Position numbers and translations under genes: made by a program. The notes beneath the pieces were generated by a model. The model was not told where the DNA came from. It ran no database searches and saw nothing but the letters and a program-made list of their open reading frames with translations. Shown here one piece after another: positions 1-64,000 of a stretch of 64,000 bases of DNA (within the stretch, counting starts at the first letter, position 1; each line of letters starts with the position of its first letter). The stretch is from Burkholderiales bacterium Ga0077544 (GTDB lineage Bacteria > Pseudomonadota > Gammaproteobacteria > Burkholderiales > Burkholderiaceae_D), in contig LNEU01000027.1 of assembly GCA_001464355.1 (NCBI GenBank), positions 1 through 64,000 of the forward strand. The letters are read 5' to 3'.

Positions 1-34
1 TGAACTCCTTGCTGAACTGTCTACGATTTGCCAT
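1..34 (-). CDS. IS transposase (OrfA-like), N-terminal fragment cut by window edge
   Basis: Only the first 11 codons are inside the window, reading MANRRQFSKEF on the minus strand from an ATG at 34-32. A strong ribosome binding site (AGGAGG) lies just upstream, at about 41-47. A short basic start followed by an FSKEF-type run is typical of IS3-family OrfA DNA-binding proteins, but 11 residues cannot settle the family. The gene continues beyond the left edge. Confidence 0.45.
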   Translation of the reverse strand, partial: MANRRQFSKEF

Positions 35-96
35 TTATTTCCTCCTGATTGATTAAAACACCTTATCTTGGTGTCTTTCAAGTCAGGGACAGGCCA
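1..96 (-). mobile_element. End of an insertion sequence (IS3-like?), partial
   Basis: Read on the minus strand, the sequence starting at 96 (TGGCCTGTCCCTGACTTG) looks like an IS terminal inverted repeat. It begins with TG and lies about 60 bases ahead of the transposase start. The other end is outside the window, so the inverted repeat and any target duplication cannot be confirmed. The element seems to sit inside the IS21-like end that follows. Confidence 0.35.
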
Positions 97-230
97 TAAT
101 TCCAAGTAATGCCACGTCGATCACTCCAATCTCCCACTCACTTTGGTAAGTAGGATTGTGTTCTAAACGTGAGTCAGTTTTGGATGCAAATTATGCGGCT
201 AAGTGGGTCAGTTTTCGATGCAAATCAACA
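97..230. mobile_element. IS21-family-like terminus with two internal direct repeats
   Basis: Two near-identical 25-base units, at 169-193 and 203-227, share the core GTCAGTTTT(G/C)GATGCAAAT with a 34-base period. Multiple repeats of this kind at the tip, ending in TGTTGATTTGCATCG on the minus strand, are characteristic of IS21-family ends. The outer boundary is placed at 230, where the integrase fragment is interrupted. The istA/istB genes are not present inside the window. Confidence 0.5.
169..227. repeat. Two 25-base direct repeats of the IS21-like end
   Basis: Copies at 169-193 and 203-227 differ at only a few positions. They are presumed transposase binding sites at the tip of the element. 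Confidence 0.7.
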
Positions 231-599
231 GGCGCGTGTCGCTGCCGTTTTTTGTAGCCAGGTTAGCGCGATGGCTTCAAAGGTATGCGTGGCTGCAACA
301 GCCTTAGTCTCTTTCGCCTCACGTCTAAATTGTGCCGGATCAATGCCGTCTGCCAGCAACTTACGTGCTTCAGCGCGCTTGCCTCTTGCTTCGAGAAGAG
401 AGATTTCGGGATAGGCACCGAAGGTCAAACGGTTTTTCTTTCCGTTTTCCTGTCGATACGTCATGCGCCATATTTTTGTGCCTGATGCGGTGATCTCAAG
501 ATACATTCCCAAGCCGTCTGGCAATGTGTGGGTTTTTCCTTCAATCGCTTTGGCAGTTCTAACTTGTGTGTCAGTGAGTGGTTTTGCGAGTTTCGGCAT
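225..599 (-). pseudogene. Tyrosine-recombinase integrase, truncated after about 122 residues
   Basis: The protein starts at the ATG at 599 (MPKLAKPLTDTQVRTAK) and matches the N-terminal DUF4102 arm-binding domain of P4-like integrases, including the LPDGLGMYLEI and KIWRMTYR stretches. These enzymes are normally around 400 residues. Here the catalytic domain with its R-H-R-Y residues is missing, and the last codons and stop come from the IS21-like end. It lies just past the 3' end of tRNA-Leu in the same direction, the usual arrangement for an island integrated at that tRNA. It is almost certainly inactive. Confidence 0.85.
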
Positions 600-689
600 T
601 TTGTATCCATGCGATATTTGATTAAGGGCGTATGGATACAAGTGTGGATGCAAAACTGTTGGATTGCAATGGACGCCAAAAGACGTCAT

Positions 690-733
690 AAAACAAAAAA
701 CCCGCATCAGCACTGGGCTTGATACGGGTTTCT
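690..733 (-). terminator. Terminator downstream of tRNA-Leu
   Basis: The arms at 699-709 and 720-730 pair (AACCCGCATCA with TGATACGGGTT, one mismatch). On the minus strand the hairpin is followed by a T-rich tract (complement of AAAACAAAAAA). It separates the tRNA from the integrase remnant. Confidence 0.7.
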
Positions 734-764
734 GGACTACTTTGGACTCTACTGCATGTACGTC

Positions 765-849
765 TGGTGCCGAGAGCCGGAATCGAACCGGCACGCCTTG
801 CGGCGCGGGATTTTGAGTCCCGTGCGTCTACCTGTTCCGCCATCTCGGC
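765..849 (-). tRNA. tRNA-Leu (anticodon CAA)
   Basis: The reverse complement begins GCCGAGATGGCGGAA and ends CTCTCGGCACCA, so CCA is encoded. The acceptor stem GCCGAGA pairs with TCTCGGC. The anticodon loop CTCAAAA gives CAA, reading UUG codons. A long variable arm follows the anticodon stem, as expected for a class II leucine tRNA, and the GGTTCGATTCC T-arm is intact. Its 3' end is the likely attachment site of the lost island whose integrase remnant lies downstream. Confidence 0.95.
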
Positions 850-994
850 AACGCAAGCTGAGTATTATGCTCGATTTCATTGATTTGAGCAAGACCCATC
901 TTGCTGAATTAGCGAAGGTTGTCGATGTCATTTCCAGGCAGGTCATTTTATTTCCACTCAGCTATGACGCGCTGCGCTCACTGATGGCTACGCG

Positions 995-2731
995 TCATTC
1001 CTGCTCTGCCTGCGTTGAGTAAACGCGTCGATAAAGGCGGAAGCGTTCTTCTCTGTCGGCAGGGCGTCGGCCTTGCCAGATCAGTTTCCATTGCTGGTTA
1101 TTGCGCGTCAGATTTGTCGCTGCGTCATTGCCGCGATGGTTGTCTTGCAATAACAGGTAATCGCAGTTTTTGTCTTTAAACTGGGCGAACGGGATGTTGC
1201 CGAAGTAGGCAAACGATGCGCGTTGCGATGCGCCTACATTGGTTGCGACGCAGCGCTTGACGGTTGGTAGTGCAGTGTCCACTTGGCGTGCGACGCTTGC
1301 ATAGCTCTTGATGTAATTCCCCCATGGCAGCCACAGTGTCATCAGCAGCAACCAGCACAAAATGATGCCGCCGGATGACAAGACAACCGCGCGCCACAGC
1401 ACGGATGGGCGACGCGAAATGCGCCAGTAAACAATCCAGATCCATCCTGCCGATGCGGCTGCGGCGATCAAAAAAATGAGCAGGCTGAATTCAGGCTTGA
1501 AGCCCGGCGCAATCTTGAATGCGTTCTTTGCGATCTGCGCTGGCCAGCCAGTTTGCTTGGCAATCCAGCCTAACCAGATGAAGGTCGCACAGGTGCTGAG
1601 CATCATGACCGAGAACCAGTCGACTGCATTGATGGCTCCGCGTTTCATTGTTGGCAAGCCGAACGCGGCGAGGATGGCCAGCATGGGCAGCAGCGGTAAC
1701 AGGATCGCTTCTTCACCACGAGGATTCAGAAAGGCCAGCAATACCAGTGCACCGAAAAATGTCAGCGGCAGCGTGATGTGCAGCGCTTCGTGCTGTCGGC
1801 GCCATGCATAGACGGCCCAGATTGCGAACGGCCATGCTGGCCATGCAAACCAGATCGCGTTTTTGAAAAAGTACTGCAAGGTCGGCAAGCTCGGTGCGCC
1901 GATTTGATGATAATTCCATGCCATCCACGCATCGATGGGGCTTGTTCCAAACGGCTGAATCTGATGGTTTGCGAATATCCATGCCCCAGCAACGATTGTT
2001 GCCACGGGCAGGACGATCAGCATCAGACGCAGCAAAATGCCGCGTTCGCGCGCGGACGCCAGTGCGACGACGCCGAACCAGATGGCGAGTGGCACTACCC
2101 AGCCGCGCGATAACACCAACAGGCCGAGCACAAGTCCGAATGCAATGGCGCTTTTGCTGGAGTGCGATTCAAACAGGCGGGTAGCTGTATAGAGTGAGAA
2201 TGCAACCAGCGATACCTGCAAGGCTTCTGAGGTGGTGCCGTGACTATGAACCAGCAGACCCAGGCAGCCGAGATAAATCAGCAGTGCGCCATCGGCCAGT
2301 GTGCGGCCAAAGTCGCGCGGTTCGGGCTGTCCGCCGAATGCAAGCTTTAATGGTTGCGCTTCAGGTCTGCGCCCGAGTAGATAGGTGGTGTACCAGACCG
2401 ACATCGAACCTAGCAGGAAGAAGCAGATAGGGGCGATGCGTGCGGCCAGCGGATCGCCTAGCAGCCATCCGAATAATTTGATGCAGATGGCGCCCAGCCA
2501 GAATGCAAGCGGTCCTTCATACGGCATCGGCAAGCCGACGATGTGCGGTGACAACCAGTCGACCAAAGAACCGTTCGCCATCGTCCACATGATGCCAAAA
2601 CCGGCAGCGTCGTCAGGCTTCCACGGATCGCGGCCGATCAGGCCAGGCAGGATATATAACAGACACAGTGCGAACAGCGCCCAGCGCGGGAGAGCGTGCG
2701 TTGCGGAGGCGGGAAGGCGGACTGGCTTCAT
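995..2731 (-). CDS. Integral-membrane glycosyltransferase, GT39/ArnT-like
   Basis: This 578-residue protein has about ten or more hydrophobic segments. The early loop carries an acidic DPWKPDDA motif (about residues 35-42), as in the dolichyl-phosphate-mannose-protein mannosyltransferase (GT39/PMT) and ArnT families. Such enzymes use a polyprenyl-phosphate sugar donor on the periplasmic face of the inner membrane. The C-terminal third is soluble-like and ends RPADREERFRLYRR. No good ribosome binding site is visible before the ATG at 2731. The acceptor (lipid A, protein or another glycan) cannot be told from sequence. Confidence 0.8.
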   Translation of the reverse strand: MKPVRLPASATHALPRWALFALCLLYILPGLIGRDPWKPDDAAGFGIMWTMANGSLVDWLSPHIVGLPMPYEGPLAFWLGAICIKLFGWLLGDPLAARIAPICFFLLGSMSVWYTTYLLGRRPEAQPLKLAFGGQPEPRDFGRTLADGALLIYLGCLGLLVHSHGTTSEALQVSLVAFSLYTATRLFESHSSKSAIAFGLVLGLLVLSRGWVVPLAIWFGVVALASARERGILLRLMLIVLPVATIVAGAWIFANHQIQPFGTSPIDAWMAWNYHQIGAPSLPTLQYFFKNAIWFAWPAWPFAIWAVYAWRRQHEALHITLPLTFFGALVLLAFLNPRGEEAILLPLLPMLAILAAFGLPTMKRGAINAVDWFSVMMLSTCATFIWLGWIAKQTGWPAQIAKNAFKIAPGFKPEFSLLIFLIAAAASAGWIWIVYWRISRRPSVLWRAVVLSSGGIILCWLLLMTLWLPWGNYIKSYASVARQVDTALPTVKRCVATNVGASQRASFAYFGNIPFAQFKDKNCDYLLLQDNHRGNDAATNLTRNNQQWKLIWQGRRPADREERFRLYRRVYSTQAEQE

Positions 2732-2802
2732 GAAGGAGAATTGTTTTTATTCGGTTCGGCGTTATTGTGCCGGAAAAAATCTGCACTAGTATGGATAGCA
2801 AG

Positions 2803-2830
2803 AAAAAAGGCAGCCGTAGCTGCCTTTTTG
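2803..2830 (-). terminator. Terminator of rpmE
   Basis: A 6-bp GC stem (GGCAGC at 2809-2814, GCTGCC at 2819-2824) is flanked by A and T runs. It lies immediately after the L31 gene on the minus strand. Confidence 0.8.
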
Positions 2831-2846
2831 AAACGCGGTGAGGAAA

Positions 2847-3113
2847 TTATTCGCCCACTGATGTTTTGGAACCAACGGTACCGAACTTCTTGCGGAATTT
2901 ATCCACGCGACCAGCGGTATCGACGATTTTATGTTTGCCTGTGTAGAACGGGTGGGATTCCGAAGAAACCTCGATCTTGATCAGTGGATATTCTGCGCCT
3001 TCAAATTCAATTTTTTCACGCGTTTGAACGGTCGAACGGGTGATGAATTTGAAATCGTTTGAAACGTCGTGGAACACAACGTTGCGGTAATCCGGGTGAA
3101 TGCCAGCTTTCAT
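2847..3113 (-). CDS. rpmE2: 50S ribosomal protein L31 type B
   Basis: The 88-residue protein begins [17 protein letters not shown] and contains [10 protein letters not shown], the hallmark of L31. It is the longer B type and has no cysteines, so it lacks the zinc-binding CXXC of the A type. Such paralogues usually replace zinc-binding L31 when zinc is scarce. The start at 3113 gives the canonical N-terminus; an upstream in-frame extension is not family-like. It is a single gene followed by its own terminator. Confidence 0.95.
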
Positions 3114-3319
3114 GATTTTCCTTAAATAGTTTGGTAGCCAATGGACACTTCGTCGGTCGCGCTGCTTCTTGACCCGATTGCCTATCACTTGCCGAGGTTG
3201 GAACGAGCCGAAGATTATACATTGAAAATTCAATTAAATCATGGGTTTGTAGCAAGTTTGCTGATATCGTTGCCGCTGATGTCATTATGGAATTCATCAG
3301 GTATTTAAGGGGGGGCATT

Positions 3320-3952
3320 GTGGCAATTGGTTTGCAAGATGGCATGAGTACGCTGCTGCAGGCGGTCGAAGCCTGCGGCATTATCGCCTTCGCCTGCTCT
3401 GGCTTTATCGAGGCGCGCCGCAAGGAAATGGATTTGGTTGGCGTGTTTATCGTGGCCTTTATCACTGCATTTGGCGGCGGTACTTTGCGCGACATGTTGC
3501 TGGATAGACGACCGCTGTTTTGGGTTGAACATCAGGAATACGCGATTCTGGTCTTTGTTCTGGCGCTGGTGGCATGGCCATTTTTTACACATTTGCGTTC
3601 GGCGGTCGCTGAAAAGACCATCGTGGTGGCTGATGCCTTCGGTCTGGGATTGTTCAGTGCGGTAGGTACTTCGATGGCGCTTGAGGCCGAGATGCCAATT
3701 TTTATCTGCGCGATGATGGGTGTAACGACTGGTGTTTTCGGCGGCGTATTGCGCGATGTATTGTGCAATGAAATTCCGATGGTGTTCAGGCGCGGCCAGC
3801 TTTATGCAACGTGTTCCTTCGTAGGTTGCTGGGTGTATCTAGGCTTGGAATTATTGGACGTGTCGTCAGCTGTGGCTTTGATTGCCAGCGTCGCCGTTAC
3901 CTCGGCAATGCGTTTGCTATCGGTACGACTGAACTTACGTTTGCCTGGCTGA
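3320..3952 (+). CDS. TRIC-type (UPF0126/YadS-like) membrane channel protein
   Basis: About 210 residues forming two similar three-helix halves. Each half carries the glycine/arginine motif of this family: FGGGTLRDMLLDRRP in the first and FGGVLRDVLCNEIP in the second. Family members are homologues of trimeric intracellular cation channels; a bacterial role in glycine or cation flux is only proposed. I favour the GTG at 3320, because a purine-rich AAGGGGGGG sits a few bases upstream. An ATG at 3287 in frame would add 11 residues. Confidence 0.85.
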   Translation: MAIGLQDGMSTLLQAVEACGIIAFACSGFIEARRKEMDLVGVFIVAFITAFGGGTLRDMLLDRRPLFWVEHQEYAILVFVLALVAWPFFTHLRSAVAEKTIVVADAFGLGLFSAVGTSMALEAEMPIFICAMMGVTTGVFGGVLRDVLCNEIPMVFRRGQLYATCSFVGCWVYLGLELLDVSSAVALIASVAVTSAMRLLSVRLNLRLPG

Positions 3953-4029
3953 TTGCAGCAGGATCGCTTAAAAATTTAGGGTATTAAGTAGATCGCAGTA
4001 GATCGACCAATAATTTTATTCAAACAGTC

Positions 4030-4085
4030 CATAAAAAAAGCCCGTTTTCTTTTGCAGAGCATGCAAGGAAAACAGGCTTTTTGAT
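4030..4085. terminator. Bidirectional terminator between the channel gene and rho
   Basis: A long interrupted stem pairs AAAAAGCC...GTTTTC with GAAAAC...GGCTTTTT, with A and T runs on both sides. The hairpin can therefore end the plus-strand channel transcript and the minus-strand rho transcript. Confidence 0.75.
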
Positions 4086-4128
4086 TTTCAGCCTGATCGG
4101 CTAAAGATATTAAACAGAAAATCTCAAA

Positions 4129-5394
4129 TCAAGAATTACCGCGACGCATCATGTCGAAGAATTCGGCGTTGTTCTTGGTCGCCTTCATCTTGTCGAGGAT
4201 GAATTCCATCGCTTCGATCTCATCCATGCCGTACAAGAGTTTGCGCAAGACCCAGATCTTCTGCAATTGATCCGGTTTGATCAGCAACTCTTCGCGACGC
4301 GTACCGGATTTGTTCAGGTTGATTGCAGGATAGACGCGCTTCTCGGCCAGACGGCGTTCGAGATGAACTTCCATATTGCCGGTACCTTTGAATTCTTCAA
4401 AGATCACGTCATCCATACGGCTTCCGGTTTCGATCAGCGCAGTGGCGATGATGGTCAGCGAACCGCCTTCTTCGATATTACGTGCGGCGCCGAAGAAGCG
4501 TTTTGGACGTTGCAATGCGTTGGCATCGACACCACCGGTCAACACTTTGCCGGAAGCAGGTATCACGGTGTTGTAGGCGCGCGCCAGACGGGTGATCGAA
4601 TCCAGCAGAATCACCACGTCTTTTTTCATTTCAACCAGACGCTTGGCTTTTTCCAGCACCATTTCAGCGACTTGCACGTGACGTGTAGCTGGTTCATCGA
4701 AGGTCGATGCCACCACTTCGCCGCGTACCGAACGCTGCATCTCGGTCACTTCTTCAGGGCGTTCGTCGATCAGCAACACGATCATCACTGCTTCAGGATG
4801 ATTGGTGGTGATCGCATGTGCAATGTGTTGCAAGATCACGGATTTACCGGATTTAGGTGACGCGACCAGCAAGCCGCGTTGGCCTTTGCCTATAGGCGCG
4901 ATCAAATCGATGATGCGGCCGGTAATGTTTTCTTCGCCGCGCATTTCACGTTCAAGCAGCAAGGGCTTGTTCGGATGCAGTGGTGTCAGATTTTCAAACA
5001 GAATGCGGTGTTTCGATGCTTCCGGCGCTTCGCCGTTGACCTTGTCAACCTTGACCAGCGCAAAGTAGCGTTCGCCGTCTTTTGGCGTGCGGACTTCACC
5101 CTCGATCGAATCGCCGGTGTGCAAATTGAAGCGGCGGATCTGCGACGGGGAAATATAGATGTCGTCGGTGGACGCCATGTAACTGGCGTCGGGCGAGCGC
5201 AGGAAGCCAAAGCCGTCAGGCAATACTTCGAGGGCGCCATCGCCAAAAATTTGTTCTCCTGATTTCGCGCGTTTCTTGAGAATCGCGAACATCAGTTCTT
5301 GTTTGCGCAAGCGCGCTGCGTTGTCGATGTCCAGGCTGATTGCCATTTCTAGCAGTGCTGAGACGTGTAACGCCTTTAATTCGGATAAATGCAT
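4129..5394 (-). CDS. rho: Transcription termination factor Rho
   Basis: This 421-residue protein is the hexameric RNA helicase that ends transcription at Rho-dependent sites. It begins [18 protein letters not shown], the Rho N-terminal helix bundle, followed by an OSB RNA-binding domain ([18 protein letters not shown]). Then come Walker A SPKSGKS (about residues 180-186), Walker [17 protein letters not shown] and the Q/R-loop region [10 protein letters not shown]. Length is normal. It sits downstream of trxA in the same orientation, as in many proteobacteria, with a 129-base gap that could carry leader control. Confidence 0.98.
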
Positions 5395-5488
5395 AATTTT
5401 TGAGTGTCCCGGGACGGGATATAAAAAGGTGGGGGAGTGAACTGCGTGGTAAGTACGGGCTGTAATAAGTGAGTGCTGTAATAATTAT

Positions 5489-5512
5489 GCAGCGATGCGG
5501 GCGCATCGCTGC
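5489..5512. terminator. 10-bp hairpin between trxA and rho
   Basis: GCAGCGATGC (5489-5498) and GCATCGCTGC (5503-5512) pair perfectly around a GGGC loop, 12 bases after the trxA stop. There is no long T tract on the minus strand, so it may be a weak terminator, an attenuator or a 3'-end stabiliser rather than a full stop before rho. Confidence 0.5.
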
Positions 5513-5523
5513 AATTTTCTCTA

Positions 5524-5850
5524 TCAGATGTTGCTGTCGATGAAGGCGGTCAACTGACCTTTTGCCAGTGCGCCGACTTTTTGCGCAGCAGGTACGCCGT
5601 TCTTGAACAGAATCAGCGTTGGAATGCCACGAATGCCGAATTTGGCTGGAACCGCTTGATTAGCGTCCACGTCCATTTTGGCGATCTGGATCTTGCCTGC
5701 GTATTCCTTGGCAACGTCTTCCAGGATCGGTGCAATCATTTTGCACGGACCGCACCATTCTGCCCAGAAGTCGACCAGAACAGGTGTGTCGGATTTCAAT
5801 ACGTCTGTATCAAAAGACGCGTCGGTAATATGTTTGATGTTTTCGCTCAT
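5524..5850 (-). CDS. trxA: Thioredoxin 1
   Basis: This is a 108-residue cytoplasmic protein-disulfide reductase. The redox site is [12 protein letters not shown] (cysteines about residues 33 and 36), with the conserved cis-proline segment [12 protein letters not shown] further on. The length matches classic thioredoxin. Electrons would come from thioredoxin reductase, which is not in this window. It is encoded just upstream of rho and divergently from addB. Confidence 0.98.
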
Positions 5851-6142
5851 GTATGCCTCGGTTTGAGGAGAATAGAATAAATCAGCGCCTTGGTGACAAC
5901 CGTTCTTGTCGGTGTTTGCCTGCAGCGCCTCCGGGTACTGAAATGAAGATGGAGACGTTGCGATTTAATTCAAGTTTTGAAGGTGCGGCAAGAGGTAATC
6001 AGGCGGGGTCTGGCCAAATCATAACCTATTTTATAAAAAGTGTGGCATTGCGCATAAAATTTCACGCCGGCTCGCATAAAATACAAACTGATAGTCCTGC
6101 CAACATGTTTTCCCTGTCTTCTTACCTCACACCCACAAATTG

Positions 6143-8851
6143 ATGCCGTCTAGCGCCACCACTATCCTGATTCCGCCATCTGTTGCCTTTTGGGATGATG
6201 CCGCTTGCGCATTGTTGCAAAGCGAGTTGCGGACGCAAGCTGGCAATCTGGCCGCGAATGATTTGTCGGGCGTACGTGTGCTGGTATCGACCTTTGCACA
6301 TATACAGTTGTTGAAAAATGCCTTGGCGCGCCAGATCGGCAGTGCTTTCATCCCGCCGACGATTACCTCTTTATCTGAATATATACGTCTGCTGCCGCCG
6401 GTCGCCGACATATCGTCAACGGCTGCGAGCGAACGTCTGATGTCCTTGTACGCAGATTTGCGCCAGCACGCGTGGCTGAAAAAATTATTCAGCGCGCGAC
6501 GCAATACTGACTTACTGCCGCTGGCAGAAATTCTGCTCACGTTGTCGGATGAATTGACGCAAGCGATGCTGCCATCGATCAAAGCGTCGCCAGATGCGGC
6601 GGACGCACGCTGGCAAGCTGCGCTAGAACAATTGTCGCCAGTTGCGCGCAATCTGTTATCGGATGAAACGCAATTGGTGTGGACGATCTGGAAGAGTCAG
6701 CTCGACGCCAGCGATGCGATCGTCACGCGCTACGCACAAATGATGCGCATCGCGCAGCAAGCGCATTTGCCACTGTTTTGGATTAGTCCGGTAGAACCCG
6801 ATGCAATGGAACAGGCTTTTCTGGATACCTACAGTGAGCGGCAAGCGGTAGCGGTGATGACGCTGGATTGGCGCACGCACACTATTAATCGTACCTATGC
6901 CGCAGCCTGGCCGGAAATGCTGATCGCCGACGATACTCCAGAACCATTTTTCGAAGACTTGCCAGATAGTTTGAATGTTGCAACGCCAACCGCGTTGAAA
7001 TTATATGCAGCACAAAATCTGGAAGCCGAAGCCAAGGCTGGTGCACAAACCATCATCGATTGGCTGCAAGAAGGTAAAACCAATCTCGCCATCGTCGCCC
7101 AGGATCGCGTCGTTGCGCGGCGCATACGCGCATTACTGGAGCGTGCGCAAATTGTGGTGGCTGATGAAACCGGCTGGAAGTTATCGACCACGCGCGCCGC
7201 GTCCGCGATCGCAGCTTGGCTGGAGCTGGTTGCCGCTCGCGCCGAGACGGTAGGTTTGCTGGATTTCCTGAAGTCGCCTTTTGTCTTCGCTGCACTGGAA
7301 GATAAAGCCGAGCTGGTCATGCAAAGTGAAATGGCCTTGCGACGCGCGAATGTATTGAGCGGTTGGGATGCGGCGGCTAATGCATTGACCGCGATTCCGC
7401 AGGCGCAAAGAATGATCAAGCTGCTGGCGCAGCAGGCGAGTGGTTTTGCCGGCCGCAAAACTTTATGCGACTGGATTACGGCGACTAATCAAACCTTGGA
7501 TGCGCTCGGCATGCGTGCGGCTTTACAAGTTGATGCAGCCGGCTCGCAACTTATACAACTATTGCAGGATATTTCGCAGGATTGCGTACAAGTCGGTCAC
7601 ACGTTTTCGTTTTCCGAATGGCGCGCCTTCCTGAATCTGCAACTGGAAGCAAAAGCTTTTGTCCAACTCAATCTTGATAAGCGCGTTGTGATGCTACCTT
7701 TGAACGGCGCACGTTTACGCGCCTTCGATGCGGTATTGTTGGTGGGTGCGGATGCCGAACATTTGCCCTCGCAACCAACTGAAACGCTGTTCTTCGCCAA
7801 CGTCGTGCGACGCGAACTTGGTCTGGCTACGCGCGAAAGTCGGCAACGTCAGCAATTGCGAGATGTGACCGAATTATTGTCGGCCAATGATTGCGTGGTG
7901 ATGTCGTGGCAGGCGCATAGAAACGGTGAGCCGAATCCTGTCAGTCCGTGGATAGAACGTTTGGAATTGTGCCTCGCGCGCGCCGGTGTTGCGCCCATCG
8001 TCACGCACGATGTACAGATCGCAGCGCGCACTCTGCAAGCTTCACCCGCATTCATGCCGGCACCGAGCGCAGCACAACTGCTACCGAAAAAACTATCGGC
8101 TAGCGGCTACAACAGTCTGGTCGCTTGTCCCTACCAATTTTTCGCAACGCGCATGCTGGGTTTGTCTGGCATTGATGAATTATCGGATATGCCGGAGAAG
8201 CGCGATTACGGCGATTGGTTGCATCAAATACTGGCGCAGTTTCATCAGGCTGGTTCGGTTCAATCAAACGAGCGAGCCGCGCTGTTGCAGCAAATTTCAG
8301 ATCAAGTCTTTGCGAATGAACTCGATAAAAGCGCGGCAGCACTCGGCTATTACGCCCGCTGGCAAAAAGCCATGCCGGCTTATCTGGATTGGATAGCCGA
8401 ACGCGAAAACCAGGGCTGGCATTTTGTATTGGGCGAAGAAAAATTCGAAAAAGTTTTGCGCTGGACTGGCGGCGAAATCATCCTGCATGGTCGCGTCGAT
8501 CGCATCGATGAAAATGCCAGCGGCGAACGCGTAGTCCTCGATTACAAAAGTACGAATCAGCTTGCATTGCGCGACAAACTCAAACATGGCGAAGATCATC
8601 AACTGCCGTTTTACGGTTTGTTATCCGACACACCGTTGAGCGCGGCTTTATATATTCCGCTGGAAGCGACGAAGGACAAGATCAAGGAAATCGAAGCGCC
8701 ACAATTTGAAACCTGGCAGCAGACCTTGGCAGAACAAATCGTGCATAACATGCAGGCAATTGCAGAGGGCGCACCTTTGCCAGCAACCGGGCCGGAACCG
8801 GTTTGTCAATATTGCGATGTGCGTGGCTTGTGTCGCAAGGGAGCGTGGTAA
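6143..8851 (+). CDS. addB: AddB-like helicase-nuclease subunit (PD-(D/E)XK family)
   Basis: This 902-residue protein is a subunit of an AddAB-type double-strand-break resection enzyme. The N-terminal half resembles an inactive UvrD-like helicase without a Walker A. The C-terminal nuclease carries GRVDRID and VVLDYKS (around residues 780-803). Cysteines in VACPYQFF (about 662) and the terminal CQYCDVRGLC match the four-cysteine iron-sulfur staple of AddB. The ATG at 6143 is used; a TTG lies one codon earlier. addA starts 5 bases after the stop, so the two are co-transcribed. Confidence 0.88.
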   Translation: MPSSATTILIPPSVAFWDDAACALLQSELRTQAGNLAANDLSGVRVLVSTFAHIQLLKNALARQIGSAFIPPTITSLSEYIRLLPPVADISSTAASERLMSLYADLRQHAWLKKLFSARRNTDLLPLAEILLTLSDELTQAMLPSIKASPDAADARWQAALEQLSPVARNLLSDETQLVWTIWKSQLDASDAIVTRYAQMMRIAQQAHLPLFWISPVEPDAMEQAFLDTYSERQAVAVMTLDWRTHTINRTYAAAWPEMLIADDTPEPFFEDLPDSLNVATPTALKLYAAQNLEAEAKAGAQTIIDWLQEGKTNLAIVAQDRVVARRIRALLERAQIVVADETGWKLSTTRAASAIAAWLELVAARAETVGLLDFLKSPFVFAALEDKAELVMQSEMALRRANVLSGWDAAANALTAIPQAQRMIKLLAQQASGFAGRKTLCDWITATNQTLDALGMRAALQVDAAGSQLIQLLQDISQDCVQVGHTFSFSEWRAFLNLQLEAKAFVQLNLDKRVVMLPLNGARLRAFDAVLLVGADAEHLPSQPTETLFFANVVRRELGLATRESRQRQQLRDVTELLSANDCVVMSWQAHRNGEPNPVSPWIERLELCLARAGVAPIVTHDVQIAARTLQASPAFMPAPSAAQLLPKKLSASGYNSLVACPYQFFATRMLGLSGIDELSDMPEKRDYGDWLHQILAQFHQAGSVQSNERAALLQQISDQVFANELDKSAAALGYYARWQKAMPAYLDWIAERENQGWHFVLGEEKFEKVLRWTGGEIILHGRVDRIDENASGERVVLDYKSTNQLALRDKLKHGEDHQLPFYGLLSDTPLSAALYIPLEATKDKIKEIEAPQFETWQQTLAEQIVHNMQAIAEGAPLPATGPEPVCQYCDVRGLCRKGAW

Positions 8852-8856
8852 TTAAT

Positions 8857-11800
8857 ATGGATCAAACTACGCCGCTTATGAATAGCAACGAAGAAACGAA
8901 TCCGGCAATGACGCCGCGCGCCTATGAAATCAATGGCGCACACGCCGATGCTGCATGCTTCGTCGCCATCGCTTGTGATCCGTCGCGTTCGGTGGTGGTC
9001 GAAGCTTGTGCCGGTAGCGGCAAGACCTGGTTGCTGGTAGCGCGCGTATTGCGACTGCTGTTATCCGGCACCGAACCGGCAGCTATTCTGGCAATCACAT
9101 TTACCCGCAAGGCTGCGCAGGAAATGCGCGAGCGTTTGATGGAGCTGTTGCATGAATTGACCTTGAAGCCGGATGTGGAAGTGCTTCAGCTCTTGCGTGA
9201 ACGCGGCGTAGCGGAACATGAACTGGCTGCGATGTTGCCAGTCGCACGCGCTTTGTATGAGCGTGTTTTACGCAGTCCGCAATCGCTATCCATCGATACC
9301 TTTCACAGCTGGTTCGCGCGCTTGATTCAAATCGCGCCACTGGCGTCTGGCGTGCCGCACGGTTATGCATTGACTGAAGCGACTGGCGAATTGCTGTCTG
9401 ATGCTTACAGTCGTTTTATGCAGGCTGTGAATGAAGCCGACAATCATGAAGTCAAGGAAGCGCTGATTGCTTTGTATGCGCAAGCCGGCGATTGGAATAC
9501 ACGCAATTTATTGAACGCCTTCATCGCCAAGCGTGCGGAATGGTGGGCGTCTGCGCAAAGCGGCGAACCTATAGAGTGGTTGACTGAATTATGTGGTGAA
9601 GATGGCGAATTCGATGCGCGTCTGTCCTTGTGGAACGATAAGAAATTCGTCGCACGCATAGGACAAATTGCGTGGCTGTTAGGTAAAGGAACGGCAACCA
9701 ATCAGGAGCGTGCGACAGCGATCGAGAAAGCGCTGACGGACGGCGCTTCGCTGGAAAATTTTGTCGCACTAACGAATGAATTCTTCGATGGGGGTGGCAA
9801 ATTCCGCAAGAATCGCGCAACCAAGGATTTGACCAAAGCCTTGCTGGAAAATCTGGGCGAGGATGGCGTATATGCATTTGAAGTCGAGTTTGAAAGCGTA
9901 GGAGCTGCGCTGAAGACCGTCTTGCGCCGCAGCATGGAACCGCAAGTCATTGCGCTGAATCGTGCATTGTTTACAGTTGGTGCTGCCTATCTGGAAACCT
10001 ATCAAGGCGTGAAAGCCGAACAGCGCGTTTTCGATTTTTCTGATCTTGAATGGCAGGCGTATCGCTTGCTGACGAACGAAGAACACGCAGCGTATTTGCA
10101 GAGTCGCCTCGATGCGCGCTACCGCCATGTATTGCTGGATGAATTTCAGGATACCAATCCTCTGCAATGGAGCATCGTGCAAGCGTGGCTGAATGCTTAT
10201 GGCGGTGATGCCGACAAGCCAAGCATGTTTGTGGTCGGTGATCCCAAGCAATCTATCTATCGTTTCCGCCGTGCAGAGCCGCGCGTGTTTTCCGCCGCGA
10301 AAGCAAGCTTGATGGCGCAAGGCGCAGATTTTCTCCGTACTAATCAGACGCGCCGTAATGCACTGGCAATAGTCGAAGTCATGAACGAGAGTTTTGGCAC
10401 CAATCCGATTTATCAGGCGCAAACCACCCTGGAAAACGAGCGTGGCGCAGTCTGGCAATTGCCCTTGGTACAGCAAGAAAAAACTGAGAAAGTCGTGTGG
10501 ACGCCCGCGCAATTGCGCGACCCTTTGACTACACCGCGTGAGGAAGAAGAAGACGCACGCCGATTGGAAGAAGGCCGCGCAGTGGCGCAGGCGATTTTGC
10601 AAGCGCGTACCGAATTGAAAAGCGAGCGCTGGTCCGACGTGATGTTGCTGGTCAAAAAACGTACGCATTTGCGGGCCTACGAATCCGCCTTGCGCGAAGC
10701 CGGTATTCCATTCGCGTCCGACAAGCGCGGCGGCTTACTGGAGTCGCTGGAAGTGGCCGATCTGATTGCGCTGCTGACCTTCCTGATTACACCGCATGAC
10801 AATCTTGCGCTGGCCCATGTCCTTAAATCATCGATCATCGGTGCCAGCGATGAGGACTTGATCGCGCTGGCTTTGCGCCCAGAAAGAACGTGGTGGTCGC
10901 GCCTGCATCAAATCCCACAAGAAGAAGACTCATCTGAAATTTCACCTGCATTACAGCGCGCAATTCGCTTGCTGGAAAGATGGCTGGAACTCGCACCAAG
11001 TTTGCCAGTGCACGATTTGCTCGATCGGATTCTGCACGAAGGCGATGTGATTGCGCGGTATGCGCAAGCCGCATCGCCGCTGATCCGTGGCCAGATATTG
11101 GGCAATATCGAAGCGTTTACCGAACTAGCCTTGAATCTGGATGCGGGACGTTATCCCAGCCTGCCGAAATTCATAGATGCATTACGCCGTTTGCAGAAAT
11201 CGGCAGAAAGCGATGCGCCGGATGAAGCCGATATCGATGCTGCGCTGGATGCAGTACGCATCCTGACGATACATGGTGCGAAAGGTCTGGAGGCGCCCAT
11301 CGTGGTTTTGCTGGATGCAAATCATAGCGACGGCGCACGCGACGATGTGGGCGTGCTGTGCGAATGGCCGCAGGATCAAGATGCACCTGTTCATTTCTCT
11401 GTTTTCGGTCGTCAATCTGAACGCGGCGCAGCGCGCGATGCGCTATTCGCGGAAGAAGAAAAGCTTAAACTGCAGGAAGACTGGAATCTGCTGTACGTCG
11501 CTGCTACGCGCGCCAAGAAGTTGCTGATTATCAGCGGCGTCGCCGATCCGCGGAGTGCGACAGCGAATGGCGTTGCCGAAGGGCGCTGGTATTCGCGTTT
11601 CCAGGGCGCACAACCGATGCAACCGGATACCGATTTTCCGGCATTTTCCGCAACGCAGGAATCGGAATTTTCACTGTCGATATTTAATCCACCTGCCTTG
11701 CTGCCGCCGTCATCGCTGCAGTCGCCGGAACTGGCTGCCGTTTCGAGTGCCGAAATCGATGAAGGGATTGCGCTGCACGCGTTGATGGAGCGCCTGACGC

Positions 11801-12192
11801 CGGCGCATGCATGGCCGATCAGCATGCATGCGCCGGAACAGATCGCACGATGGCTGCCGTGTTCGTATGAGATTGCGATCACCGTCAGCGCGCAGGCGGC
11901 GACTATTTTGGCGCAAGTTGAGTTGGCACATTTCTTCGATCCTGCGCAGCATCGCTTTGCGCGTAACGAAATGGAAGTGCAGACCAGTGCCGGTATTGCG
12001 CGCTTTGATCGGATCGTGATGTTTGAAGATGAACTGTGGATACTTGATTACAAGCGCAATCTGTTTGATAGCGAACGCACGGAATATGCAGCGCAATTGG
12101 CGCGATACCGATCTGCGGCACAACAGGTATTCCCGAATGTACGGATACGTAGTGGCCTGATCACGGTGGATGGGCGTTTGACAGAAATGTGA
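8857..12192 (+). CDS. addA: AddA-like UvrD-family helicase-nuclease
   Basis: A protein of 1111 residues with the full set of superfamily 1A motifs: Walker A ACAGSGKT (about 50-57), FTRKAAQEMRER, LLDEFQDTNPLQW, VGDPKQSIYRFRRAEP, TIHGAKGLEAPIVVL and LYVAATRAKKLL. A PD-(D/E)XK nuclease core (ELWILDYKRN) lies near the C-terminus. It would unwind and degrade DNA ends with AddB to prepare RecA loading. The ATG at 8857, after AAGGGAG, is preferred over an upstream in-frame ATG inside addB. Confidence 0.92.
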   Translation: MDQTTPLMNSNEETNPAMTPRAYEINGAHADAACFVAIACDPSRSVVVEACAGSGKTWLLVARVLRLLLSGTEPAAILAITFTRKAAQEMRERLMELLHELTLKPDVEVLQLLRERGVAEHELAAMLPVARALYERVLRSPQSLSIDTFHSWFARLIQIAPLASGVPHGYALTEATGELLSDAYSRFMQAVNEADNHEVKEALIALYAQAGDWNTRNLLNAFIAKRAEWWASAQSGEPIEWLTELCGEDGEFDARLSLWNDKKFVARIGQIAWLLGKGTATNQERATAIEKALTDGASLENFVALTNEFFDGGGKFRKNRATKDLTKALLENLGEDGVYAFEVEFESVGAALKTVLRRSMEPQVIALNRALFTVGAAYLETYQGVKAEQRVFDFSDLEWQAYRLLTNEEHAAYLQSRLDARYRHVLLDEFQDTNPLQWSIVQAWLNAYGGDADKPSMFVVGDPKQSIYRFRRAEPRVFSAAKASLMAQGADFLRTNQTRRNALAIVEVMNESFGTNPIYQAQTTLENERGAVWQLPLVQQEKTEKVVWTPAQLRDPLTTPREEEEDARRLEEGRAVAQAILQARTELKSERWSDVMLLVKKRTHLRAYESALREAGIPFASDKRGGLLESLEVADLIALLTFLITPHDNLALAHVLKSSIIGASDEDLIALALRPERTWWSRLHQIPQEEDSSEISPALQRAIRLLERWLELAPSLPVHDLLDRILHEGDVIARYAQAASPLIRGQILGNIEAFTELALNLDAGRYPSLPKFIDALRRLQKSAESDAPDEADIDAALDAVRILTIHGAKGLEAPIVVLLDANHSDGARDDVGVLCEWPQDQDAPVHFSVFGRQSERGAARDALFAEEEKLKLQEDWNLLYVAATRAKKLLIISGVADPRSATANGVAEGRWYSRFQGAQPMQPDTDFPAFSATQESEFSLSIFNPPALLPPSSLQSPELAAVSSAEIDEGIALHALMERLTPAHAWPISMHAPEQIARWLPCSYEIAITVSAQAATILAQVELAHFFDPAQHRFARNEMEVQTSAGIARFDRIVMFEDELWILDYKRNLFDSERTEYAAQLARYRSAAQQVFPNVRIRSGLITVDGRLTEM

Positions 12193-12360
12193 AGTGCGCA
12201 GTTTCAATTTGGAATTCGCGTGCATTTTTGGCAAGGATGCGGACTATCCAGTCATTATTGATACACCGCGCAAGCTAAATTTGTAGTCGGCAGCGAAAAA
12301 CGCGTAGTCTGCCGACTCTATCTATTGACTGCCATTAACATGCGCCACTATAGTGGCGGG

Positions 12361-12576
12361 ATGATTTCCGACTTCCATACACTTTCCGAAAAAATCAGCC
12401 AACTGGCTGAGTTGACGCAAGCCTTGCGCAGCGAGAATGCAGATTTGCGTCTCAAATCAGCGGCGCTTGCTGCCGAAAATGCAGAGTTGGCGCGTCGCAT
12501 GCAGGAAGCGCATGAACGTGTCGCCGCACTGCTAGAAAGTATTCCAACACCAGAAAAAGATGAGGAAGCAGCATGA
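12361..12576 (+). CDS. Small coiled-coil protein upstream of zapA (ZapB-like)
   Basis: A 71-residue protein, almost entirely coiled coil, with heptad-like LAELTQALRSENADL and AALAAENAEL runs. Its stop overlaps the zapA start by 4 bases (ATGA), so the two are translationally coupled. A short coiled coil next to zapA is common in betaproteobacteria and is often annotated as a cell-division or ZapB-like protein. That function is inferred from context and shape, not from diagnostic residues. The ATG at 12361 is preferred; an in-frame ATG at 12325 would add 12 residues that do not look coiled coil. Confidence 0.75.
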   Translation: MISDFHTLSEKISQLAELTQALRSENADLRLKSAALAAENAELARRMQEAHERVAALLESIPTPEKDEEAA

Positions 12577-12884
12577 TCCAGCTCGACGTATCGATCATGG
12601 GGCAGTCCTATAAACTGGCATGCAAGGAAGGCGAAGAGGGTGCCTTGCGGGAAGCGGTCGCTTACCTTGATGCAAAAATGTGCGCGATTCGTGATGCCGG
12701 AAAGTTGAAGGGTAATGATCGTATTGCGGTGATGGCTGCTTTGGGCGTGACTGCTGAGTTGCTGGCAACCAAGTCACCAGAAGGCCCGCTATCCGATATG
12801 TCAATGTCCGAAGTCAAGCAAAAAATCGCTGCGATGCACGAGACACTCGATACCGCGCTTGCTCCGCAAGAAAAACTTTTTTAA
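12573..12884 (+). CDS. zapA: Cell division protein ZapA
   Basis: This 103-residue protein binds FtsZ and promotes bundling of protofilaments at the division site. It shows the family pattern: IQLDVSIMGQSYKLACKEGEE at the start, then EAVAYLDAKM and the NDRIAVMAALGVTAELL helix leading into a C-terminal coiled coil. It is followed directly by 6S RNA, a gene order conserved from gammaproteobacteria to betaproteobacteria and good support for both calls. Confidence 0.93.
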   Translation: MIQLDVSIMGQSYKLACKEGEEGALREAVAYLDAKMCAIRDAGKLKGNDRIAVMAALGVTAELLATKSPEGPLSDMSMSEVKQKIAAMHETLDTALAPQEKLF

Positions 12885-12931
12885 TTCCACACGAATTCTT
12901 CTACTCGCAGTCTGTTTGGAGTAAACTAAGC

Positions 12932-13104
12932 GCTCCTGCCGTGTTCGCCATTGCCATAATTCCTTGAACCATTTATGCGCAACGGCTGCGGAATTTTGTT
13001 CGATGGGAGTGCGCGTCGCTAGCTCGATGAACCCGAAGTTGAACTAACTGCGGCCAACTTGAACCTCTTGGTTCAGGATGCCGGCAAAGCGGCACTGGCG
13101 GGGC
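12932..13104 (+). ncRNA. ssrS: 6S RNA
   Basis: The ends pair as a closing stem: GCTCC/GGGGC, then GCCG/TGGC across a bulge. Near the 3' side lies the conserved hairpin TGAACC (13060-13065) with GGTTCA (13070-13075), which resembles the same element in E. coli 6S RNA. The interior has the expected long, weakly paired bubble. A TAAACT box at 12922-12927 could be the -10 element. Position directly after zapA matches the known order. 6S RNA mimics an open promoter and sequesters sigma-70 RNA polymerase in stationary phase. Exact ends are uncertain by about 10 bases. Confidence 0.85.
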
Positions 13105-13111
13105 TAGATGG

Positions 13112-13147
13112 TTAAACGGTTGCATGAAAATGCAGCCGTTTTTTTAT
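13112..13147 (+). terminator. Terminator after 6S RNA
   Basis: AACGGTTGCAT and ATGCAGCCGTT form a strong stem around a short A-rich loop. It ends in a run of seven to eight T residues. Confidence 0.9.
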
Positions 13148-13277
13148 GTGTGCAGCATTCGAAGCTTTTTCCTGGCGGTAGCCTCCATGCAATGACGTCC
13201 CGGTTTTTCTGCAATAATCAGTGCATCGTTCCTACCGCTGTTTTTCCTTTCACTATTTCATTTCGCAATCAAAGCTT

Positions 13278-13742
13278 ATGCGCTACTGGCTCATGAAATC
13301 CGAACCCGGCGAAGTCAGTATCGACGATGCGCTGGCTGCTCCGAATCAAACCGTGGCGTGGACAGGTGTGCGTAATTATCAGGCGCGTAATTTCATGCGC
13401 GATGCGATGTCGGTGGGCGATGGCGTGCTGTTCTATCATTCCAGTTGCGCCGAGCCCGGGATCGCCGGTTTGGCGGAAGTGGCAAGTACGCCGTATCCGG
13501 ACGAAACGCAATTCGATCCGGTCAGCCCTTACTTCGATCCGAAAGCCACGCGCGAAACACCGCGCTGGATGCTGGTCGATGTCCACATCCTGCACAAGAC
13601 GCATTTGCTGCCATTGTCAGATTTGCGTCAGACGCCGGAACTGGCCGATATGCTGGTTCTGCAAAAAGGCAGTCGCCTGTCGATCACGCCGGTCACTGTC
13701 GATGAATGGAAATTCATTTGCAAGAAGCTGCTTAAAAAATAA
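13278..13742 (+). CDS. EVE-domain protein
   Basis: A 154-residue protein consisting of a single EVE (PUA-like) domain. Family features include MRYWLMKSEPGEVSIDD at the start, WTGVRNYQARNFMRD and GDGVLFYHSSC. EVE domains resemble YTH domains and are thought to recognise modified bases in DNA or RNA, but the substrate of this stand-alone type is not established. In gammaproteobacteria the gene after 6S RNA is usually a 5-formyltetrahydrofolate cyclo-ligase, so the neighbour differs here. Confidence 0.9.
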   Translation: MRYWLMKSEPGEVSIDDALAAPNQTVAWTGVRNYQARNFMRDAMSVGDGVLFYHSSCAEPGIAGLAEVASTPYPDETQFDPVSPYFDPKATRETPRWMLVDVHILHKTHLLPLSDLRQTPELADMLVLQKGSRLSITPVTVDEWKFICKKLLKK

Positions 13743-14472
13743 GCATATTGCGCTGTGCAGATTTTTCTTCAAGTAGTTCCTCTCGGCATTATTCCTCCAT
13801 TATTGACGGCCTTCCGGCGCCTGTCACCGACAGCGATGTCATCGAATAGTCATGAAAACGTCCGCATGTATTTGTAAATGTATGTAACTGCATGAGCGCT
13901 AGCACGGCATTGGGCATCTATATCAGGATATAGAGCAAACGCATATCACACTGCTTAAAATTTGAGCAGTGTCTGTCATGCATTAGCCTGCGCATTTTTC
14001 AAATCTCCTTATGCGTCAACGATATACGCGATACCAGTATTCTGGCCCTTCCTGCTTTCCTACAAAATAATTTCGTGCGCTTTGCATTCGCAAATCCGAT
14101 TATTTTCTTCTGGTCTCTGCATATAAATTCCGAGTGGTAACTGTTTTACTTTTTGTTCTGACGTTCTGATTTTTTTGTCATGGAACTAATCGACGCTGCT
14201 GGTTCTCATACCGCCACTTCATATCAATAGATCAACAATAAAATTTGCAGAATCGATTTTCGATTTTGCCTTGCATGAAAAATTGTTGCCTGTGTGTGGA
14301 TTCGTTTTGATCGTCTTATCAGATCGAAAGCGAATTCTTGCAGTGGTCACAACAACAATTGGGGAATGGAAAAATGATATCGATCAAAACATGCTGCATC
14401 TGTACACATACTGCCGTCCGGCTGTCTCCGTGCAAACACCAGCATCATTTCGTCGATAGTCTGTGAGTCTAG
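13743..14472 (+). promoter_or_regulatory. 730-base non-coding leader ahead of the exopolysaccharide locus
   Basis: No credible gene lies here; short open frames lack ribosome binding sites and family-like composition. The clearest element is a perfect inverted repeat ACACTGCT...AGCAGTGT at 13948-13955 and 13965-13972, which could be an operator or a hairpin in a leader RNA. The region is unusually long for this compact genome and presumably holds the promoter of the eps genes. I found no match to a cyclic-di-GMP riboswitch and no properly spaced sigma-54 site. Confidence 0.45.
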
Positions 14473-15663
14473 ATGATGAATGATCAACGCAAGAACGCGG
14501 CACGCCGCTCTTATGTAGTGATGCCTTTCGTGATGTTTGCAGGTGCGCTTACTTGCATATCTGCCAGCGCGATTGATGGCGATACCTTCACTCCGTATGC
14601 CACTTATGGTGTTTATCACGATGCCAATCTGTTGCGATTGCCTGAGCCTTCAGCGCAAAGTGATCGATGGACGCGTGCTGCGATTGGTATACGTATGGAT
14701 AAAGAGATTGGTCGACAGCGATTAACTGCTGATCTTTCGGCGAATCAATCTGATTACGATCACTTCGATCAATATGATAACGACGGCAAGGATCTACTGG
14801 CGAACTGGAAGTGGGCCTTGGGCAATCAGTTCTCGGGCAATGTCGGTAGCAGTTATTCCGAAGGCCTGACCCCCTTCGATGATTACAAGGGGCTGGAACG
14901 CAGCATGCGCACCCAGCAAAAAAATTACGTTGATGGAAGCTGGCGCTTCCATCCAAGCTGGCAAGTGAGCGCCGCTTACAATCGCTTCGATCTGCGCTAC
15001 GACACGCAAGCGCAAAGTCCGTCTGAACGCAATCTCGACATGACCGATATCGGCGTCGATTATCTGGCGAAAAGCGGCAACAAGATTGGTCTGGTTGCTC
15101 GCCATATTGAAGGTGAGTATCCGTACGCAGATATCAATTCATATGAACAAAATGAGTTGAAGGCCAAGGTCGACTGGCAATTGACCGGCAAGACTTACCT
15201 GCAGTTTCTCGGCGGTTGGGCCAAGCGCGAATATGCGTCCAATCCACAACGCGATTCCAGCGTTCCAAGCGCGCGTCTGACTGCCTACTGGAAGGCAACC
15301 GGCAAGACTGCCTTTTCCTTCGGGATGTGGCGTGAACTTGGTGTAACCGACGATCTGGCAGCCAACTATGCGCGTAATCAAGGCGTCAGCCTGGGATCAA
15401 CCTGGGATGCCACCAGCAAGATCAGCCTGGACGGTTTGATCATGACCGAGAAGCGCGACTACAACGGTGTTGCAGTAGTCCAAGGCATTGCTCCATCGGA
15501 CCGTGACGATCGCTATAACAACGCGGTCCTTGGCTTGACCTACAAGCCGACCTTGCATTTCCGCATACGTGCATCTGTCTACCGGACCACGCTGGATTCC
15601 AACGCTGCATCCGCTACGTACAAGACTAACGGCGCATTGATTACCACTCGTTATGAATTCTGA
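14473..15663 (+). CDS. epsL: EpsL-like outer-membrane beta-barrel of the exopolysaccharide locus
   Basis: A 396-residue protein with a long signal peptide (likely cleavage after ISASA, about residue 33). Alternating beta strands run to the end and it closes with an aromatic-ended strand (ALITTRYEF), typical of outer-membrane barrels. It resembles the EpsL group found beside EpsE/EpsF/EpsG in methylotroph and other betaproteobacterial loci, where it is thought to help polymer cross the outer membrane. It is the first gene of the cluster and overlaps the next start by 11 bases. Confidence 0.8.
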   Translation: MMNDQRKNAARRSYVVMPFVMFAGALTCISASAIDGDTFTPYATYGVYHDANLLRLPEPSAQSDRWTRAAIGIRMDKEIGRQRLTADLSANQSDYDHFDQYDNDGKDLLANWKWALGNQFSGNVGSSYSEGLTPFDDYKGLERSMRTQQKNYVDGSWRFHPSWQVSAAYNRFDLRYDTQAQSPSERNLDMTDIGVDYLAKSGNKIGLVARHIEGEYPYADINSYEQNELKAKVDWQLTGKTYLQFLGGWAKREYASNPQRDSSVPSARLTAYWKATGKTAFSFGMWRELGVTDDLAANYARNQGVSLGSTWDATSKISLDGLIMTEKRDYNGVAVVQGIAPSDRDDRYNNAVLGLTYKPTLHFRIRASVYRTTLDSNAASATYKTNGALITTRYEF

Positions 15664-17056
15664 TATTAGCCAACTCAAATACCCGGCCGATATACCTGCC
15701 CGCAAATTCTATCGCCGTCTGCTTGATCCGCTGATTGCCATCGGATTGCTATATTTGCTGATGCAGGTGTCTGGTCATTCGTTTACGGCAAATCACGTGG
15801 TGCTGGCGATACTGACATTCTTTATCAGTTCGACCGTATTTGGCTGGACCGATCCATGGCGCGACGCATCGTCGAGTAATGTCCTGACTCTGGGAAAATC
15901 AATACTCGGAGCCTGGCTGGTGACGGTCACTCTTCTGCTCTTCTTTTCGTATGTGGCTGGTTTGATCAGCTTGTTCAACCAGCGTGAGACCTTGATCTGG
16001 CTCGCCATTACTCCGCCGGTGTTGTTGGCCGCACAGATCGTGTTGCAAAAAGTAGGGGTGGGTTTGAGCCGCACGAGTGTACGTTCGGTCGTATTGGTTG
16101 GGGTAAACGAGTTAAGTGTGAAGCTGGCAGAGCGCGTTGATGAAAATCCCGACCTGCGGATGGAGATCAACGGCTTTTTCGATGATAGAGATACGTCGCG
16201 TCAACCGACAGGGCAGAAAGTCTCTTTGCTGGGCAGCATGGCAGACATTCCTGCCTATGTGCGCAAGCACAACGTCAATACGATCTTCATCAGTCAGCCG
16301 ATCTCAGCGCAACCTCGCATACGCAAGTTGCTGAATGAATTGCAGGACACCACGGCATCGATCTACTTTCTGCCTGATATCTATGTTTTCGATCTGATAC
16401 AGGCGCGCTTCGACAGCGTGGCCGGCTTGCCGGTCGTCGCGATTTGCGAATCGCCGTTTACCGGCATCAACAGCATGATCAAACGTGGCAGCGATTTTGT
16501 ATTGGCGCTGATGATTCAAATCATGCTGTTGCCGCTCATGCTGGGTATCGCGATTGCGATCAAGATCACTTCGCCGGGGCCAGTGATTTTCCGTCAGCGC
16601 CGTTACGGCCTCGATGGTGAAGAAATCATCGTCTATAAATTCCGCTCCATGACGGTGTGTGAAGACGGCGCACGGGTAGTGCAGGCGACCAAAGACGATC
16701 AGCGCGTGACGCGCATAGGTGCATTTTTGCGTCGCACCTCGCTCGATGAATTGCCGCAATTCTTCAACGTGCTGCAGGGGCGCATGAGCATAGTCGGCCC
16801 ACGTCCGCATGCGATTGCGCATAACGAACTGTATCGAAAGCAGATCAAGGGTTACATGCTGCGTCACAAGGTGCGGCCCGGCATTACCGGCTGGGCGCAA
16901 GTCAACGGCTTTCGCGGCGAGACCGATACGCTAGACAAGATGGAGGCGCGGATTGCCTACGACCTCGACTACCTGCGGCGCTGGTCGCTGCCACTCGATC
17001 TGTGGATCATCGCGCGCACGGTCGGCGTCGTCCTCAAACGCGATAACGCTTACTGA
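15653..17056 (+). CDS. Undecaprenyl-phosphate sugar phosphotransferase (WcaJ/EpsB-like)
   Basis: A 467-residue polyisoprenyl-phosphate hexose-1-phosphate transferase that starts repeat-unit assembly on the inner membrane. It has four or five N-terminal transmembrane segments, a central nucleotide-binding-like domain (VVLVGVNELSVKLAERV) and one more membrane segment. The catalytic block follows: TSPGPVIFRQRRYGLDGEE, VYKFRSM, RTSLDELPQFFNVLQG and SIVGPRPHA. The overall plan matches WcaJ/Gne-type enzymes, so glucose-1-phosphate is the likeliest substrate, though galactose cannot be excluded. Confidence 0.92.
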   Translation: MNSDISQLKYPADIPARKFYRRLLDPLIAIGLLYLLMQVSGHSFTANHVVLAILTFFISSTVFGWTDPWRDASSSNVLTLGKSILGAWLVTVTLLLFFSYVAGLISLFNQRETLIWLAITPPVLLAAQIVLQKVGVGLSRTSVRSVVLVGVNELSVKLAERVDENPDLRMEINGFFDDRDTSRQPTGQKVSLLGSMADIPAYVRKHNVNTIFISQPISAQPRIRKLLNELQDTTASIYFLPDIYVFDLIQARFDSVAGLPVVAICESPFTGINSMIKRGSDFVLALMIQIMLLPLMLGIAIAIKITSPGPVIFRQRRYGLDGEEIIVYKFRSMTVCEDGARVVQATKDDQRVTRIGAFLRRTSLDELPQFFNVLQGRMSIVGPRPHAIAHNELYRKQIKGYMLRHKVRPGITGWAQVNGFRGETDTLDKMEARIAYDLDYLRRWSLPLDLWIIARTVGVVLKRDNAY

Positions 17057-17100
17057 GCGATCCGGTCACACGCGCAACCAACAAACTAATACGCACGTAT

Positions 17101-17126
17101 TGAAGCATGACTCTGAAGCATGACTC
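17101..17126 (+). repeat. Perfect 13-base tandem duplication before epsE
   Basis: TGAAGCATGACTC occurs twice back to back. The copies supply two out-of-place ATG codons ahead of the proposed GTG start at 17159. Confidence 0.9.
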
Positions 17127-17158
17127 GCAATACGGAAATTCAAGCAATGGAGAGAAAA

Positions 17159-17947
17159 GTGAAAAAAATCAAACACGCAATGCTGATGATACTGATGGTG
17201 ACCATCGGTAGTTGGGCGACTGCAGCCGATGTGCCGCTAGGACCAGGTGATGTGCTGAAGATCACCGTCTTTGGTCAGCCTGATCTGACGCTGGAAACAC
17301 GGGTCAGTGAAGCCGGCAGCATTTCCTATCCATTGGTAGGCGAGGTCAAGGTCGGCGGTTTGTCGTCGAATCAGGCCGAACAGAAAATTGCCGAGATGCT
17401 GGATAAAGGTGGCTTCATCCGCAATCCGCAAGTCAATTTGATGGTCACTGAAATGCAGAGTCAGCAGGTTTCTGTACTGGGGCAAGTCAACAAGCCTGGA
17501 CGTTATCCGGTGGATGGCAAGCGCAGCCTGACCGACATCCTGGCGATGGCCGGAGGATCAAATGAAGAGGCAGCCGATACCGTCATCATTACTCATACCG
17601 AAGGTGGCAAAACCACCAAGGAAAAAATCGATTTGCTGGAATTGGTGCGTTCGGGTGATCCATCAAAAAATCGTCAACTCACAGCCGGGGATTCCGTGTT
17701 TGTAGAGCGCGCGCCACGTTTCTATATTTACGGCGAAGTTACAAAGCCGGGTTCTTACAAACTGGAACGCGACATGATGGTCCTGCAGGCCTTGTCGACT
17801 GGCGGCGGCCTGAGTCCGCGCGGGACCGAACGCGGTGTACGCATCAAGCGACGCGATGCGAATGGCGTGCTGCAAATCATCAGCGTCAAGCATGACGATG
17901 TATTGAAACCAGACGACATCGTTTATGTAAAAGAAAGCCTGTTCTGA
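17159..17947 (+). CDS. epsE: Polysaccharide export protein, Wza-like (EpsE)
   Basis: A 262-residue periplasmic/outer-membrane exporter. The GTG at 17159, preceded by GGAGAG, gives a clean signal peptide (MKKIKHAMLMILMVTIGSW, cleaved near TAA). The in-frame ATG at 17120 would add 13 residues before it. The mature part has the Poly_export domain (LGPGDVLKITVFGQPDL) and two SLBB repeats (VSVLGQVNKPGRYPV and IYGEVTKPGSYKLERD). No lipobox cysteine is seen, unlike classical Wza, so anchoring may rely on EpsL. EpsF starts 13 bases later. Confidence 0.92.
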   Translation: MKKIKHAMLMILMVTIGSWATAADVPLGPGDVLKITVFGQPDLTLETRVSEAGSISYPLVGEVKVGGLSSNQAEQKIAEMLDKGGFIRNPQVNLMVTEMQSQQVSVLGQVNKPGRYPVDGKRSLTDILAMAGGSNEEAADTVIITHTEGGKTTKEKIDLLELVRSGDPSKNRQLTAGDSVFVERAPRFYIYGEVTKPGSYKLERDMMVLQALSTGGGLSPRGTERGVRIKRRDANGVLQIISVKHDDVLKPDDIVYVKESLF

Positions 17948-17960
17948 ACCGGGAGCTGAT

Positions 17961-19355
17961 ATGACACTTGCACAAATTTTACGCACCCTGCGCGCACGCT
18001 ACAAGATCGTTTTGCTCTTGCTTGTCGTAACGGTGGTGGCCGCTTTCGCGGTCAGCCTGCTGATGCCCAAGACCTACAAGGCAACCACGTCTCTTGTGCT
18101 TAACAACAAGGGTATTGATCCTGTGACCGGTCTGAATGTGCCGGTACAACTGACGCCCGGTTATCTGCCTACGCAAGTCGATATCGTCAAAAGCAAGATT
18201 GTCGCGCTGAAGGTGGTTGACGATCTCAAGCTGGCAGAAGCGCCGGCAGCGAAAGCACGTTTCGCAAAAATGGAGCCTGGCGAAACCACGATACAGGATT
18301 GGCTGGCGGATGGCTTGCGTGCCAATCTGACGGTAGAGCCGGCGCGTGACAGTAGCGTACTAAACGTCACTTTCAAAGGCGATGATGCCGAATATGTCGC
18401 CAGGATTGCGAATGCCTTTGCGACGGCCTACCAGCAGGTAAGCGTGGACTTGAAAGTCGCTCCTGCGCAAAAAGCCAGTGGCTATATCAACGACCAGATC
18501 AAACTGCTGCGCGAAAAATTTGAAGCAGCGCAAAACAAGATGTCTGCCTATCAGAAGGAAAACAATATTTTCAGCAGCGACAACAAGCTCGATGTGGAAA
18601 CCGCACGCCTGAATGAATTGTCCAGCCAGTTGGTGATGGCGCAGGGTCAATCGATGGAGGCGACATCGCGCCAGCGTCAGGTGCAAAGCAATGCAGGTGG
18701 TTCGCCAGACGTGTTGTCTAATCCATTGATACAGACACTCAAATCCAGACTGTCGGAAGCCGATGCGAAGTTTGCAGAGACGTCCGCAAAACTGAATGTC
18801 AACCATCCGCAGTACATCGCCGCGAAATCCGAAGTTGATAATCTGCGCGCCAATCTGAACCAGCAAATCGGCCTGGCCTCTACCGGCGTCGTCAGCAATG
18901 CGCGCATCCAGCAGCAACGCGAAGCGGAAGTCCGCGCCGCATTGAATGCGCAAAAGGAAAAAGTCCTCGCGCTCAACGGTGCGCGTGACGAACTCAGCGT
19001 GCTGGCGAATGAAATGGAAAACGCCAAGCGCGCTTATGAAACGGCGTCGCAACGTTTGACGCAAACCAATCTGGAAGGTCAGTCGACCCAATCCGATATT
19101 TCGGTATTGACGGCCGCTTCGGTGCCGCGCAATCCAGCCGGCCCACGCATGTTGCTGAATCTGCTGCTGGCCTTGGCGGTCGGCAGCATCCTCGGCATCG
19201 CTGCCGCGATCGCGATGGAATTGCTCGATCAGCGCGTGCGCTCGGCCGACGATCTGGCGCAGTTGTTCGGCCTGCCATTGCTGGGCGTGATTGAAAAAAC
19301 GCGCGTGGTCAAGTACAGGCCGCAGCGTCGCCTTGGTGGGGCTGCGCCTGCGTGA
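17961..19355 (+). CDS. epsF: Chain-length determinant protein EpsF (Wzz/Wzc N-terminal part)
   Basis: A 464-residue inner-membrane co-polymerase with one transmembrane helix at each end (about residues 17-36 and 395-415). Between them lies a long periplasmic coiled coil (KLLREKFEAAQNKMSAYQ, and the GARDELSVLANEMENAK region). It has the Wzz fold plus a proline-rich motif before the second helix (ASVPRNPAGPR). It lacks the cytoplasmic kinase, which is supplied by the next gene, so Wzc is split here as in many EpsF/EpsG systems. Confidence 0.92.
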   Translation: MTLAQILRTLRARYKIVLLLLVVTVVAAFAVSLLMPKTYKATTSLVLNNKGIDPVTGLNVPVQLTPGYLPTQVDIVKSKIVALKVVDDLKLAEAPAAKARFAKMEPGETTIQDWLADGLRANLTVEPARDSSVLNVTFKGDDAEYVARIANAFATAYQQVSVDLKVAPAQKASGYINDQIKLLREKFEAAQNKMSAYQKENNIFSSDNKLDVETARLNELSSQLVMAQGQSMEATSRQRQVQSNAGGSPDVLSNPLIQTLKSRLSEADAKFAETSAKLNVNHPQYIAAKSEVDNLRANLNQQIGLASTGVVSNARIQQQREAEVRAALNAQKEKVLALNGARDELSVLANEMENAKRAYETASQRLTQTNLEGQSTQSDISVLTAASVPRNPAGPRMLLNLLLALAVGSILGIAAAIAMELLDQRVRSADDLAQLFGLPLLGVIEKTRVVKYRPQRRLGGAAPA

Positions 19356-19418
19356 GCAGAGGCTTGAAGCGTAGCGACGTTCTATACATTTGATTTAAAA
19401 AAGCGAACTGGAAATATC

Positions 19419-20318
19419 ATGATCAAGACACCTCATCAATTGCAGGATGCCGCAAGAATGCAGCATTCGCAGACGCCGCGTCTGACCAGCAATCAGATTG
19501 GTAGCATCCTGATCGATAGCGGCCGCCTGACGGCAGACGAAGCGCAAAGAATTCTGCAGGAGCAGCATGTAGGGCGTCAACGTTTCGGCGACGCCGGCAT
19601 TGCGCTCGGTTTGCTGACGCCAGCTGATATTGATTTCGCACTGTCGAACCAGTTTTCCTATCCTTACCTGATACGCGGACAAAGCAATGTCAGCGAAGAA
19701 GTCATTGCCGCCTACGATCCATTCAGCAAACAGGTGGAATCCTTGCGCGCCTTGCGCAGTCAGCTTGTGATGCGCTGGTTCGGTTCCAGCGAACAGCGCT
19801 CGGCGATGGCGATTACCAGTGCCGAGCGCGGTGACGGTCGCAGTTTCATCGCCGCTAACCTCGCCGTACTTTTTTCACAATTAGGTCAGCGCACCTTGTT
19901 GATCGATGCAGATATGCGTAATCCCAGCCAGCATCGCTTGTTCGGCATAGAAAATCGCAGCGGCCTGTCGTCGATACTTTCCGGCCGTAGTGGCGTGGCG
20001 GATATCCATCGGATCCCATCTTTGGTCGATTTGTCGATCTTGCCTAGCGGTGCGACACCGCCGAATCCGCAGGAATTGTTGGGTCGTAGCGCCTTCACCC
20101 ACATGCTGCGGGAATTCAAGGACGAGTTCGATGTAATCCTGATCGATACCCCGCCTGATCTCGACTACGCCGATAGCCAGACTGCAGCGGCACGTGCCGG
20201 CTCGGCGCTGGTGGTAGCGCGCAAGGACATCAGTCATGCCGGTGCGATCGGCAATCTGGTCGATTCGATGAAGCATGCGGGTGTCATGGTGGTGGGCGCT
20301 GTACTGAATGAATATTGA
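19419..20318 (+). CDS. epsG: EpsG-like tyrosine-kinase-type ATPase, partner of EpsF
   Basis: A 299-residue protein with two parts. Residues 20-90 resemble the N-terminal domain of type II secretion ATPases (GSILIDSGRLTADEAQRIL). The rest is a BY-kinase/ParA fold with RTLLIDADMRNPSQHRLFG (Walker A') and VILIDTPPDLDYADS (Walker B). The Walker A is SAERGDGRS (134-142), with arginine where lysine is usual. The C-terminal tyrosine cluster of classical BY-kinases is absent; the protein simply ends LNEY. It probably acts through EpsF, but autophosphorylation is doubtful. Confidence 0.88.
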   Translation: MIKTPHQLQDAARMQHSQTPRLTSNQIGSILIDSGRLTADEAQRILQEQHVGRQRFGDAGIALGLLTPADIDFALSNQFSYPYLIRGQSNVSEEVIAAYDPFSKQVESLRALRSQLVMRWFGSSEQRSAMAITSAERGDGRSFIAANLAVLFSQLGQRTLLIDADMRNPSQHRLFGIENRSGLSSILSGRSGVADIHRIPSLVDLSILPSGATPPNPQELLGRSAFTHMLREFKDEFDVILIDTPPDLDYADSQTAAARAGSALVVARKDISHAGAIGNLVDSMKHAGVMVVGAVLNEY

Positions 20319-21387
20319 GAAGAGTGAAATACAGATGCCGAATCTGGATACAAAAATGGTGAGCGACACGCAGCGTGGACGCACACACGAAGAATTGAGT
20401 GCTGCACTGATGAGCCGACACACAGTCTTGCTCGACCTGATCGGCTGCGCTCCTTTCCATTATGTCGATATTCCTACGCATGGCAATATCGGCGACCTGT
20501 TGATCATGCATGGCACGCTTGCCTTTTTTCGCAAGCACGGCCTGGTGCCGAAACTGATTGCGCCTTACTTTGCCTACGACCCACGCTGGATTGCGCCGGA
20601 AGATGTGATCGTATTTCACGGCGGCGGCAATTTTGGCGATCTGTACCCTTATTTCCAGGATCTGCGCGAAAGCATAGTGCAGAACCACAGGGAAAACAGA
20701 ATCATTGTGCTGCCGCAATCGCTGCATTTTTCTTCACCCGAGAAAATGAAGCAGTCGGCGCAACTGTTCCGCATGCATGCCGATGTGCATATCTGTGTAC
20801 GCGATCAGGTCTCGTACCAGATGGCGCAGGAATTTACCGATAACGTTTATCTATTGCCGGATATGGCGCATCAGCTGTTTCCAATGATGGCCGATGTCAG
20901 CGTGGCGTCGGAAGGCAGTTTGCGCATCAGTCGTGTTGATGATGAAAGCAGTCCGCAAGCCGGGCTGCGCAATATGGTATCGACTACGGTTACCGACTGG
21001 CCGGAGTTTGTCGGCCAGCGCGAAGTCCGTATCAACCTATTTCGTCGCGCGATAGGCGCTTTCTTCAGGCGAGGTTTGGGCTGGTCGGCCAATAGCATAT
21101 TGATGCGCTTGTGGATTGCGTATTCGGGCCGATTGGTCGCTGATGCGGCCCAATTATTTGCACGACACGAATTGATCATCACCGATCGACTGCATGGCCA
21201 CATTCTCGCTTGCCTGCTGCGCAAGCAAAACATCGTGCTCGACAACAGTTACGGAAAAAATTCACGTTACGTAGAAGCATGGACCCTCAACAGTGAGTTG
21301 GTCACGTTGCAGAAAGCAAGCGCAGCAAATACAGCAAATGCGACGACAGTGTTTACACGACACGGCCCGATGGCCGCTGCAATATAA
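20308..21387 (+). CDS. Polysaccharide pyruvyl transferase family protein
   Basis: A 359-residue protein of the CsaB/EpsO/ExoV-like family, which transfers pyruvate from phosphoenolpyruvate to sugars as a ketal. Recognisable parts are THGNIGDLLIMHGTLAFF (about residues 55-72), IVFHGGGNFGDLYPYF, IIVLPQSLHFS, DVHICVRDQ and, near the C-terminus, ITDRLHGHILACLLRKQ. The start overlaps epsG by 11 bases. An in-frame ATG at 20335 is an alternative. A pyruvyl group would add negative charge to the exopolysaccharide. Confidence 0.9.
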   Translation: MNIEKSEIQMPNLDTKMVSDTQRGRTHEELSAALMSRHTVLLDLIGCAPFHYVDIPTHGNIGDLLIMHGTLAFFRKHGLVPKLIAPYFAYDPRWIAPEDVIVFHGGGNFGDLYPYFQDLRESIVQNHRENRIIVLPQSLHFSSPEKMKQSAQLFRMHADVHICVRDQVSYQMAQEFTDNVYLLPDMAHQLFPMMADVSVASEGSLRISRVDDESSPQAGLRNMVSTTVTDWPEFVGQREVRINLFRRAIGAFFRRGLGWSANSILMRLWIAYSGRLVADAAQLFARHELIITDRLHGHILACLLRKQNIVLDNSYGKNSRYVEAWTLNSELVTLQKASAANTANATTVFTRHGPMAAAI

Positions 21388-21398
21388 GGGAGCTACTC

Positions 21399-22499
21399 TT
21401 GGCGACGATAGATGTATTACTGCCGGTTAAAAACGGCATCGATTTTCTGGCAGCTTCGCTGGACAGTATTTGCGCACAGACCTTCAAGGACTGGCGTTTG
21501 CTGGTACTCGATCACGGCTCTACCGATGGCAGTCTGGAAATGGCTGAGGATTATCACCGTCGCGATCCGCGGATACAGGTGTACAGCTTTCCCGAAGCGG
21601 AAGGCCTGGCTGGTTTATTGAATCGCGGTCTGGATATCAGCGATTGCAAATACGTGATGCGGCATGATGCCGACGATGTTTGCTTTGTCGACAGGATGGA
21701 AATAGTCCTTGCTGCGTTCAAGCGCCAGCCCGATTGCATCGCGATCAGTGGCCAATCAGAAGTGATCAATGGCGCAGGCGATATTACCGGCAACATCAAG
21801 ATGCCTATAGGCCGGAATCGTGTTGCTGCTGCGAGCTTCTTCCGCAATCCGATTACGCATCCGGCAGCAATGATGGATTTCACAGCAGTAAAAAAACTGG
21901 GTGTGCGTTACGGCGTCGACTTTCTGAATGTTTTGCCGGCTGACAAGCGCATAGAAGTGAATGCGTTGGCTGAGGATTACTTCATGTTCGGGCAGTTGGC
22001 AATACTCGGCAAGTGTACAAATGTACCGTCGCAACTGATTCAATATCGGTGGCATGGCAGCAATGTCAGTGCCACCCGTTTTCGCGAGCAGGTCGAAGTG
22101 TCGCTGGCGATCTCGCGTTATCTCGCACGTTCATTCAGCACCATGCATGGTTTGCCGTATTTCGATCCGGCACCATTCTGCAATCACGGCGGCATATTGT
22201 TCGATGTGGAAGGGCAAACTGATTTCTCAGATGCCTTTGAGCGTATGGCTTACACCCTGCGCCGTGGCCTCGGTGCATCTGAAGAACTGGAACGTGAGTT
22301 GGCTTTCCGCAAAATGGCAAGCACGCGTCAGGATGCACGTCTGTTGTGGCGCTACTTCCGTTTTCAGTCGCGCAATGCGCCGGAAACCGGCGAGTGGAAT
22401 GCGATTCGCTCGTGGCTGATCCGTCGTTTCCCTGGCAAACCGCAAATGAGCGTGGCCAGGGAATTGAATGCCGAATTCAGCGCAAGACTGGCGACGTAA
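21399..22499 (+). CDS. Glycosyltransferase family 2
   Basis: A 366-residue cytoplasmic enzyme starting at TTG (21399) after AAGGGAG. The GT-A fold shows in IDVLLPVKNGIDFLAASLDS, LDHGSTDGSLEMAEDY and the DXD-like RHDADDV (about residue 88-94). An acidic base candidate lies in ALAEDYFMFGQL. It would add one sugar of the repeat unit to the undecaprenyl-linked chain. Sugar and linkage cannot be predicted. Confidence 0.88.
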   Translation: MATIDVLLPVKNGIDFLAASLDSICAQTFKDWRLLVLDHGSTDGSLEMAEDYHRRDPRIQVYSFPEAEGLAGLLNRGLDISDCKYVMRHDADDVCFVDRMEIVLAAFKRQPDCIAISGQSEVINGAGDITGNIKMPIGRNRVAAASFFRNPITHPAAMMDFTAVKKLGVRYGVDFLNVLPADKRIEVNALAEDYFMFGQLAILGKCTNVPSQLIQYRWHGSNVSATRFREQVEVSLAISRYLARSFSTMHGLPYFDPAPFCNHGGILFDVEGQTDFSDAFERMAYTLRRGLGASEELERELAFRKMASTRQDARLLWRYFRFQSRNAPETGEWNAIRSWLIRRFPGKPQMSVARELNAEFSARLAT

Positions 22500-22504
22500 A
22501 ACGC

Positions 22505-24010
22505 ATGCAAACCGAATCGACCACCAACGGAATCGACAGTAAAGTGCATGCGCGCTGGGTGCCGGCTGCATCCGACGCTTATGCCGTGCTGACGGTGGTT
22601 GTGCTGGCTGTGGTGATGGGTATCATCGTGCCTTTTTATACCGATGTAATGGATTACAAACTGGCACGCTTGTTGGTGCTGCCGGCGGTCCTCGTGTTCG
22701 GTTTTCTGTTGATATTCAATCGGCTGTTATTGCTGACCTTGATCATTTTGTTCAGGTCTACCGGCGATGTGATTCTTGAGTCAACCCGCTTTTCCCTGGG
22801 TGGTTATGAAACCGGCGTCGGCGGCTTGATCAATCTGTGCGTGATCATGCTGGCCTGCATGCTGGTGTTTGAAAAACCGGCGCGCTTGCCGAAAAAAATG
22901 GCCTTGTCGTGGGTGCCGTTCTTGCTGGTGGCTTTGTTCGGCGTGGTGATCTCGCCGGAAAAAGGCGATGCGATCCGCACCTATCTGACCTTGCTGTCTT
23001 ACTTCGGGATGTTTGTTATCGCGTTTTACTTTGTTCATTCAAACAAGGATTTCCGTCACTCGATCAAACTGGTTTTGTGGTCGTCGGTGGTGCCGGCGTT
23101 GTATGCGCTGGTGGATATTGCCTTGAACGGTGCTGCGGTTGGGCTGGAAGGATTCCGCCTGCAATCCACCTTTACGCATCCAAACATTTTTGCGTTCTAT
23201 CTGACATTGATGATTCCCTTGACCTTGTATGTGCTCAAGGACAAGGGATCGCCGTTGAAGAGCGGCAGCCGCGTGGCTTTGACTTTATACATGGTGTATT
23301 TGCTGGCCTTGCTGGTCTTGACACAAACCAGAAGTGCGTGGCTTGCCTTGCTGATCGTGTTCGTCGCGTATGCGGTCCTGTTTGAACGTCGTTACCTGTT
23401 GTACCTGATGCTGCTGCCGGTTGTCGCATTGTTTATTCCGGAAATACGTGATCGTTTGATGGATCTTGGTAGCGGCAACGCAGCGGTCGGTTATGCCAAG
23501 CTGAATTCATTTGCGTGGCGTCTGTCGATCTGGGAGAGCGGCCTGCAATGGATGCGACCCAGTCATTATGTATATGGATACGGGCTGGAAGCTTTCCGCC
23601 ATTATTCGCAAACCTTTTTTCCGGCTGCCGGCAATATAAAGTGGGGTGCGCACAATGTGTATGTCCAATGGTTTTTTGACGCCGGGATTCTCGGCTTGTG
23701 CGCTTACCTGTTCCTGTATGCGCGAGTAGCGATGATGTTGAAGTCGCTGGCGAAGATAGACAAGCTGGCAGCCTTCGTCACCTTGAGCGTGGTATTCATC
23801 TATCTGGTCGTGTCGTCGTCGGACAATATTTTCGGTTATCTGGTGTTTAACTGGTACTTCTGGTTCACCGTCGGCATAGGCTGTGCACTGGCTGCCAGCG
23901 CATTTCCAGCTATCAAAAAAACAGCTGGCGCCCCGCATGCACCACTTCATCCACGGCATGCTGCCACTGAGCCTCATCTGTATTCCGCCCCAGCGCCGAG
24001 GCAATCATGA
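22505..24010 (+). CDS. O-antigen ligase/polymerase family membrane protein (Wzy-like)
   Basis: A 501-residue protein with about 11-12 transmembrane segments and one large periplasmic loop (YVYGYGLEAFRHYSQTFFP). The Wzy_C-type motif LTQTRSAWLALLIVF precedes it, and HNVYVQWFFDAGILGL follows it. Such proteins polymerise repeat units or ligate them to an acceptor. As the only one in the locus it is most likely the polymerase. The ATG at 22505 lies 5 bases after the upstream stop; longer in-frame versions would start inside the preceding gene. Confidence 0.85.
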   Translation: MQTESTTNGIDSKVHARWVPAASDAYAVLTVVVLAVVMGIIVPFYTDVMDYKLARLLVLPAVLVFGFLLIFNRLLLLTLIILFRSTGDVILESTRFSLGGYETGVGGLINLCVIMLACMLVFEKPARLPKKMALSWVPFLLVALFGVVISPEKGDAIRTYLTLLSYFGMFVIAFYFVHSNKDFRHSIKLVLWSSVVPALYALVDIALNGAAVGLEGFRLQSTFTHPNIFAFYLTLMIPLTLYVLKDKGSPLKSGSRVALTLYMVYLLALLVLTQTRSAWLALLIVFVAYAVLFERRYLLYLMLLPVVALFIPEIRDRLMDLGSGNAAVGYAKLNSFAWRLSIWESGLQWMRPSHYVYGYGLEAFRHYSQTFFPAAGNIKWGAHNVYVQWFFDAGILGLCAYLFLYARVAMMLKSLAKIDKLAAFVTLSVVFIYLVVSSSDNIFGYLVFNWYFWFTVGIGCALAASAFPAIKKTAGAPHAPLHPRHAATEPHLYSAPAPRQS

Positions 24011-24990
24011 GCTCGATACCCAGACTGGAAGTGCTGGATGGCTGGCGCGGCGTCAGCATCCTGTGTGTCCTGGCAGCGCACTTGTTGCCTATGGGTCCCA
24101 AGGTCTTGCAACTGAATGCGATGTTCGGTCTGCTCGGGATGGCGCTGTTTTTTACCTTGTCCGGTTTTTTGATCACATCTTTCTTGCTGAAGAATCCGAC
24201 CACGCTGGATTTTCTGGTGCGGCGTTTTTTTCGCATCATCCCGCTGGCCTGGCTCTATCTATTGATTGCATTGGCGATAGCCGGTGCCTCATCGGATACC
24301 TGGTTTGCACATTATTTTTTCTACGCCAATCTGCCACCCAAGCATCTGGTGCCCTTGACTGATCATATCTGGAGCTTGTGCCTGGAGATGCAGTTTTATG
24401 TCGGCATTGCATTGATGTACGCACTGTTTGGCGTGCGCAGCCTGCTGGCGATTCCTGTAATTGCCATCCTGTTCACCCTGCTGCGCGTCAGCGATGGCGT
24501 GTATGCATCCAGTGTCAGTTATTACCGCATCGATGAAATTCTGGCCGGTTGTACGCTCGCGCTGATTTATCACAAGCGACTGGATCCACGTTTGATGGAT
24601 TGGATCAGAAAAATTCCGCAGGGTTTGCTGCTGATATTGCTGCTTATCTCTTGCCACGAAGCAGGCGCAGCGATGAATTATGTGCGCCCTTATCTTGCTG
24701 CGTTGCTGATAGGTAGCACCATCGTTCATCCAACGCGCGCACTTGCTCCCTGGCTGAATAACCGTGTGCTGGTTTATCTGGCCGCAACTTCATACGCACT
24801 GTATGTGATCCATCCTTTGCTGGCCGGAACCTGGTTGGGAAGCGGTGATGTAATCGTCAAGTATCTGAAACGGCCTTTGCTGTTCATCGTCCTGTTCGCG
24901 CTCGCGCATCTGTCGACTTTTTATTATGAGCATTGGTGGATGGCGAACGGCAAGAGCCTGATCAAGAAATTGAAGTTGAAGGCCGCCTGA
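24007..24990 (+). CDS. Acyltransferase family 3 membrane protein
   Basis: A 327-residue protein with about ten transmembrane helices, opening LEVLDGWRGVSILCVLAAHLL. That is the OafA/acyltransferase-3 signature with its catalytic histidine in AAHLLP. RRFFRIIPLAWLY provides the conserved arginines and HPLLAGTWLG lies near the end. It would O-acetylate or O-succinylate the exopolysaccharide using an acyl donor from the cytoplasm. The start overlaps the previous stop (ATGA). Confidence 0.9.
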   Translation: MSSIPRLEVLDGWRGVSILCVLAAHLLPMGPKVLQLNAMFGLLGMALFFTLSGFLITSFLLKNPTTLDFLVRRFFRIIPLAWLYLLIALAIAGASSDTWFAHYFFYANLPPKHLVPLTDHIWSLCLEMQFYVGIALMYALFGVRSLLAIPVIAILFTLLRVSDGVYASSVSYYRIDEILAGCTLALIYHKRLDPRLMDWIRKIPQGLLLILLLISCHEAGAAMNYVRPYLAALLIGSTIVHPTRALAPWLNNRVLVYLAATSYALYVIHPLLAGTWLGSGDVIVKYLKRPLLFIVLFALAHLSTFYYEHWWMANGKSLIKKLKLKAA

Positions 24991-25027
24991 CTCAGCAGCT
25001 CGGCCCCAGACAAAAGGATATTTCGTA

Positions 25028-26530
25028 ATGCGCATCAAGTTGAATCACCATATTGTTTATTCATCGTCACTATTGCTAGCGGCAGGAGTTGTGCTGACTG
25101 CAGCGATTGCGCTGCCTGCAAATGCCAGCGAACTATCTGCAGCTAAAAACTCAAAGAAAACTTCCGACTCTGCGTCAGCCAGCGCAAATAACAAACAGGC
25201 AGCATGGGGTACGTATCAAAAACCATTTTCCGCTAGCTCGCCGTGGAATAGTCGACCCGTCAATCCTGCGTTTGGCGATTTTGTCATTCCAAAATCGACT
25301 TACTCGCCCGGTGTTGCTGGCGGGGAGTGGTCGACTGGCGTATTTCTCGCGAATGCCGGCGATGCACCTATGACGGTTACCGGCTTGCCTAAGACAAAAG
25401 GCTTGTGGGATCCGGATGCAGAGGCTTTTCATGATGTGACCGTGCCGCGCTGGCCGTCCGATGTGGTCGCCGCAAGTGCCAGCGATGGCCACGCCGACAT
25501 CGTCGATCCGGTAACCGGTATCGTGCATTCGTTCTGGCAGTTGAAGAAAGTAGATGGAAAATGGGTAGCCGCACAATATGCGTGGACGCGCATAGACGGG
25601 CGCGGCTGGGGCGATCCCGCACATTACTTCCAGGGCTCGCGTGCGGCGGGCGTGCCGACCGCAGCCGGTTTGATACGCAAGCACGAGGTAAATGACGGCG
25701 ACACCATGTATCGCCACGCGTTGGCGATGTCGCTGACTTTCAATGCCCTGTCATCAAATCCTACCTACGTGTTTCCGGCGACGTCGGCCGATACCAATGC
25801 CGCAAGCACCAACACAGGAAAAATTCCTGAAGGTGCATTGATGATGTTGCCGGCCTCGTATGACACGCAAAAAATTGTCAATCCAGATTTACGCAAGGTC
25901 GCAGAGACCTTGAAAACGTATGGCGCGTATGTCGTCGATCGTAACTTTGGTACACCGTTTTTTATCTATGTGGAAAACGGCGCCGGCTTCGATTTGCATA
26001 AAGGCGGCTGGAACAAGATCGTGGCGGATGATCTGGAGCGCATGCGCTTTGCGATGCGTCAGGTGGTGTCGGTGCAGTCGTGGGTAGACGGCAATGAGAA
26101 ACCGGTAGTGCCGCAGAAAAAATTCAATCTGCTCTCGATGCGCGGCCCGTGGCAGTTACCGGACGGGACTACCGCAGGCAATTTCGATACATGGCAACAG
26201 GCGGTGTTGTTTCCTGCTACCAGTACACGTATCACGCAAATCAATTATTCATCGCAAGGTTTGCATCCACTGGCATGGATAGGACCGGAAGTCGGCAAGA
26301 CTTATCGCATAACTGCACAGGCCAGCGGTGATGCAAAGTTGCGTTTGCAAGTGCGCGAGCCGTCCGCATCATCAGTTTCTTTCGATAGCGGTGAATTGAA
26401 GAACGGCGAAAGCAAAACGTTCAACTGGCCGTCCAAGACTGCGATTGTCACCGTGCATGCAATCAGCGGCGTAGGCGGGCCGTCGACAGTGCGCGGCGAA
26501 TTGCTGTTACAGGATGGATCCAACAGATGA
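25028..26530 (+). CDS. Large secreted protein of unknown function within the exopolysaccharide locus
   Basis: A 500-residue protein with an N-terminal signal peptide (hydrophobic to about residue 34, ending LPANASE) and a Ser/Lys/Asn-rich linker. A globular domain spans about residues 58-330. It has many aromatic and acidic residues (SSPWNSRPVN, GEWSTGVFLANA, VPRWPSDVVAAS, GHADIVDPVTG, WGDPAHYFQGSRAAG, TYGAYVVDRNFGTPFFIYVENG). A C-terminal beta-sandwich-like part follows (about 400-495, TYRITAQASGDAKLRLQV). I do not recognise a catalytic signature. The plan, a globular domain plus a carbohydrate-binding-like module, suggests a polysaccharide-binding or processing protein; this is inference. 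Confidence 0.8.
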   Translation: MRIKLNHHIVYSSSLLLAAGVVLTAAIALPANASELSAAKNSKKTSDSASASANNKQAAWGTYQKPFSASSPWNSRPVNPAFGDFVIPKSTYSPGVAGGEWSTGVFLANAGDAPMTVTGLPKTKGLWDPDAEAFHDVTVPRWPSDVVAASASDGHADIVDPVTGIVHSFWQLKKVDGKWVAAQYAWTRIDGRGWGDPAHYFQGSRAAGVPTAAGLIRKHEVNDGDTMYRHALAMSLTFNALSSNPTYVFPATSADTNAASTNTGKIPEGALMMLPASYDTQKIVNPDLRKVAETLKTYGAYVVDRNFGTPFFIYVENGAGFDLHKGGWNKIVADDLERMRFAMRQVVSVQSWVDGNEKPVVPQKKFNLLSMRGPWQLPDGTTAGNFDTWQQAVLFPATSTRITQINYSSQGLHPLAWIGPEVGKTYRITAQASGDAKLRLQVREPSASSVSFDSGELKNGESKTFNWPSKTAIVTVHAISGVGGPSTVRGELLLQDGSNR

Positions 26531-27114
26531 GTCGACTTTCACACGATAGCGATTGGGATGCCGACGTGCAGCGTTATGCGCTGCGCAGGCCATTTTTGAA
26601 AGAGCAGTCGATCTGGGCGGTGTGGACGTATCGCTTGGGTCGTCGCGTTGATCGGTTGCCGTCCGGCCTCACCAAAAAGCTACTGGCATCCTTTTACTGG
26701 CCGTGGTTTCGTCTGATTGAAACGGCAGTCGGCATCAGTCTGCCGAAGTCAGCAGAGATTGGTCCCGGTCTGCGCATATGGCATTTCGGTGGGATTTTTT
26801 TGCATCCACAAGTACGCATGGGCGCGAACTGCACATTGCGGCAAGGCGTGACGATAGGGAATCGCGTCGCAGATGGTCCGGTACCGGTCATTGGTGACGA
26901 TGTTGATTTTGGCGCGTATGCACAAGTGCTAGGTGGTGTGCGTATCGGTAACGGTTGTCACATCGGTGCGATGTCTGTGGTCTTGTGTGATGTGCCGGAT
27001 GGCGCGACTGCAGTCGGCGTGCCGGCCAGAGTGATTCTAAAAACGGATGTTCGGAATCAAGCTGCATCAGCATCGCGGGAAATGAATATGGAAATGAGAG
27101 AGGAACTGGTTTGA
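26527..27114 (+). CDS. Serine-acetyltransferase-like hexapeptide acetyltransferase
   Basis: A 195-residue protein with a short helical N-terminus and a left-handed beta helix (SAEIGPGLRIWHFGGIFL, RMGANCTLRQGVTIGN, GDDVDFGAYAQVLGGVRIGN). This is the CysE/EpsC type, shorter than E. coli CysE. The active-site-like histidine pair lies in IWHFGGIFLHP. Inside an exopolysaccharide locus it may acetylate a sugar rather than serine; similar genes are often labelled EpsC. It overlaps the previous stop by 4 bases and shares TTGA with the next start. Confidence 0.82.
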   Translation: MSRLSHDSDWDADVQRYALRRPFLKEQSIWAVWTYRLGRRVDRLPSGLTKKLLASFYWPWFRLIETAVGISLPKSAEIGPGLRIWHFGGIFLHPQVRMGANCTLRQGVTIGNRVADGPVPVIGDDVDFGAYAQVLGGVRIGNGCHIGAMSVVLCDVPDGATAVGVPARVILKTDVRNQAASASREMNMEMREELV

Positions 27115-28358
27115 GCGAATTGCGTATAGCTTATCTGATCAATCAGTATCCGAAGGTCAGCCACAGTTTCATCCGCCGGGAAATTCTGGCGCTGGAACGG
27201 CAGGGGCTTGTGATCAACCGATTTGCCTTGCGCGGTTGGGAAGGCGATCTGGTGGACGCTGAAGATTTCGTAGAGCGTGAGCGTACTCGTTACATCCTGC
27301 AGCGTGGTGTGCTTGGTTTGTTGCGTTCTGTGCTGGAAATCAAACTGTCGTCGCCGCTACGATATATCAAGGCACTGGCTTTGGCGTTTCGGATGAGCCG
27401 CCGTGCCGACAGGCCGTTGCCGTATCACCTGATCTATCTGGCAGAAGCCTGTCGTCTGGCGTCGTGGCTGAAGCGTGATGGCGCGACGCATTTGCACGCC
27501 CACTTCGGCACCAACTCGGCGGAAGTGGCGATGCTCGCCAGCGAATTGAGTGGCGTTCCTTACAGCCTGATGATTCACGGCTCTGAAGAATTCGACAAGG
27601 CGGAGTTTATCGGCCTGCCTGAAAAACTTCGACGCGCCACTTTTGTCGCCGCGATCACCTCTTTCTGTCGCAGCCAGTTGTACCGCAGTCTGCCTTATGC
27701 GCATTGGGACAAAGTGCAGATCGTGCATTGCGGGCTGGAGCCGGCTTTTTACAACAATGTGGATTTGACCTTGCCACAACGTCCGCGCTTTATTTGCGTC
27801 GGTAGATTGTGTGAGCAAAAAGGTCAGCAGATATTGATTGAAGCGGCGTCCATTCTTGCAAGAAAAGGCATGGCGTTTGAACTCGTACTGGCAGGCGATG
27901 GCGAAATGCGCGCAGATGTCGAAGCGTTGATTGCGCAATGCAATCTGGAATCGCACGTGCGCATCACAGGCTGGATCAGCAGCGATCAGGTCAAGCAGGA
28001 AATACTGGACTCACGCGCAATGGTGATGGCGAGTTTTGCGGAAGGCTTGCCGGTCGTGATCATGGAGGCCATGTCCTTGCAGCGACCGATTTTAAGTACA
28101 TGGATTGCAGGTGTGCCCGAGCTGGTCATCGATGGTGAAAACGGTTGGTTGTATCCACCCGGTTCGGTTGAAGAGCTGGCGCTGGCAATGGAGCGTTGCC
28201 TCAATACATCGGACGAAGAGTTGTCCAAAATGGGACGACTGGCGCGCGCACGCGTGCTCGATCGTCACGATATCGATCATGAAGCAGGCAAACTGCATGC
28301 GTTGTTTCAACAGGCGGCGCAGGAACAGGATGGCCGGAGCGGAGCTGCGCAATGGTGA
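27111..28358 (+). CDS. Glycosyltransferase family 4
   Basis: A 415-residue GT-B enzyme starting at TTG (27111), overlapping the previous stop. The N-terminal half begins LRIAYLINQYPKVSHSFIRRE, an opening common in colanic-acid-type GT4 enzymes, and contains HLHAHFGTNSAEVA. The donor half has FICVGRLCEQKGQQILIEA and the E-X7-E motif in FAEGLPVVIMEAMS. It transfers a sugar to the growing lipid-linked unit; donor and linkage are unknown. Confidence 0.9.
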   Translation: MSELRIAYLINQYPKVSHSFIRREILALERQGLVINRFALRGWEGDLVDAEDFVERERTRYILQRGVLGLLRSVLEIKLSSPLRYIKALALAFRMSRRADRPLPYHLIYLAEACRLASWLKRDGATHLHAHFGTNSAEVAMLASELSGVPYSLMIHGSEEFDKAEFIGLPEKLRRATFVAAITSFCRSQLYRSLPYAHWDKVQIVHCGLEPAFYNNVDLTLPQRPRFICVGRLCEQKGQQILIEAASILARKGMAFELVLAGDGEMRADVEALIAQCNLESHVRITGWISSDQVKQEILDSRAMVMASFAEGLPVVIMEAMSLQRPILSTWIAGVPELVIDGENGWLYPPGSVEELALAMERCLNTSDEELSKMGRLARARVLDRHDIDHEAGKLHALFQQAAQEQDGRSGAAQW

Positions 28359-29539
28359 CCTTGCTGTATAGCGCAATCATTGTCGTGCTGGTATTGGCGG
28401 CCTTGCCGGTTGCCGTTCTGCTGGTGCAGGCGCTGGCGGCGTTAAAACGCACGCGTGTGACTTCACTGCCAACCGAATGGCGTCCCGGCGTTGCCGTGAT
28501 CGTGCCTGCACATAATGAAGCGCAAGACATTTCTGCCACGATCGCTGCCATACGCGAGCAACTGCGGGAGGGTGATCGACTTGTGGTCGTTGCGGATAAC
28601 TGTACGGATGACACGGCTACGGTAGCACTGCTTGCCGGCGCGACCGTGCTTGCGCGCTGCAATCTGGAACAACGCGGCAAGGGCTTTGCACTTGACTACG
28701 GTGTGCGGCATCTCGCGCATAGTCCACCCGATATCGTGATCATGATCGATGCTGATTGCCAATTGCTGCCTGGTTCCATAGACAGGCTCGCCTGTCTGGC
28801 GATGACGACGCAAAGGCCGGTACAGGCGCTCGATCTGATGCAGGCCAAAAAAAATGCCGGCTTGAAAATGAGGATTGCCGAGTTTGCATGGATAGTCAAA
28901 AACCATGTGCGTCCACTGGGCTTTGCAAGATTAGGTTTGCCCTGTCAGTTAATGGGCACAGGCATGGCGTTTCCATGGGCCTTGATAGAGAAAGCCGGAT
29001 TGGCAAATGGCAATCTGGCGGAAGACATGCAATTGGGAATAGAGATGGCACGCAAAAATGCGGCGCCGATTTTTTGCCCCGATGCGTGCGTGATCAGTTA
29101 CTTCCCTGAGGGTGAAGAAGCGGCGCGCATGCAAAGAACGCGTTGGGAGCATGGCCACATCAGCATGATTATTCACCATGGTTTTCCCTTGCTGATTCAA
29201 GGTCTGCGTCGCGGTGATCGGATGTTGATCGCGATGGCGCTGGATATGTGCGTGCCGCCTGTAGCCTTGCTGACCCTGGTGACGCTTGTGTTGTTCATCG
29301 GCGCCTCGATTACTTACTTCATGTTTGACTGGCTTGCGCCTCTGCTTCTCGCCAGCATCAGTCTGCTCGGATTGACTTTTGCGGTGCTACTGGCATGGCA
29401 ACGCTTCGCGCGTCATGTCGTCAGCCTGAACGATTTGTTATCCGCCTTGAGTTATGTCTTCTGGAAGCTGCCTTTATATCTGAAGTTTTTTATCAGCCGT
29501 CAGGTGGAATGGGTGAGGGCTAAGCGCGATGCAGACTAA
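28352..29539 (+). CDS. Membrane glycosyltransferase family 2
   Basis: A 395-residue protein with one N-terminal membrane helix, a GT-A domain and two or three C-terminal helices. Motifs are VAVIVPAHNEAQDISATI, VVADNCTDDTATVA, the DXD in IVMIDADCQ and the QRTRWEHGH (Q-X-X-R-W) motif near residue 260. This layout resembles processive or cellulose-synthase-like GT2 enzymes, though such membrane enzymes also act once per repeat unit. It overlaps its upstream neighbour by 7 bases and its downstream neighbour by 11. Confidence 0.9.
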   Translation: MVTLLYSAIIVVLVLAALPVAVLLVQALAALKRTRVTSLPTEWRPGVAVIVPAHNEAQDISATIAAIREQLREGDRLVVVADNCTDDTATVALLAGATVLARCNLEQRGKGFALDYGVRHLAHSPPDIVIMIDADCQLLPGSIDRLACLAMTTQRPVQALDLMQAKKNAGLKMRIAEFAWIVKNHVRPLGFARLGLPCQLMGTGMAFPWALIEKAGLANGNLAEDMQLGIEMARKNAAPIFCPDACVISYFPEGEEAARMQRTRWEHGHISMIIHHGFPLLIQGLRRGDRMLIAMALDMCVPPVALLTLVTLVLFIGASITYFMFDWLAPLLLASISLLGLTFAVLLAWQRFARHVVSLNDLLSALSYVFWKLPLYLKFFISRQVEWVRAKRDAD

Positions 29540-30761
29540 TTACCTATGGCGAGAGCCGGCAGCAGATGGCGATGCAAGCAGAGATGCAAACAGCCATGCC
29601 GAGAACGCCGCGATCAACACGATCAGCACGGATTTTCAACGGCCTGTCTATTGCATACTCGGCTTGCCCTTCGATGCGACTACTGTGGAGCAGGCAACGG
29701 CAAGCATTATCAATGCGGCGCGCAGTCATCAACGCTGCTTCTTTTCCACGCCGAATCTGAACTTCGCGGTGGCCAGTCTGGATGGCGGCGCATTCCGCGA
29801 TTCCGTCATACGCAGCGATTTGTCGGTAGCGGATGGCATGCCACTGGTGTGGATTGCCAAACTGCTGGGATTGCCGATCACCGAGCGCGTAGCTGGCTCT
29901 GCCTTGTTCGAGGCTTTGCGTAACCGGCCGGGCAAAGTATTGCTGGTGTATTTCTTTGGCGGCCCCGATGGTGTCGCAGAGATTGCGGCCGAAAAATTGA
30001 ATGCGAGCGCATCGGGTTTGGTCGCTGTTGGATATCAGTCGCCCGGTTTTGCCAGTGTCGAGGAAATGAGCAGCGAAGCAATCATCAAAGACATCAATGA
30101 CAGCAAGGCAGATTTTCTGGTGGTCGCATTGGGTGCAAAAAAAGGGCAGGCGTGGATAGAACACAATTTGTCGCGCCTGCAAGTACCCGTCGTCAGTCAT
30201 TTGGGTGCAGTGGTGAATTTTGTAGCAGGCACAGTAAAACGTGCACCGGCCTGGGTAGGTTCACTTGGTGGTGAATGGTTATGGCGCATCAAGGAAGAGC
30301 CAGCCTTGTGGAAACGTTACCTCAATGATGGTCTAACGCTGCTCAAGCTGATGACGCTGCATGTGATTCCCTGTGCGCTGACGACGCGACTGTACAAACG
30401 GGACAAGCATGCAGTCGCCAATGCGCGTGTATCGCTGACTGTGCAGGGAAGTCACTGCATCATCAAGGCAAGTGGCGCATGGGAAGACAGCAATCTGCAA
30501 CCTCTGCGCGAGATATTTGCCAGTGCGACGGCGACGCCATTTCACATACAGCTCGATTTTTCTGAAGTCACACATATCGACAGCGCATGCATCGCCTTGT
30601 TGATGCTCTTGTATGGGCATCAATCAAAAATCAAGCATGGATTCTCTTTAAGAAAGACGAGACCCGAGATCAAACGTTGTTTGCGCTTGTTCTGTGCGGA
30701 CTACCTGCTGGAATACAAGAGTGAAGCATGTGAGCAATCCGTGCACATGGCGACGCAGTGA
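29529..30761 (+). CDS. WecB/TagA/CpsF glycosyltransferase fused to a C-terminal STAS domain
   Basis: A 410-residue protein. Residues about 40-275 are a GT26 (WecB/TagA/CpsF) domain, seen in FFSTPNLNFAVAS, SVADGMPLVWIAKLLG, VYFFGGPDGVAEIAA, LVVALGAKKGQAWI and HLGAVVNFVAGTVKRAP. Residues about 310-405 form a STAS fold (HIQLDFSEVTHIDSACIALLMLL), where the DS at about 351-352 matches the regulatory Ser region of anti-anti-sigma factors. The GT would add N-acetylmannosamine, a glucuronic-type sugar or a similar residue to the lipid-linked chain. The STAS part suggests phosphorylation or partner control, by inference. Plain family members are about 250 residues. Confidence 0.88.
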   Translation: MQTNYLWREPAADGDASRDANSHAENAAINTISTDFQRPVYCILGLPFDATTVEQATASIINAARSHQRCFFSTPNLNFAVASLDGGAFRDSVIRSDLSVADGMPLVWIAKLLGLPITERVAGSALFEALRNRPGKVLLVYFFGGPDGVAEIAAEKLNASASGLVAVGYQSPGFASVEEMSSEAIIKDINDSKADFLVVALGAKKGQAWIEHNLSRLQVPVVSHLGAVVNFVAGTVKRAPAWVGSLGGEWLWRIKEEPALWKRYLNDGLTLLKLMTLHVIPCALTTRLYKRDKHAVANARVSLTVQGSHCIIKASGAWEDSNLQPLREIFASATATPFHIQLDFSEVTHIDSACIALLMLLYGHQSKIKHGFSLRKTRPEIKRCLRLFCADYLLEYKSEACEQSVHMATQ

Positions 30762-30979
30762 TTTTTCGCGGTGATTTTTATCTCAGTGCGATAGAAAATT
30801 TCTGAAGAAGAATATTTCGAGTCGAAAATTGCCGCAGACACATACTTCGACGTTATATCGAAATACGATTTTCGAAAAACATTTTTTGTTACGAATCTTC
30901 TCTGTAAAAAAGGGAACTTTGTGGTCAATCATTCATCTTTATAAGGTGCACTTGTGCGGCTTTTTGGAAAAATGAAATC
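30762..30979 (+). promoter_or_regulatory. AT-rich intergenic region with three TTCGA-type palindromes before galE
   Basis: Perfect palindromic elements lie at 30815-30827 (TTTCGA-G-TCGAAA), 30846-30862 (TTCGA...TCGAA) and 30869-30878 (TTTTCGAAAA). This is the largest gap inside the exopolysaccharide locus and probably contains a second promoter serving galE and the downstream genes. The palindromes may be operator sites. Confidence 0.45.
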
Positions 30980-31999
30980 ATGAAAATACTGGTAACGGGA
31001 GGAGCTGGTTACATCGGTTCCCACACTTGCGTGGAATTGATCAAGGCCGGTTATCAAGTCGTCGTGGTCGACAATCTTTGCAACAGCAAAGCTTCAGTAC
31101 TGGAACGCGTCGCCACGATTACAGGAACGACAGTACCTTTCGTGCAAGCAGATTTGCGCGATCGTCCACGGATGGAAAAAATATTCGAGCAACATCGCTT
31201 CGACGCTGTGATGCATTTCGCCGGCTTGAAAGCGGTCGGTGAATCGGTCGCTGAACCCTTGCGCTATTACGACAATAATGTCGAAGGCAGTCTGGTGTTA
31301 TTTCAGGTCATGGCGCAGTTTGGCGTGAAAAATCTGGTCTTCAGTTCATCCGCTACCGTGTACGGCGATCCTGCAACAGTACCGATACGGGAAAATTTTC
31401 CGTTGGTGGCAACCAATCCTTACGGCCGCAGCAAGTTGATGATCGAAGACATGCTGCGCGATGTAGCTATCTCAGATGCAGGATGGCGCGTTGCTTTGCT
31501 GCGTTACTTCAATCCGGCCGGCGCGCATGAGAGCGGCTTGATAGGCGAAGATCCTAACGACATACCCAACAATCTCTTTCCATATGTGGCGCAAGTTGCA
31601 TCTGGCAGACGCGAGTTGTTGTCAGTGTATGGCGATGATTACCCGACTAACGATGGCACCGGGGTACGCGATTACATCCATGTGGTGGATCTGGCGATAG
31701 GTCATGTCAAGACGCTGACTAAATTGATGGCGAGCGAATCTGGTGTACAGGCTTATAACCTTGGCACAGGTTGCGGCAGCAGCGTGCTGCAAATGATCAA
31801 GGCATTCGAGCGCGCCAGTGGACGTGCCGTTCCTTATCGCGTAGTGGCGCGCAGACCTGGCGATATTGCTGTTTGTTATGCCGACGCATCCCTGGCCAGA
31901 AATGAACTGGGCTGGTCGGCGCAGCGCACTATCGAACAGATGTGCATCGATACCTGGCGCTGGCAAAGCTCGTCGGAAGAACACTTCGCTTATGCCTGA
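30980..31999 (+). CDS. galE: UDP-glucose 4-epimerase
   Basis: A 339-residue short-chain dehydrogenase fold enzyme interconverting UDP-glucose and UDP-galactose. The NAD site is VTGGAGYIGSHT (residues 4-15). The catalytic Ser/Tyr/Lys are in FSSSATVYG and NPYGRSK, and RYFNPAGAHESG is the usual downstream block. Length is normal for GalE. It supplies UDP-galactose for the exopolysaccharide. Confidence 0.95.
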   Translation: MKILVTGGAGYIGSHTCVELIKAGYQVVVVDNLCNSKASVLERVATITGTTVPFVQADLRDRPRMEKIFEQHRFDAVMHFAGLKAVGESVAEPLRYYDNNVEGSLVLFQVMAQFGVKNLVFSSSATVYGDPATVPIRENFPLVATNPYGRSKLMIEDMLRDVAISDAGWRVALLRYFNPAGAHESGLIGEDPNDIPNNLFPYVAQVASGRRELLSVYGDDYPTNDGTGVRDYIHVVDLAIGHVKTLTKLMASESGVQAYNLGTGCGSSVLQMIKAFERASGRAVPYRVVARRPGDIAVCYADASLARNELGWSAQRTIEQMCIDTWRWQSSSEEHFAYA

Positions 32000-32004
32000 T
32001 GCAA

Positions 32005-32032
32005 ATCGAACCTTCTTATATCGAACCTTCTT
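32005..32032 (+). repeat. 13-base direct repeat, period 15
   Basis: ATCGAACCTTCTT occurs at 32005-32017 and 32020-32032, directly after the galE stop. It looks like a small tandem duplication. Confidence 0.85.
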
Positions 32033-32116
32033 TTAAGACAGACGTTTTTAATTCAAAACGCTCGATTCAAGTAACGTCAATTACCGAACAGTCACTCAAA
32101 TAATCCAGGGAAAAAT

Positions 32117-33292
32117 ATGAAAGCAATGATACTTGCAGCCGGCAAAGGAACCCGCGTCCAGCCCCTCACTTATGAATTGCCTAAACCGATGATTCCGATA
32201 ATCGGCAAGCCGGTCATGGAATATCTGGTCGAGCATCTGGTCAAATACGGCGTTAAAGAAATTATGGTGAACGTCAGCTATCTGCATCAAAAGATAGAAG
32301 ACTATTTCGGTGAAGGCCAGCGTTTCGGAGCGCAGATAGGTTATTCGTTTGAAGGCTATATGACCGACGACGGTGAGGTCATGCCCAAGCCTATCGGCTC
32401 CGCCGGCGGCTTGAAAAAAATACAGGAATTCGGCGGCTTCTTTGATGAAACCACGCTCGTCATTTGCGGCGATGCCTTGATCGATCTGGATATCCAATCC
32501 GCATTGTTTGAACACAAGCGCAAAGGCGCGATGGTCAGCATCATCACCAAAGAAGTTGATCGCGAAAAGACTGTTGATTACGGCATGGTAGTCACCGATG
32601 AAGAAGGCCGGGTGCTTTCATTCCAGGAAAAACCCAAGCCGGAAGATGCCTTGTCCAATCTTGCCAGTACCGGCATTTACATCTTCGAGCCGGAAGTGCT
32701 GGATATGATTCCATCCGGCGTAGAGTTCGATATCGGTTCGCAACTGTTCCCATTGCTGGTAGAGAAGGGCGTACCTTTCTTCGCACAAAAGCGCTTCTTC
32801 AACTGGATAGATATCGGCAATGTTAAAGATTACTGGGCGGTATCGCAAAGCGTGATGCTGGGCGAGATGGCGCACATGACCATGCCCGGTACGCAGATCG
32901 CAGAAGGTGTATGGGCCGGCCTCAATGTCAGTATCGATTGGGAAGGCACGACAATAGAAGGCCCTGTTTATATCGGCTCAGGTAGCACGATAGAAGCTGG
33001 TAGCACCATCATAGGGCCAACCTGGATAGGCCATGGCAGCCAGATCTGCAGCGGTTCCAGAGTCGAGCGCAGCATCCTATTTGAGTACACGCGTGTATCG
33101 CCGCATTCCAGCATGTCTGAGCTGGTCGTTTGTACCGATTACTGCGTCAGCCGTGAAGGCAAGATGCGCCATGTGTCTGATTGCGTCGAAGATGCCTGGC
33201 GCGATGCGCGTGATCGTCGTGGTACGACACGTCCGGCGGCTGAGTCGGCGATGCCAGATATCCCGGTGCGCAAGCTAGAGGATGCTGCGTGA
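32117..33292 (+). CDS. NDP-sugar pyrophosphorylase with left-handed beta-helix domain
   Basis: A 391-residue enzyme making a nucleotide sugar from a sugar 1-phosphate. The N-terminal nucleotidyltransferase carries the activation loop LAAGKGTRVQPLTYELPKPM (residues 6-25), ICGDALIDLD and FQEKPKPEDAL. The C-terminal part has hexapeptide repeats (GPVYIGSGSTIEAGSTIIG). It resembles GDP-mannose or glucose-1-phosphate pyrophosphorylases of the ManC/GlmU-like branch; the nucleotide cannot be fixed from sequence. It overlaps the manC start by 4 bases (GTGA). Confidence 0.85.
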   Translation: MKAMILAAGKGTRVQPLTYELPKPMIPIIGKPVMEYLVEHLVKYGVKEIMVNVSYLHQKIEDYFGEGQRFGAQIGYSFEGYMTDDGEVMPKPIGSAGGLKKIQEFGGFFDETTLVICGDALIDLDIQSALFEHKRKGAMVSIITKEVDREKTVDYGMVVTDEEGRVLSFQEKPKPEDALSNLASTGIYIFEPEVLDMIPSGVEFDIGSQLFPLLVEKGVPFFAQKRFFNWIDIGNVKDYWAVSQSVMLGEMAHMTMPGTQIAEGVWAGLNVSIDWEGTTIEGPVYIGSGSTIEAGSTIIGPTWIGHGSQICSGSRVERSILFEYTRVSPHSSMSELVVCTDYCVSREGKMRHVSDCVEDAWRDARDRRGTTRPAAESAMPDIPVRKLEDAA

Positions 33293-34707
33293 AGATTTAT
33301 CCTATCATTTTGTCTGGTGGTTCCGGTAGCCGATTGTGGCCGTTGTCGCGTGCCGCCTTGCCCAAGCAATTATTGCCTCTGGTTTCTGAGCATACGATGT
33401 TGCAGGAAACCGTATTGCGTGTCGCTGATTGGGACGAGGTCGCCGCACCGCTGATTGTCTGCGGCAACGATCATCGCTTTTTGGTGGCTGAACAATTACG
33501 CCAGATTGACGTCACGCCGACCGCGATCTTGCTTGAAGCGGAAGGCCGTAATACGGCGCCGGCCGTTGCGGTGGCGGCGAATTATTTGCTTGCACGAGAT
33601 CCCGATGCCTTGATGCTGGTATTGCCGGCAGATCATTTGATTCTTGATCCTGATGCATTTCATAACGCGGTACTTCGCGCTGCGAATGCGCTCGGTACCA
33701 ATGCATTGGCAACCTTCGGTATCGTGCCTTCCAGTGCAGAAACCGGTTACGGCTATATACGGCGCGGTGCCGCGATTGATGAATCCGGTCGCTGTTTTAA
33801 AGTAGAAAAATTTGTTGAAAAACCTGATCTTGCAACAGCAGCAGGTTTTATTGCAGATGAACGTTATTCATGGAATAGCGGTATGTTTCTGTTTCGCGCC
33901 GATGTCTATCTGGCTGAGCTTGAGCGTCTGCAGCCGGAGATGGCGGTATGCAGCAAAGCTGCAGTCGACGATGCGTATGGCGATCTATCCTTCTGCCGTT
34001 TGAATGAGGCTGCGTATGCAGCATGCCCTGCGCAATCGATAGATTTTGCAGTGATGGAACATACGCAACAGGCGATCGTCATCCCGGTTGATATAGGCTG
34101 GAGCGATGTCGGTTCCTGGTCGGCCTTGTCCGATATGCAGGATGGCAATGCAGAAGAGAATGTGCTGCATGGCGATATCTATACCGACAATGTGCAAAAT
34201 TCTCTGATCCGTGCTGAAAGTCGCTTTGTCGCGGTGATCGGACTCGATAATGTGGTCGTGGTCGAGACCAAGGATGCAGTCCTGATAGTTGATAAAGATC
34301 AAGTGCAACGCGTCAAGAACGTTGTCGATTTTCTGAAGCAAAAAAAACGCTGCGAACATTTGAATCACACACGTGTATACCGACCGTGGGGTTCGTATGA
34401 ACCTATCGATGCCGGTGAACGCTTTCAAGTCAAACGCATCACCGTCGATCCCGGCGAAAAATTGTCATTGCAAATGCATCACCATCGCGCCGAACACTGG
34501 GTTGTTGTCACGGGTACCGCGCGCATCACCTGCGGCGACACCGTCAAGTTGCTGACAGAAAACGAATCCATTTATATCCCGATAGGTATGACACACAGGC
34601 TGGAAAATCCCGGCAAGATGCCGCTGCATCTGATCGAAGTGCAATCGGGCGCTTATCTTGGTGAAGATGACATCGTGCGTTTCGATGATGTTTATCAACG
34701 GGCGTGA
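33289..34707 (+). CDS. manC: Mannose-1-phosphate guanylyltransferase / mannose-6-phosphate isomerase
   Basis: A 472-residue bifunctional type II enzyme (AlgA/XanB/CpsB group) that makes GDP-mannose and isomerises fructose-6-phosphate to mannose-6-phosphate. The GTG start at 33289 gives MKIYPIILSGGSGSRLWPLS, the guanylyltransferase signature, with FVEKPDLATA further on. The C-terminal cupin isomerase has RPWGSYEPID, QMHHHRAEHWVVVTGTA and PIGMTHRLENPG. GDP-mannose, or fucose derived from it, is therefore a probable building block of the polymer. Confidence 0.95.
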   Translation: MKIYPIILSGGSGSRLWPLSRAALPKQLLPLVSEHTMLQETVLRVADWDEVAAPLIVCGNDHRFLVAEQLRQIDVTPTAILLEAEGRNTAPAVAVAANYLLARDPDALMLVLPADHLILDPDAFHNAVLRAANALGTNALATFGIVPSSAETGYGYIRRGAAIDESGRCFKVEKFVEKPDLATAAGFIADERYSWNSGMFLFRADVYLAELERLQPEMAVCSKAAVDDAYGDLSFCRLNEAAYAACPAQSIDFAVMEHTQQAIVIPVDIGWSDVGSWSALSDMQDGNAEENVLHGDIYTDNVQNSLIRAESRFVAVIGLDNVVVVETKDAVLIVDKDQVQRVKNVVDFLKQKKRCEHLNHTRVYRPWGSYEPIDAGERFQVKRITVDPGEKLSLQMHHHRAEHWVVVTGTARITCGDTVKLLTENESIYIPIGMTHRLENPGKMPLHLIEVQSGAYLGEDDIVRFDDVYQRA

Positions 34708-34717
34708 GGGAATGATA

Positions 34718-35965
34718 ATGGACTTAACAGACACCCCCTTTGTGAATGAAAAGAACAATCCCTTCGTCACGCATGATGAAAAATCTGCGGAAGGAAAATT
34801 GATCGTTCAATTACACGAGCAACGCATAGATGGTCGCGTCACACGTATTGCCACGTTCGGCGATCAACAAGTCTGGTGGGAAATGGCCGGGCCGAATGAA
34901 AGTCTGCCGCCGCCTTTGGTCGCACACGATATGGCCGCAACTGCATTGGTCTTTGTCGCGATGCATAGAGGCCAGGATATGCATATCGATGGTCCTGTTA
35001 CCTTTTCATTATTAAGAAATCTGGAAGATCTGATCGCATGCTGGGTCGCATGGCGACCGGATCTATATCGTCATATTAATGTCAGTGCGACGCGTGAATT
35101 GGCGGATGACGCGATTCGCATGCCGCCGACACCGCAAGCAGTGGCTGCATTTTCAGGCGGACTGGATGCATCCTTCACTGCATGGCGGCATGTAACCGGG
35201 CGCGCAGGACGCCGCAGTTATCACTTGCTGGCAGGTGTCTTGATTCAGGGTTTCGATATCGCGCTGAATGCCGATGCGGCGTTCGCGATCACCACCGCTT
35301 CTGCGGCTGACTCCCTGCAATCGATCAATGTACCCATGGTGACGTTGAAGACCAACTGGCGCGATGTGGCATGCGTCAATTGGGAAATGGAATTCGGCAA
35401 CGGTGTTGCCACTTGTTTGCGTAACTGGCAAGGCAGCGCACATGCGGGGCTGGTCGGTTCCGATGAAGACTACACACGTTTGGTACTGCCATGGGGCGGC
35501 AACCCGATCACGTACGCGATGTTGTCCAGCCGCGATTTTCAGATTGTGTATGACGGCGGTGAATTTGCCCGTACTGAAAAAGCCGAACGCATCCTCGATT
35601 GGGAAACCGGCTTGCGTAATTTACGCGTCTGCTGGGAAGGGCCGCTGACAGGACACAACTGCGGTCGCTGCGAAAAATGTTTGCGTACCAAACTCAACTT
35701 CATGGCCGTCGGTGCCGCATTGCCGGAATCACTGGCAGGTCGACCCACCGATGCGCAGATACGCGCACTGCGTGCCGGCAACCATGCGCAATTGGTGCTG
35801 CTGGACGAGATCGTGCAGATCGCCGAGAAGCGCAAGATCACTGATCCGTGGGTCAGTGCATTGAAGCTGACGATACGCAAGAATCGCTTCCTGAATAAAT
35901 TCTCTTTCTTTGATGCGACCAGGCGAGTGCTTGGAAAAATAAAGCGCACACTGGTGTCGCGATGA
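34718..35965 (+). CDS. PP-loop ATP pyrophosphatase-like protein of unknown function
   Basis: A 415-residue protein. The N-terminal ~130 residues are unassigned. Then comes AAFSGGLDASFTAWRH (about residues 147-162), the SGGxDS/T PP-loop that adenylates a carboxyl or carbonyl group in QueC, asparagine synthase and N-sugar amidotransferases. Later, HNCGRCEKCLRT (about 322-333) has three cysteines that could bind zinc, as in QueC. The reaction is unknown; amidation or thiolation of a sugar or cofactor is an inference from context. The ATG at 34718 has GAGG 8 bases upstream. The stop overlaps the flippase start. Confidence 0.78.
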   Translation: MDLTDTPFVNEKNNPFVTHDEKSAEGKLIVQLHEQRIDGRVTRIATFGDQQVWWEMAGPNESLPPPLVAHDMAATALVFVAMHRGQDMHIDGPVTFSLLRNLEDLIACWVAWRPDLYRHINVSATRELADDAIRMPPTPQAVAAFSGGLDASFTAWRHVTGRAGRRSYHLLAGVLIQGFDIALNADAAFAITTASAADSLQSINVPMVTLKTNWRDVACVNWEMEFGNGVATCLRNWQGSAHAGLVGSDEDYTRLVLPWGGNPITYAMLSSRDFQIVYDGGEFARTEKAERILDWETGLRNLRVCWEGPLTGHNCGRCEKCLRTKLNFMAVGAALPESLAGRPTDAQIRALRAGNHAQLVLLDEIVQIAEKRKITDPWVSALKLTIRKNRFLNKFSFFDATRRVLGKIKRTLVSR

Positions 35966-37407
35966 AGAATATGCGGCGCGTGGTGCCGTGGGCTATCGTT
36001 GATAGCGTCGGCGTCGGCTTGCTTGGTTTTGTTACGCTGGCCATCATGACACGCGTACTGACACCTACCGATTTCGGCAGCGTCGCATTTGCACAATCCA
36101 TCGTCGTTCTGACACAACTCGTTATCGGTCTGGGTATCAACGAGGCGCTAATACAGCGCCGACCGATAGACATGCTGCACATCGATAGCGCGTTCTGGAT
36201 GTCTATCGTGCTTGGCTTGTCCGGCTTTGTATTTTGTTTGCTGGTCGGCTTGTACTTTATCTATTTCATGCAACAGCCTTTGGTCGGCACTATCCTGATG
36301 ATTGAAGGTAGTGCGTGTCTATTTACCGGTTTGAATCTGTTGCCCTCCGCGATGCTGGATCGCAAGCTGCGTACCAAGGCAATCGCCAGGCGCACGGTCG
36401 CCGGCAAGTTGAGTTACTGCTTTGTCGCCATCGGTCTGGCATTGACCGGTTTTGGTGTCTGGAGCATCGTGATTGCCGGCATCGTGCAGAACCTTTTGTT
36501 GACCCTGATTTTTTGGCGGGGACACAAGCGCAAGCCTTTGCGCCGCTTTTCCTGGAGTCATGCAAAGCAGCTGATCGTGTTCGGCTTCCCTGTCATGCTG
36601 GAAGGCGCGCTGTGGGCTTTCCTGACGCGTGTATTCAGCTTGTTGATCGGAGCACTGCATGGCTTGAGCATGCTGGGTTTTGTCAGTGTGGCATTCAAGG
36701 CCACCGATGCCTTATCAAATATTGTGGGCAGCGTCGCGGGCCGCATCGGCTTGCCTTTGTTCTCGTCCATGCAAAAAGATAAAGAGCGTTTGCAAAGTTC
36801 TTTTCTGCAGGTGACGGAAGTGATGGCCTTCGTTTCTACGCCTATCTTTGTCGGTTTGGCATTGACGACAGGGCAGTGGGTGCCTTTGCTGCTCGGCGAT
36901 AAATGGTCGGAAGCGATTCCTATGATCGTGATTCTGTGTCTGGTGTGGGCGATCAGCTTTACGCGTGTATTTGTCAGTCCATACTTGCGTGCGCTGGGTT
37001 ATCCGCGTGCCTTGCTATTGCCAGCAGTGTGTGCGAGTGCATGCACGATCGCAGCGGTGTTTCTGACTGCGAACCAATCGGCGATCACCATCATCGCTGC
37101 ATGGTCATGTCGCGTGCTGGTGACGTATCCGCTTGGTCTTTATCTATTGCGTAAATATGCGCACATCGGTTTCCGCCGACAGTTGCAACCCTTGCTCACG
37201 CCGTTCTTTTGCGTGTTCGTGATGGCGACCTGTGTGGAAGCGGCGCAGATGGCAATTGCGGATGTCGGCTGGTCTAACCTTGCGGTACTGATGCTGTCTG
37301 TGACTGTCGGTGTTATCAGTTACGCCGCAGTTGTATTGCTGATGTATCGCAAGGCATTGCCGGATATGCTGGCCAACTGGCGCAGTGGTGAATTGAAAAG
37401 CCGCTAA
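35962..37407 (+). CDS. Wzx-type polysaccharide flippase (MOP superfamily)
   Basis: A 481-residue protein with 12-14 predicted membrane helices. It opens RRVVPWAIVDSVGVGLLGFVT and then TRVLTPTDFGSVAFAQS, a run typical of WzxC/RfbX-like exporters (LxPxDFG). It moves the finished undecaprenyl-linked repeat unit to the periplasmic face for polymerisation. It is the last gene of the plus-strand locus and meets the minus-strand PAP2 gene head to head. Confidence 0.92.
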   Translation: MKNMRRVVPWAIVDSVGVGLLGFVTLAIMTRVLTPTDFGSVAFAQSIVVLTQLVIGLGINEALIQRRPIDMLHIDSAFWMSIVLGLSGFVFCLLVGLYFIYFMQQPLVGTILMIEGSACLFTGLNLLPSAMLDRKLRTKAIARRTVAGKLSYCFVAIGLALTGFGVWSIVIAGIVQNLLLTLIFWRGHKRKPLRRFSWSHAKQLIVFGFPVMLEGALWAFLTRVFSLLIGALHGLSMLGFVSVAFKATDALSNIVGSVAGRIGLPLFSSMQKDKERLQSSFLQVTEVMAFVSTPIFVGLALTTGQWVPLLLGDKWSEAIPMIVILCLVWAISFTRVFVSPYLRALGYPRALLLPAVCASACTIAAVFLTANQSAITIIAAWSCRVLVTYPLGLYLLRKYAHIGFRRQLQPLLTPFFCVFVMATCVEAAQMAIADVGWSNLAVLMLSVTVGVISYAAVVLLMYRKALPDMLANWRSGELKSR

Positions 37408-37430
37408 GCCGGATGTTCTCAGCTTAGCGG
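37401..37430. terminator. Hairpin spanning two convergent stop codons
   Basis: CCGCTAAGC (37401-37409) pairs perfectly with GCTTAGCGG (37422-37430). Each arm contains the TAA stop of one of the converging genes. There is no T tract, so termination strength is uncertain. Confidence 0.55.
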
Positions 37431-38047
37431 TATTCCGTCGTTACGGATTCAAGATTCGTCGATTTTGCCGGCCGCTCTTTACCGGATAGGTAATAGGCAA
37501 CACTCTCCATCCATGATTCTGTCGGTGCCGGCTTCATGCTGAAAACCGGCAGCAAGGCAAGGACACCAATCAGCAATAGCCTGCGATCGAACTGGATGAT
37601 TCGATTGCGGATCAAATGGGCAAATCCCAGGCCGACGATGGCGCCTAATACACAGCCGCTGACAACTTCAGAGACCGAATGCACATGTACCGCCAGGCGT
37701 GAAATGCCGATCGCCATGCCGAAGATGAGTCCACTCAACAAACCGATTTGCTGTATCTGACGCGTCTGTTTTTGCAGCAGAATCGCCATCAATGCCGGTG
37801 CAATGGCAGTAGCGCGCATCGCGTGCCCGCTGATGCCGGTGAAATCGAGTGCTGGTATGCCTGCACCCCAGCCGATATAGGCGATCTTGGTCGCGACGAC
37901 CAGCACTATTCCAGAGCCGAATAAAAATGACCACTGAAAAAATGGCTTCCATGCGCGAGCCCCAGCCAGCCAGACTGCCAGCAAGGCAGCCAGTGGCATT
38001 GTGAAGTTACTGTCAGCTAGTTTGGTGAAGGCAGCCCAAAAAATCAT
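37424..38047 (-). CDS. PAP2-family phosphatase
   Basis: A 207-residue membrane protein with about six helices and a reduced phosphatidic-acid-phosphatase motif set: GISGHAMRATA (the SGH motif) and RLAVHVHSVSEVVSG (the R-X5-H-X3-E/D motif). Relatives dephosphorylate phosphatidate or undecaprenyl pyrophosphate. Beside an exopolysaccharide locus, recycling of the undecaprenyl carrier is an attractive but unproven role. It lies 73 bases downstream of lgt on the same strand. Confidence 0.82.
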   Translation of the reverse strand: MIFWAAFTKLADSNFTMPLAALLAVWLAGARAWKPFFQWSFLFGSGIVLVVATKIAYIGWGAGIPALDFTGISGHAMRATAIAPALMAILLQKQTRQIQQIGLLSGLIFGMAIGISRLAVHVHSVSEVVSGCVLGAIVGLGFAHLIRNRIIQFDRRLLLIGVLALLPVFSMKPAPTESWMESVAYYLSGKERPAKSTNLESVTTEYR

Positions 38048-38120
38048 TGCCGCTGCCCGTCACCGGATATTGAAGTTGAAGTTTCTATGAGTTTGCCGAT
38101 TTGTATCCCTGCCTGCATCC

Positions 38121-38951
38121 TCATGCAGCTTTCTTGGCTGGATTGCTGGATTGATTTCCAGGTTGATTACGATAGGCAAGAAACAGCATGACGATACCCA
38201 GGATAATGAGTGGCACGGACAACATCTGTCCGGCAGAAATTGTGATGCCGGCGAAGTGCACTTCGTAATCCGGTGTACGGAAGTATTCAGTGAAGAAGCG
38301 TGCCGAACCGTACAACAGCGCGAACATGCCACCGACCGCCATGCGCGGACGCGGTTTGCGCGAGAAGATCCACAGCAGGATGAACATGAGCAAGCCATCG
38401 ACTAGCGCCTGATACAGCGGTGATGGATGACGCGGCAGGTTATCGACATTCGGCCAGATCATTGCCCACGGCAGCGTTGCATCGGCAATACGGCCCGGCA
38501 ATTCGGCATTGATGAAATTGCCGAGGCGACCAAACGCATAACCTAGCGGCACCATGGGTGCGATGAAATCCCATACGTCGAGTACATTGCGGCCCTGCTT
38601 GCGCGCCCAGATGCTCATCGCAAGCAGCACGCCGAGGAAGCCGCCGTGGAAGGACATGCCACCTTTCCATACCTTGAAGATTTCCAGCACGTTCGAGAAG
38701 TAGTAAGCCGGATCGTAGAACAACACTTCGCCCAGACGACCGCCGACGATGACACCGATCACGCCGTAGAACAGCATGTCATCGATGTCTTCCTTCTTCC
38801 AGCCGGCGCCGGCAATGTGCGGTTGCTTGATGCGTATGCGTGCCAGCCAGATGAATTGTGCAAAGGCGGCAAGGTACATCAAGCCGTACCAGCGTATCGC
38901 AAGTGGGCCGATTGAGAGTGCAATCGGATCGGGCATAGGGTGTATCCACAT
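38121..38951 (-). CDS. lgt: Prolipoprotein diacylglyceryl transferase
   Basis: A 276-residue inner-membrane enzyme that moves diacylglycerol from phosphatidylglycerol to the lipobox cysteine of prolipoproteins. Signature pieces are the N-terminal MWIHPMPDPIALSIGPL, the catalytic-region GGMSFHGGFLG and the Lgt motif GRLGNFINAELPGR (about residues 141-154). Seven membrane segments are visible. The last ten residues (NQPGNQSSNPAKKAA region) are a polar tail. Only 3 bases separate it from the upstream LysR gene. Confidence 0.97.
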   Translation of the reverse strand: MWIHPMPDPIALSIGPLAIRWYGLMYLAAFAQFIWLARIRIKQPHIAGAGWKKEDIDDMLFYGVIGVIVGGRLGEVLFYDPAYYFSNVLEIFKVWKGGMSFHGGFLGVLLAMSIWARKQGRNVLDVWDFIAPMVPLGYAFGRLGNFINAELPGRIADATLPWAMIWPNVDNLPRHPSPLYQALVDGLLMFILLWIFSRKPRPRMAVGGMFALLYGSARFFTEYFRTPDYEVHFAGITISAGQMLSVPLIILGIVMLFLAYRNQPGNQSSNPAKKAA

Positions 38952-38954
38952 AAT

Positions 38955-39848
38955 CTATTTCTTTCGCAACAATTCAAGAAAAGCATTCAGCACCGGTGAC
39001 GCATTATCGCGTCGCCATGCAAGGCCGGTTTCGACCAGTGGCGTTTTATTCGCCAGCGGTTTGTAGTCGACGCCAGGCCGTTTTAAATTTGATACGGATT
39101 GTGGCACAAGCGCGATACCCATGCCTGCCGACACCAAACCTATGATGGTTTGCATCTGGATTGCTTCCTGCCCGATATGCGGCGTCAGGCCGGCATCGCG
39201 ATAGCAAGCCAGAATCGCATCGTGGAAGGCGGGAGCAATACGTCGCGGGAAAATGATCAGCGGTAAGTCAGCCAGTGCCTGAAGGGCCACGCTCTGCTTG
39301 CCGCGCAGCGCCTTCAATCCCTTAGGTACAGCCAGAATCAAAGGTTCCGACAGCACCGGTAAATAATCCAGTTGCAATTTGGCCTTGTCTGGTATCGGCG
39401 GGATCAACAGGCCTACGTCTATGCGACCTTGCATCAGATCGTCCAGCTGCACGTCGGTCGTCGCTTCGCGCAAATCGATCTCGACCCCGGGATACGATTC
39501 GCGGAATTCGCGCAGGAAAGGTGGTAGCACACTGTAATCGGCAGTCGAGACAAAAGCCAGTGATAAACGCCCGGACGCGCCCGAGGTTGCGCGGCGCATA
39601 AGGTCAGGCAACGCAGCCGTTTGTTGCAGGATGCGTTGCGCTTCCGGCAATAGCGCAACGCCGGCTGGTGTGAGTGCGACGCTGCGACTGGTGCGGCGAA
39701 AGAGTTGCACGCCCAGCATAGACTCCAGAGACTGTATCGTCTGCGACAGCGGTGGTTGCGTCATGTGCAGCCGAATTGCGGCGCGGCCGAAATGCATTTC
39801 CTCGGCGACGGTGACAAAGTAGCGCAACTGTCGAAGTTCTATATTCAT
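38955..39848 (-). CDS. LysR-family transcriptional regulator
   Basis: A 297-residue regulator with the LysR winged helix at residues 1-60 (ELRQLRYFVTVAEEMHFGRAAIRL, then MTQPPLSQTIQSLE). The effector-binding fold (LAFVSTADYSVLPPFLREF) is like the CatR/BenM-type branch. It is divergent from ilvD, so it may regulate ilvD or its own operon, but it is also transcribed into lgt. The inducer is unknown. Confidence 0.92.
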   Translation of the reverse strand: MNIELRQLRYFVTVAEEMHFGRAAIRLHMTQPPLSQTIQSLESMLGVQLFRRTSRSVALTPAGVALLPEAQRILQQTAALPDLMRRATSGASGRLSLAFVSTADYSVLPPFLREFRESYPGVEIDLREATTDVQLDDLMQGRIDVGLLIPPIPDKAKLQLDYLPVLSEPLILAVPKGLKALRGKQSVALQALADLPLIIFPRRIAPAFHDAILACYRDAGLTPHIGQEAIQMQTIIGLVSAGMGIALVPQSVSNLKRPGVDYKPLANKTPLVETGLAWRRDNASPVLNAFLELLRKK

Positions 39849-39987
39849 GGCTTACGAGGGCTAAAGCAGTAGCTTAAATAGTCATACAAGGTAATCGTCG
39901 ATCCTGATAAATAGATCGCTATGAGCAAGCCATAAATTTACCATCAATCAATATTTTATACATATTAATCATGATGGAATCATATAT

Positions 39988-40016
39988 TTGACACATAGCC
40001 TAACGCAAGGCAATCT
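39988..40016 (+). promoter_or_regulatory. Probable sigma-70 promoter of ilvD
   Basis: TTGACA (39988-39993) and CAATCT (40011-40016) are separated by 17 bases, about 107 bases before the ilvD ATG. A short hairpin (TGCCC 40037-40041, GGGCA 40049-40053) would lie in the leader. Confidence 0.5.
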
Positions 40017-40122
40017 AGGCGCTCTTTTCAAGGATTTGCCCTGTTACCGGGCAGGCAATCGTCGCAGCCTCTTTATCTAAGTTGCGACGACCTACCGATT
40101 TGTTTTTTATTCTGGAGTCATC

Positions 40123-41796
40123 ATGGCATTCAATCGCCGCTCGAAAAACATCACGCAAGGCGTGTCCCGCAGTCCTAACCGTTCCATGTATTACGCCATG
40201 GGTTACGAAAAGGCCGATTTCGACAAGCCTATGGTCGGTATCGCCAACGGTCACTCGACGATTACGCCATGTAATTCCGGCTTGCAAAAACTGGCTGATA
40301 TCGCAATCAAGACAGTCAAGGATGCCGGTGGTAATCCGCAAGTGTTCGGTACGCCGACGATTTCCGACGGTATGTCGATGGGTACCGAAGGCATGAAGTA
40401 TTCGCTGATTTCGCGCGAAGTCATTGCCGACTGTATCGAAACCGCCGTCAACGGCCAGTGGATGGATGGCGTGCTCGTCATCGGCGGCTGCGACAAGAAT
40501 ATGCCAGGCGGCATGATCGCCATGTTGCGCACCAACGTGCCAAGTATTTATGTCTACGGTGGCACCATCAAGCCGGGCAACTGGAAAGGCAAGGACCTGA
40601 CCATCGTTTCCGCATTTGAAGCGGTTGGTGAATTCACTGCCGGCCGCATGTCGCAAGAAGACTTCGACGGCATTGAACGCAATGCCTGCCCATCGTCCGG
40701 CTCCTGCGGCGGCATGTACACGGCGAACACCATGTCATCTTCGTTCGAAGCGTTGGGTCTGGCCCTGCCATACTCATCGACCATGGCCAATCCTGACGAT
40801 GAAAAAGTCGGCTCCGCTGCAGAATCCGCACGCGTGCTGATAGAAGCCATCAAGAACGATTTGAAACCGCGCGACATCGTGACCCGCAAGGCAATCGAAA
40901 ACGCAGTAGCCGTCATCATGGCAACCGGCGGTTCGACCAATGCCGTGTTGCACTTCCTGGCGATTGCCCATGCAGCGGAAATCGACTGGACCATCGACGA
41001 CTTTGAACGCATGCGTCAAAAAGTGCCGGTCATCTGCGATCTGAAACCATCCGGTAAATACGTGGCAACCGATCTGCATAAGGCGGGTGGTATTCCGCAA
41101 GTGATGAAAGTGTTGCTGGATGCAGGCTTGTTGCACGGCGATTGCATGACGATCACCGGTCAAACTGTCGCAGAAGCGCTGGCAGACATTCCATCGGTGC
41201 CGCGTGCAGACCAGGATGTGATCCACACCATCGACAAGGCCTTGTACGCGCAAGGTCACCTGGCGATCCTGAAAGGCAATCTGTCGCCTGAAGGTTGCGT
41301 TGCAAAAATCACCGGCCTGAAAAATCCTGTGATCACCGGACCGGCACGCGTATTCGATGACGAATACTCGGCAATGGACGCGATCATGGCGGAAAAAATC
41401 AAGGCTGGCGATGTGCTGGTCTTGCGTTACCTCGGACCAAAAGGTGGTCCAGGCATGCCGGAAATGCTGGCACCAACCTCGGCACTGGTCGGCCAGGGCT
41501 TGGGTGAATCAGTCGGCTTGATTACCGACGGCCGTTTTTCAGGCGGTACCTGGGGTATGGTGGTTGGTCACGTGTCGCCGGAAGCATTCGTGGGCGGCCT
41601 GATCGGTCTGGTTGAAGAAGGCGATTCGGTCACCATCGATGCGCATAAACTCTTGATCCAGTTGAACGTGCCGGAAGAAGAAATCGCCCGTCGTCGCGCC
41701 AACTGGAAGCAACCTGCACCGCGTTATACACGCGGCGTGCTGGCCAAATATGCAGCGCTGGCATCGACTGCAAGCAAAGGTGCAGTTACCGGCTGA
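40123..41796 (+). CDS. ilvD: Dihydroxy-acid dehydratase
   Basis: A 557-residue iron-sulfur enzyme of isoleucine and valine synthesis, converting 2,3-dihydroxy acids to 2-oxo acids. Cluster-ligand regions are [10 protein letters not shown] (about residue 122) and [16 protein letters not shown] (about 190-205). [21 protein letters not shown] is the conserved C-terminal block. The length matches the shorter [2Fe-2S]-type group rather than the 616-residue E. coli enzyme; cluster type is an inference. It is a single gene with its own promoter and terminator. Confidence 0.97.
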
Positions 41797-42313
41797 TGCT
41801 ATTAAGAAGCTGAATATGAATATATAAAAAAGCCGGATTCTTATCCGGCTTTTTTTTGCGTACGTTCTTCACCTACGTCTGTTATCCAAAAATCTGCATG
41901 TATGGGATTGCTTGCCCGTGCCCAGCCATGACGCAGCATTGTCCGGTGCATACGGAGTTTTGCATATGGATGAAACTGATTCGCCCTTCGTGCAGAGCAT
42001 GCCGTGCAGTCTCTCTATTGCACGTTGCTTCCTTCGGCGAGCGCTAATATTTCATGCCTGGCCTAAAAAATAACCCGAAAAATGTTTGTTCGCCTCGCCG
42101 TAGGTGCACTGCGATCCTGCGTCGCTTGCAGAGCAATGATCTGGATCAACCGAGATCACGAAACTCAGCTTGTTTATTTCAATTTTCACAATATAGTTAA
42201 AAAAACAAGTTGATCGATCGTGTCGTTTGACCAAATCAAACTTCAATAACAAAAATTATCTGTTGCTACATTGTTTGTGGCGAGCGGATTTTTAAGCCTA
42301 TGGAGCTCAATTC
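41797..42313. other. 517-base gap between ilvD and the Spy-like gene
   Basis: Apart from the ilvD terminator near its left end I see no supported gene. Two short open frames (41856-42047 plus, 42052-42252 minus) lack ribosome binding sites and family-like sequence. The AT-rich stretch at 42170-42290 probably holds the promoter for the next gene. Confidence 0.5.
41826..41857 (+). terminator. Terminator of ilvD
   Basis: AAAAAAGCCGGAT pairs with ATCCGGCTTTTTT around a TCTT loop and is followed by more T residues. It is a strong intrinsic terminator. Confidence 0.92.
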
Positions 42314-42796
42314 ATGAACAAGCGAACCTGGATAATTTTCGTTTCTAGTCTGCTGTCGACTGCGTCGGTTTGGTCCCAGCCTGCAGGGATGCAGCCCCAT
42401 CCAGGTGGCCCCGGCATGGGACCGGGCATGATGGGTGTCGCTCCGGGACAGATGGGCTGCGATGGCTTGGGGATGATGGGAGGATATGGGTCTGGCCGTT
42501 GGGGATACAACATTCCGGATCTGACAGAGGAGCAGCGTAACAAGATCATCAATATTCAAAGGGACTTTCGTCAAAAGCAGTGGACGCTGATGGAAAAAAT
42601 GCATGAGCAGAATTTTCAATCCGGTAATTTTTATCGCGACGGAAAACTGGATGAGCAGGCAGCCCGCAAAGCATATGAAATGAAAGGTAATCTGCAAAAG
42701 CAAATGTTCGAAAATTATCTAGAGGCGCAAAAACGTACTGACAGTGCGCTGACAGCGCAGCAACTACAGAAACTGCATGAGGCGGGAATCCGTTAG
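42314..42796 (+). CDS. Spy/CpxP/ZraP-like periplasmic protein
   Basis: A 160-residue protein with a signal peptide (MNKRTWIIFVSSLLSTASV, cleaved near WSQ). A Gly/Met/Pro-rich stretch (residues about 25-65, repeated GPGMGPGMMG units) is followed by a helical LTEEQRNKIINIQRDFRQKQW segment and ALTAQQLQKLHEAG. The LTxxQ-type motifs and helical layout match the LTXXQ/heavy-metal-resistance family, which act as periplasmic chaperones or metal-binding stress proteins. The Met/His-rich linker could bind copper or zinc, by inference. Confidence 0.75.
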   Translation: MNKRTWIIFVSSLLSTASVWSQPAGMQPHPGGPGMGPGMMGVAPGQMGCDGLGMMGGYGSGRWGYNIPDLTEEQRNKIINIQRDFRQKQWTLMEKMHEQNFQSGNFYRDGKLDEQAARKAYEMKGNLQKQMFENYLEAQKRTDSALTAQQLQKLHEAGIR

Positions 42797-42925
42797 TTGA
42801 TGCGTGACAGAAGTCTTCTCGATCGCTCACTCGAATAGAGATAAATGAGTGATGGCTGCGGAACTGCAAAGCGCCAGATCAAGCGTTGGACACGGTTTTT
42901 AATTTAATCACTTGTAGGTCCGATC

Positions 42926-43222
42926 ATGAACCGCACAGAGAATGCAATTATAGAGTTGGCAACTGCCTTTTGTAATTTGAAGGTTCACAATCGGCAGTTG
43001 TATATCAACGCGCTTCGCTCGCTTGTTGATCTGGCTGTTTCGGAGGAAAAGGTGAAAAGGATTTCCTTGATCGAGACAGATATTCAGTATGTGGGGCAAG
43101 TGTTGAACAAGGCACGTCGCTCGACTCAACTCGTGCACAACGATAGAAGAGGTGATTATGTATGCAGAAGAAAAGAGGATCGACGTAGCGCGAACAAGCA
43201 AAGCGACGTGACAGATCGCTGA
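42926..43222 (+). CDS. Hypothetical small protein
   Basis: A 98-residue open frame starting at ATG 42926, with no clear ribosome binding site. The first 65 residues look like a genuine helical protein (NAIIELATAFCNLKVHNRQ, VDLAVSEEKVKRISLIET). The C-terminus is a basic, low-complexity tail that may reflect drift. No family recognised. Confidence 0.45.
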   Translation: MNRTENAIIELATAFCNLKVHNRQLYINALRSLVDLAVSEEKVKRISLIETDIQYVGQVLNKARRSTQLVHNDRRGDYVCRRKEDRRSANKQSDVTDR

Positions 43223-43286
43223 AACAATTGTGCCGGCCACCCGATTTCGTATGTGATCTAAAATCACATCGCTGTATCAGTGGTGA

Positions 43287-43940
43287 TCATGGTTCTTTAG
43301 TTATCCAGGTGTTTTCATACAAGACTTCGCCGACTGCTTTTCTATTGTCCCATGCCTCGATTTCCAGCATGGGTGCGGGATAAAAATCTTGTACGTGACC
43401 TAAGCACAGGACCGCAATGGGTTGGCTGTCGCTGGGCATGCCGCATAGTTCGCGCAGTATTTTCGGATCGAACAGAGATACCCATCCAAGACCTATACCT
43501 TCCGCTCTGGCTGCCAGCCACATATTCTGTATTGCGCAACTCGCCGAGGCCAGATCCATTTCGGGTATGGTACGGCGTCCAAAAATGTATTTTTCCCGAT
43601 TTTCGATCAAGCCGACAACCAGCACTTCCGCGCACGTCAGTATGCCTTCTACTTTCAGTCGCATAAATTCGCTGGAACGTTCACCCAGCGCATCTGCTGT
43701 GGCAATGCGCTCCTGCTCCACATGTTGCTGAATCGCGGTACGCAATGACATATCGGTGATACGTATGAAGCGCCAAGGCTGCATCAGGCCGACACTCGGT
43801 GCCATATGCGCAGCCTGTACGAAGCGTTGCAATTGACCTTCTTCCAGCGGAGCCGACACAAAATGCCGCATATCGCGACGTTCGCAAATCGCTTTATAGA
43901 CTGCCGCAATTTCTTCAGTCGAAAACTTGTTTCTATTCAT
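43287..43940 (-). CDS. bluB: 5,6-dimethylbenzimidazole synthase
   Basis: A 217-residue flavin-dependent enzyme of the nitroreductase fold. It fragments reduced FMN to make 5,6-dimethylbenzimidazole, the lower ligand of vitamin B12. Features are YKAICERRDMRHFVSAPL at the start, AAHMAPSVGLMQPWRFI in the FMN region, and AIQNMWLAARAEGIGLGWVSLFDP. These set BluB apart from general nitroreductases. No other cobalamin gene is nearby and the 85-base upstream gap is too short for a cobalamin riboswitch, so it stands alone. Confidence 0.88.
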   Translation of the reverse strand: MNRNKFSTEEIAAVYKAICERRDMRHFVSAPLEEGQLQRFVQAAHMAPSVGLMQPWRFIRITDMSLRTAIQQHVEQERIATADALGERSSEFMRLKVEGILTCAEVLVVGLIENREKYIFGRRTIPEMDLASASCAIQNMWLAARAEGIGLGWVSLFDPKILRELCGMPSDSQPIAVLCLGHVQDFYPAPMLEIEAWDNRKAVGEVLYENTWITKEP

Positions 43941-44025
43941 GTTCTATTTTTCTATTTGTATCGTTTGCCTGGTTTGACTCACCGCAAGAGAAGCGCGCGG
44001 GCCGCAGTCTTGGCGCAGTTGACTA

Positions 44026-44391
44026 TCAATCTTCCGAAGTTTCACAGAAACGTAGACGATTACCAAACGGATCCATGATTTGCAACAGACGTCCCCAGTC
44101 GACGGTTTCGATGCTTGGTTTGGCGTACCTGTAATCTTTCGCGTGAAGTTCCTTATGCAGCGCAACTATATCTTCTACAGGAATGAATATGCCGGAACCA
44201 GGCGTCGCGTCACCATGATGCTCGCTCAAATGCAGAGTCAGTCCCGAGCGTGTGACTTGCGCATACAAGGGGAAATCTTCGCCGAAGCGATGCTCCCAGT
44301 CCAGCGTGAATCCGAGAAAATCCAGATAAAACTCTTTCGCTTTGTCTACGGAAAAAATTCGAATGATAGGGATGGCGGCGGATAATTTCAT
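44026..44391 (-). CDS. Glyoxalase/bleomycin-resistance-fold protein
   Basis: A 121-residue VOC-superfamily protein with AIPIIRIFSVDKAKEFYLDFLGF at the start and MDPFGNRLRFCE at the end, the two ends of the paired beta-alpha-beta modules. Small stand-alone proteins of this kind include antibiotic-binding and glyoxalase-like members. The substrate is unknown. It is encoded upstream of bluB on the same strand, 85 bases away. Confidence 0.85.
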   Translation of the reverse strand: MKLSAAIPIIRIFSVDKAKEFYLDFLGFTLDWEHRFGEDFPLYAQVTRSGLTLHLSEHHGDATPGSGIFIPVEDIVALHKELHAKDYRYAKPSIETVDWGRLLQIMDPFGNRLRFCETSED

Positions 44392-44457
44392 TGGTTTTAA
44401 TCAAGTTGGTGTAGTGCTGTGATGTCTGTATAGTGGCTTACCGAACCAAGGGAACCC

Positions 44458-44766
44458 ATGAAAACCATCATCGCCACATTAGTGCTCGTACTTGCCTCTG
44501 CTACGGCTCAAGCTAATACAAAAATCGACCAGCAATCTTACTGTTTTAGTTATGCATCCATGGTCAAATCAATTGCAGCATGGCGTGATCAGGGGATGTC
44601 ACCTGAAAAAACGCTGGAGCTGATGCGCGGTGTTAAAGGGATTTCTCCGCAGGAAAAGAAGGATGCGATCAATGCCGTTTATTTTGACAAGTCTTTGGCA
44701 AATGCAAGAGGCACGGCGCTTGAGGATCAAACACGTTCGCATTGCCTCGCTAATAAATCCAAATAA
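44458..44766 (+). CDS. Small secreted protein of unknown function
   Basis: A 102-residue protein with a clear signal peptide (MKTIIATLVLVLASATAQA). The mature part is helical with two cysteines (SYCFSY near residue 29 and HCLANKSK at the end) that could form a disulfide. No family recognised. It is divergent from the glyoxalase-fold gene. Confidence 0.7.
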   Translation: MKTIIATLVLVLASATAQANTKIDQQSYCFSYASMVKSIAAWRDQGMSPEKTLELMRGVKGISPQEKKDAINAVYFDKSLANARGTALEDQTRSHCLANKSK

Positions 44767-44786
44767 TAATTTTTGATGTAAAAGCG

Positions 44787-45002
44787 CTATTTGAATGTTT
44801 TTTTCACACGTTCCTTGCGCGCTTTTTCCAGTTGTTCATGCGCCTGTCGCTTGTCGCGACCCAGCATGTGCTCGAAAAATTCAAACCAGAGGAAGGCAAC
44901 GGCAAACAAGCCCGCTATCCACCACCACGATAGATTTTCGAGTGGGCCGACTTCAAAATATTTTAAAGCCGATAGCAATACGATAACGATGATGAGCGGC
45001 AT
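44787..45002 (-). CDS. Small Trp-rich membrane protein
   Basis: A 71-residue protein. Two short hydrophobic segments surround LENLSWWWIAGLFAVAFLWFE, and a highly charged helix (RDKRQAHEQLEKARKERVKK) ends it. This matches the small Trp-rich protein family (TIGR04438) common in betaproteobacteria, whose function is unknown. It is divergent from the cytochrome gene. Confidence 0.85.
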   Translation of the reverse strand: MPLIIVIVLLSALKYFEVGPLENLSWWWIAGLFAVAFLWFEFFEHMLGRDKRQAHEQLEKARKERVKKTFK

Positions 45003-45158
45003 GACTTCTCCTTTTTCGGGCCAGCATATTGTGAAAATGTGTAACGGTCAATTGCTGTCGTCAACGGTGCTGTAGGATTCGCGTTGTATGATTGCAGGGC
45101 AGCTTTCGTGTGCAGCAAAAGCGGTAGAATGGCGCCGATCAATATAGTGGAGAAAAGC

Positions 45159-45467
45159 ATGAAGCGTACTTTGTTGTTGGGTTTGTTTCTGGTTGCAGGT
45201 GTATCGAATGGTGCGCTGGCCAATGCCGATCTGGCAAAAGCAAAAAACTGCATGGCTTGCCATTCAGTGAACAATAAGGTGCTGGGTCCGGCATTCAAGG
45301 ATATTGGCGCCAAATATGCCAGTCAAAAAGGTGCAGAAGACAAACTGGTGCAAAAAGTGCTGAAGGGCGGTAGTGGTGTCTGGGGCACTGTCCCTATGCC
45401 AGCCAATGGTCAGGTAAGCGAAGCGGAAGCGCGCACCCTGGTTAAATGGATGCTGACTTTAAAATAA
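45159..45467 (+). CDS. Cytochrome c, class I (c-551/c-552 type)
   Basis: A 102-residue periplasmic electron carrier. The signal peptide (MKRTLLLGLFLVAGVSNGALA) is followed by one haem-attachment site, KNCMACHSV, and the probable axial methionine in VPMPANGQVS. GPAFKDIGAKYASQKGAE is typical of c-551/c-552 cytochromes. The ATG at 45159 is chosen because it gives the signal peptide; an upstream in-frame start at 45084 does not. Confidence 0.93.
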   Translation: MKRTLLLGLFLVAGVSNGALANADLAKAKNCMACHSVNNKVLGPAFKDIGAKYASQKGAEDKLVQKVLKGGSGVWGTVPMPANGQVSEAEARTLVKWMLTLK

Positions 45468-45838
45468 GTGACGCAAAATAAAAAAGCGCTCTTCGGAGCG
45501 CTTTTTTTTCGTCCATACAGATCGACTTCCAGCCTTGTTCTATTTTTAATAGGCTACGTGTGGCGTTTTACATACGTTCTGCGATTTCATTTTAATAACC
45601 CAGAATCAGTGCATCTATGCGCCAGTTCGATGCCATCGACTCTGCTTGCCCCTGAATGGGTGATGAAGGAACGCTTCCTGCACCAACTGGGCGCCGATTT
45701 ACGTGGAATTGCCTGAATTCCGATTGGTATGGTTTTTGCTGCACATAATTCCAGCTACTTGAATTATGAGATTTTTGCTGATATTAATATTCAAGTAACT
45801 TGAATTGTTACAGTCCATCCATTTTAAAGGGGATAAAT
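45468..45838 (+). promoter_or_regulatory. Regulatory region before the liv-amidase operon
   Basis: After the cytochrome terminator this gap carries a perfect palindrome ATTCAAGT-A-ACTTGAAT at 45789-45805, about 34 bases before the proposed GTG start. A half-site ACTTGAATTAT lies at 45757-45767. The spacing and symmetry suggest an operator, possibly for the XRE-cupin regulator encoded at the end of the operon; this is inference. Confidence 0.5.
45481..45509 (+). terminator. Terminator of the cytochrome c gene
   Basis: AAAAAGCGCTC and GAGCGCTTTTT pair around a stable TTCG tetraloop and are followed by further T residues. Confidence 0.92.
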
Positions 45839-47014
45839 GTGGTTAATACCAAGACAGTATTAAAGACAGCTGCACTGTGTGCCGCCGTGGGCATGAGCTT
45901 GCTGGGAACGCCGGCATCTGCCAAAGATGTTGTGAAGATCGCGTTTGTAGGCCCGCTGACTGGCGGCACGTCTTCCATCGGTTTGGGTGGACGCAATTCT
46001 GCGGATCTGGCGGTGCGACTCCGCAATGCCGATCCGAAAGCGAAATACACCTATGAGTTGGTCGTACAGGATGATGAGTGTCGCCCGAATGTAGGCGTAC
46101 AGGTCGCGACCAAAATCGCAGCTGATAAAAACATCATTGCCGGTGTGACGCATTTCTGCTCCGCAGTCGCGATGGGTACGGTCGGTGTGTACAACCGCTT
46201 CGGTTTGCCGGTTATCGTCTGGGGCGCGGTGCTGCCTGAAATTACTTACGGTAATGACTTCAAGGAAGTACATCGCGTTAACGGCACGATGATTAACCAG
46301 AGCGAAGTGGCTGCCAACTTCATGGCGGCACAGGGTTACAAGAAATTCGCCATCATTCACGACACCACAGACTACGGCAAAGGCCATAACAAGTATTTTT
46401 CCGAATACCTGAAAAAGAATGGCGCGACAGTGCTGGGTACATTTGGCGTGACTGCGGATCAGCAGGATTTCAGCACCGAGCTGACCAAAATACGTGAATT
46501 GAAACCGGATGTTGTCTATTTCGGTGGCCTGACACCACTGGGCGTACGTATCCGTACACAAATGGAAAAGCTGGGTATCAAGGCACAGTTTGAAGGTACC
46601 TCGGGCATCAAGTCGGACGCTTACATTACGGGTGTAGGTGAGAAGGTGGCTGAAGGGTCGCTGGCATTCCTCGAAGGCGCACCATGGGAAAAAATTCCAG
46701 GCGGCTTGTTCTTCACTGCCCAATATCAAAAGCAAAAGTATAGCGAACCGCCTGAAGCTTACGGCACGTTCTCCTATGCAGCCGCCAATTTGATCATGGA
46801 CGCAGTGGAAAAAGTCGGCCCGGATCGCAAGAAAGTTCGCGATGCACTGAACAAAACCAAGGACGTCGATACCTTGATCGGCAAAGTGACTTTCGATGAT
46901 CACCGTCAAAACATCGTGCCGCTGGTCACCAAGTACGTGGTCCAGGATGGCAAATGGGTGATCTGGGAAGACAGCCTCTATGCCAGCGGCAAGCGCAAAT
47001 TAGCCGGCAAGTAA
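45839..47014 (+). CDS. Branched-chain-amino-acid-type ABC transporter, substrate-binding protein
   Basis: A 391-residue periplasmic protein. The GTG at 45839, with AAGGGG 6 bases upstream, gives a signal peptide cleaved near TPASA. The mature protein has the LivJ/LivK fold (VVKIAFVGPLTGGTSSIGLGG, then VVQDDECRPNVGVQVATKI). Two cysteines in the N-lobe may pair. It heads an operon with two permeases, two ATPases and two hydrolases. The neighbouring amidases suggest the ligand is an amide or ureido compound rather than leucine; this is inference. Confidence 0.9.
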   Translation: MVNTKTVLKTAALCAAVGMSLLGTPASAKDVVKIAFVGPLTGGTSSIGLGGRNSADLAVRLRNADPKAKYTYELVVQDDECRPNVGVQVATKIAADKNIIAGVTHFCSAVAMGTVGVYNRFGLPVIVWGAVLPEITYGNDFKEVHRVNGTMINQSEVAANFMAAQGYKKFAIIHDTTDYGKGHNKYFSEYLKKNGATVLGTFGVTADQQDFSTELTKIRELKPDVVYFGGLTPLGVRIRTQMEKLGIKAQFEGTSGIKSDAYITGVGEKVAEGSLAFLEGAPWEKIPGGLFFTAQYQKQKYSEPPEAYGTFSYAAANLIMDAVEKVGPDRKKVRDALNKTKDVDTLIGKVTFDDHRQNIVPLVTKYVVQDGKWVIWEDSLYASGKRKLAGK

Positions 47015-47095
47015 AGCTGAAGTGAAGTAAGTACGAAGTTGCAGGCCAGACGAGCGTCCGGCCTGCAGCCTGATTGGATACAAACGGAGAGAGCG

Positions 47096-48025
47096 ATGAG
47101 TGTAGTCGGCCAATATATATTTAACGGACTGATGCTAGGCATGATTTACGCCATGGTCGCGGTCGGTTTTACCTTGTTTTTTGGTGTGCTGGATGTCATC
47201 AAGTTTTCGCATGGCGATACGTTGATGGTCGGCGCGTTTGCCGGTCTTGCCGCCTCAACCGGGGTACTGATGCTGGACATAGGCTCTCCCTGGATACGCT
47301 TGCTGGCAGTCGTGCTGGCCGCAGTATTTGTGACCGGATTGCTGGGTGCCGCGATTGCCAAATGGCTGGTGTTGCCGCTGCGTAAAGCGCCGGCGCTGAA
47401 TACCCTGCTAGCGACGCTGATGCTGGGTACGGTCATGCGCGAAGCAGTGCGCTTGTTCTACCCGGACGGCTCGAATTCGCAGCCATTTCCTGCGCTGCTG
47501 CCTACAGGTTCCATCGATATCGGCGGCTTTGCCTTGCGCGCAGACAATGTGATTCTTTTACTGAGCGGCCTGGCTGTCATCGCAGGCGTGCACTTTTTAA
47601 TTACACGCACTCGCCTCGGCATGGCAATCCGTGCCGTCGCGCAGGATGGTGAAACCGCAAGGCTGATGGGTATCAACTTTGAAGCAGTGGTGTTGCTGAC
47701 CTTCGCCCTAGGTTCGGCAATGGCTGCACTGGCTGGTGTCATGAATGGCCTGTATTACAACGAGATTAACTTCAACGTAGGTTTGTTGCTGGGCGTGATC
47801 GGCTTTGCAGCCGCAATCCTTGGTGGTCTGGGCAATATTTACGGCGCAATCATCGGCGGCTTCCTGTTCGCCGGCCTGCAGGTGCTGGGCAGCGCGACCT
47901 TGCCCGCATTGATTCCGAATATCCCGAGTGCTTACAAGGATGTCTTCGCATTTGCAGTTGTCATTATGTTGATGGCCTGGAAACCAACCGGGCTGATAGC
48001 CGAAAAATCTAGCGAACGGGTCTGA
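47096..48025 (+). CDS. livH: Branched-chain-amino-acid-type ABC permease LivH
   Basis: A 309-residue inner-membrane permease with 8-9 helices: QYIFNGLMLGMIYAMVAVG at the start, the RTRLGMAIRAVAQDGETARLMGI coupling loop and ALGSAMAALAGVMNG. The ATG at 47096 follows GGAGAGAG. It pairs with LivM to form the channel and sits 81 bases after the binding-protein gene. Confidence 0.93.
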   Translation: MSVVGQYIFNGLMLGMIYAMVAVGFTLFFGVLDVIKFSHGDTLMVGAFAGLAASTGVLMLDIGSPWIRLLAVVLAAVFVTGLLGAAIAKWLVLPLRKAPALNTLLATLMLGTVMREAVRLFYPDGSNSQPFPALLPTGSIDIGGFALRADNVILLLSGLAVIAGVHFLITRTRLGMAIRAVAQDGETARLMGINFEAVVLLTFALGSAMAALAGVMNGLYYNEINFNVGLLLGVIGFAAAILGGLGNIYGAIIGGFLFAGLQVLGSATLPALIPNIPSAYKDVFAFAVVIMLMAWKPTGLIAEKSSERV

Positions 48026-48026
48026 T

Positions 48027-49193
48027 ATGAAAGACATTGAATTGAATAAAAAATCAGCAGCGCTGGTGCTGACCCTTGCGACGCTGGGCATCAGTTTCTA
48101 CATGTGGCTCTTCCTGCATGCAGAGTCGGAACTGGCGGTCGGTGGATTGATCGTCTTGGCCTTGATGTTGACTTTGCTGGGCAAAAAACTGGGTACGGTA
48201 AAGCGCATAGAACAGGCGGCGACCAGCCGTCCCGGTCTGGCGCGTGTCTGGTCATTGTTGGCCGCATTGTCATTAGTGGCAGCGTTCTACGATAGTCACT
48301 TTGTGTTGCTGATGATAGGCGGCGTGCTCTTGTATGCGGTTGCCTGCATGGGTTTGACATTGCAGTTTGGTTTTTCCGGCGTGAGTAATTTTTCCGGCGC
48401 CGCTTTCTTCGGTATCGGTAGTTACACCACCGCAGTGTTGGCCGCGCATACCGGCTTGCCATCGCTGGTGAATATCGCCATCGCCGGGATAGTTACCGCG
48501 ATCATCGGTTCCATCCTGATCTGGCCGGTGCTGCGCACACGTGGACACTATGCAGCACTGGTCACGATTGCATTCGGCATCCTCTTCAAAACCTTCATTG
48601 AGGTGAATGACGTACTCGGTGGCCCGCAAGGTTTGCAAGTGCCAGGCATGACTTTATTTGGCCACGCCTTCAACGAAAACTTCACTTTGTTCGGTGTCGA
48701 ATTTTCCTTTTATGTGAACTACGTGTTGTTGAGCTTGCTGCTATTCGTCTGTGCTTTTGTGTTGATCAAGGCATTGGAACGTTCGTGGGTAGGTTTGAGC
48801 ATGGACGTGGTACGTACCGATGAAACCGCAGCATCTACCTTCGGTCTGCATATCGTGCGCTGGAAAGTGATTGCCTTCACGCTCGGCAACTTGTTCGCTG
48901 GCGTGGCGGGCAGTATTTACGCCATGATGGTCGGCTTTATCGCGCCGAACAACTTCACGTTTGCCGATTCGCTATTGCTCTTGTCGATCACGATTCTGGG
49001 CGGCCTCGGTAATGTCATCGGTCTGATTCCGGCCGCGATCATCGTCATGATGCTGCCGGAAAAACTGCAGTTCATTCAAGAGTATCGGGTCCTGTTGTAC
49101 GCGGGTCTGGTGATTGCCATCTTGCTGTTCCGTCCGGATGGTCTGTTGCCGCGCAAAACACGACTCTTCTTTTCCCGGAAGGTGGCCCCATGA
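48027..49193 (+). CDS. livM: Branched-chain-amino-acid-type ABC permease LivM
   Basis: A 388-residue permease with about ten helices. It has an N-terminal extra hydrophobic region (to about residue 110) before the conserved LTLQFGFSGVSNFSGAAFFGIGSY block. The VRTDETAASTFGLHIVRWKVIAFTLG coupling region comes later. It starts 1 base after livH stops and overlaps livG by 4 bases. Confidence 0.93.
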   Translation: MKDIELNKKSAALVLTLATLGISFYMWLFLHAESELAVGGLIVLALMLTLLGKKLGTVKRIEQAATSRPGLARVWSLLAALSLVAAFYDSHFVLLMIGGVLLYAVACMGLTLQFGFSGVSNFSGAAFFGIGSYTTAVLAAHTGLPSLVNIAIAGIVTAIIGSILIWPVLRTRGHYAALVTIAFGILFKTFIEVNDVLGGPQGLQVPGMTLFGHAFNENFTLFGVEFSFYVNYVLLSLLLFVCAFVLIKALERSWVGLSMDVVRTDETAASTFGLHIVRWKVIAFTLGNLFAGVAGSIYAMMVGFIAPNNFTFADSLLLLSITILGGLGNVIGLIPAAIIVMMLPEKLQFIQEYRVLLYAGLVIAILLFRPDGLLPRKTRLFFSRKVAP

Positions 49194-50032
49194 GCGCAAT
49201 CATGAGTTCAGAAACGAATCCAGCAATCCAGGCAGCCAGCATCGCCGCTACAAGCGCGAACATCCTGGTGACTGCGCACGATGTCACCATGCGTTTCGGC
49301 GGTCTGACCGCACTCGATCAATTGAATCTGCACATAGTTGAAGGCGAAGTGCTGGGACTGCTGGGCCCCAACGGCTCCGGCAAGACGACTTTTTTCAATG
49401 TGCTGACCGGCTTGTACAAGGCCAGCAGCGGCAGCATCGCGTATCAGGGGCGCGAAGTAATAGGCCAGACGCCGCAGGAAATCTATCGCAGCGGCGTCGC
49501 GCGTACCTTCCAGCGTTCGCGTCTGTCGCTGCCCTTGACGGTGTTCGACAACATCGTCATCGGTGATTATCAGCACATGCAGCACGGCCTGTTCTTCAAT
49601 CTGTTTCGTCGCAAGGCCTTCCGTGCCGAGTACGACGCCTATGTCGCCAAGGTTGAAGCATTGCTGAATATCTTCAGTCCACCGCTGGTGGCGCGCATGT
49701 TCGAGCCGGTGGAAACCTTCACCATGATCGATAGACGCCGCATTGAAGTCTGTCGCGCCTTGTTGAGCGAACCGCGCCTGTTGCTGCTCGACGAACCATC
49801 GGCCGGCATGACGCACGATGAAACCGAAGCGCTGATGGATGACATCCTGCAAGTACGCGGCAAGCTGTCGAATCTGACCGTGGTGTTGATCGAACATGAA
49901 ATGAATGTGATCAAACGCATTACCGATCGCTGCATCGTTTTCAACTACGGCAAAAAAATTGCCGAGGGTACTTACGCGGAAATCACTGCCGACCCGAATG
50001 TGCAGGCTGCTTATCTGGGAGAAGACGAATGA
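49190..50032 (+). CDS. livG: ABC transporter ATPase LivG, degenerate signature motif
   Basis: A 280-residue ATPase. Walker A is GPNGSGKT (about residues 61-68), Walker B is [16 protein letters not shown], and the switch histidine lies in [11 protein letters not shown]. Where LivG normally has a signature like LSYGQQRRLEIARAL, this protein reads [15 protein letters not shown], so the LSxGQ element is missing while the RRxE part is kept. It may be a specialised subfamily or rely on the LivF signature in a heterodimer. It overlaps livF by 4 bases. Confidence 0.9.
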
Positions 50033-50736
50033 GTAACTTAAGCGTCAAAGGACTGACTACCGGTTACGACAAGGTAAATGTATTGCACGATGTATCTATC
50101 GACGTGGCACCTGGAAAAATCACCTGCATCCTCGGTGCCAACGGTGCCGGCAAGAGCACGCTGATACGCTCTATCCTGGGCCTGACGCCGCCGCGCCAGG
50201 GCGAAATCCTGTGGAATGGGCGCAATCTGGCCGGAGAAAAAACCCATGCAATTATTGCCAGCGGCATCTCTTGCATACCCGAAGGCCGCAAGGTTTTTCC
50301 GCGCATGAGCGTGGCTGAAAATCTGGCCTTGGGTGCCTTTCTTGTCACTGACAAGTCTGTCGTGGCGCAGCGCCTGGCACGTGTTTATGAAATTTTCCCG
50401 CGCCTCAAGGAAAGGGCGGCCCAGTTGGCCGGCACCATGTCGGGCGGCGAGCAGGCGATGGTATCTATAGGGCGCGGCTTGATGGCGGAGCCGAAATTGC
50501 TGGTGATCGATGAGCCTTCGCTGGGTTTGTCGCCGCTCTACGTCAAAGAAAATTTCAAGGTCATCAAGCAGATCAACGCGATGGGCATCACGGTGCTGCT
50601 GGTGGAGCAGAACGCGCGCCAGACGCTGGCGATTTCACACTATGGTTACGTATTGTCGCAGGGCCGCGTCATGGCGCAAGGCACGGCTGAAGCATTGGCC
50701 AGCAATGACGATGTACGGTCCGCTTACTTCGGTTGA
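50029..50736 (+). CDS. livF: ABC transporter ATPase LivF
   Basis: A 235-residue ATPase with Walker A GANGAGKS (about residues 36-43), an intact signature MSGGEQAM, Walker [14 protein letters not shown] and [12 protein letters not shown]. Compared with LivG its signature is normal, so in a LivF-LivG dimer one composite site would be complete and the other altered. Confidence 0.95.
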
Positions 50737-50750
50737 ACAGGGGAAGTTAC

Positions 50751-52049
50751 TTGAAAGATTACGCTACCTTGTCCTTGAAGAAATTGGCGGCATGTATTGC
50801 GCGCCGTGAGATATCAGTAGAAACAGTCGCACGTGCCGGCATCGCGCGCATCGAAGAACTGGAACCTTCGGTTCACGCGTGGCAATACTTCGATGCTGCG
50901 CAAGTCATAGCACAGGCGCGTCAACTGGATGCCCGCGTACATGAGGGTTTGCTGTACGGCTTGCCCGTCGGGGTCAAGGATTTGATGGATACGGCAGATA
51001 TGCCGACTACCTACGGCTCGCCGATATATGAAAATCATCGGCCCGTGCTTGACGCCGCGTGTGTTGCCGCCATACGCAGTGCCGGTGCCGTCGTCATGGG
51101 TAAAACCGTGACGACCGAGTTCGCCACTTTCCGTCCCGGGCCCACGCGCAATCCGCGTGGGATTGGCGACCATACGCCTGGCGGATCATCCAGCGGTTCT
51201 GCGGCTGCAGTTGCTTGCGGTATGGTGCCTGCGGCATTCGCCACGCAAACTGCGGGTTCGATTATTCGGCCCGCTGCGTATTGCGGCGTGGTCGGTTACA
51301 AACCGACTTATGGCACTTTGTCACTGGCGGGAATCAAATCGCTGTCGCCGAGTCTGGATACGGTAGGCGTGTTGACACGCAGTGTGGGTGACGCAGCTTT
51401 TTTCGTAGGCGCACTGGCGCGACTGCCTTTATCTGACGGTTTGAATACAGATGCGGTGCCGTCAACATTGCGTATCGGTATATGCCGTACGCCGCATTGG
51501 GATCGCGCAAGCGACGGCGCGCGCGCCATGCTGGAACAAGCCGCACGCTTGCTGGAGCACGCCGGCGCGGTCATCAGCGACGTCGATTTGCCTGCACCTT
51601 GCGGGGGACTCACCCATGCGCAAATTCGCATCATGGGTTATGAGGCCGCCGCTGCATTTGCGCCAGAAGCACGCACGCATCCCGAAGGCTTTAGCGATGC
51701 TTTTGCCGCTTTGCTGCAAGCAGGTAAGACCATCGATGGGACGTCGTATGTGGCGGCTCAGGCTCTGGCGGCGGCATCTCGCCAGATGGTCGCTGTGGTG
51801 TTCGACAAGGTGGATATCCTGCTTTCTCCAAGTACCGAGGGGGAGGCACCCGCAGGACTCGCCGCTACCGGTGATCCAATTTTCAATCGCATGTGGTCGC
51901 TGCTTGGCAATCCTTGCGTGCACGTTCCCTTGGGAAATGGCCCGGGCGGCATGCCGCTGGGTGTGACTTTGACTGGTCCGCGCTGGGGTGATGCACGCGC
52001 ACTGTCGGCAGCAAATTTACTCGAACGCGTTTTCGCGTCGCACAACTGA
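50751..52049 (+). CDS. Amidase (amidase signature family)
   Basis: A 432-residue amide hydrolase. The Ser-cisSer-Lys triad appears as GLPVGVKDLMDTADMPTTYG (Lys at about residue 77), TPGGSSSGSAAAVACG (cis-Ser) and TQTAGSIIRPAAYCG (nucleophile Ser). The TTG at 50751 is chosen because AGGGG lies 7 bases upstream. It is embedded in the liv-type operon, so the imported compound is probably an amide it cleaves. Substrate unknown; relatives include aryl- and malonamidases and allophanate hydrolases. Confidence 0.88.
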   Translation: MKDYATLSLKKLAACIARREISVETVARAGIARIEELEPSVHAWQYFDAAQVIAQARQLDARVHEGLLYGLPVGVKDLMDTADMPTTYGSPIYENHRPVLDAACVAAIRSAGAVVMGKTVTTEFATFRPGPTRNPRGIGDHTPGGSSSGSAAAVACGMVPAAFATQTAGSIIRPAAYCGVVGYKPTYGTLSLAGIKSLSPSLDTVGVLTRSVGDAAFFVGALARLPLSDGLNTDAVPSTLRIGICRTPHWDRASDGARAMLEQAARLLEHAGAVISDVDLPAPCGGLTHAQIRIMGYEAAAAFAPEARTHPEGFSDAFAALLQAGKTIDGTSYVAAQALAAASRQMVAVVFDKVDILLSPSTEGEAPAGLAATGDPIFNRMWSLLGNPCVHVPLGNGPGGMPLGVTLTGPRWGDARALSAANLLERVFASHN

Positions 52050-52059
52050 ACAGGACATC

Positions 52060-53355
52060 ATGATGACTCAACCAATACAGGATGCATCAACTTCTGCAGC
52101 CGAGAAGGCACAGGACAGTATCAATAACCAGCGCTTGCAGAATGCAATCGCGGCGCTGGCAGCTTTCGGTGGCCGCGACGATGGCGGCGTGGCGCGCGAG
52201 ACCTTGACGCAAATTGATCTGGATGCACGTCGCCATCTTATTGATACCGCCCGTGCCTTAGGTTGCGTAGTAGAGACCGATGAATGTGCGAATTTATTTT
52301 TCCGTAGACCTGGCACTACCGACTTGCCGTCGGTGCTGACCGGCAGCCATGCCGATACGCAACCGGTGGGTGGCAAGCTGGATGGTGCGTATGGCGTGTT
52401 GGCGGGGCTGGAAGTAATCGCCGCGTTGAACGATGCCGGTATTACGACCCGTCGCGCGATTGAAGTGGTCGCGTGGACGAATGAAGAGGGTAGTCGCTTC
52501 GGTCCCGGTGCGATGGGTTCCAGCGCTTTTGTCGATCCGTCGCGTTTGCCAGCGTATCGTGAAGTGCGTGATGGAGACAACATCACATTTGGCGATGCGG
52601 TCGATGTGGCATTGCTGGCGTCTGCCGACGTCACGCGCAGAGCGCTTGCACTGCCGATAGCATCCTGTGTCGAACTGCACATAGAACAAGGCCCGGTTCT
52701 GGAACGCGCGCATGCCGCGCTCGGTGTTGTGACCGGTATCCAGAGTGTGCGCTGGTACAAGGTGGAATGTACAGGCATGGCGGCGCATGCCGGCACCACG
52801 CCTATGGATGAACGGAGCGATGCGATGATGGCTGCTGTTGCTATCGCGCAGCAGTTGTATGTGTATGTTGCCAAAGAAGCCGCCAGTAATTTGCGGTTGA
52901 CGCTGGGACGTTGGCAGGTAGGCCCGAATTCGGTGAACACGATACCCGGCAAAGTAGAATTCACGATCGATGTGCGTTGTGTCGATGCCGAAGTGCTTGC
53001 GCGCTTCGAGTTGTACTTGACCAAGATCACTACTGCTTATCAATGGCGCGGCAATATTTCCTACGAGTGTTTTTTCTCGCGTCCGCCTACCCATTTTCCG
53101 GCTGATATGTTGAGTTTGATCGAACGCGCGTGCGTCCGGGCCGGTCATCTGGCCGGACGTGGTGAACCGCAAAGATTGACCTCAGGTGCATTTCACGATG
53201 CCATGTATCTGGCCGAGCATTGCCCGACGGCGATGATTTTTGTGCCAAGTAAGGGTGGAATCAGTCACAATGCCGCCGAGGAAACCGCGCCTGAAGATTT
53301 ATATCTGGGCGTGCAAGCCCTCGCATACACAGTGGTCGAACTGGCAAATCGATAG
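52060..53355 (+). CDS. M20-family N-carbamoyl/ureido amidohydrolase (HyuC/AllC-like)
   Basis: A 431-residue binuclear metal hydrolase. Metal-ligand regions are GSHADTQPVGGKLDGAYGVLAG (about residues 88-109), the NEEGSRFGPGAMGSSAF loop and VELHIEQGPVLE. TGMAAHAGTTPMDERSD is the dimer/substrate region. The set fits N-carbamoyl-L-amino-acid hydrolases, beta-ureidopropionases and allantoate amidohydrolases. Two ATGs (52060, 52063) follow CAGGA. With the amidase and transporter it implies uptake and stepwise hydrolysis of an amide or ureido substrate. Confidence 0.9.
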   Translation: MMTQPIQDASTSAAEKAQDSINNQRLQNAIAALAAFGGRDDGGVARETLTQIDLDARRHLIDTARALGCVVETDECANLFFRRPGTTDLPSVLTGSHADTQPVGGKLDGAYGVLAGLEVIAALNDAGITTRRAIEVVAWTNEEGSRFGPGAMGSSAFVDPSRLPAYREVRDGDNITFGDAVDVALLASADVTRRALALPIASCVELHIEQGPVLERAHAALGVVTGIQSVRWYKVECTGMAAHAGTTPMDERSDAMMAAVAIAQQLYVYVAKEAASNLRLTLGRWQVGPNSVNTIPGKVEFTIDVRCVDAEVLARFELYLTKITTAYQWRGNISYECFFSRPPTHFPADMLSLIERACVRAGHLAGRGEPQRLTSGAFHDAMYLAEHCPTAMIFVPSKGGISHNAAEETAPEDLYLGVQALAYTVVELANR

Positions 53356-53403
53356 CAGCGCTGAAAGTTCGCACCAGTTTTTTAACGAATAGAGAAATTG
53401 CAG

Positions 53404-53994
53404 ATGAAACGCCATCCTGTCTCAAGCACCGAAGCTGCCGAAAAAAAGGCATCCGTTTCCGGACTGGGTGTGCGGCTGCGGCATACCCGTCTGGTGGCAG
53501 GCATGACCTTGATGCAGTTGTCGCAAAAAGCAGCATGTTCAGAAAGCCTGGTATCCAAGATTGAACGCGGCACGGCGACGCCATCACTGGCGATGTTGCA
53601 CAGACTGGCGATGGCATTGGATACCAATATTTCGACTTTGATGTCGGAAGAAATGCCGGCAGTAGGGCCGGTGCTGCGGTTAGGCGAGCGACCTGTCATC
53701 AAGACTGGTGGCATCTCGATGGAGCGTTTGGTATTGCCGACGCGCGGCGGTTTGTTGCAGGCGAATATACATATAGTGGAACCGGGTGCAGCCAGTGATG
53801 GCCAGATCGAGCATGTCGGTGAAGAAGTTGGTTATGTACTGGAAGGTATGCTGGAACTGCGTTTGGGCGAGGACAGTTATATCATCGGCCCGGGTGACGT
53901 GTTTACGTTTGCCAGTAATGTGCCGCATGGTTATAGCAATGTTGGCGATGTGGTCGCCAAGGTCTTGTGGGTTAATTCTCCGGCGACGTTCTAG
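53404..53994 (+). CDS. XRE-family regulator with C-terminal cupin domain
   Basis: A 196-residue regulator. Residues about 20-75 form the helix-turn-helix (LRHTRLVAGMTLMQLSQKA, SESLVSKIERGTATPSLAML). Residues about 115-195 form a small cupin (EHVGEEVGYVLEGMLELRLGED, then PGDVFTFASNVPHGYSN) that could sense a ligand. Proteins of this plan commonly regulate adjacent catabolic or uptake genes. It is the last gene of the operon and is followed by a terminator. Confidence 0.93.
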   Translation: MKRHPVSSTEAAEKKASVSGLGVRLRHTRLVAGMTLMQLSQKAACSESLVSKIERGTATPSLAMLHRLAMALDTNISTLMSEEMPAVGPVLRLGERPVIKTGGISMERLVLPTRGGLLQANIHIVEPGAASDGQIEHVGEEVGYVLEGMLELRLGEDSYIIGPGDVFTFASNVPHGYSNVGDVVAKVLWVNSPATF

Positions 53995-54023
53995 TAAATT
54001 TGATACTGCATCCGCATTAGCTC

Positions 54024-54057
54024 AAAAATAAAGCGCTCTTCGGAGCGCTTTATTTTT
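54024..54057. terminator. Terminator after the XRE-cupin gene
   Basis: A perfect 15-bp stem (54024-54038 with 54043-54057) closes on a TTCG loop. Its core GCGCTC-TTCG-GAGCGC is the same as in the cytochrome terminator at 45481. A and T runs on both sides allow bidirectional function. Confidence 0.9.
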
Positions 54058-54120
54058 GTCTCTTCAAATTGCTTCTTCAGCAAATTATTTGATCTACACA
54101 TTATTTGATTTACTGCAGCA

Positions 54121-54153
54121 ATAAAAAAGCCTCGCGGTTTTAGCGCGAGGCTT
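54121..54153 (-). terminator. Terminator of the second Liv-type binding-protein gene
   Basis: GCCTCGCG (54129-54136) pairs with CGCGAGGC (54144-54151). On the minus strand the stem is followed by a run of T residues. Confidence 0.88.
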
Positions 54154-54183
54154 GCATGAAACGTAAATGAAACGTGAACGAAT

Positions 54184-55329
54184 TTATTTGGTAACAGCCA
54201 CTAGTTCGCGTTTGCCACCCTTGAACGTATAGAGTGTCAGCGTGCCGTCCTTGATGTCACCTTTGCCATCGAAAGCAATCGCGCCGGTGATGCCTGGATA
54301 GTTAATCTTCGCCAGTTCAGGCAAGAATTTTGCAGGTTCGGTCGAGCCGGCTTTTTTCATGGCTTCGACTGCGGCGAAAGTTGCATCGTAGGCATAAGCC
54401 GCGGTGTAGACCACGTCAACACCAAAGCGTTTTTTGTAAGCAGCGCGGAAGTCTTCCACACCTTTTCTGCGCGCTTCAGGAACACCGCCAGCTTCAGCGC
54501 AGATAACTTGATTGTCACCCAGCGCATCGCCTGCCAGACCCGGCAGGGAGCCGGTACAGATACCATCGCCGCCCATGAACTTGGCAGCAATGCCGAGCTG
54601 CTTCATCTGACGCATCATCGGGCCGCCAACCGCATCCATGCCGCCAAAGAAAATGATGTCGGGTTTCTTGGACTTGATCGAGGTCAGGATGGCGTTGAAG
54701 TCGGTTGCCTTGTTGTTGGTGTACTGGCTCGCGACGATGCTGCCGCCTGCACCCTTGACACCTTTGGCGAATTCGTCAGCGACGCCTTGGCCGTAAGCAG
54801 TGCGGTCATCGATGACGGCGATACTTTTTCCACCCAGTGTTTTGACGGCGTACTGACCAAGTACCTGGCCCAATTGCGCATCATTGGCAACCACGCGGAA
54901 GGCGGTTTTGAATCCTTGCTGCGTATATTTTGGATTGGTGGCCGATGGCGAAATTTGCGGAATGCCGGCATTCGAATAAATTCGTGATGCAGGAATCGTG
55001 GTGCCTGAATTCAGATGGCCGATCACGACCGCTACTTTTGCATCTACAAGTTTTTGCGCAGCGGCAGTTGCCTGTTTAGGATCAGCTGCATCGTCTTCAG
55101 CCAGCAGCTGGAATTTCACTTTCTTGCCGGCTATGGTGACGCCTTTGGCGTTCAAATCTTCGACCGCCATTCTGGCACCGTTTTCATTATCCTTGCCCAT
55201 GTGTGCATCGGTGCCGGTGATAGGCGCGACGCTGCCGATCTTGATAATCTGCTCCTGCGCCGAAGCAGTGCCTGCGAGTGCAAATGCGATCAGGCCGGCC
55301 AACGGAATCATTCTGTTCTTGAACTGCAT
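54184..55329 (-). CDS. livK: Branched-chain amino acid ABC transporter, substrate-binding protein (LivK-like)
   Basis: A 381-residue periplasmic protein beginning MQFKNRMIPLAGLIAFALAG, with cleavage near TASAQ. The mature part shows the classic Leu/Ile/Val-binding pattern: IIKIGSVAPITGTDAHMGKDNENGAR, VIGHLNSGTTIPASRIY, DDRTAYGQGVADEFAKG and YAYDATFAAVEAMKKAG. This closeness to E. coli LivJ/LivK makes branched-chain or aliphatic amino acids the likely ligands. No permease genes are adjacent, so it must share one. It is divergent from an Lrp-type regulator. Confidence 0.93.
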   Translation of the reverse strand: MQFKNRMIPLAGLIAFALAGTASAQEQIIKIGSVAPITGTDAHMGKDNENGARMAVEDLNAKGVTIAGKKVKFQLLAEDDAADPKQATAAAQKLVDAKVAVVIGHLNSGTTIPASRIYSNAGIPQISPSATNPKYTQQGFKTAFRVVANDAQLGQVLGQYAVKTLGGKSIAVIDDRTAYGQGVADEFAKGVKGAGGSIVASQYTNNKATDFNAILTSIKSKKPDIIFFGGMDAVGGPMMRQMKQLGIAAKFMGGDGICTGSLPGLAGDALGDNQVICAEAGGVPEARRKGVEDFRAAYKKRFGVDVVYTAAYAYDATFAAVEAMKKAGSTEPAKFLPELAKINYPGITGAIAFDGKGDIKDGTLTLYTFKGGKRELVAVTK

Positions 55330-55443
55330 ATATTTTCTCCTGAGGATTGTAAAAGTACAGAGTAGCTGCAACACTGGCCATGCATGCCTCTCAAGACAAA
55401 GACCTTACAACAGAAGAAATTGCGACGTAAAGCGTTTTTTCCC

Positions 55444-55472
55444 TGATTTACATGATTTTGATTTACACGATT
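55444..55472. repeat. 14-base direct repeat in the livK-lrp intergenic region
   Basis: TGATTTACATGATT (55444-55457) and TGATTTACACGATT (55459-55472) differ by one base and lie just ahead of the proposed start of the Lrp-type gene. They could be regulator half-sites or a recent tandem duplication. Confidence 0.75.
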
Positions 55473-55475
55473 CCT

Positions 55476-55985
55476 ATGCCTAAACTTCATACTCTGGACA
55501 AAGTCGATCGCAAGCTGTTGAACATGCTGCAGAAAGACAATCAAACGCCGACGCGCACGCTGGCCGACGCCGTGCATATTTCGCAGCCCACTTGTCTGCG
55601 TCGGATACGTGACATGCGTGAGGCTGGCATCATCGCGGCCGACGTGGCGATGATAGATCCTTTTGCACTGGGCTACGGCATGCTGGCGTTTCTGGAGGTG
55701 TCACTGGAGAATCAGCAGGACGAGCGCATGGTGGAATTCGAGACGCGCATGAACAAGGAAGCGGAAGTGATGCAGTGTTACTTCGTTTCCGGCGATTACG
55801 ATTATTTCCTGGTGGTCCATGTTGTCGACATGGATGCCTACTATCAATTCGTGAGGCGTGCGATTTCAGGTTCGGGCAATGTCCGGCATTTTCAATCTCG
55901 CTTCCCAATGAAGCGCGCCAAGTTCGATACGCGGATTGCCTTTGATGAAAAGGCTGCCGCAGTGCAGGTTCGAATCGAAAAATAA
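55476..55985 (+). CDS. Lrp/AsnC-family transcriptional regulator
   Basis: A 169-residue protein with an N-terminal helix-turn-helix (KVDRKLLNMLQKDNQTPTRTLADAV, then ISQPTCLRRIRDMREAGII). The C-terminal RAM ligand-binding fold contains VMQCYFVSGDYDYFLVVHVVDMDAYY. Position divergent from livK and close to dadA suggests amino-acid-responsive control of both. The ATG at 55476 gives the typical family start; an in-frame ATG at 55452 would add 8 residues and has no ribosome binding site either. Confidence 0.93.
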   Translation: MPKLHTLDKVDRKLLNMLQKDNQTPTRTLADAVHISQPTCLRRIRDMREAGIIAADVAMIDPFALGYGMLAFLEVSLENQQDERMVEFETRMNKEAEVMQCYFVSGDYDYFLVVHVVDMDAYYQFVRRAISGSGNVRHFQSRFPMKRAKFDTRIAFDEKAAAVQVRIEK

Positions 55986-56006
55986 GCCTGCGTTTGTTTC
56001 AGATAT

Positions 56007-56039
56007 AAAAGGCTGCGTGCAATCACACGCAGCCTTTTT
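56007..56039. terminator. Bidirectional terminator between the Lrp-type gene and dadA
   Basis: GGCTGCGTG (56011-56019) pairs with CACGCAGCC (56026-56034). A and T runs lie on the two sides, and the genes converge on it. Confidence 0.88.
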
Positions 56040-56065
56040 ATTGAACATAGAGGTCAAGCAATTTT

Positions 56066-57382
56066 TCAGGCAGGTACTGATTGCGCGGTCAGGATGCGAC
56101 CCGACGGCTTGTATTCCATGCCGGTGAATTTGAAATCCACTTCCGGCTTGAGCCCGGAAATAATTTCTGCAACTGCGCGACCAGAACCGCAACCCATGGT
56201 CCAGCCCAGAGTACCGTGACCGGTATTCAGGAATAGATTGCTGAACTTGGTCTTGCCTATGTAAGGAACATTCGATGGCGTCAACGGGCGCAAGCCAGTC
56301 CAGTACACCGGATTGTCATAATCACAGGCACCCGGGAACAATTCGCGTGTGCGGCGCGTGATCGCTTCGCAACGCGCAGTATTGAGTTCACGCGTGTAGC
56401 CATTCAATTCGCAAGTGCCTGCCACGCGCAAGCGATCGCCCAGGCGCGAGACCACCAGTTTGTAGCCGTCGTCAGTCAGCGAGACCGATGGTGCGGCGGA
56501 TGGATCGGTCACGTTGTAAGTTGCCGAATATCCCTTGCCCGGATAAATCATCAAATCGATACCCAATGGTTTTGCCAACGCGGTAGAAAAACTACCCATC
56601 GCCAATACAAAGGCATCGGCACGCAGGATTTCGTGGCGACCGTCCGGGTTGATGACTTCTACACCTGTAATCTTGGCGCTGGCACCTGCACCTTCGGTGA
56701 GCAGGCGGGTGACCGTAGTGTTGAACTGGAAGTTGACGCCGGCTGCAGCTGATTTTTTCGCCAGGCCGGAAGTGAATTTGTAGACATCACCCGACTCATC
56801 ATTGGCGGTAAAGTCGCCACCAACTATCTTGTCGCGTATGCTGGCCAATGCAGGTTCGATACGGACCACTTCGTCTGCGCTGATGGAGTCGCGTGGACAA
56901 CCGAGATCGCGCATCAGTTTTGCGGCAGGCAGTGAATCATCGAATTCTTTTTGTTCTGTATAGAAATGCAGGATGCCGCGATTCAGGTTGTCGTATTCCA
57001 ACCCTGTTTCTGCCCGCAAGCCCACCAGAGTCTGGCGACTGTATTCGCAGATGGCGACAATTTGGCGAATATTGTCATTGGTACGGCCTGGCGTGCATTC
57101 ACGCAGGAAGTTCATGGCCCATTTCCACTGCAACCATTCGGGACGGAAGCGATACAGAAGCGGGGCGTCTTCCTTGCCCAGCCATTTCAGGACCTTCATA
57201 GGCGCGGCAGGATTGGCCCAGGGCTCGGCGTGCGAGACGGAAATCTGGCAGCCATTGGCAAAGCTGGTTTCCTGTGCGGCACCAGGTTGGCGATCAATCA
57301 CGGTGACATCATGCCCCGCCTTGTTTAAAAACCATGCGGAAGCGGTACCAATGATGCCTGAACCCAAAACAATTACTTTCAT
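56066..57382 (-). CDS. dadA: D-amino acid dehydrogenase, small subunit
   Basis: A 438-residue FAD-dependent, membrane-associated dehydrogenase that oxidises D-alanine and other D-amino acids to 2-oxo acids. The FAD site is VIVLGSGIIGTASAWFLNKAG (residues 3-23). The GWTMGCGSGRAVAEIISG and TGLRPLTPSNVPYIG blocks near the end are typical of DadA. The upstream region is very AT-rich with an internal palindrome. The alanine racemase partner often paired with dadA is not adjacent. Confidence 0.95.
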   Translation of the reverse strand: MKVIVLGSGIIGTASAWFLNKAGHDVTVIDRQPGAAQETSFANGCQISVSHAEPWANPAAPMKVLKWLGKEDAPLLYRFRPEWLQWKWAMNFLRECTPGRTNDNIRQIVAICEYSRQTLVGLRAETGLEYDNLNRGILHFYTEQKEFDDSLPAAKLMRDLGCPRDSISADEVVRIEPALASIRDKIVGGDFTANDESGDVYKFTSGLAKKSAAAGVNFQFNTTVTRLLTEGAGASAKITGVEVINPDGRHEILRADAFVLAMGSFSTALAKPLGIDLMIYPGKGYSATYNVTDPSAAPSVSLTDDGYKLVVSRLGDRLRVAGTCELNGYTRELNTARCEAITRRTRELFPGACDYDNPVYWTGLRPLTPSNVPYIGKTKFSNLFLNTGHGTLGWTMGCGSGRAVAEIISGLKPEVDFKFTGMEYKPSGRILTAQSVPA

Positions 57383-57495
57383 TACAATCTCCAGCCATGC
57401 GTGTTGAACAATGGCTTCATTGTAGGAAAATATCTATTTTTTATGTGTTCAATAACATCGTCAAAATTTATATAAAAATCTATAAAAATATAATT

Positions 57496-57512
57496 TTTGT
57501 TTTTAAAACAAA
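57496..57512. promoter_or_regulatory. AT-only palindrome upstream of dadA
   Basis: TTTGTTTT and AAAACAAA flank a central T, in an AT-rich stretch (57420-57535) between the dadA start and the stop of the next minus-strand gene. It could be an operator for dadA or the hairpin of a weak terminator for the upstream gene. Confidence 0.4.
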
Positions 57513-57528
57513 TTATTTCGATAATTTT

Positions 57529-58074
57529 TTATTTTTTTGAAAAATGCAAATTGTCGATTTCTTGCGCCACCGCGTCGCTGATGACTTCGCCTAAAGTCTG
57601 CTGCAATCCTTGTTTGATTTCTTCCGTTGCCCGTTGCAGACTGGCGGAAAGCACTTGCTGCAGACGTTCTTCCAGCACAGTATCAATGCGTGACAGCAAT
57701 TGGGTGAGCACGCGCTCACTTATCTTTTGCTCTATTCGCGTCCATTCTTCATCCAGCCAGCCGCTAATCGGTGCATGTTCTACCGGCGCCAGCGGCGTTT
57801 CGATTTCGACTTGCAGTAAGGGGATGTCTGCCAGATATTCAGCGGAGGCAGTGGGTGCGGCAGGTGCAGTGAGGAATGCAGGAATGGGGGCGAAAGGTTG
57901 ATTCGGTGAGAAGTTATATTGCGGCGCTGATGCCTGAGGTGGAACAGATGTTGATGCAGCTGGTGTTTCAACTGACGACGCAGTTGATGACATGGCTGGC
58001 GAGACAATGCGCGCTGGCGCCACGATGACTTCCGTGAGGACCGGGATGCCGGAATCCTGTGTGGGTTTGTTCAT
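57529..58074 (-). CDS. Ala/Pro-rich coiled-coil protein coupled to holC
   Basis: A 181-residue protein. The first ~100 residues are low-complexity Ala/Pro/Ser. The rest is a charged coiled coil (EEWTRIEQKISERVLTQLL, then VLEERLQQVLSASLQRA). The start overlaps the holC stop by 4 bases (ATGA), so it is translationally coupled. No family with a known function is recognised. The fixed link to a DNA polymerase III subunit gene could mean a replication-associated role or simple operon sharing. Confidence 0.75.
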   Translation of the reverse strand: MNKPTQDSGIPVLTEVIVAPARIVSPAMSSTASSVETPAASTSVPPQASAPQYNFSPNQPFAPIPAFLTAPAAPTASAEYLADIPLLQVEIETPLAPVEHAPISGWLDEEWTRIEQKISERVLTQLLSRIDTVLEERLQQVLSASLQRATEEIKQGLQQTLGEVISDAVAQEIDNLHFSKK

Positions 58075-58496
58075 GAGTTTTCAGCTACAAAATGGGTCAG
58101 CGGATAGCCGCGCTGTTTGTAATAACTGTAGCGCTCGCGTCCTGATGCCTTGTCGCCATCGTCGGCGGCGACCACTTCAAACATCCGTTCAAAACGCGCG
58201 AAGTGTTCGGGGGGGGTATCTGACAGATTGATCAGGATTTGATGATGCGGCGATTCCATCGCCTGTTCGGTGGTCAGCAAAATTGGCGTTTGTGCGGCAA
58301 GCGCATCGTCGATCATCACATGCGGCAGAAAGTCATGTTCGGAAAAAGTCCACAGCGCTTCATCCAGTGCAGCAAGTTGCGCGCTATCTTTGGCCAGAAT
58401 TACCAGTTGAAAATTCGCATTGCGTGCCTTGCGCGCAAGTCGGCATGCGTACAGGATTTTGTCTGGAACATTGCTGTGAAAGTCGATACGCGTCAT
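58071..58496 (-). CDS. holC: DNA polymerase III subunit chi
   Basis: A 141-residue clamp-loader-associated protein that binds SSB and joins it to the replisome. It begins MTRIDFHSNVPDKILYACRLARKA. LDEALWTFSEHDFLPHV and PILLTTEQAMESPHHQILINLSD follow, all typical of HolC. It is the first gene of a two-gene unit with the coiled-coil protein. Confidence 0.93.
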   Translation of the reverse strand: MTRIDFHSNVPDKILYACRLARKARNANFQLVILAKDSAQLAALDEALWTFSEHDFLPHVMIDDALAAQTPILLTTEQAMESPHHQILINLSDTPPEHFARFERMFEVVAADDGDKASGRERYSYYKQRGYPLTHFVAENS

Positions 58497-58530
58497 AAGG
58501 TCAGGCTGATTTTAAATAAAAACGTTTTGT

Positions 58531-59148
58531 TCAGAAACGGAAACCCGGCGGCGCATTGCCGGTAGCCGGCAGGGTATCGGTAGGCGTTGCGGCGGGCTTG
58601 CTGTCTACAGCAGCCTTGGCTTCCGCTGTCTTGGCTTTCGGTGCAGCTGATTCAGGTGTCGGGTTGCGATAGGTCTTCGGTAACTGGCTAGTGGCCGGAT
58701 AGCCGGCGCTGGTCAATGCGGTATCCCATAACTCGGAATTAAAGCCGGATTGTTTTTGTGAGCCGATGGTCGCGAAGGGTAATTTTTTATCACCGCCGAC
58801 TTGTTTCAGGCGCGCGATTTCTTCATTGGTGTTGACGGTTTTTTCTGCGAACGGAACACCGCGTGTCGTCAGCAAGTTGCGCGCGTCGATACATGCTTCG
58901 CACTTGTCAGTTGTATAGAGCGTGACTGGACTGCTTTTGACGGCCTGTGCGAGTTCATATGGCAGGCCGACGGTAGATGGGCCGCTAGCGACAGACTTTT
59001 CTTCCACCTTTTTTGCCGACGATGGCGGTGGTGTGTCGCTATAGGTGATCTTGCCGTCGGGCGCGACCCATTTATATAGCTGGGCATGGGCATGCGTCGA
59101 AACTAGCAATGTGATCAGTAGCGACAGCGGCAGCAAACCGTTCTTCAT
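58531..59148 (-). CDS. Secreted DUF4124 plus glutaredoxin-like protein
   Basis: A 205-residue protein. A signal peptide (ending THAHA) precedes a DUF4124 domain (QLYKWVAPDGKITYSDTPPP). A thioredoxin/glutaredoxin-like domain follows (about residues 73-150) with CEAC as redox-like cysteines (TTDKCEACIDARNLLTTRG) and LPFATIGSQKQSGF in the cis-proline region. An Ala/Pro/Lys-rich tail ends it. A periplasmic disulfide role is plausible but unproven, as the CXXC order differs from DsbA and Grx standards. Confidence 0.8.
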   Translation of the reverse strand: MKNGLLPLSLLITLLVSTHAHAQLYKWVAPDGKITYSDTPPPSSAKKVEEKSVASGPSTVGLPYELAQAVKSSPVTLYTTDKCEACIDARNLLTTRGVPFAEKTVNTNEEIARLKQVGGDKKLPFATIGSQKQSGFNSELWDTALTSAGYPATSQLPKTYRNPTPESAAPKAKTAEAKAAVDSKPAATPTDTLPATGNAPPGFRF

Positions 59149-59257
59149 CTTTTTGTCCCGTGTATCGTTTTAAGAAAACTATTGCATTAGAACTCACGCA
59201 CTACAACTCACAGACTGCCACTCTCGCATAAAACTTTTTGTGTCACAGCTCGGTTGC

Positions 59258-59292
59258 ACAATCGGCTCATTGATATGGAATGAGCCGATTGT
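59258..59292 (-). terminator. 14-bp perfect hairpin after prlC
   Basis: The arms at 59258-59271 and 59279-59292 are perfectly complementary (core AATCGGCTCATT) around a 7-base loop, 9 bases after the prlC stop on the minus strand. No long T tract follows, so it may end transcription weakly or protect the mRNA 3' end. Confidence 0.6.
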
Positions 59293-59301
59293 TTAACTAC
59301 T

Positions 59302-61383
59302 TCAGGCAGCCATGCCACTGTGTCGCAACAAGGCGTCTATGGTTGGTTCGCGACCACGGAAGGCCTTGAATGAATCGATTGCCGGTCGTGAACCGCCCAT
59401 CGCCAGAATCTCGCGCAGGAAGCGCGCGCCTGTATCACCGGACAGGACATTACCGCTGGCTTTGCCGGCTTCTTCAAACGCGCCGTAGGCATCAGCGGAC
59501 AAGACTTCAGCCCACTTGTAGCTATAGTAACCGGCCGCGTAGCCACCGGCAAAGATATGCGCGAACGAATGCTGGAAGCGATTGAATTCCGGCGGTGTCA
59601 TGACTGATACTTGTGCACGTACCGCGTTGACGACTTCTTGTACGCTTTGCTTGCCTGCAGGCTGGTAATCGTAATGCAGGTGCATATCGAGCAGCGAGAA
59701 TTCCACCTGGCGCAAAGTTTGCAAACCAGACTGGAAGTTTTTCGCCGCGATCATTTTGTCGAACAACGCGCGCGGTAATGCAGCACCAGTATCGGCATGC
59801 GCCGTCATGTGCTGCAGCACATCCCATTCCCAGCAAAAGTTTTCCATGAATTGCGATGGCAGTTCAACCGCATCCCATTCAACGCCGGAGATACCCGACA
59901 CGCCAAGCTCCTCGACGCGCGTCAGCATGTGATGCAAGCCGTGGCCGAATTCATGGAATAACGTAATCACTTCATCGTGCGTGAACAACGCCGGTTTGGC
60001 TTTGCCATTAACGATTGCAGGTTCGGTGAAGTTGCATGTCAGGTAAGCGACGGGCGTTTGGATGCCGTCCTTACCGTTGGTTTCTGCGAGACGACGGCGA
60101 CCGCGCGCATCATCCATCCATGCGCCGCCGCGTTTGCCCTGGCGTGCGTACAGATCTATATAGAACTGGCCGATTAGCGTGCCATCTTTTTCGATGCGGA
60201 AGAACTTCACATCCGGATGCCAGACCGGTGCGCTGTCGGGTTTGATCGCGACCGAGAACAGCGTTTCAATTGTGCGGAACAAACCGGCGATGACTTTCGG
60301 TTCAGGAAAATACTGTTTCACTTCCTGTTCGGAAAACGCATAACGCTGTTCGCGCAGTTTTTCCGAGGCATAGGTGACATCCCATGCTTCCAGTTTTTCT
60401 ATGCCCAGTTCTTTTTGCGCAAAGCTGCGCAGCTCGGTCAAATCTTTTTCTGCAAATGGACGCGCGCGCTTGGCCAGGTCTTGCAGGAAGGCGATGACTT
60501 GATCCGGCGTTTGCGCCATCTTCGATACCAACGATACTTCGGCGTAATTTTTATAGCCTAGCAATTTGGCTTCCTCATCGCGCAATTGCAGGATGTCGAC
60601 GATGTTTTGTGTATTGTCCCAGGCCGGTTGATTGGCGAGCTCGGATGCCTTGGTCGCATTGGCGCGATAGATCGTTTCACGCAAGTTGCGTTTATCCGCG
60701 TATTGCAGGATAGGGAAATAAGAAGGGAAGTGCAGCGTGAATTTATAGCCGCTCTTGCTATCTTTTTCTGCCGCAGCACGCGCTGCCTGCTTTGCGTCAT
60801 CAGGCAAGCCGGCCAGTTCTGCTTCATCCTCAATGAAGAGCGCGTACTCATTGGTCGCGTCGAGAATATTTTCAGAAAATTTTGTAGTGAGCGCAGCGTG
60901 CTTTTCTTGAATCTCTGCAAAGCGCGGCTTTTGCTCTTCCGTGAGTTCGGCACCGCCAAGGCGGAAGTCGCGCACGGCATTTTCAATGATTTTTTTGCGT
61001 GCAACTGAATAGCCGGCGTAGTCAGGTCCGAGTTGCAGCGCCTTGTAATTAGTAAACAGCGTCAGGTTTTGCGCCAGTTCGGTCCAGAACTCAGTGATCT
61101 TGGGCTGATTTTCGTTATACACAGCACGCAATTCAGGCGTATCGACGACGGCGTTTAAGTGACCAACGATGCCCCACGCCCTGCCAAGTTTTTCTGTGAC
61201 GTTTTCCAATGGCTCGACAAAATTTTCCCATGTCACTTGCGCAATCGGTTCTTCAAGTTCCTTGACGACAGTGCGGCATTGGTCCAGCAGGCTGTCGATC
61301 GCAGGACCGATGTAGTCAGGTTTGATGGCTTCGAATTGTGGAAGATCGGAAAAATCCAGCAGCGGGTTCAGGGCAATATTCAT
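59302..61383 (-). CDS. prlC: Oligopeptidase A
   Basis: A 693-residue M3-family zinc metallopeptidase that degrades short peptides, including cleaved signal peptides, in the cytoplasm. The zinc site is TLFHEFGHGLHHML (HEXXH), with the downstream glutamate in SGVEWDAVELPSQFMENFCWE. It starts [20 protein letters not shown], as expected. The ATG at 61383 overlaps the folD stop by one base (TGATG), coupling the two. Longer in-frame versions would run into folD. Confidence 0.95.
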   Translation of the reverse strand: MNIALNPLLDFSDLPQFEAIKPDYIGPAIDSLLDQCRTVVKELEEPIAQVTWENFVEPLENVTEKLGRAWGIVGHLNAVVDTPELRAVYNENQPKITEFWTELAQNLTLFTNYKALQLGPDYAGYSVARKKIIENAVRDFRLGGAELTEEQKPRFAEIQEKHAALTTKFSENILDATNEYALFIEDEAELAGLPDDAKQAARAAAEKDSKSGYKFTLHFPSYFPILQYADKRNLRETIYRANATKASELANQPAWDNTQNIVDILQLRDEEAKLLGYKNYAEVSLVSKMAQTPDQVIAFLQDLAKRARPFAEKDLTELRSFAQKELGIEKLEAWDVTYASEKLREQRYAFSEQEVKQYFPEPKVIAGLFRTIETLFSVAIKPDSAPVWHPDVKFFRIEKDGTLIGQFYIDLYARQGKRGGAWMDDARGRRRLAETNGKDGIQTPVAYLTCNFTEPAIVNGKAKPALFTHDEVITLFHEFGHGLHHMLTRVEELGVSGISGVEWDAVELPSQFMENFCWEWDVLQHMTAHADTGAALPRALFDKMIAAKNFQSGLQTLRQVEFSLLDMHLHYDYQPAGKQSVQEVVNAVRAQVSVMTPPEFNRFQHSFAHIFAGGYAAGYYSYKWAEVLSADAYGAFEEAGKASGNVLSGDTGARFLREILAMGGSRPAIDSFKAFRGREPTIDALLRHSGMAA

Positions 61384-62234
61384 CAGTTGGTTTCTCTCTC
61401 TGCTGCTTCTATGGTGTTCACCAGAAGCATGGTAATGGTCATGGGGCCGACACCTCCCGGTACTGGCGAGATATGGCTGGCGACTTCCTTGGCTGCAGCG
61501 AAATCGACATCGCCACACAGCTTGCCGTTGTCATCGCGGTTGATGCCGACGTCGATCACGATGGCGCCGGGTTTGATCATGTCGGCGGTCAGCGTGTTGC
61601 GGCGTCCGGTGGCAGCCACGACGATGTCGGCTTGACGTGTGTGATAGCCGAGATCGGCGGTTCCACTATGACAGATGGTGACGGTAGCGTTGGCTTGCAA
61701 GAGCAATAATGCCATCGGTTTGCCTACGGTATTGCTACGACCTATCACTACCGCGTGTTTGCCTGCGATTTTGGTACCTGTGCTTTCGATCAGCTTCATG
61801 CAGCCGTAAGGCGTACATGGGCGGAAACCCGGCAAGCCGGTCAGTAATTCACCGGCGCTCAATACCGAATAGCCATCCACGTCCTTGCGCGGCGAGATTG
61901 CTTCAATCACTTTGGTCGGATCAATATGTTTAGGCAAGGGCATCTGGACCAGAATGCCGTGAATTTTCGGATCATTGTTCAGTGCAGCAATGCGTGCCAG
62001 CAAAGCGGCTTCGGTCAGATCGGCTTCGTATTTTTCCATTAAAGAGAACAAGCCGTTGTCTTCACATGCCTTGACCTTGTTGCGCACATAAACCTGCGAA
62101 GCCGGATCGGCGCCCACCAGAATCACAGCCAGGCCTGGTTGATTGCCTTTGACCGTTAGCGCGGCGGCACGGGCTGCCACGTCCTGGCGAAGTTGTTGGG
62201 AAAGCAAATTGCCGTCAATGATTTGTGCGCTCAT
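61383..62234 (-). CDS. folD: Methylene-tetrahydrofolate dehydrogenase / cyclohydrolase
   Basis: A 283-residue bifunctional enzyme of one-carbon metabolism. It shows [23 protein letters not shown] (with the catalytic lysine of the YVRNK motif), [27 protein letters not shown] and the NADP motif [18 protein letters not shown]. The C-terminal [17 protein letters not shown] is the family signature. It is divergent from aceE and co-transcribed with prlC. Confidence 0.97.
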
Positions 62235-62593
62235 GAATGGATAAAGTGATTAAGAAGGTGAGTAAGAATGTAACTAAGCAGAAAGACTGATTATAAGGGA
62301 CTGAAAAGCAGGGCATGTAAACGCAGCGGATTGAGCCTTGTAAGAAAGTCGTAAGCTATTATGCTCAAGACATGATTTGCAGCTTGATCCGATTTTTCAA
62401 AATGGGCTAAAAGCCTTTAAAAATGCTGCTTTGCGACATAATTTCGCATTATGGTAAATGATATCGCCATTTGAAAATAATAAAAACAGCTGTTAAACTC
62501 GGCGCAATCTGCAGGACTATATGTGTTATCAGTTTTAAAAATGACGCCCGTTTTTACAAAAAACGGCATTAAAGATCAATCAGGAGACAAACG
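62235..62593 (+). promoter_or_regulatory. 359-base intergenic region with aceE promoter
   Basis: TTGAAA (62471-62476) and TAAACT (62494-62499) are 17 bases apart, about 95 bases before the aceE ATG, with a TG just upstream of the -10 box. They form the best sigma-70 promoter visible. The rest holds no supported gene; the folD promoter should lie in the left part, on the minus strand. Confidence 0.5.
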
Positions 62594-64000
62594 ATGTCAG
62601 CCCAAATCGACCAGGTATTGGCGCAAGCCGCCAACGACCCAGATGTAATGGAAACGCAAGAGTGGCTGGATGCACTCGAAGCAGTGATCGAAAACGAGGG
62701 CCCTGACCGCGCTCATTACCTGATGGAGCGCCTGATTGATCTGGCCCGTCGTCGTGGCGCGCAAATTCCATTCTCCAGCACCACTGCATATGTAAATACC
62801 ATCCCTGCCGACATGGGCGACAACTCGCCGGGCAACCAGGAATACGAAGAACGCCTGCGTTCGTGGATGCGCTGGAATGCGATGGCCATGGTCGTCAAGG
62901 CCAACCGCGTTGACGGTGACCTGGGTGGTCATATCTCCAGCTTTGCGTCACTCGCAAATATGCTGGGCACCGGCTTTAACCATTTCTGGCACGCCCCTAC
63001 CGAAGATCACGGTGGTGACCTGTTATATATCCAGGGCCACTCGTCGCCTGGCGTTTATGCTCGTGCCTTCCTCGAAGGTCGCTTGAGCGAAGAACAATTG
63101 ATCAACTTCCGTCGTGAAGTGGATGGCAAGGGTTTGTCCTCGTATCCGCATCCAAAACTGATGCCGGATTTCTGGCAGTTCCCGACGGTGTCAATGGGCC
63201 TCGGCCCATTGATGGCGATTTATCAGGCACGCTTCCTTAAATACCTGCAAGCACGCGAAATCGCAAAAACCGATAACCGCAAGGTCTGGGTATTCTGCGG
63301 CGATGGCGAGATGGATGAAGTCGAATCGATGGGCGCCATCGGCGTCGCCGGTCGCGAGCAGCTCGACAATCTGGTGATGGTCGTCAACTGCAACTTGCAG
63401 CGTCTGGATGGCCCGGTACGTGGCAACGGCAAGATCATTCAGGAACTCGAAGGCGAATTCCGCGGTGCCGGCTGGAACGTCATCAAGATCATCTGGGGCT
63501 CCAACTGGGACCCACTGCTGGCCAAAGACAAAGAAGGCATTTTGCAGCGCGTGATGATGGAAACGCTGGACGGCGAATACCAGAATTACAAAGCCAAGGA
63601 TGGCGCCTACGTGCGCAAGCATTTCTTCGGCAAGCATCCAAAATTGCTGGAAATGGTGTCGCGCATGTCGGACGACGATATCTGGCATTTGCTGCGCGGC
63701 GGCCACGATCCACACAAGGTTTACGCCGGCTTCAAAATCGCGCAAGAACACAAAGGTCAACCGACTGTGCTGCTGGTCAAAACCGTCAAAGGTTATGGCA
63801 TGGGCAAATCGGGCGAAGCGCGCAACACTGCGCATCAAACCAAAAAACTCGACGATGAAGCAGTGCGCGAAATGCGCGATCGTTTCAACCTGCCTATCGC
63901 TGACGAACATCTGGCCGACATTCCATTCTTCAAACCAGCTGACGATGCACCTGAGATGAAGTATCTGCACGAACGTCGTGCTGCGCTCGGCGGTTATCTG
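62594..64000 (+). CDS. aceE: Pyruvate dehydrogenase E1 component, homodimeric type (partial)
   Basis: The first 469 codons of an enzyme normally near 890 residues; it runs off the right edge in frame. It decarboxylates pyruvate with thiamine diphosphate and passes the acetyl group to E2 lipoyl domains. Visible blocks are TQEWLDALEAVIENEGP, the histidine-bearing YIQGHSSPGVYARAFLEG, and the thiamine-diphosphate motif FCGDGEMDEVES...NLVMVVNCNLQRLDGPVRGN. The ATG at 62594 follows AGGAGA. E2 and E3 genes probably follow outside the window. Confidence 0.97.
   Translation, partial: MSAQIDQVLAQAANDPDVMETQEWLDALEAVIENEGPDRAHYLMERLIDLARRRGAQIPFSSTTAYVNTIPADMGDNSPGNQEYEERLRSWMRWNAMAMVVKANRVDGDLGGHISSFASLANMLGTGFNHFWHAPTEDHGGDLLYIQGHSSPGVYARAFLEGRLSEEQLINFRREVDGKGLSSYPHPKLMPDFWQFPTVSMGLGPLMAIYQARFLKYLQAREIAKTDNRKVWVFCGDGEMDEVESMGAIGVAGREQLDNLVMVVNCNLQRLDGPVRGNGKIIQELEGEFRGAGWNVIKIIWGSNWDPLLAKDKEGILQRVMMETLDGEYQNYKAKDGAYVRKHFFGKHPKLLEMVSRMSDDDIWHLLRGGHDPHKVYAGFKIAQEHKGQPTVLLVKTVKGYGMGKSGEARNTAHQTKKLDDEAVREMRDRFNLPIADEHLADIPFFKPADDAPEMKYLHERRAALGGYL

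Follow-up and report, generated by a model that had tools for sequence, protein, structure and literature searches.

The QueC fold is described as having been adapted for phage defense from a role in tRNA modification, and QueC itself as using ammonia, in the available sections of PMC13329287. The QatC protein of the qatABCD anti-phage system is reported to lack the deazaguanine residues of QueC (PMC13279940 and PMC13329287, sections available) and to carry a cysteine pattern of its own, C-x19-CGxCxxRR (PMC13329287, same sections), and Cap9 of type IV CBASS is presented there as a protein of ~185 amino acids that keeps variants of the QueC motifs (PMC13329287). PP-loop enzymes have been described in glycan pathways as well. 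WbpS, an amidotransferase of the asparagine synthase type, converts a uronic acid of a glycan into the uronamide and is called nonessential in the accessible part of PMC7468200. The tetracysteine motif of the NASAT enzymes, given as CxxC-Xn-[GN]xCxxC, occurs in proteins of polysaccharide loci (PMC10607449, accessible part). A 2026 survey of the QueC family places WbpG-type sugar amidotransferases in one cluster, which is its sugar-modifying cluster (PMC13329287, sections available).

Here, we analyzed a stretch of 64,000 nucleotides from Burkholderiales bacterium Ga0077544 (hereafter, the window), which contains an exopolysaccharide cluster of 19 genes, all on the plus strand (positions 14473–37407). 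The cluster begins with genes for a porin, a Bac_transf initiator, Wza, Wzz, and an EpsG kinase, followed by a polysaccharide pyruvyltransferase of the PS_pyruv_trans family (PST; 20308–21387, the sole match in the genome), glycosyltransferases, Wzy (a Wzy_C/O-antigen ligase-type protein at 22346–24010 whose real start is probably further in), and acyltransferases, among them an Acyl_transf_3 protein (24007–24990). The second part encodes a protein without assignment, a WecG-family glycosyltransferase with a STAS domain (29529–30761), a GalE-like NAD-dependent sugar epimerase (30980–31999), two nucleotidyltransferases, the protein studied here, and a Wzx-type flippase (35962–37407). One nucleotidyltransferase carries hexapeptide repeats (32117–33292); the other is a mannose-1-phosphate guanylyltransferase/mannose-6-phosphate isomerase of the ManC type (33289–34707). 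A 500-residue protein encoded at 25028–26530, whose start resembles a signal peptide by eye, is kept in the cluster within the genus and has no Pfam or NCBIfam match.

The penultimate gene of the cluster (34718–35965, plus strand) has a stop-free translation of 415 amino acids. An alternative in-frame ATG lies two codons upstream, at 34712. Ten bases separate the ManC-type stop from the start of the gene, its stop codon overlaps the Wzx start by 4 bases, and its G+C content differs little from that of the cluster (0.538 and 0.530, respectively). Of the 12 other genomes in the genus, 7 encode orthologs with 73 to 92% identity (8 of 13 have the gene when the window genome is included), which excludes a chance open reading frame (ORF). 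The initial annotation had read this gene as a PP-loop protein with SGGLDAS and CGRCEKC motifs, and the translation bears it out: SGGLDAS occupies residues 146–152 (codons at 35153–35173) and CGRCEKC residues 315–321. The latter completes a tetracysteine arrangement, C305-x9-C315-x2-C318-x2-C321 (codons at 35630–35680), which by its QueC-type pattern would be expected to bind zinc. The protein consists of an N-terminal domain (residues ~24–135), a PP-loop core (~136–345), and C-terminal helices (~345–415).

A scan of genome contigs yielded 274 relatives. The best 80 of these 274 were retained and come from Alpha-, Beta-, and Gammaproteobacteria, cyanobacteria, planctomycetes, Bacteroidetes, Akkermansia, Nocardioides, and others; genes in relatives were called as longest ORFs, and their starts and gene ranks are approximate. 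The window protein was aligned with 79 of 85 candidate ORFs of relatives (L033, L040, L054:2980, L078:8607, L080:11046, and L096 were left out; L037, L085, and L095 fell short of the length for candidates). At L037, the Cupriavidus copy (L037:10067-11247) is split across two frames, perhaps by a frameshift or a sequencing error. In a sample of 398 genomes across phyla, the family was found sporadically, in 11 genomes at E = 0.001, one of them with a marginal fragment; six of the 11 had two to four matches per genome.

All 80 aligned sequences share S146, G147, G148, D150, G178, D180, W222, and R285, as well as C305, N314, C315, C318, and C321; position 288 is lysine in 73 and arginine in 7. 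The SGGxD loop is thus present in 80 of 80, with the strict SGGxDS form in 37 and SGGLDA in the window protein. The pattern C-x(8-12)-C-x2-C-x2-C is found in every sequence, with a first gap of nine residues in 74; the same gap is seen in 27 of 29 control QueC sequences. The three motifs typical of QueC, YxQxHxxE, VPxRN, and YPDC, were found in 0, 1, and 0 of the 80 sequences, respectively, and none in the window protein, compared to 29, 28, and 29 of the 29 controls. Since the controls (29 sequences from 31 loci) were selected by SGGxDS and the cysteine pattern, these three motifs are the part of the comparison for which they serve as a fair control. Where the QueC motifs would stand, the family consensus has HGFDI, TNxR, the invariant W222, PWGSxPxTD, and HDGxxxxRxEK.

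The window protein resembles QueC in its PP-loop core, SGGxD loop, and x9 cysteine spacing but is ~190 residues longer, lacks the three motifs, is encoded among polysaccharide genes, and falls below Pfam thresholds: it scored 11.8 bits against QueC (PF06508; cutoff, 22) and 17.8 bits against DUF6395 (PF19932; cutoff, 25), the latter match covering residues 302–334, the NCGxCxKC region. At E = 0.01, DUF6395 weakly touched 22 and QueC 11 of the 80 aligned members. No paper on DUF6395 was found in the open-licence PubMed Central literature. A housekeeping QueC is ruled out, as the genome encodes a separate canonical QueC (C26:355081-355749; 227.7 bits); housekeeping orthology, which the initial annotation had named as a test of its reading, therefore does not refute it. 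The invariance of SGGxD, R285, and the cysteines together with the absence of the QueC motifs suggests that the ATP chemistry is probably retained, while the substrate is probably not 7-carboxy-7-deazaguanine.

An AlphaFold model of the window protein built with the 80 sequences was confident (pLDDT of 92.8 and pTM of 0.89) and places the SGGxD loop in a predicted Rossmann-like core, a feature of the PP-loop superfamily. In VIA-align, the top match was QatC (9y02_B; Z of 13.9, rmsd of 5.1, 296 aligned residues spanning 24–392 of the model; a second QatC structure, 9y01_B, gave a Z of 13.7), ahead by just ~1 Z unit of QueC (3bl5; Z of 12.9, rmsd of 3.2, 180 aligned; 2pg3, Z of 12.8) and followed by Cap9 (Z of 12.0). 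The structural likeness is that found by VIA-align; Foldseek alone gave no match below E = 1e-3. Searches of Protein Data Bank sequences with phmmer and a profile yielded nothing significant (best E of 0.23 and 0.21). Comparison with a profile of the 29 QueC sequences gave a probability of 95 if the alignment was forced across the trimmed core and of 69 locally, in the cysteine region; with the genome's own QueC alone, it was 12.5. When folded alone, the N-terminal domain (34781–35125 of the window, residues 22–136; pLDDT of 94.3) matched RNase H-like folds at a middling level (best Z of 5.3), perhaps reflecting a common arrangement, and the 50 matches listed did not include QatC. Overall, assignment to the QueC-like PP-loop ATP pyrophosphatases is well supported.

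QatC resembles the window protein in size and may also resemble it in the sequence that flanks the QueC core on both sides, and it likewise lacks the deazaguanine motifs. The structural match to QatC, which spans residues 24–392 of the model, raises the question of QatC- or Cap9-like protein modification, in which the enzyme would tag the N terminus of a protein encoded in the cluster. The protein substrates of the defense systems, QatB and CD-NTase, begin with MG (PMC13279940, sections available); none of the 19 cluster proteins does so as called, start codons being approximate. The PADLOC QatC model matched none of the 80 members at E = 0.01, the NCBIfam QatC model NF041925 matched one weakly (E of 0.0047) and not the window protein, and the C-x19-CGxCxxRR zinc variant was found in none of the 80. 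The operon partners QatA (KAP ATPase) and QatD (TatD) are absent from the other 18 cluster genes, and the neighbors in the window are polysaccharide rather than Qat defense genes. On the basis of sequence models, cysteine pattern, and operon, membership in QatC is rejected despite the similar overall structure, and we consider protein modification very unlikely. Cap9 shares the QueC-fold core, but variants of the QueC motifs are missing from the family studied here (YPDC in 0 of 80) and no CD-NTase is encoded in the cluster, which argues against CBASS membership.

The same features were compared with the glycan enzymes. WbpG, PseA, and LpNASAT combine a PP-loop with a tetracysteine in polysaccharide loci, as does the window protein, and the model also matched the folds of LarE, MnmA/TrmU, and ThiI; an amidino-sugar synthase of the WbpG/PseA type or a sulfur transferase could therefore be envisaged. 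The amidine chemistry of the former differs from the one that we propose below. The NASAT cysteine pattern occurs in 1 of 80 members, which is not the window protein, and the WbpG-cluster pattern in none; the four cysteines follow QueC spacing and not that of a three-cysteine Fe-S site. The ammonia partner of WbpG/NASAT enzymes is of the HisH/HisF type. No such partner was found among the cluster genes scanned, and Pfam, at E = 0.001, reported no glutaminase domain for the 18 remaining genes of the cluster. NCBIfam, which presumably includes a WbpG-type model, gave no match to the window protein at E = 10. Membership in the WbpG/NASAT group is rejected on the cysteine pattern, and we regard an amidino-sugar synthase or sulfur transferase as highly improbable. 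WbpS, WbqG, and PGN_1234 belong to a different PP-loop branch, and membership is rejected here as well, since no Asn_synthase, GATase_7, or glutaminase Pfam match was found in the window protein at E = 10. They may nevertheless work alike, as dispensable PP-loop enzymes that amidate a carboxylate of a glycan.

The initial annotation is partly supported. Its likeness to QueC is seen in the QueC-type signature of all 80 sequences and in the VIA-align match, its remarks that the protein differs from WbpG and that no glutaminase is adjacent agree with the searches above, and its proposals that ATP activates a carboxylate and that the polymer is modified are probably right. The analogy with WbpG is weak, as the WbpG cysteine patterns and any NCBIfam match are missing. 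Our analysis adds the likeness to QatC, a link to pyruvyltransferases, and a congener cluster that lacks the gene.

Judged by these signatures, the protein belongs to a family of its own, unnamed, QueC/QatC-like, and widespread yet sporadic. At least two QueC-like copies lie close together in 8 of 87 loci (L054, L056, L066, L067, L078, L080, L098, and L021), and neighboring copies are also found in L136, L138, and L143 of a second sample described below; the tandem copies suggest paralogs with different substrates. In L054, a protein with Asn_synthase and GATase_7 domains is encoded near the QueC-like gene (8046-9836, minus strand). Proteins resembling it are encoded within two genes at five loci, where two kinds of PP-loop enzymes occur together.

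To characterize the genomic context, we assigned Pfam families to same-strand neighbors within two genes of the QueC-like gene. PST was the commonest family, with 26 of 119 neighbors (119 of 163, picked by hand), compared to 5 of 118 in the same count around 40 Wzx genes from other Pseudomonadota (Fisher P = 7e-5). The difference for PF00535 glycosyltransferases (GT2) was not significant (12 of 119 versus 7 of 118, P = 0.34). The Wzx control is limited to Pseudomonadota, contains several loci from some genomes, and includes two overlapping stretches (L253 and L255). Within this control (L238-L277), sulfotransferases (PF13469) made up 9 of 118 neighbors, which by eye is above expectation.

The position of PST was then counted over 81 distinct loci (82 of 88, omitting the window and L030-L034, with L022 and L052 being the same place). 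PST occupied 25 of 155 slots at ±1, 9 of 146 at ±2, 5 of 269 at ±3 to 4, and none of 488 beyond. It was found near 39 of 81 loci (40 when a locus with a fusion only is counted) and near 6 of 40 Wzx loci (P = 3e-4); after merging at 60% identity, 35 of 70 clusters had PST (P = 2e-4 versus Wzx loci). The PST profiles used for these counts were our own and were trained on PST genes of the same loci, which favors this first sample; the Pfam comparison is free of this bias. Among 21 same-strand adjacent pairs, the PP-loop gene came first in 12 and PST in 9, and 10 pairs overlapped as called by longest ORFs. Two fusions were found, with the PP-loop domain followed by PST in L021 (residues 4–369 and 386–635) and the reverse order in L096 (PST, 9–235; PP-loop, 306–644). 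At two loci, PST fused behind a GT2 domain adjoins the QueC-like gene (L080:7895-9853 and L091:7740-9911), and at L038, L047, and L093, a WecG-like match directly precedes the QueC-like gene, which PST follows. Paired trees of PST and PP-loop proteins from 38 loci showed weak codivergence (r = 0.27, permutation p = 8e-4, species phylogeny being uncontrolled).

The nearest solved structures to the window PST were Pvg1 (E = 5.7e-21) and WbbZ (E = 5.4e-7), both reported as pyruvyltransferases in the accessible text of PMC10629545, which names three motifs for proven members. The window PST carries all three. Among 43 PST proteins (including the window PST, two fusions, and two fragments), the motifs were found in 41, 37, and 31, and all three in 28, as counted by pattern with no chance control.

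The link is not uniform. In the window itself, PST lies ~13 kb upstream of the QueC-like gene and does not adjoin it, and 41 of the 81 loci, including both Methylotenera loci, have no PST in the flank covered. A second sample comprised 15 loci from nine genomes, most of them more distantly related, and PST was found near one of the 15. Two of these loci, L133 and L134, coincide in contig and position with L067 and L079 from the first sample; their removal leaves PST at 1 of 13 loci, a significantly lower share than 39 of 81 (P = 0.006). In a midpoint-rooted tree, 11 of the 15 second-sample loci fell in the half from which the window protein is absent; the 4 in the window's half all lacked PST. 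Divided by tree half, a split made after the result was seen, the 73 loci of the window's half included 35 with PST nearby, and the 30 loci of the other half included 8 (P = 0.05). Neighbors in the distant group (76 of 88 used) included 7 of 76 GT2 and 4 of 76 PST, and glycan genes were still present. Overall, part of the family shows a real link to PST, which is weaker or absent elsewhere.

Which carboxylate would the enzyme activate? The genome is rated complete, and no UDP/GDP-sugar dehydrogenase scored above the cutoff in it (four weak partial matches were seen). The central domain of these dehydrogenases (PF00984) gave no match, and no NeuB was found; control searches for the three were positive in 13, 13, and 9 of 14 genomes. 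The polymer is therefore unlikely to contain ordinary uronic or nonulosonic acids, and a uronic acid substrate is unlikely in this strain. The pyruvate ketal that PST would add thus becomes the most evident carboxylate of the polymer, although succinyl groups, Kdo, or later oxidation could provide others. The Acyl_transf_3 protein, if it adds succinate, would be one such source.

We propose the following sequence of events. Judging by its family and motifs, PST would add a pyruvate ketal to the repeat unit. As in other PP-loop families, the QueC-like protein would then bind ATP at SGGLD and adenylate the carboxylate of the ketal with release of pyrophosphate; the likeliest acceptor, in its exact form a guess, would be the 1-carboxyethylidene group of the lipid-linked repeat unit. 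Free ammonia, by analogy with QueC, or conceivably a small amine would displace AMP. The resulting amide would render the negatively charged ketal neutral, presumably before export, and the neutralized unit would be exported by Wzx, as the overlap of the two genes hints. The substrate and product of the enzyme are thus inferred. WbpS offers a precedent, from a different branch, for what may be analogous, nonessential PP-loop amidation in a glycan pathway. The wider proposal, ATP-dependent activation of a carboxylate for glycan tailoring, is likely to be correct, and the exact account, amidation of (or amine ligation to) the pyruvate ketal, is a tentative one to which we give somewhat less than an even chance. 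No amidated pyruvate ketal is known to us; a pyruvylation review (PMC6801904) shows none in its accessible part under the terms searched.

The same enzyme logic could apply to another acceptor, with a succinyl half-ester, a Kdo-like acid, or, elsewhere in the family, a uronic acid being converted to the amide; PST would then be a frequent companion since both enzymes decorate glycans. The loci that lack PST in both samples, the acyltransferase of the cluster, and the amidation of uronic acids by WbpS are consistent with this reading. The absence of NeuB and of any nucleotide-sugar dehydrogenase above the cutoff in the window genome, the occurrence of a crude UGD motif in just 1 of 82 loci, and the restriction of PST to the nearest four genes in the first sample, with two fusions, argue against it, and we think it rather unlikely. 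Alternatively, the enzyme could be a ligase that joins an amino acid, an amine, or an amino sugar to the adenylated carboxylate, creating a side chain or a cross-link. The QueC fold serves Cap9 and, according to a proposal, QatC for linking a base to the amine of a protein (PMC13279940 and PMC13329287, sections available), and the tandem copies at 8 of 87 loci would suit several amines, but no family for amino acid supply or carriage was seen among the 25 commonest neighbor families listed (101 and 78 families in total). A ligase of this kind appears distinctly improbable to us.

Of the 17 genes that run from Wza to Wzx in the cluster, 16 are present in a congener, G001, in the same order and with 67 to 96% identity, PST included (Wza is cut by the end of the stretch compared). 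The QueC-like gene is the only one missing: ~25 bases separate ManC and Wzx, and the G001 genome contains no other match at E = 0.001. The gene lies directly before Wzx in another congener (G007), two Methylotenera, and one Cupriavidus relative, which makes loss in G001 likelier than ancestral absence; support at the root of the Wzx tree is weak. Since the G001 cluster is kept without it, the gene is probably not needed to build, flip, or polymerize the unit, and its product probably tailors the polymer rather than builds it. Within the genus, PF04230 matches occur in 12 of 13 genomes and the QueC-like gene in 8 of 13, a difference that would follow if PST is able to act independently of that gene. 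Dispensability in G001, and the fact that no activity is known for the protein, would also suit a noncatalytic or regulatory protein that does no more than bind a nucleotide or a polymer precursor. The invariance of SGGxD, R285, and the four cysteines in 80 of 80 sequences and the conserved basic residue at position 288 speak against such a role, to which we assign a very slight probability. Herminiimonas-like strains with and without the gene form a natural pair for a direct test; H. fonticola has an ortholog with 92 to 93% identity.

Among the papers listed by searches of the open-licence PubMed Central literature, we found no report of a pairing of QueC-like and PST genes or of amidated pyruvate ketals. 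The family was not found in the available sections of the QueC-family survey, and no word in the text of that survey starts with polysaccharide, capsul-, pyruvyl, or glycos- (PMC13329287). The protein may work like QueC and WbpS while belonging to neither, as the defining motifs of both are absent.

Pyruvate ketals confer negative charge on surface polymers. We suggest, still more tentatively than for the window locus, that a widespread QueC-fold family rewrites the pyruvate ketals of surface polysaccharides, converting the carboxylate to an amide or an amine conjugate. If so, this would be a second, differently built QueC-like enzyme in glycan tailoring, one linked to pyruvylation, and pyruvylation would be an intermediate rather than an end point in such loci. 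Neutralized ketals could escape assays for pyruvic acid alone. A single dispensable gene would switch the charge of the polymer, and an enzyme that neutralizes ketals would alter how surface polymers adhere, bind metals, and are recognized by phages or antibodies.
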